Below are positions 1 to 64,000 of a stretch of DNA of 64,000 nt, piece by piece. Source of the stretch: Cordylochernes scorpioides (Eukaryota; Arthropoda; Arachnida; Pseudoscorpiones; Chernetidae); contig CP092880.1 in NCBI GenBank assembly GCA_030710605.1, positions 23,518,467 to 23,582,466 of the forward strand, given 5' to 3'. The position numbers were made by a program, and so were the translations under genes. The notes beneath the pieces are model-generated. The model did no database searches. It was not told where the DNA came from and worked only from the letters and a program-made list of their open reading frames with translations. The number at the start of each line of letters is the position of its first letter. The stretch's first letter is position 1.

Positions 1-460
1 TTCGTGTATTGATATCAGCAGTGTTTTTCAAACATTCAATCTATTTCACAAAACCTCATATAAAAATAAATATTTTGCTACATGTTTTAATTTGCATTTA
101 CCTATTTTACATATCTCTGATTGTATTTAAAATCGTTAAACAATTCTTCATGCTTTTGGCGAAGTGGTGTCTTATTAATTTGTTATTTGATATTATTAGG
201 GTTCTTTCCTGGTATTCAAAAAGGAAAAATACGTGTCGATCAGTTATATTTTTCAATTTATCAAACAATTTGGCCGCTGAATCACTGATTCTGGTAGAGC
301 GCCATCTGGCGAATAAAATTGTAACTAAAATCAATTTCGAATTTTTCATTATTTGCCATAAAAAATCCCATTGCATCCTGAATACAATGGTGTTTACCGC
401 ATTGCTCTAGCGCAAATATTCGCGGAGTTATTAATTTTTAAAATAGTGCGGGACTTTTGG
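1..460. other. Unassigned AT-rich sequence, probable transposon end
   Basis: No gene is recognisable. The open frame at 9-410 has no domain I know and is leucine/phenylalanine-rich as expected from AT-rich DNA. The stretch contains a GCGCCATCTGG motif near 299 and ends with a GCGGGACTTTTGGATCACCC-type string near 448-470 that looks like a DNA-transposon terminus, but no partner end was found. Confidence 0.3.
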
Positions 461-473
461 ATCACCCTGTATA

Positions 474-662
474 TATATTGCCACATGGAAAATTAGGAAA
501 GATAAACTTCAGGATGACACAGCAATTTACTAAAGTTAAGAACAAACTATAAATGATAAACAAAAGATAAGCAATGAGGGAAGTTTACAGAGTAGAGCAA
601 AATATAAACATAAAAAGTGATACTCTGTTAATAAAATAATAAATACTTTGTTACAATATATA
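474..662 (-). repeat. Dispersed repeat H
   Basis: Reads CCACATGGAAAATTAGGAAAG through ACTTTGTTACAATATA. The same sequence recurs at 30225-30345, 35275-35460, 48975-49175 and 60715-60945 in both orientations. Its end ATATTGTAACAAAGTATTTA is shared. No coding content; class unknown. Confidence 0.6.
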
Positions 663-1140
663 TCTAATATAAAGAAAAGATATTTTCTGCTTGTATTTAA
701 TTATCTTGAGGATTGTACTATGTTAATGCATTCGTGGTTAAAATCTTGAAAGTATGATAATAAAAATGGTTTTGATCAGAGGTTGCTTTAATTGAGCTAA
801 GGAATGTATAAAAGACATAATTTGGTAAAAGTACTGCCTGGCTTAAGGCGAGTAGAACAAAGAAAACAAAAGATTATTTACATAATGTACAAAGATTTGA
901 GCCGGCCATTGGGAAACAACAACAATGAGTTTTTATATGCAAAGCGTGACCTCTGGCGGTCGATTTAACAGAATATTTGAATCTATGATATATAATTTTG
1001 AATAAAATAAAATTTGTATATAACATATATATATGCATACCAAATATTTATTTTTAAATATTTACCGTTAATATGAAATTGTTTTTTAAAATATATTGTA
1101 AATGTATATTGATGAAGGTAGATAAATAATGAGATAAAAT
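663..1140. other. No feature seen
   Basis: AT-rich sequence with short runs only; I see no gene, repeat copy or hairpin that I can support. Confidence 0.4.
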
Positions 1141-1352
1141 ACACTCATAGACAATACTTAAGAAAGTAGAAGGTCTTTGGTGTCTCCGGTCGTCTATTTT
1201 TTTTTAAGGAGACAAGCAATTTTGTTCACACATGGTTATCTCGTGTGTCTTCAATAAAGGTCAAGGTGTATCAAATATCTTTCAGAGTTATTATCTGAAT
1301 CCCGATACACATACTAAAAGGTACTATTTTCTTAAGTTTTGTCCATGAATAT
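1141..1352 (+). mobile_element. MITE-1 (Tc1/mariner-type miniature element)
   Basis: Ends ACACTCATAGACAA... and ...TTAAGTTTTGTCCATGA are inverted repeats of each other; the family consensus end is CACTCATGGACAAAACTTAA next to TA. The interior has GGAGACA, GTTCACACNTGGTTATCTCG and TTATCTGAATCCCGATACAC, shared with copies at 8400, 9818, 17255, 49547, 60412 and 61429. Non-coding. Confidence 0.7.
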
Positions 1353-1529
1353 ACATTTGTTATTTTTTGAGTACAAGGGTAGTTCAACACGTATCTGTTT
1401 TAAAGTCAGATGTTAAAGCAAGCTGATGTTACTACCATGCATTCTTTAAACGCGCACGCGCCAAATTTTGCACTCATTCATTGAGATTGTTTTTTTTTTA
1501 TTTAGCGGCCATTTCAGAGAGTCATTCCA

Positions 1530-1785
1530 CATGTTGTACAGGCTAAGATGAATATCGTGATCCATTTGGATGAGGAAAGTGACGACTAGAACGCGGCTGA
1601 TTCCACACTCGCCTTTTTAGTGATACGCTAACCAATGCACGGTGGAATCTGTGGCCACTGGACATGTGTCAGACATGGAGGCTGTTGTTGGGTTCTGTGC
1701 TGCCTGGAGTATAGGAGCTCTATCTGTGCTTCTTTCCTGTAGTGAATCTGTATAAGACCGGAGGTCTTGGTAAATCTGTATATGT
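1530..1785 (+). mobile_element. LINE 3'-end fragment
   Basis: Matches the reverse complement of 12155-12400: shared strings include CTGCCTGGAGTATAGGAGCT, TAGTGATACGCTAACCA and the hairpin TATAAGACCGGAGGTCTT. The hairpin is the signature of several LINE 3' ends in this window (4665, 10230, 12155, 21964, 37870). Confidence 0.55.
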
Positions 1786-2201
1786 TTGCGTATAGGCTGA
1801 GATTTATGATGTGCAGTAATCGAGTTTTCTTTCTGGATGAAAAACGTGTAAAAAAATCAAATATGCATGCCGGTGACCATTCCTAATTTAGGAAATAGAG
1901 AACTACAGTTAGAGATTGATTGAACAAACGGATTTGAGAAATACGGAGTATGAAGATAACCTAAAACGCCCAGCAGATGTGGGAACCCTAGAGAATAAGT
2001 CCACGATATGACTATCTCACATCGACGAACGAATCTGCAGGAAGTAGCAGAGGATGTGTCAACAGAGAATGGTATTTAACATTCTACATAAAAGGTTGGA
2101 GATTAAAGGTTATCAGCCCAATGGGTGCCGCGATTGCTCACGGTGAACAAGTGGTTCCTGATTCCAAAATAACTTGACAAAATGATCATAAAATATGCAA
2201 C

Positions 2202-2436
2202 ATATAATTTACTGGCAATGTGTTTCTGTTAAATAATATCCCCAAATATTATCTCTACAGACCTTACTGCAGTGATAAAAGTTATTGAATAAGAGAGCTT
2301 TGCTCATCAGTAGTGAACCCTCTCAGCGGTTTTCCCAAATTAATATCTAAACCGCTCTACTATTGTATTGGATTGGTTTAGGATATACCCTATATTTAAA
2401 AGTAACACATTGCCAGTAAATTTATATGTTGAAAAA
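2202..2436. mobile_element. MITE-5 copy
   Basis: Terminal inverted repeats TTTACTGGCAATGTGTTTCT (left) and AACACATTGCCAGTAAATTT (right). The interior (AACCCTCTCAGCGGTTTTCC...ATTGTATTGGATTGG) is shared with MITE-3 and with the second copy at 53388-53688. Non-coding. Confidence 0.7.
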
Positions 2437-2559
2437 TTTAACGATAGATGGCAAATAAATTTATAAATATTATGATTTATATTTTTCAATGTTTACGAAC
2501 TTTTGAGACAACCTTGGTAATATTAGTAATCTCGGTAACATTTCTATGAAAAATAGACA

Positions 2560-2780
2560 CTTCGGCCAGTTAGAGGTTTTGATTTTTCTCAACGTTTCAA
2601 CAAAAATATTTTGTCTTCGTCAGGAGAAGTAAATAAAAATAAAGCATTTGGCAAGGCGTTAAAATTGTTCTGAGGTTGCAAAGATTTTTGTCGAAACGTT
2701 GAGAAAAATAAAAACTCTTAACTGGCCGAAGTGTCTATTTTTCATAGAAATATGGATGCCGGCCAGGCAGCCTCTATCCT
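2560..2780. mobile_element. HHR-A element, inverted pair
   Basis: Two copies of one end face each other: GACACTTCGGCCAGTTA on the left and TAACTGGCCGAAGTGTC on the right. The left copy carries the hammerhead-like motif annotated at 2588-2626. The right copy (about 2667-2703, + strand) keeps GAAACGTTGAG but has a broken CTGAGGT core. GATGCCGGCCAGGCAGCCTC follows, as at 11770. Confidence 0.65.
2588..2626 (-). ncRNA. Hammerhead-ribozyme motif, family HHR-A
   Basis: On the minus strand: CTC-CTGACGA, stem II of AGACAAAA/TTTTTGTT type, GAAAC, GTT, GAG. The conserved CUGANGA and GAAA core residues and a GUH-type cleavage triplet are present. Stem I is only CTC/GAG. One purine between the core A9 and stem II is unpaired, which departs from the textbook fold. 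Confidence 0.55.
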
Positions 2781-3159
2781 CTCGGTAAAATTATAACAGA
2801 ATTCTTATAGAAGAATGATTTAATCTCTGATGTTCTATATCAAGGGTGGCCAATCAGCTGATGGGCCAGGTTTCAGAATTATAAGGTTGTCCTAAAAGTT
2901 CATAAACACTTGTAAAATATAAATCATAATTGTCGTGTCGCTCTGAGCCACGAAACCACTCTTATACTTAAACAAATATTCTTTATTTGTCAAGCTAAAA
3001 CTACAGTAGCAAAAGACGTTTGAGGTAACAAGACTTCTCTATTACTAAGGCTGGACCTGACTCTTCAACTTGATTCATACGTCCTATATATAGCACAAAT
3101 ACGTTAAACTATGTAAATTGTGCTACACAAAGAACAAATATGCAAAAACACAAAATAAA

Positions 3160-3350
3160 CATAATATTATAAAATAAATGAAGCTTCCAGGGTTAAGTTT
3201 TTTGTGCAAATTTTTATTTTCAATCTTTCGGACTTGTCAGTCTTTCAACAGGACTGTTGAAGGACTGACAAGTCCGAAAGATTGAAAGTAAAAAGTTGTA
3301 CAAGAAACTTAACCCTGGAAGCTTCATTTATTTTATAATATTATAAATCA
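3160..3350. repeat. HHR-D palindrome
   Basis: Near-perfect inverted repeat of about 95 bp per arm around position 3252: AAGCTTCCAGGGTTAAGTTT on the left and its complement AACTTAACCCTGGAAGCTT on the right. Each inner end holds the variant hammerhead-like motif (minus 3221-3251, plus 3254-3284): CTGTTGA, stem AGGAC/GTCC, GAAAG. Confidence 0.7.
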
Positions 3351-4505
3351 GGGAATAATGTTTATTTATAATCAAGAGTTAAATATTTATAATATGTTTA
3401 TGAAAATTTATGTCAACCTAATAATTGATATTTATTCCAATAGAAAGAGAGAGATTGTACAAGCGATCAGTAACCTTTATCGGACGATCCAAGAAGATGT
3501 TTTTTCTTAACTCAATAAGTAGTTTCTCTCCACAAAATCTCGGTGGACTCAACACGGCCAACCACCTTCCGCCCACCTACGCAAAGCTTGACAAGAAAGA
3601 GCTATTCTAGCGCGTAACTCTAGGCCATTTTTTACGAGCTAATCTAGGCGGGGGCAGATATTTTCGGAGATCTCCGCGTTATTTCGAGGCCAGACCGAGC
3701 TTGCTACGTTGGACGCCGTTTTCTAACATTCATCGCTCCTGGACACATTTCTGATGGTCACTGTCAGGAAATTTGCCAATACCTGAACACAACAACCTTT
3801 ATAGAATTAGCTTGGCTGTCTTAAAATAACACACGGATATATTTTAAATTCTCTTTCTCTATCTATTTTAGGATCTTAAAGTGTTTTAAATAACAAAGGT
3901 CTGTAAATTTAGACAGTGTGTATGATATTAAAACAAGTTGTTTACAATAAAGACCAATACATCAAGTTTAATAGATTCTGCAGGCTGTATATTTTAAGTA
4001 TTGACTGTTGGCCACTGACTCGTTCTGATGTAATCATTGGATGTGATTAATTTACCTTGTTCTAACTGTTTAAATGGCAATTTTGTGTGCACATTTCATA
4101 CGGTGTACATATTTGAAGCTACTATTTCTAATTACTATATGTAAAATTTAACATCGAATGTGTAATTTGCGTATTTCCCAATGTTTAACTATGTTATTTT
4201 CACAATGATTTGTATATAATTTCAGATTTATACGCAATTATCCTAATTGTGGATATGGCGTGTCTTTGCAACTGTTAAATAAATATTTATGGTGGATAAA
4301 AGAAACATTTCAAGAATGGAGAAAGTGTAACACATACTGAACTATATAAAACACCTACATATATAATATATACTTCAAATAAACGATAATCTATAATTCA
4401 CATAAATACACACAAGATGCTTTAATGATATATGAAATTAAAGATATGATGCAGTAAGAAGTGGATATTTATTTTCCATATTACCTGTCTTAAAACGCAT
4501 ATTAA
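3351..4505. other. No feature seen
   Basis: AT-rich. The open frame at 3425-3610 shows no domain I recognise and no splice context linking it to the kinase gene. Somewhat GC-richer around 3540-3720 without a recognisable product. Confidence 0.35.
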
Positions 4506-4509
4506 TATA

Positions 4510-4885
4510 CAAAGCAATAACGCGCCATCTATATATAGCAAATGGAATAATTAAGACATGAATGTTTCTTTAACACATATATCAAACTTCTACTGTCCTT
4601 ACTGCGATGAAAAATTATTGGAAGGGCTTGACTCATTTATATTTAACTCTACTGTCCTAAAATCATCAACAACAACAACAAAACAACTTTATTAGGGCAT
4701 CTTGCCCTGTACCGATTCGCCGTGGCATTACAGACAATATTAAACACAAGAGAAAAGGGGAAGATGGAGTATTTACTGTCCTAAAATCTTATTTATATAT
4801 AATTCTATTGTTCTAAAAGCTTATCTCCAAGGTTTGCTTAAATACCATTTCCAAGATTCCAACCTTCAGTGTAACATACTGTTGC
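4510..4885. mobile_element. MITE-3 copy, split by a LINE fragment
   Basis: Begins ATAACGCGCCATCTATATAT, then CTTCTACTGTCCTTACTGCG, the long terminal inverted repeat seen also at 51610-52064 and 62275-62665. The interior is cut at 4664 by the LINE fragment 4665-4773 and resumes with the duplicated target. Non-coding. Confidence 0.65.
4665..4773 (-). mobile_element. 5'-truncated LINE 3' end inserted in MITE-3
   Basis: Flanked by a 15-bp target duplication TACTGTCCTAAAATC (4650-4664 and 4774-4788). On the minus strand it ends with hairpin GGGCAAGATGCCC, AATAAAG and a (TTG)n tail, the same 3' plan as the long LINE at 21964-27489. Confidence 0.8.
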
Positions 4886-5219
4886 ACCAAGTTGCAGCTT
4901 TGCAGGGTCGTCGACCTTGGTTTCTTCCTTCTTGGTGTTATACACGTTTCCCGAGCGGGTTTCCATACTCAAATAAAAATTAAATAAAAATAAATTACCT
5001 TTCAAAGTTATTGTGTTTATTTATTCGTGGTCTTCCTCGTAGGTCGTGATCCGCAGTCTCTCTCTAGGTCCTCTCTCGCTCCAATCAAGATATGTACAGT
5101 GAATATTACAAAAGGAATGAAACTATAAAAAGGAATGATGATAATCTAAATATATTGTTTTAAATAAATATTAAATATCATAGAATATTTTGAATATATT
5201 TAAGACGCATTAAAATTGA

Positions 5220-5462
5220 TGTAACAATATATAAGAAGAATGATCCAATACAGCATTAGAGATCTGAAGAAGCGGTCTGGTAGATTGAATTGTCGAAACC
5301 GCTGGGAGGGTTCACCACTGATGAGCTAAGCTCTCTCAATATTCTTTCATCTCAGTAAGGACAGATTGGTGTGTGAAAGAAACATTCGCGTCTTAATGTT
5401 TTCATTTACTACGTATCAACATATGATGCATTACCGCGCCATCTGTCATATGAAATTTAAAC
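5220..5462. mobile_element. MITE-3 partial copy
   Basis: Contains AATGATCCAATACAG, GCGGTCTGGTAGATT, CGAAACCGCTGGGAGGGTTC and the right end GCAGTAAGGACAG followed by GAAACATTCGCGTCTTAATG, as in the other MITE-3 copies. The left end is missing. Confidence 0.6.
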
Positions 5463-5745
5463 TATTTTTGACGCGTGTGATTCTTTTCAAAATAAATCAA
5501 TTTTCTACTAACTTACTAACCTTAAAAAGTTGTTTTTCAAACAGAAATAATGTGATATATTTTTCTCTCAATATATCATAAGTATTTGATATATGTAAAT
5601 AATAATGTATATATAAAAATAGTATGTATTATTAATTTGTTAACGTGATAATCCTGTTGAAGGACTGACAAGTCCGAAAGCTAGAAAATAAAAGGTTGTA
5701 CAATAAACTTAGCCCTGGAGGCTCTATTTATTTTATTTAAAAAAT
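5463..5745 (+). mobile_element. HHR-D element, single copy
   Basis: Matches, inverted, the sequence around 28536-28705 and 29585-29640 (AACAGAAATAATGTGATATA; GTTAACGTGATAATCCTGTTG). It carries the variant motif at 5654-5684: CTGTTGA, stem AGGAC/GTCC, GAAAGCTAG, and ends CCCTGGAGGCTCTATTTATT as do the other D copies. Probably a terminal repeat of a Penelope-like element; inferred. Confidence 0.55.
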
Positions 5746-5764
5746 AACACCAACCAAAGTGGAA

Positions 5765-5897
5765 TTGAATAAAGTCAATAAAGCGTCCAGGGTTAAGTTT
5801 CTTGTATGATCTTGTATGAAGATGTTGAACAAGAAGTCAGTAGAGAAATTAAATTTTACAAGAAACTTATCCCTGGATACTTTATTGATTTTTATTA
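5765..5897. repeat. Foldback remnant of HHR-D type
   Basis: Inverted arms CAATAAAGCGTCCAGGGTT and ATCCCTGGATACTTTATTG with TTTCTTGTA/TACAAGAAA inside. The centre has lost the ribozyme-like motif. Confidence 0.55.
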
Positions 5898-5964
5898 AAC
5901 TATAAGTCAGAGGAAGAAAGTTTATTTCAGAAGTGGAATTGTACTGAGAACAGGTTCAATAAAT

Positions 5965-6242
5965 TAACAATTACTACCTTTACTGCATTGATAAAATATT
6001 GCCTGGTTTATCAGTGATAAATCTTCCCAGTGGTTTGCCAGTTTAATCTACCACTGTATTATTGCAATTATATACCTTTTCTAAGAGTCTAGCTTCAGTA
6101 TCAGTATAAAAGGAAAACAGCAAAATGCAATATTACAGGGGTATGTTAGATTTAACTGGTGAAGCTGCTGGGAGGGTTCACCACTGTTTAGCCAGGCCTT
6201 CCCAGTGTTTTATCATTGCAGTAAGGGCAGTAGAATATTAAT
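5965..6242. mobile_element. MITE-3-like copy
   Basis: Ends ACTACCTTTACTGCATTGAT and ATCATTGCAGTAAGGGCAGT are inverted repeats. The interior has GTTTGCCAGTTTAATCTACC and GGGAGGGTTCACCACTG. Closest to the copy at 17077-17242. Confidence 0.6.
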
Positions 6243-6411
6243 TTATTTTTAAAATAATCATCCTTAAGCTCCTTCATAAATTTTACCTACTTTTGCATAT
6301 ATATGAGCATGAATCCTATCTAAAAAGCTATATATGGACGAAATTTTAATATATGAAAAAAAAAAACATATAAATATAATAAAAAATAATTTCAGGTATT
6401 GATATTAAAAT

Positions 6412-6556
6412 CAAAAAAGGCATATCTTTACCACGCTCACATGAGCTTTTTAGAAGTCAGAACGCCATCTAGTGGAACAGAAATCAACTAAACGTTGATT
6501 TAACCTGTTCCCTGATATTTGACCAACTCATTTTCTTGATTTATCAAGAAAAATCA
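6412..6556 (-). mobile_element. HHR-C unit fragment (no ribozyme)
   Basis: AAAAAAGGCATATCTTTACC, CGCCATCTAGTGGAACAG and AACCTGTTCCCTGATATTTG match one side of the 350-bp HHR-C unit at 44985-45110. The copy stops at TTATCAAGAAAAATC, just before the ribozyme position. Confidence 0.7.
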
Positions 6557-6557
6557 A

Positions 6558-6786
6558 AGATTTATATTTAATTCTACTGTTCTAAAAGCTTGTCCATAGT
6601 TTTCTTGAATACCATTTCTAAGATTCCACCCTTCAATGTAGCATATATAAGCAGAATAATCCAATACAGTATTAGGGCTGTATGAAGCAGTCTGGTAGAT
6701 TAAATTAACGAAACCGCTGGGAGGGTTCACCACTGATAATCCAAGCTTTCCCAATATATTTCATCGCAGTAAGGACAGTAGAAGTT
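6558..6786 (-). mobile_element. MITE-3 copy
   Basis: Runs from TTTAATTCTACTGTTCTAAAAG to GCAGTAAGGACAGTAGAAG with CCACCCTTCAATGTAGCATA and CGCTGGGAGGGTTCACCACT inside. The 66-residue frame across it is a by-product. Confidence 0.7.
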
Positions 6787-6918
6787 TGTTGACGTATAAA
6801 ATAAACAATCCTGATATAATGCTTTCACCTTTAAAGATATATATAAAGTTTAATCTTAATTAACGTATAAAAGAATATATTTTAATAAGAATCATGCAAA
6901 ATGTTACAAATCCTTTCA

Positions 6919-7106
6919 CCGGTTCAAAATCACTTTATTAGGTACCGCTCAACAAGAACAACGTAGTTTATGATAATTGAAACAGTGAATACTATGTGAA
7001 GTTCACATATTAAACATAATGTTAAAGCGGGATTCAATCCCAGTTCATGGCTGTCGGGAATCGAGGGTGTTACCCACTCGTCCACCGACTTTTGTTTTTA
7101 TGGTTA
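6919..7106 (-). mobile_element. SINE-1, tRNA-derived
   Basis: On the minus strand the head reads AGTCGGTGGACGAGTGGGT (box A-like) and GGGATTGAATCCC (box B), resembling a serine-type tRNA with a long variable arm. The body ends CGGTACCTAATAAAGTG. A direct repeat TACAAATCYTTTC flanks it. Three other copies: 44444, 57777, 62932. Confidence 0.8.
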
Positions 7107-7307
7107 TACAAATCTTTTCGCTTGGTAAAATATAAATTGAAAAAAAAAATTTCCCAAATGGTGCTTGGGTGGGACAGGAAGGTTAAGAAACATGTTTTTT
7201 TTCAAAATTTACTTAAATATTAAGGTAATTTATAATGAAGGTTATTTTACTATAGTAAAAGAACTAACGGACCTGTTGGTCGGAGTATCCAGGTGCGTAC
7301 CTATATA

Positions 7308-7462
7308 CAGTAGAACCTCCATGAGAGGACACCTGCGCTAGAGGACACCTCTTTACAAAGGACAGTTTTTATTTGCAAAATTACCATTTTTACTATTTAG
7401 AAACTCTCCGGTAAGAGGACACCTCTACATAAAGGACAATTTGAATTAAAGAGGTTATACAG
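7308..7462. mobile_element. MITE-2 (pogo/Tigger-like), copy 1
   Basis: Starts CAGTAGAACCTCCATGAGAG after TA. The sub-terminal GAGGACACCT/AAAGGACA motifs and AAAATTACCATTTTTACTAT are typical of the family in this window. The right end GAGGTTATACAG is diverged. Confidence 0.65.
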
Positions 7463-7486
7463 TAAATGCCAATAAAAATTCTAATA

Positions 7487-7661
7487 CAGTAGAACCTTCA
7501 TGAGAGGACACTCCGGCTAGAGAACACCTCTCTACAAAGGACAGTTTTCATTGTCAAAATTACCATTTTTACTATTCAACAACTCTACGGTAAGTGGACA
7601 CCTTTCCTTAAAGGATACTTTAGCTCTGCAATTATGTGTCCTTTACAGGGAGGTTCTACTG
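7487..7661. mobile_element. MITE-2 (pogo/Tigger-like), copy 2
   Basis: Ends CAGTAGAACCTTCATGAGAG and CAGGGAGGTTCTACTG, bounded by TA on both sides. Non-coding, about 175 bp. Adjacent to another copy at 7308. Confidence 0.8.
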
Positions 7662-8023
7662 TATTAATTAACAACAAGTAAAATAAACCTAGGTTCAGTT
7701 TTGAAAAAGAATAAAGGTTGGATTGCGAGTGTATTACGTTGTTTACAAGAAGGGAAATAGACCAGTGGTAAGATAATATTTGTAACGTAGTAAAAAAAGG
7801 AACATTGAGAGGTTGGAACGAGATAAAAAATGAAAAGGTGCAGCGCACGTGTTGATAAGCCGACAGCTCTCACGGTAGACGAGAGTGGACTTATGGACCG
7901 TCATTGAAACTCCGATAAATACTTCCTCATGATACTTTCTCGAAGGGAAAATTTAAATTGAAGAAATGAAACCATTGAGTTCGATTTTTTTTTTTTAATT
8001 TTCGTATTGAGATAAGTAAAACA

Positions 8024-8168
8024 AACTTTCTACTCTCTTTCTACGGTAAAAAATTAATTGGGAGGGTCTGGCTCATCAGTGTTGTATTCTCCCAACGGTT
8101 TTGCCAGTTTAGTCAACAATGCCGCTTTTTAGAGCTCTAATATTGTATTGGAAGATTCCGCTTATCTA
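8024..8168. mobile_element. MITE-3 partial copy
   Basis: TTTCTACTCTCTTTCTACGG, then GGGAGGGTCTGGCTCATCAG, CCCAACGGTTTTGCCAG and AGCTCTAATATTGTATTGG match the family. The right end is missing where the palindrome at 8169 begins. Confidence 0.55.
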
Positions 8169-8372
8169 TAGGTTTTTAACTTTTAATTAGACAATTTTAA
8201 TTTATATTTAGACATTTTTCATATTTTAATTTAGACACTTTCATTTTAATTTAGACATTTTTCATTTCAATTTAGATACATGGACTTTTCTATAAAAAGC
8301 CCATGTGTCTAAATTAAAATGAAAAAGGTCTAAATATAAATTAAAATTGTCTAATTAAAAGTTAAAAACCTA
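8169..8372. repeat. Palindrome built of TTTAGACA repeats
   Basis: Outer arms TAGGTTTTTAACTTTTAATT and AATTAAAAGTTAAAAACCTA, with repeated ATTTAGACA units and an inner hairpin CATGGACTTTTC/AAAAAGCCCATG near 8279-8311. The arms are imperfect because the left arm has an extra repeat. Confidence 0.7.
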
Positions 8373-8399
8373 TATATCCGATACTGTAGGTGGAATGAT

Positions 8400-9440
8400 A
8401 CTCAAGGACAAAAATTAAGGAAGTAGAAAGTCTTTGATATCACCAATTATCTGTTTTTCATTTTTAAGGAGACAACATTTTTTTCACACTTGGTTATCTC
8501 GTGTGTCTTCAACAAAGCTCACTGTAATATCTTTCAGAGTTATTGTATGAATCCCGATATACATGCTAAAAGGTAAAACTTCCTTGAGTTTTGTCTCCAT
8601 GAGTGTATCATTCAGAGTTATTGTCTGAATCCCGATATACATGCTAAAAGGTACAACTTCCTTAAGTTTGGTCCATGAGTGTATCTTTCAGAGTTGTCTC
8701 AATCCCGATATACATGCTAAAAGGTACAACTTCCTTAAGTTTGGTCCATGAGTGTATCTTTCAGAGTTATTGTCTCAATCCCGATATACATGCTAAAAGG
8801 TAAAACTTCCTTGAGTTTTGTCTCCATGAGTGTATCTTTCAGAGTTATTGTCTGAATCCCGATATACATGCTAAAAGGTACAACTTCCTTAAGTTTGGTC
8901 CATGAGTGTATCTTTCAGATTTGTCTCAATCCCGATATACATGCTAAAAGGTAAAACTTCCTTAAGTTTTGTCCATGAGTATATCTTTCAGAGTTATTGT
9001 CTGAGAATCCCGATATACATGCTAAAAGGTACAACTTCCTTAAGTTTGGTCCATGAGTGTATCTTTCAGAGTTATTGTCTCAATCCCGATATACATGCTA
9101 AAAGGTACAACTTCCTTAAGTTTGGTCCATGAGTGTATCTTTCAGAGTTATTGTCTCAATCCCGATATACATGCTAAAAGGTACAACTTCCTTAAGTTTT
9201 GTCCATGAGTATATCTTTCAGAGTTATTGTCTCAATCCCGATATACATGCTAAAAGGTACAACTTCCTTAAGTTTGGTCCATGAGTGTATATTTCAGAGT
9301 TATTGTCTGAATCCGATATACATGCTGAAAGGTACAACTTCTTTAAGTTTTGTCCATGAGTGTATCTTTCATAGTTATTGTCTGAATCCCGATATACCTA
9401 CTAAAAGGTACAGCTTCCTTAAGTTTTGTCCATGAGTGTA
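8400..9440 (+). repeat. MITE-1 whose right end has expanded into a 76-bp minisatellite
   Basis: The left part (8400-8530) is an ordinary MITE-1 copy. From about 8530 to 9440 a ~76-bp unit is repeated about 12 times: GAGTGTATCTTTCAGAGTTA, TTGTCTGAATCCCGATATAC, ATGCTAAAAGGTACAACTTC, CTTAAGTTTTGTCCAT. The unit contains the right terminal inverted repeat of MITE-1. Some units lack ATT (73 bp). The 76- and 78-residue frames here are by-products. Confidence 0.85.
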
Positions 9441-9715
9441 TTTTTTCACACATCTTAGAGTAAGGACATTAGAAATTTTGTTTTATTTGGAAAATAAAAT
9501 GTTGATCTCAATGGTATCATTTCTTGATTACAAATATAATATGGAAAAATATAGCAAATAGTTCTGAGATGGTCATCGAGTGTGTCTTGCGGATTTGAAG
9601 TGGAAATGAGCCGGATCCCACTAACGTTAGCAATATCTATGAACTGTTGACAACTTCTGTAAATGACAGCGGCAACAAATAGCAATATTAATAATTTACT
9701 TCCATATAATATAGA

Positions 9716-9815
9716 AACTAAAAATAAAAAGGCATATCCTGACCAGGAGCACATGTGCTTTTCAGAAGGCAGAGCGCCATCTGGTGGAACAGAAATCAAC
9801 TAATCATTGATATGA
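9716..9815 (-). mobile_element. HHR-C unit fragment
   Basis: AAAAGGCATATCCTGACCAG, GAGCACATGTGCTTTTCAGA and GCGCCATCTGGTGGAACAG match the outer part of the HHR-C unit. Truncated after AACTAATCATTGATA. Confidence 0.75.
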
Positions 9816-9817
9816 AC

Positions 9818-9977
9818 TACTCATGTACAAAACTTAAGGAAGTTGTACCTTTTACCATGTATATCTGGATATAGACAATAACTCTGAAAGATATTTGATA
9901 TACAGTGACATTTATTGAGAACACACGAGATAAAAAAGTGTGAACAAATTGTCTTCTTCTTCTTCTTAAAAAAAAAC
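9818..9977 (-). mobile_element. MITE-1 partial copy
   Basis: TACTCATGTACAAAACTTAA, then the reverse complement of the MITE-1 right half (GACAATAACTCTGAAAGATA, GAGAACACACGAGATAA). The opposite end is lost in a TCTTCTTCTTC stretch. Confidence 0.7.
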
Positions 9978-9984
9978 ATCATGA

Positions 9985-10225
9985 ATACAGAAACACTTTT
10001 TTATCGAAAATTATTCAAGAAATAAAACATCTTCTTCTAAAACATTCAAAGCAAGCCTCGCTTTCTTGGATTTAACAAACAGGCTAAATTCTAGCTCAGA
10101 ATGAAAAAGTAAGGAATCTTTAATTTTGTCCAACTTGAACCTATGTTTGAACATGTTTACCTCTATATAAATCTCACACCATATAGAACAACCATGTAAC
10201 ATAGAGATGCCTCTTTTGGTATAAA
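9985..10225. other. No feature seen
   Basis: The short minus-strand frame at 10011-10202 shows no recognisable domain. Confidence 0.35.
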
Positions 10226-10690
10226 AAGATCCTTGTATCAGAAATCAACAACAACAAAAAGGTTTATTAAGACATTTTAGTCTTATACCGATTCTCCAAG
10301 CACGGAAATGTAGGGCACATGCAAGAATAACAGTAATAACAAAAACAAAAGTCCCTGTTATGACCCTTTGGTCTTATACAGCTTCTCCAAGTAGAAGAGG
10401 GTATATACAATAGTTACAATAAATGTTATTTACAATGTGTCATGGGGGAGAGAAGGACTTGCTGGGGAAGCTATACATAAATCAACGACCGAAGACAAAT
10501 AACATAGTTTTATCGACATCCCGTCAAAATATAGGCAAAGGTGCACAGTATGCACTATTTCGGTGTGTATCAGGAATCATTGTAGATGGTTTAAGTAAGA
10601 CGTGGCGTGTAGAGTTCCCATAAAGTGAATGGTGCACGCGGGAGAAATAAATTGGTGTTGTTGAACCCATCCCTTATTTTAACATGATGA
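10226..10690 (-). mobile_element. LINE 3'-end remnants
   Basis: Minus-strand copies of the LINE 3' end: GAATCGGTATAAGACTAAAA then TGTCTTAATAAAC and a (TTG)n tail at 10230-10290. A second piece at 10345-10400 has the same TATAAGACC motif. 10400-10690 is probably LINE 3' UTR; the 66-residue frame there has no known domain. Confidence 0.5.
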
Positions 10691-10798
10691 GGCAAAGTTG
10701 AGTTTCTAACGTCTGATCATCAAGATCTCCTGACACACACCCAGTTTAGTTAAAGATTTGCTAAAATAGTCAAAATATCTTTCTCTACTATATATATT

Positions 10799-11025
10799 TT
10801 AAAAATAAAAAAGGCATATCCTGACCAGGAGCACATGTGATTTTCAGAAGGCAGAGCGCCATCTGGTGAAACAGAAATCAAATTGGGTTGTCCAAATATC
10901 AGGGAACAGGTTAAATCAATGAATAGTTGATTTCTGTTCCATCAGATGGAGTTCTGCCTTCTGAAAAGCACATGTGCTCCTGGTCAGGATATGCCTTTTT
11001 TATTTTTAATATCAACACCTGAACT
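10799..11025. mobile_element. HHR-C foldback without ribozyme
   Basis: Two HHR-C end fragments in inverted orientation: GGCATATCCTGACCAGGAGC on the left and GCTCCTGGTCAGGATATGCC on the right, with TATCAGGGAACAGGTTAAAT between. The ribozyme segment is missing from both arms. Confidence 0.75.
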
Positions 11026-11099
11026 TTTTATTTTTTCTATTGTTTTTTCATATATATAAATATGTACCAAATGATACATCTCTCCCTTTAATTGCCCAT

Positions 11100-11250
11100 C
11101 AGAATGATGCACTGTCCAGTGATGATAAAGAATGAGACCCAACACCAGTTTCGGAAAATTCAGACAAAAATCCAACCTGTATACATATATAAATAGCGTT
11201 TTTAAAATAGAGCAATCCATAAATAGATCTTTAATTATAAAGGCATATAC
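11100..11250. repeat. Fragment related to the HHR-L element
   Basis: GATAAAGAATGAGACCCAAC and ACCAGTTTCGGAAAATTCAG match 58850-58900. The end AATAGAGCAATCCATAAA is shared with 53765-53785. No complete ribozyme core here. Confidence 0.45.
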
Positions 11251-11411
11251 TAGTATAGGGGTATTTATACAGATTTAAAACATTGTAAATATTTTCAATA
11301 AACGCTTTTAAAAAGCTTTGCACAAAGGAAAAACTAATTTAAACATTTTCGATGTGTATTTCTATGTCTATTTTTGATGTGTATGTTTATTTTAAAAAAT
11401 GAATCAATTAT

Positions 11412-11493
11412 ATACTGTCCTTGCTACAGTTATAAAATAATGGGAGGGCCTGGCGCATTAATGGCAAATAATTTCAGTAAGGACAGTAGAATT
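11412..11493. mobile_element. Very short MITE-3 relative
   Basis: Only about 80 bp: ATACTGTCCTTGCTACAGTT, GGGAGGGCCTGGC and TCAGTAAGGACAGTAGAAT. The two ends are inverted repeats with almost all the interior deleted. Confidence 0.55.
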
Positions 11494-11575
11494 TTATTTA
11501 TTTTTAAGAGTAACATACGGGTCAAAAATATTTATTGAAATAAAAGACACTTCGGCCAGTAAATCTTTTTGTTGT

Positions 11576-11614
11576 CTCGACGTTTCGACAAAAATCTTTT
11601 GTCCTCGTCAGAAC
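11576..11614 (-). ncRNA. Hammerhead-ribozyme motif, family HHR-A
   Basis: Minus strand: CTGACGA, stem GACAAAA/TTTTGTC of 7 bp, GAAAC, GTC, GAG. The bases before the core are GTT rather than CTC, so stem I is weak in this copy. Stem III is only ACGT, which is self-complementary. Confidence 0.6.
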
Positions 11615-11675
11615 GTCAGCCTTGCAGCCTTAGAATAATTTCTAACGCTTTGCCAAATGTTTTAATTTTTGTTCG

Positions 11676-11714
11676 CTCCTGACGAAGACAAAATATTTTT
11701 GCCGAAACGTCGAG
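11676..11714 (+). ncRNA. Hammerhead-ribozyme motif, family HHR-A
   Basis: CTC-CTGACGA-AGACAAAATATTTTTGCC-GAAAC-GTC-GAG. The core residues and GTC cleavage triplet are intact, and stem I pairs CTC with GAG. Stem II has one mismatch relative to the GTC version. Confidence 0.65.
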
Positions 11715-12154
11715 ATAATAAAAGAATTACTGGCCGAAGTGTCTTTTATTTCAAGAATTATGAATGCCGGCCAGGTCAGCCTCTATTTTTACGAAGGTCA
11801 AAAATAGTTTCAATTTCTTATAAAAAATCGTTAATGCATCATGATAACGGAATGATCTATTTAATGAAATAAATGATATAACACCTATATATTGTCACGG
11901 TAGAGAAAACAAGTATTCCAAAATTTTAAGTATAAAAATAATTTATTAACTAAATCTATAGAATGCAAAAATGTGTCAATTAATTTTACAAGTGATAATC
12001 TACAAGCATGGTAAGGGGTGATGACTATGCAAATATTTATGATGATAAAATGACAACAGAGTATTTACAATAATTACTCAGAGACAATATATATAGCTTT
12101 TGATCTCTACATGCTGGAAGTTGTCGCGATTATCTAGTCACACACACCCTAAGC

Positions 12155-12440
12155 TTTATTAAGACCACCGGTCTTATACAGATTCAGCACAGGAAGAAAT
12201 AATAGATGGAGCTCCTATACTCCAGGCAGCGCAGCACCCAACAACAGCCTCATGGTCCGACGCATGTCCAATGGCCACACGTTCCTTTGTACATACGTCA
12301 TGGTTAGCGTATCACTGAACAGGCTAGTGTGGAATCAGCCGCGTTCTTGTCTTCGCTTTCCTCGTTCAAATGGACCACGGCATTCGACGATTCTATTAAT
12401 CTCCTCCGAACGGTGACTGAGGCCTTGTAGAATTTATATA
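12155..12440 (-). mobile_element. LINE 3'-end fragment
   Basis: Minus-strand hairpin TATAAGACCGGTGGTCTT then AATAAAGCTT at 12152-12175. The rest matches 1530-1785 inverted (CTCCTATACTCCAGGCAGCG). It ends about 100 bp before the first kinase exon seen. Confidence 0.55.
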
Positions 12441-12529
12441 AACCAAAAAGAAGACCTTGATCAAACGTCATTGCATTCATCCAGTTATAAATTATCTAGT
12501 CAGACGGTGTTCTAAAGGCTTCTGTGCAG

Positions 12530-12698
12530 GTACGGGAACGTTCGGACGCGTATGCGTCTGCCGACATAAACTCTCTGGGGAGTTCCTGGCCATCAAGATC
12601 CTGGAGATAGCCGACGTTGTACGACTCAAACAGGTGGAACACGTCAAGAACGAGAAAGCCATTCTCCAGCAAGTCCGCCATCCCTTTATCATCAATCT
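12530..12698 (+). CDS. PRKX: PRKX / Pka-C3 protein kinase, exon with glycine loop (first exon found)
   Basis: This AGC-family serine/threonine kinase is related to the cAMP-dependent protein kinase catalytic subunit and is expected to act in the cytoplasm or nucleus under regulatory-subunit control. The exon encodes GTGTFGRV (glycine loop), LAIKIL (ATP-binding lysine) and HVKNEKAIL (alpha-C glutamate). The acceptor is TTCTGTGCAG at 12529 and the donor CT|GTAAGT at 12699, after HPFIIN. Joining all seven exons gives one open frame of 303 residues, whose end DLELFKDF fits PRKX/Pka-C3 rather than classical PKA. PRKX is about 358 residues, so about 55 N-terminal residues lie on an exon I did not find, probably upstream. 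Intron phases after this exon are 2,2,2,2,0,0. All splice sites are GT-AG and frame-consistent. Confidence 0.93.
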
Positions 12699-12814
12699 GT
12701 AAGTAACTCCAACTTCTTGAATAGTACTTCTAGATATTAATTCGTTCAACTATTGATTTTATTCGGATTTTAGAAGTGTAATGCTATTTGGAATATGTAT
12801 TTTTATCATATTAT

Positions 12815-12935
12815 ACGTCGGACTGCTTTTCATATGTGTAGACATGTGGTGCACTTACAGTAAAAGCAGTCGCTAACTTCTACCCATCATGATTATCATG
12901 GCCTGTACCACGTGTACTAGGTATAAGCAAAAAAT
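12815..12935 (+). mobile_element. SINE-2 fragment
   Basis: Matches the SINE-2 body: CATATGTGTAGACATGTGGT, GCACTTACAGTAAAAGCAGT and CATGATTATCATGGCC. The tRNA-like head is absent. Other copies at 18265, 21643 and 48240. Confidence 0.65.
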
Positions 12936-12964
12936 ATATTTACTCTCTAAAAATTTTAGAATTA

Positions 12965-13434
12965 AACCATGGGAACCTTAGAATTATTATAAAGACAATA
13001 GCTATTGGTCAGGACTTCAGCCACGCCTTCGACACCGTTCAAATACACACCATCATTCAAGGCCTCCGTGACTCTCCAGAAGAGTTGATACAGCTGTCCG
13101 AGAAAGGCAGGTTATTTACAAAGTTTGGAATATATAAGAAACCGATCTTACAGGTTTTCGGGCAAGACGTCCTTCTACGGGTACGGAATAATACTAGTGG
13201 CAATGGTCATTCTGTAGCCGTAAGAAAGGCATCTTGCCTTAAAACTTGTACGATCGGTTTCTTATATATTCCAAACTTTGTAAATAACCTGCCTTTCTCG
13301 GACAACTGTATCAACTCTTCTGGAGAGTCACGGAGGCCTTGAATGATGGTGTGTATTTGAACGGTGTCGAAGGCGTGGCTGAAGTCCTGACCAATAGCTA
13401 TTGTCTTTATAATAATTCTAAGGTTCCCATGGTT
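12965..13434. repeat. Large inverted repeat with possible RT-like coding trace
   Basis: Arms of about 183 bp (12965-13147 and 13251-13434) are nearly exact complements, with a ~100-bp spacer. A third piece of the arm end (ACTTGTACGATCGGTTTCTT) follows at 13440-13460. Translated in the frame TIAIGQDFSHAFDTVQ, the arm resembles the catalytic motif A region of reverse transcriptases (DFSxAFDTV). That reading is weak. Confidence 0.6.
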
Positions 13435-13599
13435 CAAAACTTGTACGATCGGTTTCTTATATAAAGAAGCACTTCTCCCTGACCTATGTTTCTTCTTCTA
13501 TAGTGAATAGGGAGATTATCGTTGTATTAATAAAGATTTTATTGAGCTGTAGTAGATTGTCCTCGTAGTAGATTTCTCATCAGGATCCCGGGGCGCAGC

Positions 13600-13680
13600 T
13601 CCTGATGCGGTAGCATTGCTAGAGATATCGGTATGGAGACATCTGAGGCTCTTCATTGGAAACGACATCAACAATAGTAT
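13600..13680 (+). repeat. Single copy related to the 121-bp tandem unit
   Basis: GGAGACATCTGAGGCTCTTC and ATTGGAAACGACATCAACAA match the end of the unit repeated at 15720-16310. Confidence 0.55.
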
Positions 13681-14445
13681 TTTTTTCTGGTTGAGGTGTT
13701 CTTTTAAATGAAACTCTTTACATCAAACTGCCTATATGCACTCTCCTCTACCCTGATTCCTCCTGTATTAATCAACACAAAGTAAATATATTTGTGGGGA
13801 TTTGTGAAGCAGTCGTGGTAGTTGCGTGATGGGTGGTAAGGATACACAGGAGACAGGATCCAGAGGCAAACACCCGTGGGGAGTAGATCGGGGAGGAAAG
13901 ATAGAAGGTCTGGGGACCAATCTGGGAAAAACTGGTGTTGAGACCATCTCGGTGCGAACTGTCCCTTGATCATTCTCTCTCTCTCTCTCTCTCTCTCTTG
14001 AGGTAACCAGCCGGATTCCTGAAGCCACGTACTAAAGTCACAGCCAAATATCCGGGTTAGTCTTTAGACTTCACGTCTACTGGTGGTAGCAGACATCCAG
14101 TTTACCAGATGTCTCCAGGCTGATTTTTTCTTGGGAATGTTGTGCAGGTCTTTAGGGGTAAATATACTTATTCCTAGGAAGGTGGCTGTTTGGAACCTTT
14201 TAAGGTGGTAGGCGGGAACCTTTATCATCACATCCAGCTACTTTTAAGCCGCTTTGAGTAAGATAAATCCCCTAGGGGAGTGAAGACTTGACACTTGTTT
14301 ACCAAGGGGGTTGTTTTAATTCAGCTATCTTCCTTCTTTCCTTGTACTCCCACACAGGCCATTTTATTTATATATATTTCCAAATATTATGACATATATA
14401 TACAATTAATAAATCCAATTGCTACATGATATGGTGTGGGTATAG
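13681..14445. other. Intron 1 sequence, no gene seen
   Basis: Includes a (CT)n microsatellite at 13974-14000. Moderately GC-rich between 13800 and 14300 but without a recognisable product in any frame. Confidence 0.4.
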
Positions 14446-14709
14446 GTACTGGGCGAGTCACGACCATGCCAGCCTCTACATGGTATTCGAGTTCGTGTGT
14501 GGCGGAGAACTCTTCATGTACCTGCGGAACGCTGGGCGGTTTCCCAGCTCTACAGCCAACTTCTACACGGCGGAGATCGTGCTGGCACTCGAACATCTCC
14601 ATCGCTTGCACGTCGTGTACCGCGACCTCAAGCCCGAGAACCTACTCCTGGATAGCGAAGGTCATCTCAAAATCACGGACTTTGGGTTCGCCAAACATCT
14701 CACAGACAG
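14446..14709 (+). CDS. PRKX: PRKX / Pka-C3 kinase, exon with catalytic loop
   Basis: Encodes [36 protein letters not shown], the catalytic loop [14 protein letters not shown] (YRD in place of HRD, as in PKA) and the metal-binding [10 protein letters not shown]. The acceptor is TATAG at 14445; its first base completes the split leucine codon of the previous exon. The donor AG|GTGAGT at 14710 splits an arginine codon completed by the exon at 37981. Catalytic aspartate, lysine and asparagine are all present, so the kinase core is intact. Confidence 0.95.
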
Positions 14710-14869
14710 GTGAGTCTTGAACTTCCAACGTTGGTTTTTGTCTGAATTTGTCAAAGATGGTATTGTAGCTATCATAACTAGTAAAGTTTTACATTAGGGT
14801 GATGTACCGTGTCATCGTTTTGATGCAAAATTAAAAGCAGAGTTGGCTTATTTGGTACATATGAATCTA

Positions 14870-15115
14870 TTATGAAAAAGGCATCTTCTTATCGTGCAAC
14901 TGAAAGTTGCTGATGACTTGCGCCATCTATCGGAATAAAAATCAACTATTCTCGTTGATTCTTAATTATTCCAGAATTTGCTAAATACCTATTATTCCGA
15001 TAGATGGCGCAAGCCATCAGCAACTTTCAGTTGCACGATAAGGAGATGCCTTTTTTTTCATAATTTATTAATCTTATCCCAGTACAATATCACATTTGTA
15101 CTATTTTATTATATG
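14870..15115. mobile_element. HHR-B foldback without ribozyme
   Basis: Inverted arms AAAAAGGCATCTTCTTATCG/CGATAAGGAGATGCCTTTTT, with GTGCAACTGAAAGTTGC and GCGCCATCTATCGGAATAAA. The join lies near TTGCTAAATACCTATTATTC; the ribozyme segment between the arms is lost. Confidence 0.75.
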
Positions 15116-15138
15116 AATCTATGTACGAACTTAATGAT

Positions 15139-15340
15139 AGTTTTTCAAATTGAAGATACTTCGGCCAGTAAATCTTTTTATTATTTCGACGTTTCAACAA
15201 AAATCTTTTGTCCTCGTCAGGAGCAAACAAAAATTAAAACCTTTGGCAATTAAAGTAATAATAATGGCGATAATAAAAAGATATACTGGCCGAATTATCT
15301 TAAATTTAAATAACTATGAATGCCGGCCTCTATCTTTACG
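15139..15340. mobile_element. HHR-A element
   Basis: GATACTTCGGCCAGTAAATC on the left and GATATACTGGCCGAATTATC on the right form an inverted pair, followed by ATGAATGCCGGCC. Only the left arm keeps a ribozyme motif (15185-15223). Confidence 0.65.
15185..15223 (-). ncRNA. Hammerhead-ribozyme motif, family HHR-A
   Basis: Minus strand: CTC-CTGACGA, stem II GACAAAA/TTTTGTT, GAAAC, GTC, GAA. The core is intact; one stem I pair is lost relative to the CTC/GAG copies. Confidence 0.6.
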
Positions 15341-15719
15341 TTAATGCTAGTTGTCAAATTAGTGGGTGATGACACCTTCTAGCCACAAATTTAAAAGCAA
15401 GTTGATGCTGCATTGGGCAGCGATAGTTATACAAGAGGAGGTGAGGCATCTTAAGATGGACATTGGAGAGTTCTGCACGAGAATGTTTGCGGTCAGCATT
15501 TACACTCGACATCGATGAAAATTTATATGAATATGGTCCGTATCTTCTCATTGTCTTCAATGAAAGATCTGGCTTGTGTTGATATGTTTTGGGTAGACAG
15601 TAGAGATTTGTGTTATCTGTAGAAGAAACAATTGTGCTTTCTTTCACTTCTTATATATAGATGATGGAACTAACACCTACTCATATATTCTCATGCCCAG
15701 CAATGGCCGCAGCCTTGCA

Positions 15720-16310
15720 GAAAATTGACATAGACCCAGAGCAGCAGCTTTACACACCCAAGATAGTGGACATTGCTGCTGCTGCGATAGAGATGTATGG
15801 AGACATCTGAGGCTCTTCATTGGACACGACAACATCAACAGAAAATTGACATGGATCCAGAGCAGCAGCTTTACACACCCAAGATAGTGGACATTGCTGC
15901 TGCTGTGATAGAGATATATGCAGACATCTGAGACTCTTCATTGGACACGACAACAACAACAGAAAATTGACATGGATCCAGAGCAGCAGCTTTACACACC
16001 CAAGATAGTGGACATTGCTGCTGCTGTGATAGAGATATATGCAGACATCTGAGACTCTTCATTGGACACGACAACATCCACAGAAAATTGACATGGATCC
16101 AGAGCAGCAGCTTTACACACCCAAGATAGTGGACATTGCTGCTGCTGTGATAGAGATATATGCAGACATCTGAGACTCTTCATTGGACACGACAACAACA
16201 GAAAAGTGACATAGACCCAGAGAAGCAGCTTTACACACCCAAGATAGAGGGCATTGCGACTGCTGTTATAGAGATATATGAAGACATCTGAGGCTCTTCA
16301 TTGGACACGA
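15720..16310 (+). repeat. 121-bp tandem repeat, five copies
   Basis: Copies start at 15720, 15841, 15962, 16083 and 16201 (spacings 121, 121, 121, 118). Each runs GAAAATTGACATGGATCCAG, AGCAGCAGCTTTACACACCC, AAGATAGTGGACATTGCTGC ... CATTGGACACGACAACAACA. Single related pieces occur at 13630 and 38810, so the unit derives from a dispersed element. The minus-strand 68-residue frames across it are repeats of one translation, not genes. Confidence 0.9.
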
Positions 16311-16661
16311 CAGCAACGCGTTATTGCCTTATGATCAATGTATTTTCATATAAGTACTATCCACACAGGTTGTGATTTGGTTGCATTGTAATGGCCAGTT
16401 AGAGATAACTACGACTGATTGATTAGAAAACTAAAGTAGTTTGTATTAATTGAATCAAACACTGCCCGAACACAGTGCCAAAATTTGAATTTATTTTTGT
16501 ATCTCTATATTTACAAAGTCTTTGGCACACAGTTAATATTTCTCTCTCTATAACTGTGAATGCTTTCTTTAAAATTCCATCTTCAATAGTAATTTCTAAT
16601 TGTTTTTATCAAATTTCTTTACCAGAATTTGTGTATCTGCTTTCATAACTAACAAACTTAA
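16311..16661. other. Intron 2 sequence, no feature seen
   Basis: AT-rich with no recognisable coding region or repeat copy. Confidence 0.4.
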
Positions 16662-16820
16662 TTTATGAAAAAGAAAAAGGTATCTCCTTATCGTTCGACT
16701 GAAAGTTGTTGATGGGTTGCACCATCTATCTGAATAAATATCAACTGTTCGTTGATTTTTAATTATTCCAGAATTAGCCAAATTTCTTGATTAATTAAGA
16801 AAAGCTAACCACGTACACGT
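16662..16820 (-). mobile_element. HHR-B unit fragment cut at the ribozyme
   Basis: One arm only: AAAGGTATCTCCTTATCGTT, CACCATCTATCTGAATAAAT and AAGAAAAGCTAACCACG. It stops within stem I of the ribozyme. Confidence 0.7.
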
Positions 16821-17076
16821 AAACTTAATTTAACCGTTACATCTTCGTATGTAATTTCATAAGGCATTTGACCCAGATGAACTATAGGATCCCCATGAAC
16901 GAATTCAACATGTAGATACTAGGTCTTTGTAAATGCGTTCTACAAAAAGGACAATGTAGATCTTCTCTGGCAAAACATAAACAATATTAATATGATGCAT
17001 TAGCGCGCACCATCTGTTATGAAAAATTTGAACTTTGTTTGACGCGTGTGATTCTTTTAAAAATAAATCAATTTTC

Positions 17077-17242
17077 TACTGCCCTTACTGCAATGATAAA
17101 ATAATGGGAGGGCCTGACTCATCAGTGGTGAACCCTCCCAGCGATTTCGCCAGTTTAATACACCATACCGCTGTTATATTACACAGTATAAAAGGAAAAC
17201 TGAAAAATACAACATTACAGTGGTATGGTAGATTAAACTTAA
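17077..17242. mobile_element. MITE-3-like copy
   Basis: TTCTACTGCCCTTACTGCAA and GGGAGGGCCTGACTCATCAG, with a right side (TACAACATTACAGTGGTATGG) like the copy at 5965-6242. Confidence 0.6.
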
Positions 17243-17254
17243 GATGTATTTGTA

Positions 17255-17484
17255 TACACTCCTGGGCAAACCTTAAGGAAGTGGAAAGTCTTTAATATCG
17301 ACGGTCGTCTATTTATTATTATTATTATTATTAAGGAGACAGAAGCAATATTGTTCACACTTAGTTATCTCGTGTGTTTTCAATAAAGTTCGCCGTGTAT
17401 CAAATATCCTTCAAGAGTTATTGTCTGAAGTCCGACATACATGTTAAAATGTACAACTTCCTTGAATTTTGTCCATGAGTGTAC
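17255..17484 (+). mobile_element. MITE-1 copy
   Basis: TACACTCCTGGGCAAACCTT to TTTTGTCCATGAGTGTA, with an internal (TTA)n run at 17310-17330. Ends are inverted and TA-flanked. Confidence 0.75.
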
Positions 17485-17527
17485 ATATAAGAAATACAGC
17501 TATTATACACGAAAACTTCTTTTAGAA

Positions 17528-18030
17528 AAAAGCTTCTACTGTCCATACTGCGATGGAAAATATTAGGAGGGATTGGCTCCTCAGTAGTTAACTCTCCCAG
17601 CGGTTAAATTCATCAGATCGCGCTTTTAGAGCTCTAATACTGAATTGGATCATTCTGCTCATATGTGAGACACTGTAGGATGGATTGTTTTTTGTGTATT
17701 CAAGCAAGCTATGAACATAAGCTTTTAGAACAGTAGAATTACATGTAAATGTATGTAAATGATATTCCGCACACAATAGGACAAAGCGGAGGTGCATTGA
17801 TCGATGAAAATATTTATATGTAATTCTTCTCTCCTTATATCTCCATAGTTTTCTTGATTTCACAACTAATTTTCTACCTTTCAGTGTATCATATATAAAT
17901 AGAATCATACAATACAGTATTAGAGCTCTAGAAACGATCTGATGGATTAATTTATCGTTGGGAGGGTTCCTTAATTGTGGGCCGAGCCTTCCCAATATTT
18001 TTATAGAAGTAAGAACAGTAGAAGTGTTTT
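17528..18030. mobile_element. MITE-3, two overlapping copies in opposite orientation
   Basis: Left half: CTTCTACTGTCCATACTGCG, AACTCTCCCAGCGG, CTCTAATACTGAATTGG. Right half: ATCATACAATACAGTATTAG, GGGAGGGTTCC, GAAGTAAGAACAGTAGAAGT. The 148-residue minus-strand frame across it has no domain and is a by-product. Confidence 0.65.
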
Positions 18031-18264
18031 TCATATGAAAAATTAACTTTTTAGTTCTTGATGGCTGTATTTTTTGTGTTTATCTGGTTCGTTCTTGCCT
18101 TATATTTAATTTGCTCATCTATTTCGTTTAAATAATAATAAATAAATTGAACAGGTGGGTAGAATATAAGGTATTCAAAGTCTATGTAAATTTTACCATT
18201 AGCTAACTAACTCGTTGTAGGATAATAAGATGATGATACTATCTTAATGTTTTTTTCTTATCCA

Positions 18265-18557
18265 TTGTACACGTGGTGCAGGCCATGATAATCATGGTGA
18301 GTAGAGTAGGCTGCTTTTACTGTAAGTACACCACATGTCTACACATGTGAAAAGCAGTTCGAATTTTTCACTTACAAATATGCCAGAACCCCATTTGGTT
18401 ACTTGCACTCGTCTGTGGGGTTGGACTTTTGCAAGAATCGGGGGCCATTGGAGTGTTTTATTTTTTTAATCAGAAAAAAGTGCCTAATGTGGGAATCGAA
18501 TCCGGGTCGTAGCGGTCGAAAACCAACGGCTTAGTCCATCCTTCCACCGACTCCCTT
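18265..18557 (-). mobile_element. SINE-2, tRNA-derived
   Basis: Minus-strand head AGTCGGTGGAAGGATGGACT ... GGATTCGATTCCC (box B) resembles a serine-type tRNA. The body has CCAACCCCACAGACGAGTGC and the shared end CTGCTTTTACTG/CATGATAATCATGG. The copy at 21643-21937 has a clear target duplication. Confidence 0.75.
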
Positions 18558-18593
18558 AGTAAAATCCTATCATATCTGCTAATACTTATATGA

Positions 18594-18965
18594 AAAAAAT
18601 AGTACAAATGTGATATTGTACTGGGATAAGGTGCATAATTATGAAAAAGGCATCTCCTTATCGTGCAACTGAAAGTTGCTGATGGCTTGCGCCATCTATC
18701 GGAATAAATATCAACTATTCTCGTTGATTTTTAATTATTCCAGAATTGGCCAAATACCCATTCTTGATTAATCACCACGCTGATGAGGCCCAACAGCCCG
18801 AAACGCGTCCGTGGTTAGCTTTTCTTGATTAATCAAGAATGGGTATTGGGCCAATTCTGGAATAATTAAAAATCAACGAGAATAGTTGCTATTTATTCCG
18901 ATAGATGGCGAAAGCCATCAGCAACTTTCAGTTGCACGATAAGGAGATGCCTTTTTTCATAATAC
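18594..18965. mobile_element. HHR-B foldback with ribozyme
   Basis: Arms GAAAAAGGCATCTCCTTATC (left) and its complement at 18935-18955 (right). Both carry GTTGCTGATGGC and CCATCTATCGGAATAAAT-type motifs. Between them lies the motif at 18775-18814. Left side begins AAAAAATAGTACAAATGTGA as in the array at 46590. Confidence 0.8.
18775..18814 (+). ncRNA. Hammerhead ribozyme motif, family HHR-B
   Basis: CCACG-CTGATGA-GGCCCAACAGCCC-GAAAC-GC-GTC-CGTGG. Stem I is 5 bp (CCACG/CGTGG), the core CTGATGA and GAAA is exact, and the predicted cut follows GTC. Stem III ACGCGT is self-complementary. Stem II has GGCC where other copies have GGGC, which weakens it. Confidence 0.8.
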
Positions 18966-19429
18966 TAATATGTTATTGTTAAAACAATATTCTAGGTAAA
19001 GAGACATCACAGGGATGAAAACTGGGCTCTAGGCGCCGGAAATTTGGCTGTATCTAAGAAAAATAGACATGTAGGCGCGTGTTTTATATTTCTACAAAAT
19101 ATCAATGTGAACCATAATTTTCAAACATGTATGAATGACTGAATGTAGAGGATTCTAGAAATAGATTAGCGCTAATTGACAAATTTATTATAAATAAATC
19201 TCCTAGTTTAAATTATAATGTACATTCTTCCCTACACTTTGATTTAATCGGGCCAACTTCAAAACGGAGGAAGTACACACCGAATTTATAAACAAGTTTA
19301 GATAAATATGTGCTATTTTACATATTTCAAAAACCGTATATATATGTTATAATAAATATTATTTTGAGATAGAAATTAATTGCTGGTTCTTTTGAATACA
19401 TGAGTACTTAATGGTATCGTTTGCAGTCG
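18966..19429. other. Intron 2 sequence, no feature seen
   Basis: No coding or repeat signal that I can support. Confidence 0.4.
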
Positions 19430-19745
19430 TGTCATTTTGAAAGAAAAGCAGAAAAATAACTATTTACTATCAAGTAGTTTTTATTTTAAATTACTTGAAA
19501 AAAATTACAATAAGACATTTTTCACAGTTATATAGAATTTATGAAATGAATTCTATATTAGTGAATTTCAAAAATAGGTTAGATAACTACATATTTACAC
19601 AACAAGTATTAAAAGTCGGCGTATTCTAAAACTATGGTCAAAAAACAAGTAGAACTACCAATGAATGAAAATAAAATATATTTTTTAAATTATAAAGAAT
19701 ATTTTTATATTTAGATTATATAATATATATACTATATAATTCTAT
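19430..19745 (+). repeat. ~300-bp dispersed repeat shared with 57020-57320
   Basis: ATCAAGTAGTTTTTATTTTA, AATTACTTGAAAAAAATTAC and GAATTCTATATTAGTG match 57055-57320 through TTTAGATTATATAATATATA. In the second location the sequence lies inside a long element with MITE-1-type ends. Non-coding. Confidence 0.65.
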
Positions 19746-20091
19746 TGCTGTTAACTTTGTATATTTATCTATTTTCTGAACATATGCAATGATTAGTTTT
19801 TACCTATATGTAAAGCCGACAGACCAAATTTACATTCCTCCAATACCTTCTCATAATACTGATCTTAACATAAATCTGGGTTAATTATGGATTTTAATTG
19901 TGGCTATTATCTTGTACAATTCTGGTATACTCCGGTTTATTCTATTGTTTTGCTTAGAAATTATTGATTCTATAACTAACCTTTTCAGTCTAGATTATAT
20001 TATTAATACACTATGATTTAAAATGATTTCCCATTAATTCTACCGCTATATTACATTCTTTATTTAATAAATGCACTCAAATAAGATACTT

Positions 20092-20112
20092 CCCCCCCCC
20101 CCCCCCCCCCCC
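20092..20112. repeat. Poly-C run
   Basis: About 20 consecutive C followed by AAAAAAAG. Unusual in this AT-rich sequence; length may be unreliable in assembly. Confidence 0.8.
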
Positions 20113-20339
20113 AAAAAAAGAAAAATAGAAAACAGCGGCAATCAAAATAATAGCCAAACTCAACAAAACTAATTACCAATCAGCTAAAAGCTACCGTCCG
20201 ATATCTTTATTATCAATTTTTTAAAAGATTATTTTTAAAAATGTTTCAAAAATAAAATATTAAAAATTTATATTTAAAACTAATTCGAAGCAATTATCCC
20301 TAGCCTGGATATCGCGTTTGTGTGTTGAAATAAATAAAT

Positions 20340-21560
20340 AAAAATTAATATTTTAAACTAATTTGTTAAGCCCGAGAAAACATGGATTTATCAAGTCAAC
20401 TATCACTGCTTTGAATACTATAATCGAGGTAATAATGGAACATAAACAGAAAGAATTGTCTGCATTAGTTACAATAGATATATCGGGACAATGCATAGTG
20501 GCCAGCGATCACCAAAAGAATAAATTTAGACAATTTACCAGAAAATTTGATTAAAATTCTACAATCATATTTAAGTTCCAGGAAAATATCTTTCAGTTAC
20601 GACAATTTAACAACTTTAAAGCCAATTACTAAGGGATGTCCTCAGGGTGGTCTCCACTTCTATGAACAATTTTGTTGAATGATTTGTTGATGAATTTCCA
20701 GGTACCTAATTGTGAGTTGAAAATTAACAATTTAAACAATTATTGATTCTTCTAATCAATTGTTACAAAGGTGGAAAATATATAATAAAATAGTAAATAA
20801 AGGGTAGATAAAATGTAGGGGAATATATATAGTTGTATATGTGTACATATTTCTTCAGCAAGGAAGGTTTCCCCACCTTGAGAGAGTCCTCCTCCAGACA
20901 AGGTCTTCACTCCTCAGTTCCACACCGAGGAAGTACTTATAGATGTGTGTCTTGGTAGACGCCAGGATGTCAATTGTGAGTTGATCTGTTGATACTGGAA
21001 TAAAGATCTAACAGCACTAAACATAGTAATTGAAAAAGCATTAAATACTATCGAGTTATGATGTATTAAGTTGGAAATCCGTTCTGATAAACTAACATTT
21101 TATATTTGCATAATGAAGAGAATATCCCAGAGAGAGTTAAATTAAAAAATAAAATAATATCACCAGTACACAAAAAAATAAATTTCAGGAATAACAATTG
21201 CAAAGCATAGAAGAAAAAGACAAATTGAATTTTGATTTTCATATAGAGGAAATAGAGTTAGCAGAATTCAAAGACTTTTAAAAAAATCAATTTTCTCTTT
21301 GCAATAAATCTTGAGATTTGAGTTCCCAAAAATTTTATAAATCTTTGCTCAGACCAATTTTAACTTACTTTTCACAGAAATACGGTTCAAATTTTCAAAT
21401 AAAAAAATCTATACAAAAATTAAATTCAATACAATATCAGATATTACTATGGAGTATACAAGCTTACAAGAGACGACTTCGTACAATTGTGTTCACTGTT
21501 TTACTTGAGTTACAATATATTTACAAAATATGGTTACAAGATTTATATAATTGTCACTAA
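20340..21560 (+). pseudogene. Degenerate non-LTR reverse transcriptase, R1-like
   Basis: 20363-20554 encodes HGFIKSTITALNTIIEVIME and ALVTIDISG, matching the fingers and motif A of R1-group LINE reverse transcriptases (STxxAL..., DISGAFD). About 20620-20660 gives ITKGCPQGG, motif B. 21318-21560 encodes LLRPILTYFSQKYGSNFQ and KLNSIQYQILLWSIQAY, the thumb/C-terminal region (usually RPIxxYG, IQRxxL). Frames shift and stops interrupt, and motif C is not visible. Dead copy; the clade call is from memory of family motifs. Confidence 0.6.
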
Positions 21561-21642
21561 TTTATTTTGTAATGATAAGGTTGTCCCAAAAATTCGAATT
21601 TTTCTTAAAACGTTGTTTTACTTATTACTTGGCGAATAATAT

Positions 21643-21937
21643 CTTCTTCTTCTTTCTTATCTCAAAGCCATGATAATCATGGTGGGTAGTTAGCGACTGC
21701 TTTTACTGTAAGCGCACCACATGTCTACACATGTGAAAAGCAGTTCGACTTTGCACTTACAAATGTGTCAGAGCCCCGTTTGGTTACTTGCACTCGCTGG
21801 TGGGGTTGGACTTTTGCAAGAATCGGGGGCCATTGGAGCATTTTTTTTAACAGAAAAAAAGTGTCCAATGCGGGAATCGAACCCGGGTCGTAGTGGTCGA
21901 AAACCAAACGGTTTAACCAGCCTTCCACCGATTCCCC
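21643..21937 (-). mobile_element. SINE-2 inside MITE-4
   Basis: Flanked by an 11-bp target duplication GCGAATAATAT (21632-21642 and 21938-21948). Minus-strand head AATCGGTGGAAGGCTGG... GGGTTCGATTCCC (box B); the CTTCTTCTTCTTT stretch at 21643 is the tail side (AAGAAGAAG on the minus strand). Confidence 0.85.
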
Positions 21938-23087
21938 GCGAATAATATTACTACGGCGAATACAACAACAACAACCTTTATTAAGACACTATTGTCTTAC
22001 AAGGGGATTCCCCTGAAGGTTATATATGTACATGAGTGAGGAGGAAAAGCAATCCAGAGGAGAGGGGGAGCAATCAGCCGTTGTCTGTGGAGTTGAGCAC
22101 CTCTTCTCTCATTTTATCAATCGCCTTGAAAAATTTAAAATATTTATAAACAAATGCTTTATCCAGCAGGAGAACATTAAAGATTTTATATACATGTTGT
22201 TCATTGTAGTGAGCTAGCTCCGAAATTTCGCGAATTTCCAGTCTCTTTTCATGTAGGAATGGGCAATGGAATAGATAGTGGACCAAATTGTCTTGGATGC
22301 CAACATTGCAGAAGTAGCAATTTAAAGGGTCGCTGTTCCAAAATCCCGTGATATCCTCGCGGAAAAGTAGCCATAGAATCCTTTGACGGGCTATAAATCG
22401 TTTAATTTTCAAAGGGAGGTTTGATAGTAAGTAGTCCTCCGTCATAAAGGAGCTACTTAGAAATTGGTAGTGAATAAAATGAGTTGAGCATTGTATCTTA
22501 GCTCGGTCAAATTGGAGTAGCTGGTCCACTGTGGTTTGAATAATTCTAGGGATTTCTCCTCGCACAACCATATAATCTTCACAGTTCTTAAGAAAAGAAA
22601 AACCCCTAGAGTCAATGATGCTATTCAAGTTATGAATAAAGTTGTTTCCCGCTTTTCCCACAATTGAAACTTTCCAGAGCTGGGACAAGCAAACATAGGG
22701 TAATCTTGTCCTGTCCATTTTTAAAATCCGCATCCAGAACTTTAGAATCAATTTCGTAATGTTTAATTCAAGGGACATCCTTCCGGTTTCTGTTCGCAAG
22801 ATGTAGCCCGGAGTATATTTGGGTAGGTCAAGAAATCGCCGTAGGAAAATATCCTGGATCTGGTTTACGACTACTATCTGATTTGTCGCCCACATGGGGG
22901 CCGAGTATAACAACGTGGATAAAAATATGGAGTCAAGTAATTTCATCACTGCTCCGAACGATTTGGTTCTTGACTTAGATAGTATTCTCCATACTGCGTT
23001 TGTAGCAACCAATGCTTTGCTTTTAAAGTGCTGCGCCACGTAAGCAGTTGTATTCTTGGTAGTTAAGGGGTAGCCAAGATATGTATA

Positions 23088-24506
23088 CACTGCATGACAT
23101 TGAAAATGGAACACCAAGAAATAGTGTCCAGAAAGTGATGAAACTCGGCAGACAGAGAGAGACAGGGACGAACAATAAGTGATCTTTATTTCAAAATGAT
23201 AGTCATAATACAGAGCGAGAACGGCGTCGGCTTAGTAGCAAGTAGGACCACCGCGGACGGCGATGCACGCAGCAACACGTCTAGGTAGAGAGTCAATCAG
23301 AGTACGGATGGCGTCCTGAGGGATGGATCTCCATTCCCTCTCAACCATTTGCCACAGTTCGTCTTCTGAACGCGGCTGTGGCAAGGCATGCAAACGGCGT
23401 CCAATGATGTCCCAGACATGCTCGATTGGTGAGAGATCAGGAGAGTACGGTGGCCAGGGAAGCATCTGTACATCTTGCAGAGCTTATTGGCTGATGCGAG
23501 CAGTGTGCGGTCGGGCGTTATCCTGCTGATAAAGGGCATTGGGTACCCCCTGAAGGTAGGGGAGTGTCACCGGTCGCAGCACATCATCAACGTATCGTTG
23601 GGCCGTCATAGTGTCCTGAATACGAAGTAAAGGTGACCTGGAATCATACGCGATTGCGCCCCAAACCATGATTCCACGTTGTCGCACGGTGGGGCGTTCC
23701 ACAATTGCTGCCGGATTGGACCTTTCTCCACGTCGACGCCACACGCGTACACGGCGACTATCACTGGACAAGCAGAAACGCGACTCATCTGAGAACACGA
23801 CCCTGTGCCATTCCGTCATCCACGTCGATCTAGCCCGGCACCATTCCAAATGTTGGCGCCTATTCGGTGGGGTCAATGGCAGTCTTCTTAGCGGACGGCA
23901 TGAGTGCAAGCCATTAGCAACCAATCGACGGAAAATGGTTCTGGTCGAGATGGAATGATCTAGGGTGTCTTGCACATGTTGCTGGATGGCGGTACAAGCG
24001 GCTTGTGGGGCCGCCACTGCTTGTCGAAGGATACGCCGATCCACATGTGCTGAAGTCACTCTGGTTGCACCGACATTCCTATAATTTGCCACATTTCCTT
24101 GTCCCAACCATCTTCTCCACAGTCGGTGCACCGTGGACGCACCAAGGTGTGTATCAGCTGCGATTTGACGTATGGACCAACCTGCCCTTTTCAGTCCGAT
24201 CACCATGCCCCTCGTAAAAGCGTCTGTCTGCTTGAACTGCCTCCGTTTACGATGACCTGGCATTCTCTGTTATTACACGTGTCTTTTGACACAAGAACAA
24301 AATTTCTACAATGATTTTCCTTGAAGAAAAAACGACACGTATACTGTCCTTTCTGCAAGTTCCTTCCCTTATATCTTACTCCATGTGCGCACGAGAGATG
24401 CGCATTTTACATCATTTGCATAACTCGGTTAGGCGCGTCTACCCTGAAATTTGCATAATTTTCTGGCCACTATTTCTTGGTGTTCCATTTTCAATGTCAC
24501 GCAGTG
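23088..24506 (-). mobile_element. Tc1-type DNA transposon inserted in the LINE
   Basis: Terminal inverted repeats start CACTGCRTGACATTGAAAAT and extend about 45 bp. TA flanks both ends (23086-23087 and 24507-24508). Length 1419 bp, close to the intact copy at 33605-35025. Confidence 0.9.
23232..24263 (-). pseudogene. Tc1-type transposase with one stop codon
   Basis: 24263-23484 encodes the helix-turn-helix domains (GLKRAGWSIRQIAADTHLGA, TVHRLWRRW) and the first catalytic aspartate in FSDESRF, then the second in QQDNARPH. A single in-frame TAA after RISQ near 23483 replaces CGA of the intact copy. 23465-23232 continues with MLPWPPYSPDLSPIEHVW (catalytic glutamate) to the same C-terminus TCY. 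Over 90% alike by eye to 33850-34881. This copy keeps DES where the other has DVS. Confidence 0.88.
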
Positions 24507-27006
24507 TATTTTGAAGATACTGTCAAGGGTTGTTGGCCCCAAAACAAACGTCAGATCTGGCCAAGCGGCCTCCATTTCGAAACACTACGATTTTAGACTT
24601 GGATTGGTTCAGAGTTAAACCATTTTCCTCAAAATATCTTTTTATTAGATTAATCTTTATTTGAAGATTTATCTTGGATTCACCAAAGAGGACTATATCA
24701 TCCGCGAACAGGAGGAGGTGTATAGTTCCATGGCCCGGTAAGTATATACCTGGCAGGTCAGAATCATCCAGTGTAGCAACCAGATCGTTAATGAAAATAA
24801 TAAATAAATACGGTGAAAGAGGTTCACCCTGAAGAACACCTGATTGTATTTTGATGAATTCTGTAAAAGAGCCATTCCATCTGACCGCTGCCATCATTTG
24901 AGCATAGTAGTTCTGTATGAGTTTGATAAATCGCCCACTTAAACCAACAAGCGCAAGCTTTCTCCATAATAGTAAATGTGGAACTGAATCAAACGCTTTT
25001 TTAAGATCCACAAAGAATGCGTAAAGTTTCCTTCTTTTGCGGTTTAATGTCATTTGGATTAGTGATGTAAGCGTGAAGATATGGTCTTGGCACGAGTAAT
25101 CCCTTCTGAATCCTGCTTGGTTTTCCGCTATGAGTTTTCTATTCTCAATCCAATTACTTAGTCTATTTTTTTAATATGGATGTAAAGAGTTTTGACAAGT
25201 TGCTTATAAGCGCAATGCCCCTATAATTTGATGGTGCATTCGGATCGCCATTTTTGAATATTGGTTGGATTATGGTTTTTGACCACTGTGAAGGAACTTG
25301 GGATTTAGTTAATATTTTATTGAATAAGTTAGATAAAAGGATTAAACCATTCTCAGGTAGGGCTTTGATAGCTTCATTTGGTATACTATCGTAACCTGCT
25401 GCTTTATTGTTTTTCAAGCTAGCGATTTCCCTCGCAATTTCCAAAGGTGAAATTTCAGCGTCCAGCTCGGAGTCAATAGGAATTAGTAGAGTAGGTATAT
25501 CAGCCACAATTCTTTGAGGAGGCGACAATAAACCCTGATAAAAGGATTCCCACTCTGAGATGTCAATATTTCCTTTTGTGCTATTCCGTTTCTTAAAGGA
25601 CGCAATTATTTTCCAAAATTCGGCAGAGTCCCTAACATTGCTAAGGGCAGCTTGAACAGAATCAGAATATTTGTTCTTTTTGTATTTGAGCAATGATAAG
25701 TATTTGCGTTTACTCGTAATAAACAAATCTTTATAAATAGGAGTATTGAGAGTCAAATATAACTTAAGATTTTTTTTCATATATGTTTTTGCTGTATAAC
25801 ATTCTCCGTCAAACCATGGCTTAGACCGCGAACTATCCGCTCTTCCCTTTGTTAGCATTCCTGCTCTCATCATTGATGTTTGAATCCTGCTAGTAAGAGT
25901 GTCAGCACATAGGTTTATTGAGGCGTCTTCCGGTAGTTGGAGATCATTTAGGTCTTCGAGACAAAGTTCATATGTCGAAGCTTTATTTATTGACCAGGTA
26001 AATTTTTTTACAGGAATATGCTCTAGAGGTAGGCTTTTCGCTTTTGTATTGTCTGATCCGTTTAGTTTTAGAAGAAGTGGCAAATGATCGGAGTAAGGCA
26101 AACTTTCTATACTTAGGTCAAGAACAAGTTCCAGTAGTGCAGGAGAAACCATGAATAAGTCCAAAACTGAAGACCCCTGATGTGAGATAAAAGTATAGCA
26201 TCCGTTTTTATCACTAATAGATCTTCCGTTTAGTATAGTGAGGGAGTTATCATCAAGGAAATCGACAAGAGTCTCAGCCAGGGGGGACACGGTTGGATCT
26301 CTGGAGGTACGGTAGACGGAAAGCATAGCTGGGATCTGGAACAAGTTGTGGAAAGCACCCAAGTAGCCAATGCGAATATTTAAATCACCGCCTAAAACTA
26401 TTTCGAATCCTTGTTGCATTTCATTTTCAACATAGCAAAACAATTTTTTTTTTAGATTTTCTAGCTGTAGTTCGCTTGGGGGTAAGTAAACAAAAATTGC
26501 ACACACTAGGGGTGAGTCCGCTATTGAAGCCAGTTTAAATATAACCAAGATCCATTTAGGCTCAATTTCAACTTTGTAGTTAAGCCTTGGATTTCTTTTC
26601 TAATTCCTACAAGGATTCCTCCAGAGCTTCTCCCTCGATTCGAAGGTTTAACTGCTGGTGATTGGTAAAACTCAAAATCGTCTACAGCTAGGTCAAGTAA
26701 ATAGTGGCACCAGGTTTCAGTTACAGCAAAAATATCAAACAATTTCAAGTAATCGAAGAGAGAGAAGACCGAAGAAATTCTAAAAAATCCATTTATGTTC
26801 CAGTATATGATCCTTAAGGGATTACCTTTTGCTTTTGAAGGTTTATTTGTAGGGTAATTTGAGTGGCGATGATTAGCTGAGCATGTATTTCGGGTTTTCC
26901 TATTTGGCGGCAAGATTGGATGATCTAATGATAGTCTCTGCCAGCAGGTCAGTGAAAAGGTATCGTTGAGTTGACTATTTACAAGTGATTGTTTCCTATC
27001 TGCTTG

Positions 27007-27480
27007 CTACAATGAATGTCCATTGGCATCTACAATTTGTCCATCACAGACCTTATATGCTATGCCATTAATTATTAATTTATTGTCCCTTAGCTTAGCT
27101 AGAGTACCCTTTTCGACGAGTTCTCTTCTTTTGACATTCAAAACGCGCCGTTGTTCTCTCATCTTCATGCTATAGTCCTTCGATAGTGATATCCTAGTTC
27201 CTCTTAGATTGAAAGCAGCTTTAAATAGAGTTGATCTATCGTTTTGTTCTGGGACTTCAACCAGGATCGGTGCACCAGGTTTTCTGGATAATCGGTGGCA
27301 TCGCGTGATGTTTATCTTCTCCGTTGTTTGCATATTTTCTTCGATAACCTTCCGTATCCGTTCTCGGCAGTCCTCGTTATTATCTTGTTCTATTCCGTAA
27401 AAAATAAGGTTCCTTTCTCTGCTCTTTGCATCCAGGTATTCAAGCTGGTCTTCTAAGTCTTTTATTTTTTTTTTGGAGTT
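27007..27480 (-). pseudogene. LINE ORF1 fragment, L1-type RNA-binding protein
   Basis: 27007-27333 encodes ITRCHRLSRKPGAPILVEVP, FNLRGTRISLSKDYS and MREQRRVLNVKRREL, resembling the C-terminal half of L1-like ORF1 proteins (CHRLG..., P..I.V.F, I.L..D.S). Upstream (to 27480) the frame FYGIEQDNNEDCRERIRKVI and a lysine/glutamate-rich part suggest a coiled coil start. Truncated at the LINE 5' end. Confidence 0.6.
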
Positions 27481-27510
27481 TTGAGAGAATACTACGGCGA
27501 ATACATAATA

Positions 27511-27688
27511 CAGTATAACCTCTCTTTAGCGGACACCCCGCTAGCGGACACCTCTCTACAAAGGACAGTTTTCATTTGCAAAATTACCATTTTTACTATT
27601 TAACAACTCTCCGGTAAGAGAACACCTCTCCCTAAAGGACACTTTGGCTCTGCAATTAGGTGTTGTCCTTTACAGGGAGGTTCTACTG
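27511..27688. mobile_element. MITE-2 (pogo/Tigger-like) inside MITE-4
   Basis: CAGTATAACCTCTCTTTAGC to CAGGGAGGTTCTACTG, about 178 bp, interrupting the ATACATAATACA region of MITE-4. Confidence 0.8.
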
Positions 27689-27867
27689 CAACACATAATA
27701 CAATTACTTTATACATAATACAAAGATATTATACATAACGGCGAATAATATTGGTATTTAAATTCTTTTGCAAGTGTTTACGATCTTTTGCGACAATCTT
27801 GTATTTATAAATTGTGGTCACAAAATATATAAAATTGTCATTAATTTATTTTGAAATAAAAATATAA

Positions 27868-28534
27868 TCTCTCTATATATAAAATTGAATGTCTGTCTGT
27901 GTGTACTCTATAGATTCAAAAACCATACATCCAATCGCCGTGAAATTTTGGGATATTATTAGGTATATCCCCGGGAAGGTTTTTGAAAAATAATTTCTTG
28001 AATATCTTGAATATCCTTAGAGTTATTTGCAGATTTGTAGATTTAACTCGCAAGCAGCGCCACCATTGCGACGATGTTAACAAGTTTTTTTATCTATATA
28101 TTTTATTATCACTAAGTTTATTATCTTAAAGATTATTTATCAAAAGTAAGATTATCTCAGGATGACACGGCAATTTATTTGAGACAAGAATAATGATACA
28201 ATTCCAAGGCGAAGATACTATTCCTTTAACTTCCAATTACCGAGGAAACCAATTAATATTGATTTTATTCAACTTATCGAGTATTTTTCAAGGGACCGGG
28301 AAAAAATGTTCACTAGATAAAACGATGATTTTGTAATGTAGAAATTAGGAAAGACAAAATTCAGGATGACACGGCACACAGGGACCGGGAAAAAATGTTC
28401 ATTTTATCGAGAGTTTCAAATTATCAAAATATATCTTTTTTTTTATAAGTTTATAGAGAATTGTTTTAACAAATGTTCGTTAGACAAACCTTTACTCGGG
28501 TAAAACTCCGGGCGAAGCCGGGTACATCCGCTAG
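27868..28534 (+). mobile_element. Non-autonomous Helitron
   Basis: Starts A|TCTCTCTATATATAAAATTG, ends with hairpin-forming CCGGGCGAAGCCGGG then TACATCCGCTAG|T. A TC start, CTAG end, a 3' hairpin some 10 nt before the end and an A/T insertion site are the Helitron hallmarks. The interior ATGTCTGTCTGTGTGTACTC and AAACCATACATCCAATCG is typical of arthropod/mollusc Helitron ends. No Rep-helicase. Confidence 0.85.
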
Positions 28535-28535
28535 T

Positions 28536-28705
28536 AATATTATAAAATAAATGAAACTTCCAGGGTTAAGTTTCTTGTGCAACTTTTTATTTTCAAGCTT
28601 TTGGACTTGTCAGTCCTCCAACAGGATTATCACGTTAACAACTTAATAATAAATACAATTCTTATATATACATTATTATATACATATTTTATATACTTAT
28701 TATAT
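28536..28705 (-). mobile_element. HHR-D element, left part (split by a PLE)
   Basis: TAATATTATAAAATAAATGA, CTTCCAGGGTTAAGTTTCTT and the variant motif at 28594-28624 (minus strand CTGTTGG, stem AGGAC/GTCC, AAAAGCTTG; two core changes). The element resumes at 29585-29645 after the PLE insertion, matching 5545-5745 inverted. Confidence 0.65.
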
Positions 28706-28787
28706 TGTAAGGAACTCTTCCTAGTAAAATTTGCAATAAACAAGGCGATAAGGAAGATGGGTGTCTTTATTATACAGAATAAGCACG

Positions 28788-28818
28788 AGCTTTCGGGTAA
28801 AAACCCTTCGACAGGTAG
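28788..28818 (-). ncRNA. Hammerhead-like motif, family E1
   Basis: Minus strand: CTGTCGA, stem AGGGT/ACCC, GAAAGCTC then GTGC. The core has U where the canonical hammerhead has A6. Stem I can form as TAGCTAC/GTGCTTA with one mismatch. Its mirror copy is on the plus strand at 29489-29519. Confidence 0.4.
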
Positions 28819-29084
28819 CTATCACATAGCACGATGGACACTAATGGAAAGAGTTTTTTTAAATATATATATAGTAGAGGTAATTTGTACATACTGCGTA
28901 AAAAGAAAAGATGCAAAATAGATAAAAATTCTATCAAGCAAAAATATATGGAGGTAATTTGTATAGACTGCATGGAAAGAAAGAAGATGCAAATAAATAA
29001 TAAGATAAAGTACTATTAAACGAATATATATGGAGATACGGCTCGAGATAACATAGGAACTATTAAAGCTTTAAGAGATACCAG

Positions 29085-29283
29085 CAAGGAAAACACCATA
29101 AATGTCCGGCATGTCAATTTTTCTATTTATGCTATTGAGTTTTCTAGAGATAATAGATTCCAGCACCAATCGTTGATGCTGGTTGTGAATATGTAGGTAG
29201 TGAACAGTGGGATGGAGAAAGTCGAAGGAGTGACCAGTATCGGCTATATGCTGGTATATTAGGGATCTAGGGATATATTCGTT
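29085..29283 (-). pseudogene. Penelope-like GIY-YIG endonuclease, C-terminal fragment
   Basis: Minus-strand translation gives PRSLIYQHIADTGHSFDF, then QHQRLVLESIISRKLNSINR and KIDMPDIYGVFLAGIS with a stop. It aligns with the second PLE at 32536 (SLIVQHIRQTAHSFD..., RLVVEALLSLRHNSINRHID). The GIY-YIG motif itself is cut off. No reverse transcriptase remains. Confidence 0.75.
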
Positions 29284-29584
29284 TAATAGTACTTTATCTT
29301 ATTATTTATTTGCATCTTCTTTCTTTCCATGCAGTCTATACAAATTACCTCCATATATTTTTGTTTGATAGAATTTTTATCTATTTTGCATCTTTTCTTT
29401 TTACGCAGTATGTACAAATTACCTCTACTATATATATATTTAAAAAAACTCTTTCCATTAGTGTCCATCATGCTATGTGATAGCTACCTGTCGAAGGGTT
29501 TTTACCCGAAAGCTCGTGCTTATTCTGTATAATAAAGACACCCATCTTCCTTATCGCCTTGTTTATTGCAAATACTTATTATAT

Positions 29585-29650
29585 ATTGAGAGAAAATATA
29601 TTACATTATTTCTGTTTGAAATATAATAATGCCGCCATATAAAAAAAATT
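29585..29650 (-). mobile_element. HHR-D element, right part
   Basis: ATTGAGAGAAAATATATTAC, ATTATTTCTGTTTGAAATAT and GCCGCCATAT continue the element interrupted at 28705. Confidence 0.55.
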
Positions 29651-29868
29651 GAAATAAATATTACAAATTAATAATAAAAAAGTACTTGAGGAGCAGAATG
29701 AAGATGTAGGTTCGTCTGCTATGCTATTGTTGTCTGCTGCTGGGGAAAGTGAATGAGTCAGTGTGGCCAAACTTGTTTTGGTGGTGGCTAGAGGTCATCG
29801 TCTCTCATTTGGGACGCAACACTGCTGCCCTTCCGGCAGACGAAAAATCCATGTCTCTGAAATGGTTA

Positions 29869-29945
29869 TACAAGGTTATCCCAAACGTTCGTAAACATTT
29901 GCAAAAAAATTTAATTACCAATATTATTCGACGTTATGCATAATG
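29869..29945 (+). mobile_element. MITE-4 end fragment
   Basis: AAGGTTATCCCAAACGTTCG then AATATTATTCGACGTTATGC, a deleted version of the MITE-4 left end. The 64-residue frame over it is not a gene. Confidence 0.5.
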
Positions 29946-29984
29946 TTGCAACAAAGTATTTATTATTTTATTAGCAGTATATCA

Positions 29985-30190
29985 TTTTTATAATACAATA
30001 TAATGCGGCTTATGATTGTAAATTCATGGACACTTTTATTTTTACGTTTATCATTACTCTTCACAATTCATTCTTTCATACTTCATCCCTAAGGTTATAA
30101 ATAATCGCTATTTCTTCTTAAAAATAAATTTCGATTTTTCGTTTAAAAGAAACACATGCGGGATAATTTTCAAATGTCGTTTTACAATCA
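29985..30190 (+). mobile_element. Right arm of the foldback element seen at 31340-31712
   Basis: ATGCGGCTTATGATTGTAAA is followed directly by the right arm (TATCATTACTCTTCACAATT, TTTCATACTTCATCCCTAAG, AATGTCGTTTTACAATCA). The left arm is deleted. Confidence 0.65.
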
Positions 30191-30224
30191 TTTTTTATGT
30201 TTATATGTTGCTATACTCTGTAAA

Positions 30225-30350
30225 CTTCCCTCTTTTGCTTATCTTTTGTTTATCACTCATAGTTTGTTCTTGCCTGAAATAAATTGTTTTCTCATCCTGA
30301 AGTTGGTCTTCCCTAATTTTCCACGTGGCAATATCTTTGTATTATTTATA
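30225..30350 (+). repeat. Dispersed repeat H, partial
   Basis: GTAAACTTCCCTCTTTTGCT, TATCTTTTGTTTATCACTCA and TTTTCCACGTGGCAATATC match the family. Confidence 0.6.
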
Positions 30351-30373
30351 ACGCAATTGTTCTTAAAATTAAA

Positions 30374-30475
30374 GATATTCTTCGTCAAGTAAAACTTTCT
30401 ATTATCTCGACGTTTCGACAAAAATCTTTTGTCTTCGTCAGGAGCAAACAAAAATTAAAACATTTGACAAAGTGA
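30374..30475 (-). mobile_element. HHR-A fragment interrupted by an HHR-B foldback
   Basis: Carries the ribozyme motif at 30406-30444. The HHR-A sequence ACATTTGACAAAG stops at 30473 where the HHR-B foldback begins and resumes with TTTGACAAAGCGTTAAAAAT at 30750. TTTGACAAAG is therefore a 10-bp target duplication. Confidence 0.75.
30406..30444 (-). ncRNA. Hammerhead-ribozyme motif, family HHR-A, best copy
   Basis: Minus strand: CTC-CTGACGA-A-GACAAAAGATTTTTGTC-GAAAC-GTC-GAG. Stem II is 7 bp (GACAAAA/TTTTGTC), the core and GTC are intact, stem I is CTC/GAG. Confidence 0.65.
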
Positions 30476-30750
30476 AAAAATAGTACAAATGTCATATTGT
30501 ACTGGGATAAGGTGCATAAATTAAGAAAAAGGCATCTCCTTATCGTGCAACTGAAAGTTGCTGATGGCTTGCGCTATCTATCGGAATAAATATCAACTAT
30601 TCTCGTTGATTTTTAATATTTCCAGATTTGGCTAAATACCAATTCTGGAATAATTAAAAATCAACGAGAATAGTTTATATTTATTCCGATAGATGGCGCA
30701 AGCTATCAGCAACTTTCAGTTGCACGATAAGGAGATGCCTTTTTCTTAAT
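30474..30750. mobile_element. HHR-B foldback without ribozyme
   Basis: AAAAAATAGTACAAATGTCA, GGCATCTCCTTATCGTGCAA and GCTATCTATCGGAATAAATA, mirrored after TTGGCTAAATACCAATTCTGG. Flanked by the 10-bp duplication TTTGACAAAG (or near it). Confidence 0.75.
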
Positions 30751-30811
30751 TTGACAAAGCGTTAAAAATCATTGTAAAAGTAATTGCATTATTGTTTGTT
30801 TGTTTTTTTTT

Positions 30812-30960
30812 CTGTGAAAAATAGACACTTTGGCCAGTTAGGTTTTTTTTTCCCAACGTTTCAACAAAAATCTTTTGTCTTTGTCAGGAGAAATAAATAA
30901 AAATAAAGCATTTGGCAAGGTGTTAAAAATTATTGTAAAAGTAATTGTTAAATTGTTGTA
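30812..30960 (-). mobile_element. HHR-A fragment, decayed
   Basis: GACACTTTGGCCAGTTAGG and a ribozyme remnant at 30852-30890 (CTGACAA instead of CTGACGA; GAAACGTTGGG). Continues AATAAAGCATTTGGCAAGGT as at 2640. Confidence 0.6.
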
Positions 30961-31139
30961 GGGAAATTTTACATTAATTCAGCTTTATTAATTTAAACAA
31001 ATTTATTATTCAAATACAATGAGAGAGGTTAAAACAAACTAAATAAAAATGCGAGAAAAGTTTTAGTCTTTACTTTAAGCCATTATCTTTTTAAAAACAA
31101 ACAAATACTTGGTCAAAATATAACATATTTCACAGATTT

Positions 31140-31240
31140 GTTTATTAATCTCAACAATTATAAATGATGTATTATCGCCGTATTAATATTATTTGCCAAG
31201 TAAAAACAAAAACACGAATTTTTTGGACAACCATATATAT
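31140..31240 (-). mobile_element. MITE-4 end fragment
   Basis: TCGCCGTATTAATATTATTT, GCCAAGTAAAAAC and GAATTTTTTGGACAACC match the reverse complement of the MITE-4 left end. Confidence 0.5.
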
Positions 31241-31339
31241 TTTGGATGCATTGTTGTTCAGAATTTCTGATACAATGTACTATAACATTGTTACTTTTTA
31301 TGATACAATGAAAGATCCAATAATCCATTTTTTATAATA

Positions 31340-31712
31340 CAATATAATGCGGCTTATGATTGTAAAACGACGTTTAACAAGTTTTAACGCAAATGTTTCT
31401 TTTGAACGAAAAATCGTAATTTATTTTAAGGAGAAATAACGATTATTTCTATCTTTAAGGATGAAGTATGAAAGGATGAATTGTGAAGAGTAATGATGAC
31501 ATAGTATCTGCCAGGTAAGCGGATCACTGTGAGTTCGATTCTCATATCTGAACACTTTTATTTTTCCGTTTATCATTACTCTTCACAATTCATCCTTTCA
31601 TACTTCACCCCTAAGGATAGAAATAATCGTTATTTCTCCTTAAAATAAATTAAGATTTTTCGTTCAAAAGAAACATTTGCGGTATAGTTGTCAAACGTCG
31701 TTTTACAATAAT
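31340..31712. mobile_element. Foldback element with tRNA-like centre
   Basis: Arms of about 140 bp: TTGTAAAACGACGTTTAACA on the left, CGTCGTTTTACAA on the right, with AAATAACGATTATTTCTATC/GATAGAAATAATCGTTATTT inside. The centre (about 31500-31555) has GCCAGGTAAGCGG and GAGTTCGATTCTC, resembling tRNA boxes A and B. A right-arm-only copy is at 29985-30190. Confidence 0.75.
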
Positions 31713-31911
31713 CCATCCATTTATCCGAATTTCCGAAACGACTTTTATATTAAGATTGACAACGTCATGAAAATCGTTAGTTTTGAAAAGAATGCTCTTG
31801 TTGTTGTTAAAAAATGTTTGTATTAAATATTGTTAAAAATCATTCTATGTGTAGTTTTAAATATATATTGCTTAATAACTGCATTACATATCTGTCAATT
31901 AGATAATAAAA

Positions 31912-32185
31912 AAGGCATATATTGGATTTAATAAAATATTTATTTTGCCAATATTTCGGTTGGCTGAACGCCAAACCTTTATCAAGGCATTACATTTTTG
32001 TATACACAAACTCAGCGCCACATAGTGTTATAATATCACAGTTGAAATAATTTAAAAAATACAAAGTAGGTGGGGGGAATTTGTGCATGCAAAAATATTT
32101 TAAAAAGTTACAATCAGAATAAGTTAAATATATTAAAATATTAAAGGAGAAAAAATAATGAGGTCTATCCTATAATTTTAAATAT
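31912..32185 (-). mobile_element. HHR-F element
   Basis: AAAAAGGCATATATTGGATT and the motif at 31947-31988, then GCGCCACATAGTG. Related to 53797-53946. The PLE at 32203-33443 is inserted immediately downstream. Confidence 0.55.
31947..31988 (-). ncRNA. Hammerhead-like motif, family F
   Basis: Minus strand: GCC-TTGATAA-AGGTTTGGCGTTCAGCCAACC-GAAAT-ATT-GGC. Stem I GCC/GGC and a long stem II are good. The core deviates at two positions (TTGATAA for CTGANGA). Stem III ATAT is self-complementary. Confidence 0.4.
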
Positions 32186-32255
32186 TTATATTAAGTACAT
32201 AAGTATAAGAATTTAAGACATGCGAGGATGTGTTTCTTAAAGGTTTTAATATGGG

Positions 32256-32286
32256 CGAGCTTTCGGGTTATTAACCCTTCTACAGG
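32256..32286 (-). ncRNA. Hammerhead-like motif, family E2, left arm
   Basis: Minus strand: CTGTAGA, stem AGGGTT/AACCC, GAAAGCTCG. U replaces A6 of the canonical core; stem I pairing is poor. Self-complementary AGCT at the stem III position. Confidence 0.35.
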
Positions 32287-32535
32287 ACATCATATCTGAG
32301 TAAAACTGCATCTTATATACATATCCATATTGAGAAAATTAGCATATATACAAGAAAACTATAAACATATTAACAAAATTGGTGAAAAAGTAAAAATAAG
32401 AAAAATCTGCGTGTTCTGAGTATGCTAAGAAGTAAAATCAAAAATAGTTGTACAAAAAGGATACGGTTCAATTTAGGGCTGCAATAGTAAAACGATCCAA
32501 AATAAAACTCTCTGGCAATGGTCACCTAAGGTACA

Positions 32536-32822
32536 CTATGGCAATATTGCATTGTATATATCAGGGATGTCTATGTGTCTGTTAATACTGTTATGTCTTA
32601 AAGAGAGCAACGCCTCGACGACCAACCTTCTGTATTTGTTCGTGATTCCTGAATAATATGCCTGTGGTTGAGAGGTATCGAAAGAATGTGCTGTCTGTCT
32701 AATGTGTTGTACTATAAGGGATCTAGGTTCACTGTTTCTGATGTTTCTATGGTGTTCATCCATCCTATCTTTGATTCTACGGCCTGTTTCTCCTATATAC
32801 AAACTATTGCAATCTGAGCATA
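32536..32822 (-). pseudogene. Penelope-like GIY-YIG endonuclease fragment (left arm)
   Basis: Encodes CSDCNSLYIGETGRRIKDRM, DEHHRNIRNSEPRSLIVQHI, RQTAHSFDTSQPQAYYSG and RRLVVEALLSLRHNSINRHI, ending DIPDIYNAILP and stop. YIGETGRR is the YIG half of the GIY-YIG nuclease signature, with the catalytic arginine following. CxxC before it fits the PLE-specific zinc finger. The open frame continues to 32916 only because it reads antisense into the other arm. The reverse transcriptase is absent. Confidence 0.85.
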
Positions 32823-32828
32823 TAGGAG

Positions 32829-33082
32829 AAACAGGCCGTAGAATCAAAGATAGGATGGATGAACACCATAGAAACATCAGAAACAGTGAACCTAGATCCC
32901 TTATAGTACAACACATTAGACAGACAGCACATTCTTTCGATACCTCTCAACCACAGGCATATTATTCAGGAATCACGAACAAATACAGAAGGTTGGTCGT
33001 CGAGGCGTTGCTCTCTTTAAGACATAACAGTATTAACAGGCACATAGACATCCCTGATATATACAATGCAATATTGCCATAG
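32829..33082 (+). pseudogene. Penelope-like GIY-YIG endonuclease fragment (right arm)
   Basis: Mirror copy of the left-arm fragment: GETGRRIKDRMDEHHRNIRN through DIPDIYNAILP and stop. The GIY-YIG start is lost at the palindrome loop. Sequence identity to the left arm is almost complete, so the two arms were probably made in one event. Confidence 0.85.
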
Positions 33083-33331
33083 TGTACCTTAGGTGACCAT
33101 TGCCAGAGAGTTTTATTTTGGATCGTTTTACTATTGCAGCCCTAAATTGAACCGTATCCTTTTTGTACAACTATTTTTGATTTTACTTCTTAGCATACTC
33201 AGAACACGCAGATTTTTCTTATTTTTACTTTTTCACCAATTTTGTTAATATGTTTATAGTTTTCTTGTATATATGCTAATTTTCTCAATATGGATATGTA
33301 TATAAGATGCAGTTTTACTCAGATATGATGT

Positions 33332-33362
33332 CCTGTAGAAGGGTTAATAACCCGAAAGCTCG
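33332..33362 (+). ncRNA. Hammerhead-like motif, family E2, right arm
   Basis: CTGTAGA-AGGGTTAATAACCC-GAAAGCTCG, the mirror of 32256-32286. Same U6 deviation. Confidence 0.35.
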
Positions 33363-33604
33363 CCCATATTAAAACCTTTAAGAAACACATCCTCGCATGT
33401 CTTAAATTCTTATACTTATACTCTTCAGAGGATTTTAACTCTCTTTATATTAAGTACATAAAATATAATTCATAAATAAATCATTAAGAGATAAATGTAA
33501 AAATATATGATCTATTAAAACATTTGAAAAAATGATTTAAACAAAAAATTGTAAGAAATGTTTTGAAATTTTTAAAACTATATATATAACTATCTCTCAA
33601 TATA

Positions 33605-35025
33605 TACACTACGTGACATTGAAAATGGAACACCAAGAAATAGTGGCCAGAGAATTATGCAAATTTCAGGGTAGACGCGCCTAACCGAGTTATGCAAATG
33701 ATGTAAAATGTGCAGCCCTCGTGCGCACATGGAGTAAGATATAAGGGAAGGAACTTGCAGAAAGGACAGTATTCGTGTCGTTATTTCTTCAAGGAAAATC
33801 ATTGTAGAAATTTTGTTCTTGTGTCAAAAGACACGTGTAATAACAGATAATGCCAGGTCATCGTAAACGGAGGCAGTTCAAGCAGACAGACGCTTTTACG
33901 AGGGGCATGGTGATAGGACTGAAAAGGGCAGGTTGGTCCATACATCAAATCGCAGCTGATACACACCTTGGCGCGACCACGGTGCACCGACTGTGGAGAA
34001 GATGGTTGGAACAAGGAAATGTGGCAATTTATAGGAATGTCGGTGCAACCAGAGTGACGTCAGCACGTGTGGATCGGCGTATCCTTCGACAAGCAGTGGC
34101 GGCCCCACAAGCCACTTGTACCGCCATCCTGCAACATGTGCAAGACACCCTAGATCATTCCATCTCGACCAGAACCATTTCCCGTCGATTGGTTGCTAAT
34201 GGCTTGACCTCATGCCGTCCGCTAAGAATACTGCCATTGACCCCACCGAATAGGCGCCAACGTTTGGAATGGTGCCTGGCTAGATCGACGTGGATGACGG
34301 AATGGCACAGGGTCGTGTTCTCAGATGTGTCGCGTTTCTGTTTGTCCAGTGATAGTCGCCGTGTACGCGTGTGGCGTCGACGTGGAGAAAGGTCCAATCC
34401 GGCAGCAATTGTGGAACGCCCCACCGTGCGACAACGTGGAATCATGGTTTGGGGCGCAATCGCGTATGATTCCAGGTCACCTTTACTTCGTATTCAGGGC
34501 ACTATGACGGCCCAACGATACGTTGATGATGTGCTGCGACCGGTGACACTCCCCTACCTTAAGGGGGTACCCAATGCTCTTTATCAGCAGGATAACGCCC
34601 GACCGCACACTGCTCGCATTAGCCAACGAGCTCTGCAAGATGTACAGATGCTTCCCTGGCCACCGTACTCTCCTGATCTCTCACCAATCGAGCACGTCTG
34701 GTACATCATTGGACGCCGTTTGCATGCCTTGCCACAGCCGCGTTCAGAAGACGATCTGTGGCAAATGGTTGAGAGGGAATGGAGAGCCATCCCTCAGGAC
34801 GCCATCCGTACTCTGATTGACTCTCTACCTAGACGTGTTGCTGCGTGCATCGCCGTCCGCGGTGGTCCTACTTGCTACTAAGCTGACGCCGTTCTCGCTC
34901 TGTATTATGATTATCATTTTGAAATAAAGATCACTTATTGTTCGTCCCTGTCTCTCTCTGTCTGCCGAGTTTCATCACTTTCTGGCCACTATTTCTTGGT
35001 GTTCCATTTTCAATGTCACGCAGTG
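33605..35025 (+). mobile_element. Tc1-type DNA transposon, complete
   Basis: Terminal inverted repeats start CACTACGTGACATTGAAAAT (left) and CACTGCGTGACATTGAAAAT (right, complement), about 45 bp, with TA at both flanks (33603-33604 and 35026-35027). One intact transposase frame inside. 1421 bp. Lies in intron 2 of the kinase gene, same strand. Confidence 0.93.
33850..34881 (+). CDS. Tc1/mariner-superfamily transposase, open frame
   Basis: A 343-residue DDE transposase that would bind the terminal repeats and cut and paste the element. Residues 1-60 form the first helix-turn-helix (GLKRAGWSIHQIAADTHLGA, TVHRLWRRW). Residues 65-125 form the second (SARVDRRILRQAV, HSISTRTISRRL). The basic stretch RVRVWRRRGE (171-180) could aid nuclear import. 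Catalytic residues are D159 (FSDVSRF), D248 (QQDNARPH) and E281 (SPIEHVW); by my count 32 residues separate the last two, unlike Tc1's 34. V160 replaces the usual glutamate of DESRF, which the copy at 23232-24263 retains, so activity is uncertain. The start codon at 33850 is 245 bp inside the left end, and the stop leaves about 140 bp to the right end. Confidence 0.93.
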   Translation: MPGHRKRRQFKQTDAFTRGMVIGLKRAGWSIHQIAADTHLGATTVHRLWRRWLEQGNVAIYRNVGATRVTSARVDRRILRQAVAAPQATCTAILQHVQDTLDHSISTRTISRRLVANGLTSCRPLRILPLTPPNRRQRLEWCLARSTWMTEWHRVVFSDVSRFCLSSDSRRVRVWRRRGERSNPAAIVERPTVRQRGIMVWGAIAYDSRSPLLRIQGTMTAQRYVDDVLRPVTLPYLKGVPNALYQQDNARPHTARISQRALQDVQMLPWPPYSPDLSPIEHVWYIIGRRLHALPQPRSEDDLWQMVEREWRAIPQDAIRTLIDSLPRRVAACIAVRGGPTCY

Positions 35026-35089
35026 TAATAAAGAGTATCTATATATTGTAGCAAAATATATACAATTTCATAAAAGATTATTATATTGT

Positions 35090-35600
35090 AACGTAGAAAA
35101 AACAAGTAATTACAAACTTCAGGATGACACGACAAAATATTTAATGTAAAACCAAATTATAACAAAGAATAGAGGCAATGAGACAATTTTACAGTGTACC
35201 AAAATGAAAATATCGATATTAAAAAAAAATTCATAGAATAATAAATAATCTGCTACAATATGTAACAAAGTATTTATTAATTTTATTATTTTTTATTAAC
35301 AGAATGGTCATTTTTATCTTTATATTTTGCTACTCTGTAAATTTCCCTCGTGGCTTATCTTTTGTTTATCATTCATAGTTTGTTCTTGCCTGAAATAAAT
35401 TACTGTCTAATCCTGAAGTTGGTCTTCCCTAATTTTCCACGTGGCAATTTTTATATTTTGCTACTCTGTAAACTTTCTCTCTCATTGCCTCTCTGGTATT
35501 TTATAAATGTTTTGATCTTGCCGTAAATAAATTACCTTTTCATTCTGAAGTTTGTCTTTCCAAATTTTCTAAGTGACAATAAATATATTGCATAAAAACA
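35090..35600 (+). repeat. Dispersed repeat H, tandem pieces
   Basis: TATGTAACAAAGTATTTATT, CTACTCTGTAAATTTCCCTC and TTTCCACGTGGCAATTTTTA, with a second partial run at 35450-35580. The left part (35095-35230) is an inverted piece with CTTCAGGATGACACGAC. Confidence 0.6.
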
Positions 35601-35604
35601 CTGC

Positions 35605-37905
35605 AATATATACCTATACAGTACTTGGGTATAGATGTATGTTTCTATGTGGTTTCTAAAGAAATAGCTATACAGGACTGGCTGAACTTTTACCGCGAAC
35701 TAATGACTACAGAGAAAAATTTTAGAATTTGTAATTTACATAATATGATTTCTCAGAACGATCCTATATTGGACTCGGAGATAACCAATGCAGACATATA
35801 CAAGGAGATAGCTGGTTTGAAGAGTAACAAGGCATGCGGGCCCGATGGCATCCCCAATCAAGTATTAAAAATACTCCCTGATTCGTACATACTGCTGTTG
35901 AAACAACTCTACAATAGTGTTATGACGACTGGAAAATACCCAGCAATTTGGACTAATTCCACTATACACCCAATCTTTAAAAATGGTTATAAGAACAGCC
36001 CCTCCAACTACCGAGGTATTGCACTGATTAGCAATGTATCAAAGCTTTTCACTTCAATCCTAAGATCAAGACTGGAGGAATGGGTCGAAGGAAGAAGGGT
36101 TATACCGGAAAACCAAGCGGGATTTAGAAAAGGAAGATCATGTATTGACCACATATTTACACTAACTACTTTAATCCAACTATCATTAAGAAAAAAAGAG
36201 GGGAAAACTATATGTCTTTTTTGTCGATCTAAGGAAGGCATTTGATACTGTACCTCACTCAATACTTTGGAAAAAACTTTACAACCTAGGCATAAGTTAC
36301 CAATTCATAAGTACGATCAGAAGTTACTACGAACAAGCAACTATAGCTATCAGATGGAAGGGATCATTTACGGAAAGTATTAAGATAAACTCGGGAGTCC
36401 TCCAGGGAGAACCACTTTCCCCACTGCTCTTTATATTATTTATCACGGACTTAATCGAAATTTATAATAATTCAGACCTGCCGAGTGTAAATTTGCCAGA
36501 ATTTGGAGATATCCATTTATTGCTGTACGCCGACCACATAGCAATTATAGGCGAGTCCAGGATGAACCTCCAAAAGAAGATCAAAATACTGAAAGAATAT
36601 CTCGATGAGAACTTAATAACACTAAATGAGTCCAAGTCAAAGATTATGGTGTTCCGTAATGGAGGTAAACCCTCAAATAAGGATAGATGGTTCTGGAATG
36701 ATAAACCCATAACAATAACTTCAAGATATACATACTCTTGGGATTCCCTCTGACACCAACAATAACAACTACTCACCCGGCAAATTACTTTAAAGGAAAA
36801 TCACTTACAGCAATTAACGCCACACACCCAATATTAATAAAATCAAAAGCAAAGTCAATAAATTTATCAATCAAACTCTTTGATACAATAGTGAGAGCTG
36901 TCCTGATGTATGCCGCTCCATTGTGGGCAACAGAGCATAAAGACTTACTGGACAGTATACAAGACATATTTATCCGTAGGTTCCTGAATCTGCCCAGATA
37001 CACCCCAGGCTACATAATCAGATTAGAAACCGGTCGTATCTCATTGAGTGTAACAGCTTTAAAATTAACCCTGAAGTATTGGCTGCGGGTGTTGAATATG
37101 AGCAGTGACAGATTGCCGCGTATATGTTTTAATAGAACACTGGAACTGTCTAATGCTTCGGGCACACCCATCGGTTTCATTAAAAAGCTCACCAATCTGC
37201 TTAACAATAATGGATCCCCTGCACTTGTTTCCTGTGATTATCCTGAAACGCTGAGGAGCGCGATTACAGGGCTCTTAAAAACAGCGGCAGACCAATCTAT
37301 ACAAAACGACCTTACAAGAATGGATAAATCTAAGCTATACTCTCACTACAAAGACATTCACATATCTTTCATGACGGAGGGATACCTTTTAGGGGATTTT
37401 CCTTTCCCGTTTGTAAGACTACTCGCACAAGTTAGAATACTTTCAAGTTTTTTTAGAGAAAACCACACCAAGATGCTCTGCGGTGAGGACCCGATTTGTA
37501 CCTTCTGTAATTCAAAACTAAAAAATGAAATCACTCACTATATTTTTGATTGCTCTGCTCTGAAAGAAGAAAGAAGAACCCTTATGCTCAAAACTGGGCA
37601 ACTCTGTGCTTCACTTCCATCAATAATTGACAATATGACCCAGAATAAGTATATTGCTACGGCGTTTTATGGTTTCCACAAGTCCATATCTCAGAAGAAG
37701 GCCAAGTGACACTCACTCCTCACTTTCTTACTGCTACTCTTTTTGTGTTGTTTTTCTTGCTTCCCTCTTTCTCTTTCTTGTTTTTTTTTTTTTCTTTTTC
37801 TTCTGTATATATCGCTATTTCCTTTGTCTCACTGCTTTGTTCTTATGCATACCTCTGGTGAATCCTGTATAGGGTCAGTGACCCTGAATAAAGGCTTTGT
37901 TGATT
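35605..37905 (+). mobile_element. LINE, 5'-truncated, related to 21964-27489
   Basis: Holds reverse transcriptase and C-terminal domain remnants, then a 3' end with hairpin GGGTCAGTGACCC, TGAATAAAGG and TTTGTTGATT. It ends about 75 bp upstream of a kinase exon at 37981. A T-rich stretch at 37770-37800 lies in the 3' UTR. Confidence 0.85.
35625..37709 (+). pseudogene. LINE reverse transcriptase, frameshifted
   Basis: 35625-36245 encodes NKACGPDGIPNQVLKILPDS, TIHPIFKNGYKNSPSNYRGI and ENQAGFRKGRSCIDHIFTL. A frame break near 36220 leads to FVDLRKAFDTVPHSILW, SGVLQGEPLSPLLFILF and LLLYADHIAIIGES, where the catalytic YADD has become YADH. A further break near 36740 leads to 36738-37709 with AAPLWATEHKDLLDSIQDIF, PRYTPGYIIRLETGRIS and a CTFCNSKLKNEITHYIFDCS zinc-type site. 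Inactive by both frame breaks and the active-site change. Confidence 0.85.
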
Positions 37906-37957
37906 AATTTTACTCAATATTGATACAAGGGGTTATTTTATTGAATCTGTGTATTGA

Positions 37958-38101
<144 letters not shown>

Positions 38102-38149
38102 TAAGTCCACAACAATCCCCCTTTTTGTTTGCTAGATTGAGGTTTTATT

Positions 38150-38485
38150 AGGTTGTCCCAAAATTTCATGTTTTTCTTATTACTTGATGAATAATATTAT
38201 TACGGCAAGAATACATAATACAGAAAAAAGGCATTTCCTGATCGTGCAACTGAAAGTTGCTGATGGCTTACGCCATCTATCGGAATAAATATCAACTAAT
38301 CGTTGATTTTTAATTATTCCAGAATAATTTATCCACCTGATCCAAGTACAAATTCACTTTTGTACTATTTATCACAATAGATAATACAATTACTTTATAC
38401 ATAATACAAAGACATTATACATAACGGCTAATAATATTGGTATTTCAATTTTATGCAAGTATTTACGAACTTTTGGGACAACCTT
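38150..38485. mobile_element. MITE-4 (mariner-type) copy
   Basis: AGGTTGTCCCAAAATTTCAT to CGAACTTTTGGGACAACCTT. Interrupted at about 38224-38382 by an HHR-B fragment. It starts 50 bp after the exon end. Confidence 0.8.
38224..38382 (-). mobile_element. HHR-B unit fragment inside MITE-4
   Basis: AAAAAAGGCATTTCCTGATC, GCAACTGAAAGTTGCTGATG and CGCCATCTATCGGAATAAAT, then a jump to CCAAGTACAAATTCACTTTT. The ribozyme segment is missing. Confidence 0.75.
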
Positions 38486-38900
38486 GTATATACTCACTCG
38501 TACTGGAACATAACCTCTCTTTGATAAACTATATTTTCAAATTATAATGATTACATTTTTTCACAACAATGAGTATTGTTTGCTTTTGCTTGAATTTGCT
38601 AAAAATGGTGTTTGGATACATTCTTTCTTATCACCATTATGTTTTGTACTGAGGGATAAACAGAATACTTTGTTTGGATGCATTTTTAAAAGGAGAGGGG
38701 CCTCTTTTGGTATATGAATACTAGACTCCCTCAACTCTAAGCCATATATACCATGGCATACTATATATATAATGATTTATATATATTAACACACGTATAT
38801 GATACAAGATGCATGGAAACATCTGAGGCTCTTCATTGGACACGACAACTACAACAATACAAGTATATTATCTACAAGCATATATTAATTAAATTAATTG
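38486..38900. other. Intron 3 sequence, one short repeat piece
   Basis: CATGGAAACATCTGAGGCTC and TTCATTGGACACGACAACTA at 38812-38860 are a single copy of the end of the 121-bp unit. Otherwise no feature seen. Confidence 0.5.
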
Positions 38901-38904
38901 TCAA

Positions 38905-40230
38905 TTGTCTTTCTCTCAGCAGTGCGGCCCTTGCAAAGTGGAGACGGAAATCATGGAGCTGAGCAGCCCATATAATGTATTGGCGATGAGTCAGGAAGAC
39001 ACGATGAACATAATGATCCTACTTGTCGATTCAGATAATTCGGCGCAAAATCTTTCTGAAGATGATTTAGAAAGTTCAACATCGAACAATCAGGAAAACC
39101 GCGGACATGAAATTCGGGCCGCGGAAATTATTTATTCTACGGCAATTTTGTGTTGGACGAAAAGAGTAGAATCATCCATAAAGGAATCAGCCTCTCAGAG
39201 TTTTCAAAGGCCTAAGGGTTAAAAGAAAATGAGAAATCTCTGACTCAGTCTGCAAAAGTGCCAAAAGCTGAATTCATCTTATCCAGGCCACCCTAGTAAC
39301 CAAGAAAGGAAAGGAGAGATGCTGTTGCGCAGATCAGAAACAACAGACAACAGCAGCAACTAGTCAAGGCAGGGTCGGCAGAGACAACATTCCAACAGTG
39401 CTGCTTCGTCGAGGACCGCTCAGACTACCACCCAGTCTAGTGTAGAAAGGCTCTGGAATATATTCTGGGAAAATATCCAGTGCCAGCTTAGGAAGATGTC
39501 CGGCCGTATTCAGGTGGGACTTTGCAGCACTGAGAAGGCAGAGTTCCTGTTCGAGCAGGGCCTCACCATCGACTGCACCCACCTAAAAGCCTTCCCATAC
39601 AGGAAGAGATTCGAGAAGATCATTATTAAAAATCAAACTTATATCGCTGTCATAGATGAGGATATCCTTGCGACGCTAAGGCATTATTTCAGTGGCCTCA
39701 ATGGCTTACGAAGTGGTAACCTGCGATGGTTGCTCCTGGGCCACAGGCAACAGGAATGCTTCCGTCTTTATGAATAAAAGACTAAATATTCACAAGCTCC
39801 CAGTAAAATTGGAGATCAAGTCCAAGGGTGAAGCCTACATCTACGGCGTCAAATGCAGAAAGTATCACCGCCAAGGGCATCGGCGTGCCAGCTAATGGAG
39901 GAGCGCTCCACTCGACAATCTACCTCCCAGCATGAATCTCTCCCTCCTTCCACCCAGACATCGCCCTCGTCGGGACCTGCTGCATTTAGCTATGATAAGC
40001 CTGAGAAGACCCTGGCCGCAGAAGCTCCCATTCACGTGAAAATTCCTTCTGCCAACGCAATCAACGGGGCCAAAACTCCACCAGCGGTGGCAGAAGTGAC
40101 AATATCAAGTAAAGTGAGCCTACCCAACATCTTTGCTCCTATATTGACCTCACCCTGGATCAGGTTAAGGAGGGAACCACTGAGACATAGTCTGAAGCCC
40201 TCAAACAGTTGAAAGAGGTCCACCTGCCAG
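38905..40230 (+). pseudogene. LINE ORF1 (gag-like) remnant, second LINE type
   Basis: Broken frames. About 39496-39700 gives EFLFEQGLTIDCTHLKAFPY and RFEKIIIKNQTYIAVIDEDI. 39692-39895 gives YEVVTCDGCSWATGNRNASV and YIYGVKCRKYHRQGHRRAS, a zinc-knuckle-like CxxC...H end. 39853-40212 is serine/proline-rich. Resembles ORF1 of Tx1/L1-group LINEs. A mariner copy follows, then RT from the same kind of element, with the endonuclease missing. Confidence 0.55.
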
Positions 40231-40275
40231 CTATCTTACCAAAATGCCAGACGTGCATCGCTCCGGTAAGATATA

Positions 40276-41044
40276 CAAGGGGGGATCAATAAATAAGGTG
40301 AATTATCTTATTTCTTAAAAATTAAAAAAGCAAAAATTATTTAAACCACAGAATATTAAAATATAACATCTAGAGATTATTTAAGGTGTTTTCTGTTCTT
40401 TTTTGCCACGCGCGGCGCGAGACTTATAAATAAACTAAAATGGAAGCTCCCTTGAAGGATTGCACCAGGCTTGAACAACGTGCAGTTATTCGTTTCTTGA
40501 ATGCAGAAGGTATTCAAACATATCAAATAGCCAAAGAATGAAAAATATCTATGGTGAGTCTTGTTTGTCTAAAAAAACATTTATATATGGGTTAACGAGT
40601 TCAAAAATGGACGAAAAACGAAAAAATAAAAAAATAAAAGGGAAGCTTAGTAAAGGTGTTCTCTTCCTTCATGATAATGCAAGGCCGCATACATCATGTA
40701 AAACTGTATCTACAATCATTAAATTAGCTTTTGAAGTTTTAGAACATCCTGCATATAGTCCAGACCTAGCCCCCTCTGACTATTTCCTTTTTGGACTACT
40801 AAAGAAGGAGTTAAAGGGAAAGCGATTTGACTCGGATGAAGATGTCCAGAAAGTGGTGGAGGATTTTTTTCACACGCTTCCTAAGAGTGCCCATAAAGAG
40901 GGTATTTACAAGTTTCCAGAACGATGGAGACGATGTATAGAAAGCCAAGGTGATTATTTTGAATAAATCAAGTCCTAATTTTTAATATCGTTCTAATTTT
41001 TTTTAAATAAATTATAATTCACCTTATTTATTGATCCCACCTTG
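40276..41044 (+). mobile_element. Mariner element, internally deleted
   Basis: Terminal repeats CAAGGGGGGATCAATAAATA (left) and, in complement, CAAGGTGGGATCAATAAATA (right), each about 30 bp, between TA dinucleotides (40274-40275 and 41045-41046). At 769 bp it is well short of a full mariner (about 1.3 kb). Confidence 0.88.
40440..40966 (+). pseudogene. Mariner transposase, internal deletion
   Basis: 40441-40540 starts MEAPLKDCTRLEQRAVIRFL, the N-terminal DNA-binding part, with a stop soon after. A large deletion then joins to GVLFLHDNARPHTSCKTVST, the second catalytic aspartate, and HPAYSPDLAPSDYFLFGLLK with the third D of the DD34D triad. It ends WRRCIESQGDYFE. The first catalytic aspartate and much of the centre are gone. 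Confidence 0.88.
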
Positions 41045-41045
41045 T

Positions 41046-41800
41046 ACTTCCTGGAACATCGCGTACGTGTCTGAAGAGGTGACCCTGGCCTTCAAGAGCA
41101 AGGTCGCCGCAGGCAGTCATCTCCACCGACCTTCAGTCCGCCTTTGACAACGTTGACCGAGAGTTCCTGGTCTCCCAGCTGGGCTCCATTGGCCTGCCTC
41201 CGCCCTTCGTGGAATGGCCTCACCTGCTCTGTGCGGGCGCCGACGCCGATGGATACTTCACTCGCCCATTCAGAATATACAAAGGGCTTCGGCTGAATTG
41301 TGCCTTTTCTCAATGTTCATTTCTTCCCTCCTGCGCCACCTGGAAAAAGTTCTCGGAAGAGGGAACTTTATGCGTACGCCGATGATATTCTCTTGCATCA
41401 CCGCGATGAAGTCAATACCATCTTTGACGAATTCCGGCTTGCGTCAGGAGAATTTTCTAAGAGTAAGGGACTGTGGTGCGGCGCCTGAAGGAGCCGCGCA
41501 AATTTTCTGCTGGGCATCTCTTGGTCCGTATCTTCCACCACGATGCTGGGCTGTGAAATCATATGAGGCCATGAATCTTCTGTCCAGGAAAATCACCTAC
41601 TGGACATCTTGGAGAGGGAAATCTCCAGATGGTCCCCGTACGTCCGTGGCTTCTCCTTGGTCGGGCGAGCGAGAGCAGCCAGCTCGATGGTACTAGCGGC
41701 AGTGCTTCACCATCTGCCCAGCTACCTGTCCGGCAACGCCACTATCGCTAAATTACAGGCCAGGCTGACGCGGTTGTCTGGAGATTCTATGGCCTCATGA
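41046..41800 (+). pseudogene. Reverse transcriptase fragment of the second LINE type (+)
   Basis: Several frames: VSEEVTLAFKSK, then LQSAFDNVDREFLVSQLGSI and GLPPPFVEWPHLLCAG (motif A region), CRFLNVH... and YAYADDILLHHRDEVNTIFD (intact YADD, 41354-41420), and REISRWSPYVRGFSLVGRAR (41609-41800), typical of Tx1/L1-group enzymes. Frameshifts throughout. Confidence 0.75.
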
Positions 41801-43520
41801 AATTTTGTAGCATAGCACCGTGAAAAAAAAAGTGTACAATGAGATGCCCAGCGGAGAGTCAGCACAGTCCCTCCAGGCTTCGCACCACAGTCCCTTACTT
41901 TCGGTGAAGTTCACGAATACTCCTGACGTACGCCGGAGTTCGTCAAATATGGTCTTGATTTTATCTAACTGCCAATCATCGAGGATCAGCAGGAGAATAT
42001 CAACGGCGCACGCCGTGAGGTTCCCTCTTCCGAGAGCTCTCTCCAGGTGGCGCAGGAGGGGACCGGTGAAGATGGAGAATAGGGCTGCGCTGCAGGCACA
42101 ACCCTGCCGAATTCCTCTGCTCATTCTGAATGGGTGGGTGAAGTTTTTATTGACCCTGATGGTAGCGTCGACCTCCGCGTAGAGAAGGTGGAGCCATTCC
42201 AAGAAGGGCGGAGGGAAGCCGATGGAGCGCAGCTGGAAGGCTAGTAACTTTCGATCTATTGTCAAAAGCGGACTGCAGGTTGCTAGAGATAACTACCAGC
42301 GGTGACTTGTTCTTGAAAACCAGGGCCACCTCGTCAGATACAAACATGATGTTTCAGGAAGGACACCTTCCCGGAACGGCCTACTTCTTGCATTTCGGCA
42401 CAATGGTTGGCAGGTGGCGATGCTGACGACTCAAAAGAACGTCGCTGACGATTCTGTAGTGCACTAGATGTAATGATATTAGACGTTGACCGCTCAGTCG
42501 GACCACCGCGCGCTTTGGAGAAAAGTTGGACGATGTTTTTCCTCGAGGATTCAGGCAGATCCTCGCGAAGCGTGGATTCGACGAAGTAACGACATACAGC
42601 CTCCTTGAAAAGTCCTCGAAGCCCTTGATGAGCTCGCAGGGCACTCTATTCTCACTCAACCGCTTCCCTTGTGTTCGGTGAAGCGGGCCACTGTTTCCAG
42701 AGGGATGTTCTCTGTAGCTTCCTCCAGGAACTCAGCGATGCTATCCGGGCTGTAGGTAGAACTGTTGAAGCGCTCTCTGAAGTTGTAGAAGAAGGTGCGC
42801 CTCATATCACTTCTCTCGATGAGGTTCCCCCGAGCGTCGAAGACGGTCGTCGGTTCCGTACGATGTAATCGGACTCTCAAGGCACGCCCAAAAATTAGGC
42901 AGTGAAGGGTAGTCAGCCTCTACGGTCTCGGCCTTGAGTGTAGGAACTTCTTTCCTCTGGCGACATAATCTTCTTCATTCCTGCGAGTAATGGAGATATA
43001 ATTTCTTCAACCAGTTGATGACGCAGGTCTCGAGATCCAGGATGTTGATGCTGGCGATGGTTATATTACTTGGATACAGGACGCGATGCCAGAAAACGGC
43101 GACTCCCGGCACAATAATGACGGCTATGTCTGGTCTCCTTGGTGTTGGCGGGAAGCCGGCGCTATAGTTCAGTCAGAAGCCCCAGACACATACAGAGCCA
43201 GCACTTTCGTCTCTTCAACGAACACGATATCAAGAGGCATCACATTTCCATACCTCTTTCGCGAACAGCAATGCCGTGCACTTTGAGACTAGCCATGCGA
43301 AAGCTCATAAAGTGCTTCTATATAATGTAGCCGGGTGGTATTGAACCGCTTGTAGAGGATACAGGGCTTCTCTTCTATTAAGTGGATGATTTTCCTGAAG
43401 AGAATTTTCAGGTTCGATAAATTTTACCTTGAGGGCATGAAAGAATGTATTCACATTTGGCGACGGGAGATGTGTGGCTCGCATTAAATCATCCTTTCTC
43501 AATCTAACCTTCGCTGCCCT
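41797..43520 (-). pseudogene. Endonuclease-RT fragment of the second LINE type (-)
   Basis: 41795-42265 gives AFQLRSIGFPPPFLEWLHLL, MSRGIRQGCACSAALFSIFT (motif B) and AVDILLLILDDWQLDKIKTI, where YADD has become AVDI. 42381-42880 gives the region before the RT (RFTEHKGSG, NRVPCELIKGFEDF). It faces the + fragment tail to tail at about 41800. Closely similar, so the two pieces are copies of one family. Inactive. Confidence 0.7.
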
Positions 43521-44379
43521 CGAACAGACCGTCGAGGTAACGCCCGAGCACTAGGGTCATCTGTCGTGGTAAGCTTTTGACTTCAACCCCGGAAAGTCTT
43601 GAAATGACTACTTCTCCTGGAGGCCGTGATAAGGCTGTTCTTTCTGGGCCTCGTATACTATAGACTTGGTAGCCAAAATAAGCCTTCGTGCTTTGACCCT
43701 TTATCTTTTATAGGGATCGGGGATCTTTCAGCTTGTGTTGACTCGGCAGAGAAGGAAGGCGTTGGTTGGTCTAAAGAAGACTGTGAGAAAGAGTAAATTG
43801 TGGAAGGCTTTGAAGAAGGCGTAATGAGGGAGCTGTGATGGACCTTGATGGAAGGTAGCTTGTCAAGCTAGAAGTTCACCCATATCTATTTTGGGACAGC
43901 TGGCTCACCGATGTCTTTAGTTGTAGCATTTTCTGTATTTCACGCCAAGGGCACTATAAAGTAGGCGTTGTTTCACCCTTAGACTTAATGCCCACTTTCC
44001 ATGGGATCTTGTAAGTTTTAAATCTTCATTCATAAAACTAAAGTCTTTTTTGATGCCTGTCGTCCAGGAGTAACCTTCCCAGTTCACAACTTCATATAAA
44101 TCATTTTATTCGCGATCAAACGTTGTGGCCCACTGTACGTATTACATCCCAAACACGATGCGACGCCACCCATCTCTGTCTTGAACTTTATGTAGCATTT
44201 TGACATGTCTTTTCGATTATTTGACGAATGTTTAAAATCTGTTCTCGAGTTCTTTTTTCTGGCATGAAACCAGTTTGTTCTTGAGAGTTCTGAGGGTGTA
44301 TATAATGTTAAAGTCTTTCGTGGATTATAGGGAGAAGCACTTTACTATTCTTTACTACACTTTACTAAGCTTTACTACA
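43521..44379. other. Probable LINE 5' region, no feature resolved
   Basis: Still GC-richer than the surroundings to about 43900, consistent with the 5' part of the minus-strand LINE, but no motif is clear. 44000-44379 shows nothing I can name. Confidence 0.35.
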
Positions 44380-44830
44380 CCACTTAATTGGTCAGGTAAA
44401 CTAACCGGCAGTATATAGGGTCGCAGGGTTGCAATGATTTCCTGTTCCAAAATCACTTTATTAGGTACCGCTCAAAAAGAGCAACCTAGTTTATGATATT
44501 TACAAAAATGTATAATATATGAAGGTTAATCACATATTAAACAAAATGTTAACGCGGGATTCAATCCCGGTTCATGACTGTCGGGAATCGAAAGTGTTAC
44601 CCACTTGTCCACCGACTCTATGTAATGATTTCCTACTCCCTCACAACGTGAAAATTGTTTTAATTTCATGAAACATAAATTTTGAAAGACACACCCTGTT
44701 AAGTAAACTTGTAAAGCGGGAAGTCTATATATTTATATATACTAAGTGAGTTTTTAGTGTCTTCTTTTATACACATAATTGTGTTGGTTACAAAATAATT
44801 ATCCAAAAATATATATACAGTAAAACATCC
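44380..44830. repeat. Long repeat, left part (matches 62872-63310)
   Basis: ATTGGTCAGGTAAACTAACC, GCAGTATATAGGGTCGCAGG, and after the SINE TTTCCTACTCCCTCACAACG and GTAAAGCGGGAAGTCTATAT run in parallel with 62875-63300. The match resumes at 47295-48010 with 63304-63990, so the HHR arrays interrupt it. Confidence 0.85.
44444..44623 (-). mobile_element. SINE-1, tRNA-derived
   Basis: 180 bp, flanked by the 11-bp duplication AATGATTTCCT (44433-44443 and 44624-44634). The same SINE sits at the same site in the paralogous repeat at 62932, so it predates that duplication. Confidence 0.88.
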
Positions 44831-45128
44831 ATTAATATTTATTTAAAAAAGCAAAGAGATATCGTAGTAAAAATTGAACTTGAGTAGAAATATTTGTTGG
44901 GAAAAATACATATATATATATATATATTAAAAAACGAAAGAAAAAAATAAAAGATAAAAAGATCAGGTGTTGAAATCAATATTAAAAAAGGCATATCCTG
45001 ACCAGGAGCACATGTGCTTTTCAGAAGGCAGAGCGCCATCTGGTGGAACAGAAATCAACTATTCATTGATTTAGCCTGTTCCCTGATATTTGGCCAACCC
45101 AATTTCTTGGTAAATCAAGAAAAGCCAT

Positions 45129-45168
45129 CCACGAACGCGTTTCGCGCTTTTGGCGCTCGTCAGCGTGG
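45129..45168 (-). ncRNA. Hammerhead ribozyme motif, family HHR-C
   Basis: Minus strand: CCACG-CTGACGA-GCGC-CAAAA-GCGC-GAAAC-GC-GTT-CGTGG. Stem I 5 bp, stem II 4 bp, exact core, cleavage triplet GTT. Confidence 0.82.
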
Positions 45169-45399
45169 AGTAGGCTGAACCATTGCGACCAAAAAATAAT
45201 TTTTGATCCCAATGGCTTCCTGAAAAACCAAGAAATGGGTATTTAAGGCCAAACTTGCGTAAATACGCTTAGCACATTAAAAAACGAAAGAAAAAAATAA
45301 AAGATAAAAAGATCAGGTGTTGAAATCAATATTAAAAAAGGCATATCCTGACCAGGAGCACATGTGCATTATTTTTTGGTCGCAATGGTTCAGCCTACT

Positions 45400-45439
45400 C
45401 CACGCTGACGAGCGCCAAAAGCGCGAAACGCGTTCGTGG
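45400..45439 (+). ncRNA. Hammerhead ribozyme motif, family HHR-C
   Basis: CCACG-CTGACGA-GCGC-CAAAA-GCGC-GAAAC-GC-GTT-CGTGG. First of three plus-strand copies in tandem; identical core and stems. Confidence 0.82.
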
Positions 45440-45748
45440 ATGGCTTTTCTTGATTTACCAAGAAATTGGGTTGGCCAAATATCAGGGAACAGGCTAAATC
45501 AATGAATAGTTGATTTCTGTTCCACCAGATGGCGCTCTGCCTTCTGAAAAGCACATGTGCTCCTGGTCAGGATATGCCTTTTTTAATATTGATTTCAACA
45601 CCTGATCTTTTATCTTTTATTTTTTTCTTTCGTTTTTTAATGTGCTAAGCGTATTTACGCAAGTTTGGCCTTAAATACCCATTTCTTGGTTTTTCAGGAA
45701 GCCATTGGGATCAAAAATTATTTTTTGGTCGCAATGGTTCAGCCTACT

Positions 45749-45788
45749 CCACGCTGACGAGCGCCAAAAGCGCGAAACGCGTTCGTGG
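45749..45788 (+). ncRNA. Hammerhead ribozyme motif, family HHR-C
   Basis: Second tandem copy, identical to 45400-45439 and 349 bp downstream of it. Confidence 0.82.
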
Positions 45789-46098
45789 ATGGCTTTTCTT
45801 GATTTACCAAGAAATTGGGTTGGCCAAATATCAGGGAACAGGCTAAATCAATGAATAGTTGATTTCTGTTCCACCAGATGGCGCTCTGCCTTCTGAAAAG
45901 CACATGTGCTCCTGGTCAGGATATGCCTTTTTTAATATTGATTTCAACACCTGATCTTTTTATCTTTTATTTTTTTCTTTCGTTTTTTAATGTGCTAAGC
46001 GTATTTACGCAAGTTTGGCCTTAAATACCCATTTCTTGGTTTTTCAGGAAGCCATTGGGATCAAAAATTATTTTTTGGTCGCAATGGTTCAGCCTACT

Positions 46099-46138
46099 CC
46101 ACGCTGACGAGCGCCAAAAGCGCGAAACGCGTTCGTGG
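46099..46138 (+). ncRNA. Hammerhead ribozyme motif, family HHR-C
   Basis: Third tandem copy, identical in core and stems, 350 bp after the second. Confidence 0.82.
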
Positions 46139-46449
46139 ATGGCTTTTCTTGATTTACCAAGAAATTGGGTTGGCCAAATATCAGGGAACAGGCTAAATCA
46201 ATGAATAGTTGATTTCTGTTCCACCAGATGGCGCTCTGCCTTCTGAAAAGCACATGTGCTCCTGGTCAGGATATGCCTTTTTTAATATATATATATATAT
46301 GAAAAAAGAAAAAGGCATCTCCTTATCGTGCAACTGAAAGTTGCTGATGGCTGAGCGCCATCTATCGGAATAAATATCAACTATTCTCGTTGATTTTTTA
46401 TTCCATAATTGGCCAAATACCCATTCTTGATTAATCAAGAAAAGCTAAC

Positions 46450-46489
46450 CACGGACGCGTTTCGGGCTGTTGGCCCTCATCAGCGTGGT
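46450..46489 (-). ncRNA. Hammerhead ribozyme motif, family HHR-B
   Basis: Minus strand: CCACG-CTGATGA-GGGC-CAACA-GCCC-GAAAC-GC-GTC-CGTGG. Every core position fits the canonical hammerhead; predicted cut after GTC. Confidence 0.85.
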
Positions 46490-46986
46490 GCAAGCTGTAC
46501 CTCAAAGACCAAAAAAAAATTGGTCATTAAGGCATCCTGAAAAAATCATGAAACGGGTAGTTAAGGCCAGAATTGCGTGAGGACTCTACACAATGTGAAA
46601 AAATAGTACAAATGTAACATTGTACTGGGATAAGGTGCATAAATCATGAAAAAAGAAAAAGGCATCTCCTTATCGTGCAACTGAAAGTTGCTGATGGCTG
46701 AGCGCCATCTATCGGAATAAATATCAACTATTCTCGTTGATTTTTTATTCCATAATTGGCCAAATACCCATTCTTGATTAATCAAGAAAAGCTAACCACG
46801 GACGCGTTTCGGGCTTTTTCTTTTTTCATGATTTATGCACCTTATCCCAGTACAATGTTACATTTGTACTATTTTTTCACATTGTGTAGAGTCCTCACGC
46901 AATTCTGGCCTTAACTACCCGTTTCATGATTTTTTCAGGATGCCTTAATGACCAATTTTTTTTTGGTCTTTGAGGTACAGCTTGCA

Positions 46987-47026
46987 CCACGCTGATGAGG
47001 GCCAACAGCCCGAAACGCGTCCGTGG
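46987..47026 (+). ncRNA. Hammerhead ribozyme motif, family HHR-B
   Basis: CCACG-CTGATGA-GGGC-CAACA-GCCC-GAAAC-GC-GTC-CGTGG, identical to 46450-46489 on the other strand. Confidence 0.85.
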
Positions 47027-47294
47027 TTAGCTTTTCTTGATTAATCAAGAATGGGTATTTGGCCAATTATGGAATAAAAAATCAACGAGAATAGTTGATA
47101 TTTATTCCGATAGATGGCGCTCAGCCATCAGCAACTTTCAGTTGCACGATAAGGAGATGCCTTTTTCTTTTTTCATGATTTATGCACCTTATCCCAGTAC
47201 AATGTTACATTTGTACTATTTTTTCACATATATATATATATTCCGGTAGAAAAGAACGCTGATAATTATGAAGATCCTTTATTACTTAAAAGGT

Positions 47295-47473
47295 ACAGTA
47301 GAACCTCCATGATAGGACACTCACGTTAGAGGACACTTCTCTTCAAAAGACAGTTTTCATTTGCAAAATTACCATTTTTACTATTTTGCAACTCTCCGGT
47401 AAGAGGACACCTCTCCCTAAAGGACACTTTGGCTCTGTAATTCGGTGTTGTCCTTTACAGGGAGGTTCTACTG
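47295..47473. mobile_element. MITE-2 (pogo/Tigger-like)
   Basis: CAGTAGAACCTCCATGATAG to CAGGGAGGTTCTACTG between TA dinucleotides. Paralogue at 63304-63480. Confidence 0.8.
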
Positions 47474-48010
47474 TATTTAAAATAATAACTTTCTTTAGTG
47501 AAACTTTATTTTAATTTATTGCTATTTGTATATACAAAATGGAGCCTTTTATCAAATTGGCCATTTTTTATTTCATGTATCTTTTATGTAATCTCTATTT
47601 TGAACTATATACTTTATGTATATTCGAATTCATATAAAGAATGCCTTTATATTCAATTATTTTCAAAGGGTGAATGGTCCTAGGTTTATGTGCAACAAAC
47701 TTGGGCCACGAAGATCAAACTATTTATCTGGGATGGATTAAATCATATAAATTTATCCTAGAATTTGCGAAATAACAAGTTTGGACTCCGTCATGCATAA
47801 AGTAGAAACCATTTCTACAAATATTTGACATTGTATAGTATTTTATATTTTCAAAATAGGTTAGAGATTTCAAATTTTCCTTGGAAAAAACGTTTCGAAA
47901 TCACTCAACGAGCAAATTTCTCCTCAAATTGAGACACCTGATGTTAGGTTATTTTTCAATTGTAACACGAAGAGCTTCCGATATCCAATATAATCTCTGT
48001 TGTGACAACA
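47474..48010. repeat. Long repeat, right part (matches 63481-63990)
   Basis: CAAAATGGAGCCTTTTAT, TTTGGACTCCGTCATGCATA and CACGAAGAGCTTCCGATATC run in parallel with the end of the window. Non-coding as far as I can see. Confidence 0.8.
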
Positions 48011-48239
48011 GACATGTTTATTCAGTATCAAAATATTTTGATTAGTTCTTAGAATATTTTATAAACGATTTCCTTTCTTGTCTCCTTTAAATGCTACCGT
48101 GAAGCATGTGTTACTCTGCTTTGATTTCTTTCCCTTTGCTTTTCTTGTACACATTTATGATTATTTTTATCTAAAATTTCGAATTATTTTCTAGATGTTC
48201 TCAATTTTATAGAGATGAAATACTTTATATATATACATA

Positions 48240-48615
48240 CACAATAAACATGGGTACAGGCCATGATAATCGTGGTGAGTAGAAGTTGGCAACTGTTTTT
48301 ACTGTAAGTACACCACATGTCTACACATGTGAAAAGCAGTTCGACTTTTGCACTTACAAGTTTGCCAGAGCCTCGTTGTTTTTTACTGTTTTTCACATGT
48401 GTAGACATGTGGTGCACTTACAATAAAAGCAGTCACCAACTTCTATTCACCATGATCGAATTTTGCACTTACAAATATGCCAGAGCCCCGTTTGGTCATC
48501 TGTACTCACTGGTGCGGTTGAACTTTTGAAAAAATCGGGGGCCATTGGAGCATTCAATCCCGGGTCGTGGCGTTCGAAAACCAACGGTTTAGATCTCTCG
48601 TCCACCTATCCCCTT
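48240..48615 (-). mobile_element. SINE-2, rearranged copy
   Basis: Body sequences appear twice in opposite orientation (CATGTCTACACATGTGAAAA at 48315 and TTTTCACATGTGTAGACATG at 48393), followed by the head with GGGATTGAATG and CCGGGTCGTGG. The internal inverted duplication is unlike the other copies. Confidence 0.65.
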
Positions 48616-48970
48616 ATATATATAAAAGGTAGAAATCTCTCTCTAAATATAATTGTTTTCGTAACGTTTCCTATTTAGAAATAAGGGATGGTCACCATAC
48701 TTGGTGTTTTAATATTTAATACAATTACAACAAGATGTTAACCATAATATAAACAATATATATAATATATAAACAAAACAAAAAATGACCTATGCAAAAT
48801 TAGAGAAAGAAAGAAAGTACAGTGTTGCCAACTACCTAACTATAAAGAAAAATCAAAGAATAATTTAAAATATTACATAAATAAATACAAAGCATTTTAC
48901 AGAGTTAAAGTATTTATGATAAAGTTTCGCATCGTATTGATTTTAGGACTCTTTTTTAGGGAAGCTTTTA
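48616..48970. other. Intron 3 sequence, no feature seen
   Basis: AT-rich, no repeat copy or coding region recognised. Confidence 0.4.
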
Positions 48971-48974
48971 CCCT

Positions 48975-49175
48975 TAATATTGTAACAAAGTATTTATTAA
49001 TTTTATTATTTTTATTAACAGAGTGGTCTTTTTTATGTTAATATTTTGCTACTCTGTAAAATTCCCGAGTGGCTTATCTTTTGTTTACCATTGATAGTTT
49101 TGTCCTTGCCTGAAATAAATTGTTGTCTCCTCCTGAAGTTTTTGTCTTCTCTAATTTTCCAAGTGGCAATATTTT
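48975..49175 (+). repeat. Dispersed repeat H
   Basis: TATTGTAACAAAGTATTTAT, CTACTCTGTAAAATTCCCGA and TTTTCCAAGTGGCAATATT. The frames over it are by-products. Confidence 0.65.
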
Positions 49176-49546
49176 TCTTGGTAAAAGCAAATGGTGGTCT
49201 ATCATTTTTATTAGTGATTTATAGTTTTTCTTTACTGATTATTTTATTGTTTAATTTGCATTAGGCTTGAAGGACAGCTGTCGAAACCGAATTCTTGGAT
49301 TCCTCGGGATATCGTGTGATTTGTTTATTAATAAAAGTGTTTGGTAATATATATTTGATCTAGATCTTAATCCAACTTCTTCCATAACTGACAAAGGGGG
49401 GGGGGGGGATAAAAGGATATAACTCTTATAAAAGCCATGAAATTTATAAATGACGAAGTGACCATCATTTGCACTGTATAAATAATGTGATTAAATGGAA
49501 ATTCTAAATAGTGATGACATTTCTCATTCATTATATATTGTTATCG

Positions 49547-49743
49547 TACACTCATGGACAAAACTTAAGGAAGTTTCATATTTTTATATCGCCGGTCTTC
49601 TGTTTCTTCGAAGGAGACAGAGACATTTTTGTTCACACTTGGTTATCTCGTGTGTCTTCAATAAAGGTCACTGTAATATCTTTCAGAGTTATTGTCTGAA
49701 TCCCGATATACATGCTGAAAGGTGCAATTTCCTTAAGTTTTGT
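49547..49743 (+). mobile_element. MITE-1 copy, right end lost
   Basis: TACACTCATGGACAAAACTT through GATATACATGCTGAAAGGTG and CTTAAGTTTTGT, where the 55-bp minisatellite begins. The lost right end GTCCATGAGTG reappears at 50821-50833 (GTCTCCATGAGTG) after the minisatellite, so the array lies inside the MITE. Confidence 0.75.
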
Positions 49744-49744
49744 T

Positions 49745-50735
49745 TCCTCCTTCAAAGACTTCTTCTACTGAGGGTGAGCCACATGGTCCCTCCATATCTC
49801 CCTTCTTTAGTGTCTTCCTCTACTGAGGGTGAGCCACATGGTCTCTCCATATCTCCCTCCTTCAATGCCTTCCTTTACTGAGGGTGGGCCACATGGTCTC
49901 TCCATATCTCCCTTCTTTAGTGTCTTCCTCTACTGAGGGTGAGCCACATGGTCTCTCCATATCTCCCTCCTTCAATGCCTTCCTTTACTGAGGGTGGGCC
50001 ACATGGTCTCTCCATATCTCCCTTCTTTAGTGTCTTCCTCTACTGAGGGTGAGCCACATGGTCTCTCCATATCTCCCTCCTTCAATGCCTTCCTTTACTG
50101 AGGGTGGGCCACATGGTCTCTCCATATCTCCCTTCTTTAGTGTCTTCCTCTACTGAGGGTGAGCCACATGGTCTCTCCATATCTCCCTCCTTCAATGCCT
50201 TCCTTTACTGAGGGTGGGCCACATGGTCTCTCCATATCTCCCTCCTTTAGTGCCTTCCTCTACTGAGGGTGGGCCACATGGTCTCTCCATATCTCCCTCC
50301 TTCAATGCCTTCCTTTACTGAGGGTGGGCCACATGGTCTCTCCATATCTCCCTCCTTTAGTGCCTTCCTCTACTGAGGGTGGGCCACATGGTCTCTCCAT
50401 ATCTCCCTCCTTCAATGCCTTCCTTTACTGAGGGTGGGCCACATGGTCTCTCCATATCTCCCTCCTTTAGTGCCTTCCTCTACTGAGGGTGGGCCACATG
50501 GTCTCTCCATATCTCCCTCCTTCAATGCCTTCCTCTACTGAGGGTGAGCCACATGGTCTCTCCATATCTCCCTCCTTTAGTGCCTTCCTCTAATGAGGGT
50601 GGGACACATGGTCTCTCCATATCTCCCTCCTTTAGTGCCTTCCTCTAATGAGGGTGGGACACATGGTCTCTCCATATCTCCCTCCTTTAGTGCCTTCCTC
50701 TAATGAGGGTGACCACACGGTCTCTCCATACTTCC
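49745..50735 (+). repeat. 55-bp minisatellite, about 17-18 copies, two alternating types
   Basis: Unit: TTTAGTGTCTTCCTCTACTG, AGGGTGAGCCACATGGTCTC, TCCATATCTCCCTCC. Type a has TTTAGTG(T/C)CTTCCTC, type b TTCAATGCCTTCCTT, alternating so the higher-order period is 110 bp. The last units (50580-50735) are all type a with TAATGAGGGTGGGACACA. It ends about 155 bp before the exon at 50891. Confidence 0.92.
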
Positions 50736-50890
50736 TCCGCCATCCTCTTCATCTCCTCGTAGGAGTGTCGTCCAGTCCATTGTTTAGATCATCTATGTAT
50801 TCCTGTCGTCTCCTAAATTTTGTCTCCATGAGTGGTATTTTTATGTTATTCGTATTTGCATATTATCTCACAGGTGCGGTATGAACGCAG

Positions 50891-50986
50891 GTTTCCTCCT
50901 TTCTTTGACGACAACCCTTTCGGGATTTACGAGAAGATCCTGGCGGGCAAGATCGACTGGCCACGACACATCGACCCGATCCCCAA
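50891..50986 (+). CDS. PRKX: PRKX / Pka-C3 kinase, exon FPPFFDDNP
   Basis: Encodes G-FPPFFDDNPFGIYEKILAGK and IDWPRHIDPIPK, the C-lobe segment following helix F. Acceptor GAACGCAG at 50890 (an alternative AG at 50870 would break the frame), donor AA|GTAAGC at 50987. The first base completes the glycine codon begun at 38099-38100. Confidence 0.95.
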
Positions 50987-51097
50987 GTAAGCTGAGAGAG
51001 TAAAATACAATAGTGATATCTTGAATAAGGGAATATCATAAATATGGGGAAGCCTCCCTTGATAAAGAAATTTGTACACATATACATATTTTTTCAC

Positions 51098-51352
51098 ATG
51101 AAAAGCCTATTTACGCAAGGAAGCCTCTGGGACCATATTTTGGTCGTAGAGGTACAGCCTGCACCACGCTGACAAGGGCCAAAAGCCCGAAGCGCGTACG
51201 TGGTTGACTTTTCTTGATTTATCAAGAAATTTGGTTGGCCAAATCAGGTATCAAGTTAAATAAACGTTTAGTTTATTTTTGTTCCACTAGATGGCACTCT
51301 GCCATCTAGAAATGCTCATGTGAGCCTGGTCAGGATATGCCTTTTTTGTTTT
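51098..51352 (+). mobile_element. HHR-C unit with decayed ribozyme
   Basis: AAAGCCTATTTACGCAAGGA, GGTACAGCCTGCACCACG, the motif at 51164-51203, TTGGTTGGCCAAATCAG and GTCAGGATATGCC. The motif has CTGACAA and GAAGC in place of CTGACGA and GAAAC, so it should be inactive. Confidence 0.75.
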
Positions 51353-51605
51353 TAATACAAATATATATTTGATTAGAGAAGCGTGGACGCGGCCGCGTGG
51401 CGGCGCTGCATGAAGATAACTGACCAATGGGAACGGCCCCACCCCCCTTCCTGCCGCCGTCATCTTGTATATAGTTCTAAGCCTGCCTTTTGTTCTACTG
51501 CTGTGTGCGGTTGCTATTCTTTTGCCATCATATATATCCTTATATTTAATAATAATATTATATTTATAAATCACTTATTTGGCTGTTCTTTTGCACCACC
51601 GACCC
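51353..51605. other. Intron 4 sequence, no feature seen
   Basis: GC-richer patch GCGTGGACGCGGCCGCGTGG near 51384. No recognisable product in the frames crossing it. Confidence 0.4.
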
Positions 51606-51609
51606 ACAA

Positions 51610-52064
51610 CAATATTAATATAAAGAAATATAACGCCATCTATATATAGCAAATGAAAACATTTAGACGCGATTGTTTCTTTTTTTTTCACACATAACTC
51701 AAAACTTTATTCTACTCCCCTTACTGAAATGAAAAAAAAATATTCTTTGCGTAAAAGCATTTCTCAATGCAAATATTATATATAATTCTACTGTCTTAAA
51801 AGCTTATGTCCATAGTTTTCCTAAAATAAAATTTCTGAGACTCCACCCTTCATTGTAGCATATATAAGCAGAATAATCCAATACAGTATTAGAGCTCTAA
51901 AGAAGCGGTCTGGTAGATTAAAAATTGGCGAAACCGCTGGGAGGGTTCATCACCGATGAGACAAGCCTTCCCAATATTTTTCCATCGCAGTAAGGACAGT
52001 AGAAGTTTGAAATATGGGTGTAAGAAACATTCATGTCTAAATGTTTTCATTTTCTGTAACTATA
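51610..52064. mobile_element. MITE-3, complete-looking copy
   Basis: Long terminal inverted repeats: left CTATATATAGCAAATGAAAA, GACGCGATTGTTTC, TTCTACTCCCCTTACTG; right GCAGTAAGGACAGTAGAAG, GAAACATTCATGTCTAAATG, TTTTCATTTTCTGTAACTAT. Interior as in other MITE-3 copies. About 450 bp, non-coding. Confidence 0.75.
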
Positions 52065-52196
52065 TATATTTTCCTACATTTTATCCCCCTTTATTTACTC
52101 TCTTGTTATGTATTATTTTTTTATTTGATTGTTTTCCTCTGTAACGCAATTGATTATCAGAATCAATAAAAGAGTTTAAATTGTCAAATTGTCTAG

Positions 52197-52254
52197 GGAC
52201 TTGGTGAAGAAGCTACTAGTTCAGGATCGAACCAAGAGACTGGGCAACATGAAG
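52197..52254 (+). CDS. PRKX: PRKX / Pka-C3 kinase, 58-bp exon
   Basis: Encodes (K)DLVKKLLVQDRTKRLGNMK, the helix H region common to AGC kinases (DLxxxLLxxDxxKRLG). Acceptor ATTGTCTAG at 52196, donor AAG|GTATGA at 52255. Followed by an intron of only 52 bp. Confidence 0.95.
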
Positions 52255-52306
52255 GTATGATAATCATGCGTCGTTAATATCCCTTGTCTAATTCTTATTG
52301 TTGCAG

Positions 52307-52384
52307 AATGGAGCAGAAGACATCAAGAGACACAAGTGGTTTCGAAATACCAATTGGGAGGATGTCTATCTAAAAGCTGTCAAG
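52307..52384 (+). CDS. PRKX: PRKX / Pka-C3 kinase, 78-bp exon
   Basis: Encodes NGAEDIKRHKWFRNTNWEDV YLKAVK, the end of the kinase domain (HKWF). Acceptor TTGTTGCAG at 52306, donor AAG|GTTTGC at 52385. Phase-0 boundaries on both sides. Confidence 0.95.
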
Positions 52385-52474
52385 GTTTGCCTATTATATA
52401 TTTTTTGACATATCATTAATGGATGTTGGCATTGAACTATATATAACCGATTTTACGTTCTATTTGTATTTATA

Positions 52475-52630
52475 CAGTAGAACCTCCCTTTAGCGGACAC
52501 CTCGCTAGCAGACACCTCTCTACAAAGGACAGTTTTCATTCGCAAAATTACCATTTTTACTATTTAGCTACTCTCCCTAAAGAAAACTTTGGCTCTGCAA
52601 TTAGGTGTCCTTTACAGGGAGGTTCTACTG
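52475..52630. mobile_element. MITE-2 (pogo/Tigger-like)
   Basis: CAGTAGAACCTCCCTTTAGC to CAGGGAGGTTCTACTG with TA on both sides; about 156 bp, shorter by an internal deletion. Confidence 0.8.
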
Positions 52631-52659
52631 TATTTACAAGGTAATAAGACCAAATCAAA

Positions 52660-52805
52660 ATAAATTAATAGTGTGAGTCGTTCCAGTTACAGCGTTATTA
52701 TATATTATCATTAGACAAAAGAATAAAACATTTATTCCTTTATCCGATGATAGTAAAAATGCTGTAACCGAAACGTCACACACTCTTAATTTATTTGTAC
52801 ATGGT
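52660..52805. repeat. Palindromic repeat with GAAACGTC motif (family K)
   Basis: AAATTAATAGTGTGAGTCGT and ACACTCTTAATTTATTTG are inverted. Plus strand near 52744-52776 reads CCGATGATAG...GTAACCGAAACGTC, reminiscent of a decayed hammerhead. Stem II does not pair in this copy. Confidence 0.4.
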
Positions 52806-53387
52806 CTTGTATATGGTCTTATTATCTTGTAGTTACAATCTATAATCCAAATTGTTACTTTATCATTTATTTAGTACTGAAAATGCTAGCAATAGTTATC
52901 CAGAAATTATTATGAATAGGAAAACACTAGATTTTATGTAGAATTTCTTTATTTATATATATATATAAATACACCCAAAATATATATATATATATATATA
53001 TATATTTTGGGTGTTGCAAGCTTTTGGTAAAATAATAAATATAACAACAAATAGATCCTTTTACAGAAAGGTTTTAACCTAAAATTTCCAAAATATTGCA
53101 ATTTTATTATATATCTTGCATATATATGAAAAAAGATAGGTTACAAGAAAATAGGCGCTAACCATAAAAAGAAGATATGTTTTTCTTTGTTTACTATTTT
53201 TATAGGTTGATAAGGCACAATGAAGATAGGTGTTTATACAAACAACACATTATATTTTAATGAATACATGTGATTTTTATTTTTTGTTTTGATTTATAAT
53301 AGAAATAGTTAAAATTAAGAAATAGGCAAGTAGATTTTATTATTATTTTCACATTGGCATACGCATATTTAAGAGTAACAAATAAAT
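52806..53387. other. Intron 6 sequence with AT microsatellite
   Basis: (AT)n at 52955-53010 forms a palindrome with ACACCCAAAATATAT/ATATATTTTGGGTGT. No gene seen. Confidence 0.5.
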
Positions 53388-53688
53388 TTACTGGCAATAT
53401 GTTTCTTTTCAATATCATCAAATATTATCTCTATACTGCAATGATATAAGATATTGAATGAGAGGGCTTGACTCACCAGCAGTGAATCCTCTCAGCAGTT
53501 TCGCCAAATTAATCTAGATCGCTCTACTACTAGTGTATTGGATTGGTTTGGAGTATACCCTGTATTTTCTATTGAAGGCAGCTTAGGGGTGTTTAGTGAA
53601 CCTATGGACATAAGCTTATAGGTCTGTAGAAGTACATTTGATGATATTATTGAAAAGAAACACATTGACAGTAAATTTATTTGTTACA
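53388..53688. mobile_element. MITE-5 copy
   Basis: AAATTTACTGGCAATATGTT and AACACATTGACAGTAAATTT are inverted ends, with CTTTTCAATATCATCAAAT/ATTTGATGATATTATTGAAAAG extending them. Interior ATCCTCTCAGCAG and GTGTATTGGATTGG as at 2202-2436. Confidence 0.8.
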
Positions 53689-53796
53689 TATTTTATCGAT
53701 AGATATGGCAATTAATTTTATAAATATCTATTTAAAAGTACTTTTACACAAGTATATTACTTTGAAAATAGAGCAATCCATAAAATAAATATTTAA

Positions 53797-53946
53797 TTAA
53801 AAAGGCATATATTGGATCAAAATATCATTTATTTTACCAATTGACTCACATTAATATGTTATAATACCTTTATAAAGGTTGGCGTTCAGCCAACTGAAAT
53901 ATTGGTAAAATAAATGATATTTTGATAAAAATATGCCGTTTTATTT
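53797..53946 (+). mobile_element. HHR-F element, foldback
   Basis: AAAAAGGCATATATTGGATC and ATATCATTTATTTTACCAAT face CAAATATTGGTAAAATAAAT-type sequence on the right. The motif at 53868-53905 reads TTTATAA, GGTTGGC/GCCAAC, GAAATATTGG; its core is decayed. Confidence 0.6.
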
Positions 53947-54065
53947 AAAGTATATTACTATTATTTGATCTTTTAAATGTAGCATTGTATATCCATACTT
54001 TGGAAACATTCTAATTTCAAGCTATTATTTTGTATGCTGTTATGAGAATAAAATGTGTGTTTCAG

Positions 54066-54194
54066 CCTCCAATCATACCAAAGGTAAACTTCCCCGGAGA
54101 CACACAGAATTTTGACGACTATCCTGAAATTGATGATAAGAAACTCTTGCCACCTCCTTCTGAGAAAGATCTTGAATTATTTAAAGATTTTTGA
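54066..54194 (+). CDS. PRKX: PRKX / Pka-C3 kinase, last coding exon
   Basis: Encodes PPIIPKVNFPGDTQNFDDYP, EIDDKKLLPPPSEKDL and ELFKDF then TGA at 54192. FPGDTQNFDDYPE is the AGC C-tail that wraps the N-lobe. ELFKDF supplies the terminal FxxF hydrophobic motif, which in PRKX-type kinases ends the protein (classical PKA also ends FxxF). Acceptor GTGTGTTTCAG at 54065. The long open reading at 54112-54444 in another frame is AT-rich 3' UTR sequence. Confidence 0.95.
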   Translation, partial: PPIIPKVNFPGDTQNFDDYPEIDDKKLLPPPSEKDLELFKDF

Positions 54195-56780
54195 CCTAGA
54201 TACACATCACAGAATATCAAACAATATTCTTAAACTGTGGAACGTAATGCATTACTTTATGAAAAGGCGAGAAATATATCAAACCCACAAATTAAATGGA
54301 GCCTTTTTTTTTAGAGTGTTTGATGATTTTAGAAAATATGCGAGAAACAAGTATTATATAAAAAAACATTTGTGGGTGCCCAGATATAATGCCGAAAGTG
54401 TCAAAATATATTTGTACTTAAATCTTATTTTTTTGAAATGCTGACGTTTCAAAAGATTTATATATTTGAATTCTTTATATATATATATAAATATATATTA
54501 TACACCACATAGCAGTATTGTGCTAATATATCAACGTGTATAGATGTTAACATAAAATTACAGAAACACCTTTAAATTAAATTCGAAATTAAAAACATAA
54601 TGCATTAAATATAACATATACTTCGTTTTGAATGTTCGATATATAAAAATTATAATATATTTAATTTAATTTATTATATTTAATGTTAAGCTTTTAAGAA
54701 AATAATATATATACATTTTATATAAAATCCCATTTAGAAATTAATGTTTTATTCAAATATAGATCTGTACGTATATATATGTATATAATAAAATATTTAT
54801 ATTATATTAAAGAAGGTCAATCAGATTATGTATTTGCGGACAAAACTGCTGGAAATGATAGCAGATTTTATATAAGCCGAATAATTGTAAAACAAAAAAT
54901 TAAAATTTGTTCGCAATGAAACTCATTCAATTGATATATTTTTGCTGATTGTTTATCTTCTTCAGCGTTGCATTTAAGTATTTTCAATTACATTTACACA
55001 TATATTTTTGTTTTTCTATATTTTTATTTTTTACATCACGAAATATTTTCAACAAAAAAAAATACTATTTTTATTCTACCTTATTGAAATGAAATATTTG
55101 AAGTTCACAACAGGTATAATAATAATACATAATGTCGAATAAGATGTTAAAGAAATATAGTTCTAGTCGAGAGAAAAAGAAGGGAAATATATTATTTTTA
55201 TTATTTTATAATACTATCGAATTTTCTTCCAGTTTTTTACCTTGCACTAAATAGAAGTAAAATTATATCAGTGAGTATATTTTCACAAAATCAATAAAAT
55301 GTTAATAAATAAATAAATTTTTAATAGTCTTGTTGAAATATAAATATAGACATTTAATTGAATCTTGTGCATAAAACAATTTAAACGATTAATAAATAGT
55401 TAATTGTTTTCGTATATAAATGAATATTTCCGCCTTTTTTATATTTAGGCTAAGGACAAAGAATTTATACCAAACATTTTGACGTTTATTCTAGGAAAGA
55501 TACTTCTGCTGAAATATTCTTCAGCAAATTCGAATACTAGATAGGTCATTACAATTTTTCTTTCAAATATAAGTTAAGGAAACTTTATGGAAACAATAAA
55601 TATTTGCTTATAGAACATTTTGATTTCTATAGCGCCTGTTTTTTTTATTTTAATGATATTAAAATATTTTTATTTCTCAATGGCCACTTTGTGTTCCAAT
55701 GAAAGTTAGTGTTTTACAAATTTATTTTAATGTACACTACTTAAGTGATAATCCTTTTGATAGGAGATTGGGTTCCAAATTTTTGTTTTAAATTAAAAAT
55801 AAATAATCGCTTTATCCGAAGTTAACTCAATAAGGAATCAAAACATTTATAAATTGTTTGAATATTTGACCCAAAACTGAAGTGAGAAAACAAAGATGTG
55901 TTAGTTGGCCGAACAAGTAATTACTGTAAGTGATTGTACACTGCGTCCATGTTGTCTCACCATAAAATGACCCAAGTTATTCCAGATCTTATAACTCTTC
56001 TTGTTCACGTTTTGAATGCATATACCGCAAAGGTAGAGGTACCTTTTGTACACAAATTGTTGGAAAAAAATTATAGATTCGTAGAAAAGAAAGAATGCCG
56101 ATAATTATGAAGATCCTTTATTACTTAAAGGTATCTAATAAACAATAAGGAAGGATAAGAGAATAAAGAAATTAAACTAGATAAAATTATATGTACATCA
56201 GCAGCTCACGCCTATCAGCGGCCTGACCTATCCAATAACCGCTAGCCAACACAAATCCAACAAAGCTACGATATATAGGCAGAGATAGCATAGACACTAC
56301 AACACTCTGCAAATTACAACAGAGTATTACAATCACTGAAATATTAAAAAATTGTCACTTTTAACAAACATCATCCTCTCTCATTTTCTACATACTATTC
56401 TGTCCAAAGCTAGGCCACTTTCACCAGATCGTCTTTTGTTTGATATTACTATCGAAAAAGGCATTCAAAGAAAAACAATCAAGACCTGAAATATATCCGA
56501 ATACTTCTAAAAGTGCATGAAATTACTGCAAATTGGAAATTTTCAAATATTACTATGCTACTAACACTTTCACCAGCCAAAACATTCATGTTATTTTGGC
56601 TGATTTAATAACACCTCCCGTAAGATGTTTTGAAATCGAGGCTGAAGTAACGGTGTGTTTATATTCAGATTAACCGTGTGTCTTACATTTTAAATATCAT
56701 TAGGTAGGTATAGTTTTCTCAATGCTACTCTTTAAAATATATATATTTTTATAAAGGTATTTATGATACACATAGAAGAT
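54195..56780. other. 3' UTR and downstream sequence, no other gene seen
   Basis: Very AT-rich. AATAAA-type signals occur at about 54786 and 55292, either of which could end the kinase transcript; I cannot choose. 56070-56130 (AGAAAAGAAAGAATGCCGAT, AATTATGAAGATCCTTTATT) repeats 47250-47290. No repeats of the main families otherwise. Confidence 0.45.
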
Positions 56781-56781
56781 A

Positions 56782-56903
56782 TACTCATAGACAAAACTTA
56801 AGGAAAGTTTACTTTTTAGCTTCTCCGGCTTTTTCCCAAACCTTTGAAAACATCGCTTTATTTTTCTTTGACTTCTTTATATTTATTCATTTTACCTTTT
56901 AGC

Positions 56904-56947
<44 letters not shown>

Positions 56948-57442
56948 TATTATATATATATATATATATATATATGTTCTGAATATTTTGTTTTGTTGTT
57001 GAAAAAGATAGAGAATTGAAGGTACAGTCGTGAAAATAGGAAAAATAAATTATTTGCTTATCAAGTAGTTTTTATTTTAAATTACTTGAAGCAAATTACA
57101 CATAAAATTATTTATCACAGTAATATAGAATTTATAAAATGAAATCTATATTCGTGATTTAAAAAATAGGTAGGTTAACTATACATATTTACAACAATGT
57201 TCAAGTGTTATAATTCGATGGTCAAAATAAAAGAATAGTTAATGATGAAAATAAAATACATGTTTTTTTTTTAAATAAAATATTTGCATTTTAGATTATA
57301 TAATGTATATTTATTTATTTATTTTATACACGAGAAGGTTTGAATTTACTTGTATAGGAAATCCGCCGTTACATAAGCAAATAAGGAGTGGTTTATGTTT
57401 AAAATATGAAAACCTTCCTTAAGATCTTTGTCTATGAGTGTA
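56782..57442. mobile_element. Long element with MITE-1-type ends
   Basis: TACTCATAGACAAAACTTAA (left) and TAAGATCTTTGTCTATGAGT (right) are inverted, about 660 bp apart. Inside are an (AT)n run at 56901-56975 and the ~300-bp sequence shared with 19430-19745. No transposase frame. Confidence 0.6.
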
Positions 57443-57765
57443 TATACAACTCTAAGCTTGAGGAATAAGATATTTTAGTAATTTCCAGAGACAATCATTC
57501 TTATGAACGATTATTATCCGAGTTCCAAATCCATTTTAAAAATCTAAAAAATCTCCAGAGAAATGCTTTGGCTAAAATCAGTTTTAGTATGATTCGTAAC
57601 AAAGAGAAAAAATATTTTTATTTATTTATTAATCAATCAAGGCGATATTGAAATATTTGCGCCTATTACAAAGGAAACAAATAACAAACAAATTAAAAAC
57701 TTAGAATTAAATATTTACAAATTTACATTTATTAATCGACAGAGTTCATAAATCAGAGAAAAAAT
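57443..57765. other. No feature seen
   Basis: AT-rich, no recognisable coding or repeat content. Confidence 0.4.
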
Positions 57766-57776
57766 ATTAATGGCTT

Positions 57777-57956
57777 CGGTTCCAAAATCACTTTATTAGG
57801 TACCGCTTAACAAGAGCAACCTAGTTTATGATATTTACAACAATGAATAATATGTGAAGGTTATTCATATATTAAACAAAATGTTAACGTGGGATTCAAT
57901 CCCGGTTCATGACTGTCGGGAATCGAGGGTGTTACCCACTCGTCCACCGAATCTTC
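57777..57956 (-). mobile_element. SINE-1, tRNA-derived
   Basis: 180 bp with the 11-bp duplication ATTAATGGCTT (57766-57776 and 57957-57967). Box B GGGATTGAATCCC on the minus strand. Confidence 0.9.
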
Positions 57957-58240
57957 ATTAATGGCTTAAAAAAGAGATTAAACTCATCAGTTTTAACTTA
58001 AAATTTGACGTCTGTGGCCAAAATCGCGTCGTCTGATTTTTCCTCTTCAATGCAGCTATCTGTTAAGCAAAAACCTGTCAAATACGTCGACATCAATTTA
58101 GTTCTATGAAGTAGTTTAAATTACTACTTATTACCTCTCTAAGAAAAGACAAATTTTTAAAATTACATACATTTTAGAATAAATATATTAATTATACACT
58201 ATTATATACACGCCTTTCAAACAAACATAAATTATTTAAG

Positions 58241-58640
58241 AAAAAAGGAATCTCCTTATCGTGCAACTGAAAGTTTCTGATGGCTTGCACCATCTATCAG
58301 AATTGTTATGTACTCTTCTACCTAATATTCAATAGGTAGTGTAGTTTCTATTAAAAGGGATTGTATGTTACTAAAAAGTTATATATTTTCATAATATTTT
58401 ATTATTACAGAATTATCATAAGAACTAGAAACATGAATATCTCACGCTATATATTGATTACATCACATAACAACAACCAAGTCCTTGGTCAAAACCATAT
58501 AAACATATTATATATTACAAGAATAAATATAAATAAATTAAGAAAAAGCCATCAGCAACTTTCATTTGCACGATAAGGAGATGCCTTTTTCTTAATTTAT
58601 TTACCTTATCCCAGTACAATTTGTACTATTTTTTTCACAA
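58241..58640. mobile_element. HHR-B element, diverged foldback without ribozyme
   Basis: Left AAAAAAGGAATCTCCTTATC, CACCATCTATCAG; right AGCCATCAGCAACTTTCATT, AAGGAGATGCCTTTTTC, TTATCCCAGTACAATTTGTA. The ~240 bp between is unrelated to the HHR-B unit. Confidence 0.65.
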
Positions 58641-58849
58641 ACATAAATTATGTTCCCAAAAACATACCTAGGTATCGAAAATATCGAGCTTCTTAAATAA
58701 AAAAAAACATATTATACGTATTTAGTTAGATCGTTATAAATGTTTTATAAACTATATAGCTTATATATGTACCTAAAGATTCACCTATCTCTTTAAAAAT
58801 GTATTTAAATGATTTTGCGTAAGGCATTTTATCTCCCCAGTACAGATAG

Positions 58850-59110
58850 CTAAAGATAAAGAATGAGCCACAATACCAGTTTCAGAAAATTCAGACATAA
58901 AGCCAACAACATGTATACCATGGTTTCAGGCTATGGCTCTCATCAGTACAGGGATGGCTTCGATTTTCTACCATCCAACGAGAAGGGTTATGAAATCGGT
59001 CGAATTTACCAAAAAGGAGTTCACATTTAGGATGTAATGGAAATCGAAGCCGCCCTTATATTAATGAGGCTATAGTCCAAAACCATGGGATACAGGTTAG
59101 CTTTTGTCTG
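58850..59110. mobile_element. HHR-L element, inverted pair
   Basis: CAGAAAATTCAGACATAAAG on the left mirrors TTTTGTCTGAATTTGACAAAG on the right. The left arm has a well-formed ribozyme motif (58912-58950); the right arm has a decayed one near 59062-59095 (TTAATGA, GGCTATAGTCC, AAAAC, CATGGGA). Confidence 0.65.
58912..58950 (-). ncRNA. Hammerhead-ribozyme motif, family HHR-L
   Basis: Minus strand: TGTA-CTGATGA-GAGCCATAGCCT-GAAAC-CATG-GTA-TACA. Core CTGATGA and GAAA exact; stem I TGTA/TACA; stem III palindrome ACCATGGT; cleavage triplet GTA. Stem II has a mismatch. Confidence 0.65.
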
Positions 59111-59284
59111 AATTTGACAAAGCTTATGTTGTGTCGCATTCTTTAACAACACCTTTGCTTTTACAACTGGAGTGATAAACAAAAATGCATTGTTCAATAG
59201 AAGTATCCCTTGTAGCAATATTAAGATGAAAATATCAGACTTCCAGGTATAAGTTTATTTTAAAACAATTTAATTCACACACAC
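59111..59284. other. No feature seen
   Basis: Short unassigned stretch; the minus-strand 63-residue frame has no known domain. Confidence 0.4.
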
Positions 59285-59405
59285 AAAACACATTCACCAT
59301 TGATGAGCCAAACCCTCCCAATATTTTTTCATCGCAGTAAGGATAGTAGAAATTTGATTTATATGTGAAGGAAACATTCGTGTCTTAATGTTTTAATCTG
59401 CTACA
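59285..59405. mobile_element. MITE-3 right-end fragment
   Basis: CAAACCCTCCCAATATTTTT, CATCGCAGTAAGGATAGTAG and GAAACATTCGTGTCTTAATG. Confidence 0.65.
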
Positions 59406-60030
59406 TTAATCTTTCTGGCATGGAAGACCTTTTACAGGAGCAACACTCTACGATAAATCATCAATAGAACACGAGTTAAAATATAATTGACATTCAGATA
59501 ACTACAAGCACCTATATATTTGATTATATTTTAACTCTTGTTCTATATTGTAGCGTAGAATTCAAGTATTTGTATATCTGGAGATATGAAAGTATTTATT
59601 GATAACGTCACCACGACCAGTCGACAATTATTAACAAACCAACCAATCTATCTACAGCTAGAGAATATTGAGCAAGCAAGCTAGGTAACTAAATGATGAT
59701 TTTACAAATGCAAAATTTTAAATCTGTTTCAAATATTTTCATGGAATAATTAAATTAAATAATAAATTATTTCTTCGCCACACAATATTGGCGATATAAT
59801 TGTAGCGTGGTTACTCCTGTACAATGTATTTAATGCCCAAAAGCTAGATATTTGTAAATTAAAATGTTTTAAAAGAAACATATATCCCCGAAAGCACCTT
59901 TTCACCTTTAAAAAATGCATTATTTTAATACATTTTTAAAAGAAGAGGTGCCTCTTATAGTACATAAATACCATTTAGAAAATATATTGATTAAAAAGTA
60001 TATCGTAATTTCAGAAATACTTAATATATT
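59406..60030. other. No feature seen except a short inverted repeat
   Basis: GAACACGAGTTAAAATATAA (59467) and TTATATTTTAACTCTTGTTC-like sequence (59524) are inverted. Otherwise unassigned AT-rich DNA. Confidence 0.4.
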
Positions 60031-60034
60031 AGAA

Positions 60035-60240
60035 GAGAAAATTGCTATAAAGTATATATAAAATAAGAATATAAACAGTAGCAATGTGTTTCTTTATTCG
60101 TGCAAAGTACAAGCTTTCGGATCTTTATAATCAATCTACAGACATAGCTATGCCTGTAGAAGTATTATAAAAATCTGAAAGCTTGTACTTTTCACGAATA
60201 AACGCATTGATACTGTTTATATTCTTATTTTATACTTAAC
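60035..60240. repeat. Palindrome with family-E3 hammerhead-like motifs
   Basis: Arms AAAATAAGAATATAAACAGT and ACTGTTTATATTCTTATTTT. Inner motifs: minus 60110-60141 (CTGTAGA ... GAAAGCTTG) and plus 60154-60185 (CTGTAGA ... GAAAGCTTG). Stem II is poorly paired. Same CTGTNGA...GAAAGCT plan as families D and E. Confidence 0.6.
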
Positions 60241-60411
60241 ATATATAAAAATATGCATCGGGAATAAATTCGTATTTCGTTGCAGCCTGTATTGGCACAT
60301 GTGTTAAGACCTATGCGTAATTTTGCCATTTGCTGAGGTCTGCTGACTGTCCATTTAAGATAGGTATTCCTTTAGTCTCCTATTCATAAAAATCGCTGAA
60401 TTCTCATATAT

Positions 60412-60630
60412 CCACTCACATGACAAAACATAAGGAAGTGGAAAGTCTTTTATGTCCGCCCGTCGTCTATATATTGTAGCAAAGTATTTATTATATTAAG
60501 GAGACAGAGGTTGTTTATACTTGGTTATCGCGTGTATCTTCAATAAATGTCACTCTAATATCTTTCAGAGTTATTGTCTGAATTCTGATGATAAAAGGTA
60601 CAACTTCCTTAAGTTTTGTCCATGAGTGTT
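60412..60630 (+). mobile_element. MITE-1 copy
   Basis: CCACTCACATGACAAAACAT to TTAAGTTTTGTCCATGAGTG, with a short piece of repeat H (TATTGTAGCAAAGTATTTAT) inserted near 60475. Confidence 0.75.
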
Positions 60631-60714
60631 GTTTCTATGATTGCTAACTTATATCGAGCTTTCTAACTTACACAATACAACGCAAATATTTACCATTTTG
60701 TGACAAGTTTATAT

Positions 60715-60945
60715 TGTAACATAGTATTTATTAATTTTATTCAAAATGCCACGTGGAAAATTAGGGAAGACAAAAACTTCAGGAGGAGACAACAATTTAT
60801 TTCAGGCAAGGACAAACTATGAATTGTAAACAAAAGATAAGCCACGAGGGAAATTTACAGAGTCGCAAGATATAAACATAAAAAAATGACCACTCTGTTA
60901 ATAAAAAAATAATAAAATTAATAAATACTATGTTACAATATTTTA
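60715..60945 (-). repeat. Dispersed repeat H
   Basis: TATTGTAACATAGTATTTAT at the left, AATGCCACGTGGAAAATTAG, GATAAGCCACGAGGGAAATT and AATACTATGTTACAATATTT at the right; the ends are inverted repeats, so H may be a DNA element about 230 bp long. Confidence 0.65.
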
Positions 60946-61067
60946 ACTCTACCACTCAAACTCCAAAATGCCAAAATCTTCCTTCCAAATATATACGAGG
61001 GGAATACAAAAGTTCTCGGAATAAATAACTAGAAAACAATTCAATAAAATTTTAGTTCAATTTTTTT

Positions 61068-61192
61068 TTAATCTACCAGATCTCTTCTTTAGAACTCTAA
61101 TAATGTATTGTACTTAATTTATGTGTGTAAAAGAAACATCCGCGTCTTAATGTCTTCATTTGCTATATATAGTTGGCGTTATTGTTTTATAT
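61068..61192. mobile_element. MITE-3 fragment
   Basis: ATCTACCAGATCTCTTCTTT, CTCTAATAATGTATTG and GAAACATCCGCGTCTTAATG, then TTCATTTGCTATATATAG. Confidence 0.6.
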
Positions 61193-61428
61193 TAATTGTT
61201 TAAGATAGTCAATGGCTTGTCGTTTACTGGTATTTTGGGTCGTTTAGAAACTGTCTAAATTAGTTCTAGCTTTTCTGTGAACCTTTGTACACTCCACGTA
61301 TATATTTCATATAATATATACAGGTTATCTCCCTCCAAATACATATTTACATAAGTTATTTACATAAGTTATTTGGCATAATATATTTCGCACTATCATG
61401 TAAAAGTACGTTTATTTTAAGTATACTT

Positions 61429-61936
61429 ACAATCAAGGACAAAACTTAAAGATGTGGGAAGTCTTTAATGGTCACCGGTCTTCTGTTTTTTGAAGGAGAC
61501 AGAGGCAATTTTGTTCACACTTGGTTATCTCGTGTGTTTTCAATAAAGGTCACTGTAATACTTTTCAGAGTTATTGTCTGAATCCAGATATACATGGTAA
61601 AAGGTACAACTCCCTTAAGTTTTGTTCATGAGTGTATCTTTCAGAGTTATTGTCTGAATCCCGATATACATGGTAAAAGGTACAACTTCCTTAAGTTTTG
61701 TCCATGAGTGTATCTTTCAGAGTTATTGTCTGAATCCCGATATACAAGGTAAAAGGTACAACTTCCTTAAGGTTTGTCCATGAGTGTATCTTTCAGAGTT
61801 ATTGTCTGAATCCCGATATACATGGTAAAAGGTACAACTTCCTTAAGGTTTGTCCATGAGTGTATCTTTCAGAGTTATTATCTGAATCCCGATATACATG
61901 CTTGAAAGGTATAACTTCTCAAGGTTTGTCCATGAG
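61429..61936 (+). repeat. MITE-1 with right end repeated as a ~76-78-bp tandem array
   Basis: The MITE-1 body is followed by 5 copies of GTGTATCTTTCAGAGTTATT...GTTTTGTCCATGA, most carrying ACATGGTAAAAGG rather than ACATGCTAAAAGG of 8530-9440. An independent expansion of the same type as at 8400. Confidence 0.85.
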
Positions 61937-62270
61937 AGAATATTATATTTATTTTTCGTATTATACCATTTTTAAAAAATGTTCTAAATATTTTTCATGG
62001 TTACAAATACTTAAGTTTTTTATGATATAAATGTATCATTTTTTAAATATATTTTCCTAACCTTTTATAAATTCTCTAAAAGGAAGAGGAATTTGATTTT
62101 ATTTAAAATTTACGAAGAGTTGTGTGGAGAAATGCCAAATATTTTAAGGTAAGAATATATATTTTTATATCGTATACATATTTATATATTTTTTAAATGT
62201 TTTTAAAATACATATTACTTATCTAACACAATATATATTTACATAATTTATTTTAACAATTATACCTATG
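61937..62270. other. No feature seen
   Basis: AT-rich, unassigned. Confidence 0.4.
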
Positions 62271-62274
62271 TTTA

Positions 62275-62665
62275 TAAGGCAATAACGCGCCATTTATAAA
62301 TAAGAACTAGAACTATAAAAGGCGAATGATTATTTTCTATAAACAAAACAAACTTTTACTGTCCATACTGCGATGAAGCTCATCAGGGTTGAAACCTCCT
62401 AGCGGTTTCGCCAATTTAATCTACCAGATCGTTTTTTAGAGTTATAATACCGTATTTGACCATTCTGCTTTTATATACAACACTAAAAGGTGTAATCTTA
62501 GTTATGGAGTATTTTAGCTATGACATAAGCTTTTAGGTAAATAGAATTATATTTTTCATTGTAGTAAAGACAGTTTAAGTTTATAATTATTTGTAAAAAG
62601 AAACATTCGCACTTTCGAGTTTTATTTCCTATATATAGATGACGTGTTATTGCTTTATTATTAAT
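62275..62665. mobile_element. MITE-3, complete-looking copy
   Basis: AAGGCAATAACGCGCCATTT to TATATAGATGACGTGTTATT are the outer inverted ends; CTTTTACTGTCCATACTGCG and GTAGTAAAGACAGT the inner ones. About 390 bp. Confidence 0.75.
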
Positions 62666-62769
62666 TTAAGTCTAACTGGCCTTGTACTTATTGTTTGTGG
62701 AAGAGTATTGTTCGATGCAAATATTTATATGTAATTCTACTGTCTTAAATAAGTTTATGTCCATAGTTT

Positions 62770-62869
62770 NNNNNNNNNNNNNNNNNNNNNNNNNNNNNNN
62801 NNNNNNNNNNNNNNNNNNNNNNNNNNNNNNNNNNNNNNNNNNNNNNNNNNNNNNNNNNNNNNNNNNNNN
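62770..62869. other. Assembly gap, 100 N
   Basis: Exactly 100 N, the conventional filler for a gap of unknown size. A MITE-3 fragment (CTACTGTCTTAAATAAG) precedes it; the long repeat starts right after it. Confidence 0.98.
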
Positions 62870-62931
62870 CACTTCATTGGTCAGGTAAACTAACAGGCAG
62901 TATATAGGGTTGCTGGGTTGCAATGATTCCC

Positions 62932-63113
62932 TGTTCCAAAATCACTTTATTAGGTACCGATCAAAAAGAGCAACCTAGTTTATGATATTTACAACAATGA
63001 ATAATATATGTAAAGGTTATTCACATATTAAACAAAATGTTAACGTGGGATTCAATCCCGGTTCATGACTGTCGGGAATCGAGAGTGTTACCCACTCGTC
63101 CACCGACTCTATG
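62932..63113 (-). mobile_element. SINE-1, tRNA-derived
   Basis: Same insertion site as 44444-44623 (GCAATGATT on both sides); box B GGGATTGAATCCC on the minus strand. Confidence 0.88.
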
Positions 63114-63303
63114 CAATGATTTCCTACTCCCTCACAACGTGAAAATTGTTTTAATTTCATGAAACATAAATTTTGAAAGACACCCTGTTAAGTAAACTTG
63201 TAAAGCGGGAAGTCTATATATTTATAAATACTAAGTGAGCTTTTAGTGTCTTCTTTTATACACATAATTGTGTTGGTTACGAAATAATTATCCAAAAAAT
63301 ATA

Positions 63304-63480
63304 CAGTAAAACATCCATAAGAGGACACTCACGTTAGAGGACACCTCTCTATAAAGGACAGTTTTCATTTGCAAAATTACCATTTTTACTATTTTGCAAC
63401 TCTCCGGTGAGAGGACACCTCTCCCTAAAGGACACTTTGGCTCTGCAATTAGGTGTTGTCCTACTGGAGTGGTTCTAATG
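63304..63480. mobile_element. MITE-2 (pogo/Tigger-like)
   Basis: CAGTAAAACATCCATAAGAG to GGAGTGGTTCTAATG, TA at both flanks; ends more diverged than in the copy at 47295. Confidence 0.75.
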
Positions 63481-64000
63481 TATATAAATTAATAACTTTG
63501 TTAGTGAAAATTTATTCTAATTTGATAAGGCACAATTTGGATTAAAAATTATTATCTTTTTTTTTTTCAATTCTAATTTATTGCTATTTGTATATACAAA
63601 ATGGAGCCTTTTATTACAATGATTTTCAAAAGTTGAATGGTCCTTGGTTTATGTGCAACAAGCTTGGACCACGTCGACCAAACTATTTATCTAGAGTGGA
63701 TTAAATCATATAAATTTCACCTAGAATTTTAGAAATAACAAATTTGGACTCCGTCATGCATAAAGTAGAAACCATTTCTACAAATATTTGACATTGTATA
63801 TTATTTTATATTTTCAAAATAGATTGGAGATTTCAAATTTTCCTTGGAAAATACATTTCGAAATCACTCAAAGAGCAAATTTCTTTTCAAATTGGGACAC
63901 CTGATGTTTGGTTATTTTTCAATTGTAACACGAAGAGCTTCCGATGTCCAATATACTCTCTGTTGCCACAATAGATATAACTCCGCTTTGCCGGTCCCAA

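Follow-up and report, generated by a model that had tools for sequence, protein, structure and literature searches.

Mirrored insertions of retrozymes in the genome of Cordylochernes scorpioides carry a fixed pair of ends. Their two arms stand head to head with the 3′ ends outward, and one arm ends at a site designated S1 and the other at a second site, S2. As far as the sequences go, mirroring with fixed ends is the rule across the classed mirrored loci (31 of 32). Penelope-like elements (PLEs) of the same genome bear the same footprint. Based on these results, we suggest, with a probability of about 0.8, that a PLE protein cuts AT-rich DNA, that both 3′ ends prime in a retrozyme circle and that the two cDNAs are joined. 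Metazoan non-LTR retrozymes are an already known kind of element; the insertion footprint is the new part. The window, i.e., the whole stretch of 64,000 nucleotides that was analysed, corresponds to G000:C18:23518467-23582466, and the genome searched comprises 2.62 Gb in 24 contigs.

Two adjoining retrozyme loci

The family A locus (44926-46288) is composed of 3.9 near-identical 350-bp units in two arms placed head to head, with 1.26 units on the minus strand and 2.63 units on the plus strand. It is directly adjoined by a family B locus (46299-47229) of 347-bp units, which is mirrored like A and contains two hammerheads. Tracts of (TA)n flank A on the left, separate A from B and flank B on the right. 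The features are as follows.

44910..44928: (TA)n target tract, left of the family A locus
44926..45367, minus strand: family A left arm, 1.26 units, 3′ end S2 (unit position 208 from the hammerhead cut), tailed
45128..45169, minus strand: type I hammerhead, family A (strict descriptor and HH9 match)
45368..46288, plus strand: family A right arm, 2.63 units, 3′ end S1 (unit 155), tail-less
45399..45440, plus strand: type I hammerhead, family A (strict descriptor and HH9 match)
45748..45789, plus strand: type I hammerhead, family A (strict descriptor and HH9 match)
46098..46139, plus strand: type I hammerhead, family A (strict descriptor and HH9 match)
46285..46300: (TA)n tract separating the family A and B loci
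46299..46815, minus strand: family B left arm, ~1.5 units of 347 bp, 3′ end S1, tail-less
46448..46489, minus strand: type I hammerhead, family B (strict descriptor and HH9 match)
46814..47229, plus strand: family B right arm, 1.20 units, 3′ end S2, tailed
46986..47027, plus strand: type I hammerhead, family B (strict descriptor and HH9 match)
47228..47241: (TA)n tract, right of the family B locus

When the 1363 bp of family A were compared with one unit, the sole difference was 1 nt in a T run, located in the right arm (one in 921 bp); the family B arms showed no differences from one unit. The inner ends of the family A arms are at unit 117 and 284. The two families are ~76% identical over aligned parts (BLAST). 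At 45368-46288, TRF reported a period of 350, 2.6 copies and 99% matches. An earlier note on this DNA had described plus-strand ribozymes 349 and 350 bp apart in near-identical tandem and inverted units of ~350 bp. The same spacing was found here, and both TRF and arm mapping agree with the array (3.9 units). Its extent is larger than noted, since family B, ten further window loci, the end-fixed mirroring and the Penelope elements with the same footprint had been missed, and the inverted units stand with the correction that the mirrored unit, too, has a complete hammerhead.

The strict type I descriptor (core, stem II of at least 3 bp, stem III, cleavable UH and stem I of at least 4 bp) found six hammerheads in the 64 kb, four in family A and two in family B, and no matches in 20 dinucleotide shuffles. 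This bears out the claim of a hammerhead, here a predicted ribozyme, in each unit. Stem III consists of 2 bp closed by a 2-nt loop within the palindrome ACGCGT. Hammerheads with such a short stem III work better as dimers. A seventh hammerhead near 18774 has the core, and its stem II has only 2 bp under the strict rule. The covariance check proposed by the earlier note gave no matches to Rfam at the gathering threshold, which formally goes against its claim; below the cut-off of 52, Hammerhead_HH9 matched all six motifs (family A, E 4.3e-5 and 31.3 bits; family B, E 1.5e-3 and 26.5 bits). Matches to the microRNA families MIR5048, MIR4208 and mir-3688 were far below their cut-offs and were rejected; the first two sit on inverted repeats. 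A scan of viral contigs with the hammerhead pattern returned no matches, and a looser pattern returned seven.

There are no open frames of at least 110 aa (stop to stop) at 44926-47229, and for this reason the repeats were classed as retrozymes and not as PLEs; the units lack the RT and GIY-YIG endonuclease that an autonomous PLE encodes. They are tandem and, at 350 and 347 bp, lie in the size range of retrozymes (~150-450 bp), with a low GC of 0.40. Folded as circles, the two units reached minimum free energies of -113.6 (z -6.9) and -112.6 (z -9.0) against 100 shuffles each, so that their predicted self-pairing is far above that of shuffles, as expected of retrozymes. The previous assignment to animal retrozymes fits: the unit size, the tandem arrangement, the hammerhead of type I and the low GC are all features given in PMC7229834, and A and B almost certainly represent two families of metazoan non-LTR retrozymes. 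The suggestion of recent activity is supported as well, given that the unit passes of the family A locus differ by one T-run indel and that copies 97-100% identical occur elsewhere in the genome.

Further retrozyme copies in the window

With short weak matches left aside, BLAST located ten further loci in the window that were taken as retrozyme copies, giving 12 in total. Eight are mirrored, and four (at 6.4, 9.7, 16.7 and 51.1 kb) have one orientation. In all eight mirrored loci, the minus arm is on the left and the plus arm on the right, which places the 3′ ends outward. Besides the two adjoining loci, the mirrored ones are as follows.

10806..11049: family A mirrored retrozyme, left S1, right S2
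14874..15107: family B mirrored retrozyme, left S1, right S2, TSD ATATGAATCTAT
18594..18956: family B mirrored retrozyme, left S2, right S1, exact flank match of only 7 bp
30467..30747: family B mirrored retrozyme, left S2, right S1, TSD ATTTGACAAAG, adjoining a PLE-type hammerhead repeat
38210..38376: family B mirrored retrozyme, left S1, right S2, no clear TSD
58226..58639: family B mirrored retrozyme, left S1, right S2, TSD ACAAACATAAATTAT

The arms of the TSD-flanked locus at 58226..58639 are separated by 243 bp of other sequence (58304-58546), a spacer that resembles the captured spacers of rotifer Pen1 (PMC3846280). Other repeats share the window. Two arrays of a similar 76-bp satellite occupy 8527-9445 and 61563-61936, and a truncated retrozyme at 9726-9811 is followed by related sequence. 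Unrelated tandem arrays have 121-bp units (15718-16312) and 55-bp units (49759-50738). Two Tc1/mariner-like transposase frames lie at 23484-24269 and 33844-34881, the latter of 345 aa with HTH_Tnp_Tc3_2 and DDE_3.

Arm ends of the mirrored loci

S1 lies ~145-163 nt and S2 ~198-211 nt from the hammerhead cut, the two being ~55 nt apart. In the window, 20 of 20 arms end at S1 or S2, and each of the eight mirrored loci has one arm of each kind. The rule was stated before the genome loci were fetched but after a listing had already revealed some of the ends.

For family A, only the best 40 of 887 genome candidates were scored, so the sample is not random; 32 loci were fetched. Seven of these (L047, L060, L062-L065 and L067) showed one orientation with the family A query. 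Two were left out as duplicates judged by flank and inner ends (L043 and L054), and one as too rearranged (L041). Among 22 classable independent mirrored loci, 21 consisted of one S1 and one S2 arm, all with the 3′ ends outward, a count in which the shorter tail of L069 (unit 187) was taken as S2. The rule is broken by L056, which has Ns in its stretch and whose arms end at unit 229 and 203. Arm pairs of the opposite, tail-to-tail orientation were absent from the sample. A short minus piece past the right arm of L044, beyond a (TA)n tract, is read as a separate insertion.

In the 40 kb beside the window, two more independent mirrored loci follow the rule; a third resembles a duplicate of the 58-kb locus, three are single pieces, and one edge locus was left unclassed. 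Taken together, window, genome and neighbouring loci have discordant arm ends in 31 of 32 cases, with family B included only from the window and its neighbourhood. This value was not reached in any of 100,000 permutations of the arm ends, whose classes were assigned by hand. L051 and L053 share inner structure, and without one of them, the count is 30 of 31. The longer (S2) end is on the left in 14 loci and on the right in 17.

In the family B genome search, the best 40 of 1362 candidates were scored. The best 150 of 290 matches, nearly all full units, formed 40 clusters, of which 25 were head-to-head, none tail-to-tail and 15 of one orientation; the last figure is an upper bound, because the window's own mirrored locus is among them.

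The fetched family A arms range from 0.2 to 3.8 units, and family B arms reach 14 full units. At G000:C15:81839168-81844851, 14 full family B minus units stand in a row and are followed by at least one plus unit; this minus arm is by far the longest among the matches listed. Several retrozyme loci lie within duplications that are partly inverted, namely L042 and L043 on C13 and L045 and L054 on C9. On C13, some retrozyme matches recur every ~17.5 kb.

Target sites and unit identity

Among the 11 window loci examined that lie outside (TA)n, 7 are bordered at their outer edges by perfect repeats of 11-18 bp, taken as target site duplications (TSDs) (four of eight retrozymes and three of three PLEs), a count that excludes the 6.4- and 9.7-kb loci and the loci inside (TA)n. 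In the controls, none of 110 cross-locus pairs exceeded 10 bp, and 18 of 2000 random pairs reached at least 11 bp. No passing TSD was found at 10.8, 18.6, 38.2 and 51.1 kb. These short duplications and AT-rich targets are those expected of PLEs.

In the genome sample, TATATATA stands on both sides of 10 of 21 loci, at which a TSD cannot be told for this reason; random window pairs gave none. TATATA occurs in at least one flank of 18 of the 21 loci, with six element bases counted, and in 10% of random window pairs. The cross-locus TSD control of this sample was spoilt by the microsatellite. L055 and L058 are two retrozymes that share one (TA)n context within a repeated flank yet point in opposite directions; a host repeat carrying a (TA)n tract therefore seems to be a recurrent retrozyme target.

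Four young loci (L039, L040, L042 and family A of the window) contain 5-6 unit passes over both arms. Within them, divergence is 0 to 0.0006 substitutions per site with gaps ignored, and between loci, it averages 0.047. The distance between L039 and L040 is 0.0003, and that of these two to the window locus is 0.004-0.005; as they are near-identical, the identity within each shows mainly youth and not a single template. Older loci are diverged internally, with means up to 0.07. Family A arms run through the cleavage site as many as four times. The simplest template for such arms, and probably the true one, is a circle, an uncut multimer being the alternative.

Penelope-like elements with the same footprint

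Two mirrored PLE 3′ ends were found in the window.

28705..29573: PLE 3′ end, mirrored, 301-bp arms 99% identical, tail on the left arm only, TSD ATACTTATTATAT
32199..33434: PLE 3′ end, mirrored, 600-bp arms 100% identical, tail on the right arm only, TSD TTTATATTAAGTACATAA

Both arms of the second (32199-32798 and 32820-33419) encode the C-terminal part of a GIY-YIG-like endonuclease, and the sequence between the arms of the first encodes 62 aa that are 55% identical to it. This 32.5-kb fragment (94 aa) or the longer frame gave nothing above the cut-offs in Pfam, NCBIfam, PDB and homologue searches; GIY-YIG was matched below the cut-off (E 0.015), and a single-sequence structure prediction of the 94 aa had a pLDDT of 46. 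A third, related mirrored PLE (L034) matched the GIY-YIG Pfam family above the cut-off (E 2.8e-5). A tBLASTn search with the endonuclease gave one weak match in the window (19905-19994, E 0.007).

In the genome, the 32.5-kb endonuclease had 43,385 first-look candidates, of which the best 150 were scored; these young copies are 98-100% identical and contain open frames of as much as 825 aa. These 150 matches formed 103 clusters: 31 head-to-head, none tail-to-tail, 7 same-orientation and 65 single. It should be noted that the PLE sample, like those of the retrozymes, consists of best-scoring copies and is not random. For the six of 12 loci cut out that had both ends in the sequence, the tail was on exactly one arm in 6 of 6 pairs, and the shared flanks were 9-14 bp. 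The retrozymes show the same three traits of the PLE footprint: head-to-head copies, 3′ ends outward and a tail on one copy.

PLE-type minimal hammerheads (CTGACGA...GAAAC, without the stem III loop) are present at 2537-2753, 11500-11761, 15137-15220, 30360-30441 and 30815-30887, and the repeats at 2537-2753 and 11500-11761 are mirrored head to head. At the 2.6-kb locus, a likely 9-bp TSD, TCTCGGTAA, was read by eye. A further family of PLE-like 3′ ends (3161-3344, 5652-5927 and 28535-28626) has hammerhead-like CTGTTGAAGGAC...GTCCGAAAG stems and is mirrored at 3.2 kb. The tails of the PLE-like loci at 2.6, 11.6, 53.8 and 3.2 kb were read partly by eye, and those at 11.6 and 3.2 kb have no clear TSD. 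At the centre of another mirrored repeat (12962-13437, arms ~93-96%) is a hammerhead-like stem similar to the one in the 32-kb PLE.

Sequence around the S1 site

In each of seven families (A, B and five PLE-like), a stem of 5-10 bp can be drawn whose loop contains S1. In the stem-length test, other stems were picked for family A and the 3.2-kb PLE, and 231 and 197 of 300 shuffles were as good. The stem-energy test over the seven families gave single p values of 0.004-0.15 and a Fisher value of 1.5e-6 against shuffles, and as a control, 1-28% of random window positions reached the single energies. The stems of A and B differ at one compensatory pair; within retrozyme stems, covariation was not significant (54 of 500 shuffles reached the score). 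The predicted S1 hairpin is thus only moderately supported.

The window contains the loop box ATGCCTTTTT 24 times, with 0.5 occurrences expected. Families A and B have this box in common with two PLE31-type 3′ ends (31909 and 53799), in which it stands at the corresponding place; one match (56455) lies outside both groups. The box ATATGCCTTTTT at S1 is likewise common to the retrozymes and the PLE31-type 3′ ends. The PLE31-type end has 910 genome candidates, and an endonuclease frame upstream of it was absent in the one copy examined (L087).

Proposed insertion pathway

The units, ribozyme motifs, head-to-head orientation and single S1 and S2 arms per insertion, together with TSDs at some loci, unit passes that are identical within young loci and a matching footprint in PLEs that bear an endonuclease, are read directly from the DNA. 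From these features, we infer the following pathway. Retrozyme units would be transcribed, and the hammerheads would cut the transcript to ~350 nt. The monomers would then be ligated into highly base-paired circles, as PMC7229834 leads one to expect. A Penelope-like protein, acting in trans, would cleave AT-rich DNA, in many cases (TA)n, on both strands, and the cuts would leave 3′ overhangs of ~8-18 nt. From each overhang, reverse transcription would be primed within the circle, at S1 for one and at S2 for the other; S1 seems to be located in a short hairpin and S2 just 3′ of it. The cDNA could circle the template repeatedly, which would produce multi-unit arms, and the two cDNAs would be linked head to head, either overlapping by 0-9 nt or with filler between them. 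Based on the arm ends and the PLE footprint, dual priming of the PLE type very likely underlies the retrozyme insertions. Priming by (TA)n microhomology alone and ends set just 3′ of T6 runs were considered and rejected, as fixed S1 and S2 sites account better for the ends.

More tentatively, and with some doubt on our part, one PLE dimer may work on one circle, its protomers starting at S1 and S2 in a two-headed rolling-circle reaction. The S1 start would then lie inside the hairpin loop and the S2 start just beyond it, the polymerases would chase each other round the same circle, and the strict rule of one S1 and one S2 arm would be the scar of a single reaction.

Alternatively, the loci could be decayed terminal repeats of PLEs (solo pLTR-like pieces) and not independent retrozymes. 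They do share the footprint, as well as ATATGCCTTTTT at S1 in PLE31-type 3′ ends; however, complete hammerheads with stem III, multi-unit arms without coding sequence between the units and young copies elsewhere at 97-100% identity make this origin unlikely. Self-priming, in which the 3′ end of a cDNA folds back or an antisense template primes itself, would also produce an inverted repeat, and in rotifer PLEs, inverted repeats with junction palindromes are common and have been read in this way (PMC3846280). Simple fold-back predicts equal outer and matching inner ends, but the outer ends differ in nearly all classed loci, and the inner ends and arm lengths differ within loci, as in family A (1.26 against 2.63 units, unit 117 against 284). 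We regard it as quite unlikely, and two primers are favoured because the arm ends are discordant. Mobilization by a LINE could be proposed on the ground that the window contains LINE copies with endonuclease/RT domains, but LINE regions are absent from the 25 longest of its 51 inverted pairs, and the one-tailed head-to-head footprint is known from PLEs (PMC3846280), so this route is very improbable. An ordinary satellite array with a local inversion would account for tandem 350-bp units in a window with satellites and for the family B locus of 14 full units, but it is hardly credible for dispersed copies with unrelated flanks, some TSDs, fixed 3′ ends and a single orientation rule.

Relation to known systems

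The protein of a lizard PLE (PAc) cuts and extends both strands and prefers AT-rich DNA, and its reverse transcription starts internally at two adjacent sites, which define the "tail" (PMC11167929). Rotifer Penelope elements form head-to-head copies with an optional tail on one, for which self-priming was proposed (PMC3846280). The retrozymes resemble such endonuclease-containing PLEs in head-to-head repeats with one tail, short TSDs, AT-rich targets, two internal RT starts, hammerheads and tandem units (PMC3846280, PMC11167929). In contrast to them, a retrozyme unit lacks any RT or endonuclease frame, and its enzyme has to be supplied in trans.

In L1 twin priming, too, both target 3′ ends prime, and the 5′ ends meet in the middle. 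There, complementary parts of a single RNA are copied into the two cDNAs, whereas here both arms copy the same region, often repeatedly.

Animal retrozymes were defined by Cervera and de la Pena (2020; PMC7229834), who named PLEs as strong candidates for their mobilization and gave TSDs, when present, as longer than 4 bp; the same conjecture appears in PMC7761336 and PMC11722881. The elements described here are like those of PMC7229834 in tandem units of a few hundred bp, type I hammerheads, low GC and a self-paired predicted circle. They differ in their head-to-head, one-tailed insertions, and PLE mobilization is a proposal there; the words "inverted" and "target site" are absent from PMC7229834. 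Schistosoma W elements are likewise satellite-like repeats, some with hammerhead ribozymes, with indications of TSDs and intra-element inverted repeats, but a head-to-head two-arm structure or paired end sites are not described in the accessible text (PMC8490949). No earlier report of the head-to-head one-tailed footprint in retrozymes was found in the literature searched, subscription papers and preprints being outside its scope.

In the literature cited here, as far as its accessible text goes, both the enzyme that spreads animal retrozymes and the insertion mode of PLEs are open questions. This one genome holds 887 (A) and 1362 (B) first-look retrozyme candidates and tens of thousands of PLE candidates, and the copies examined bear a readable scar linking the two. 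At the level of sequence, the strict insertion signature ties a known kind of element to Penelope. If the proposed pathway is true, circular RNA would be a natural template of the Penelope reverse transcriptase.
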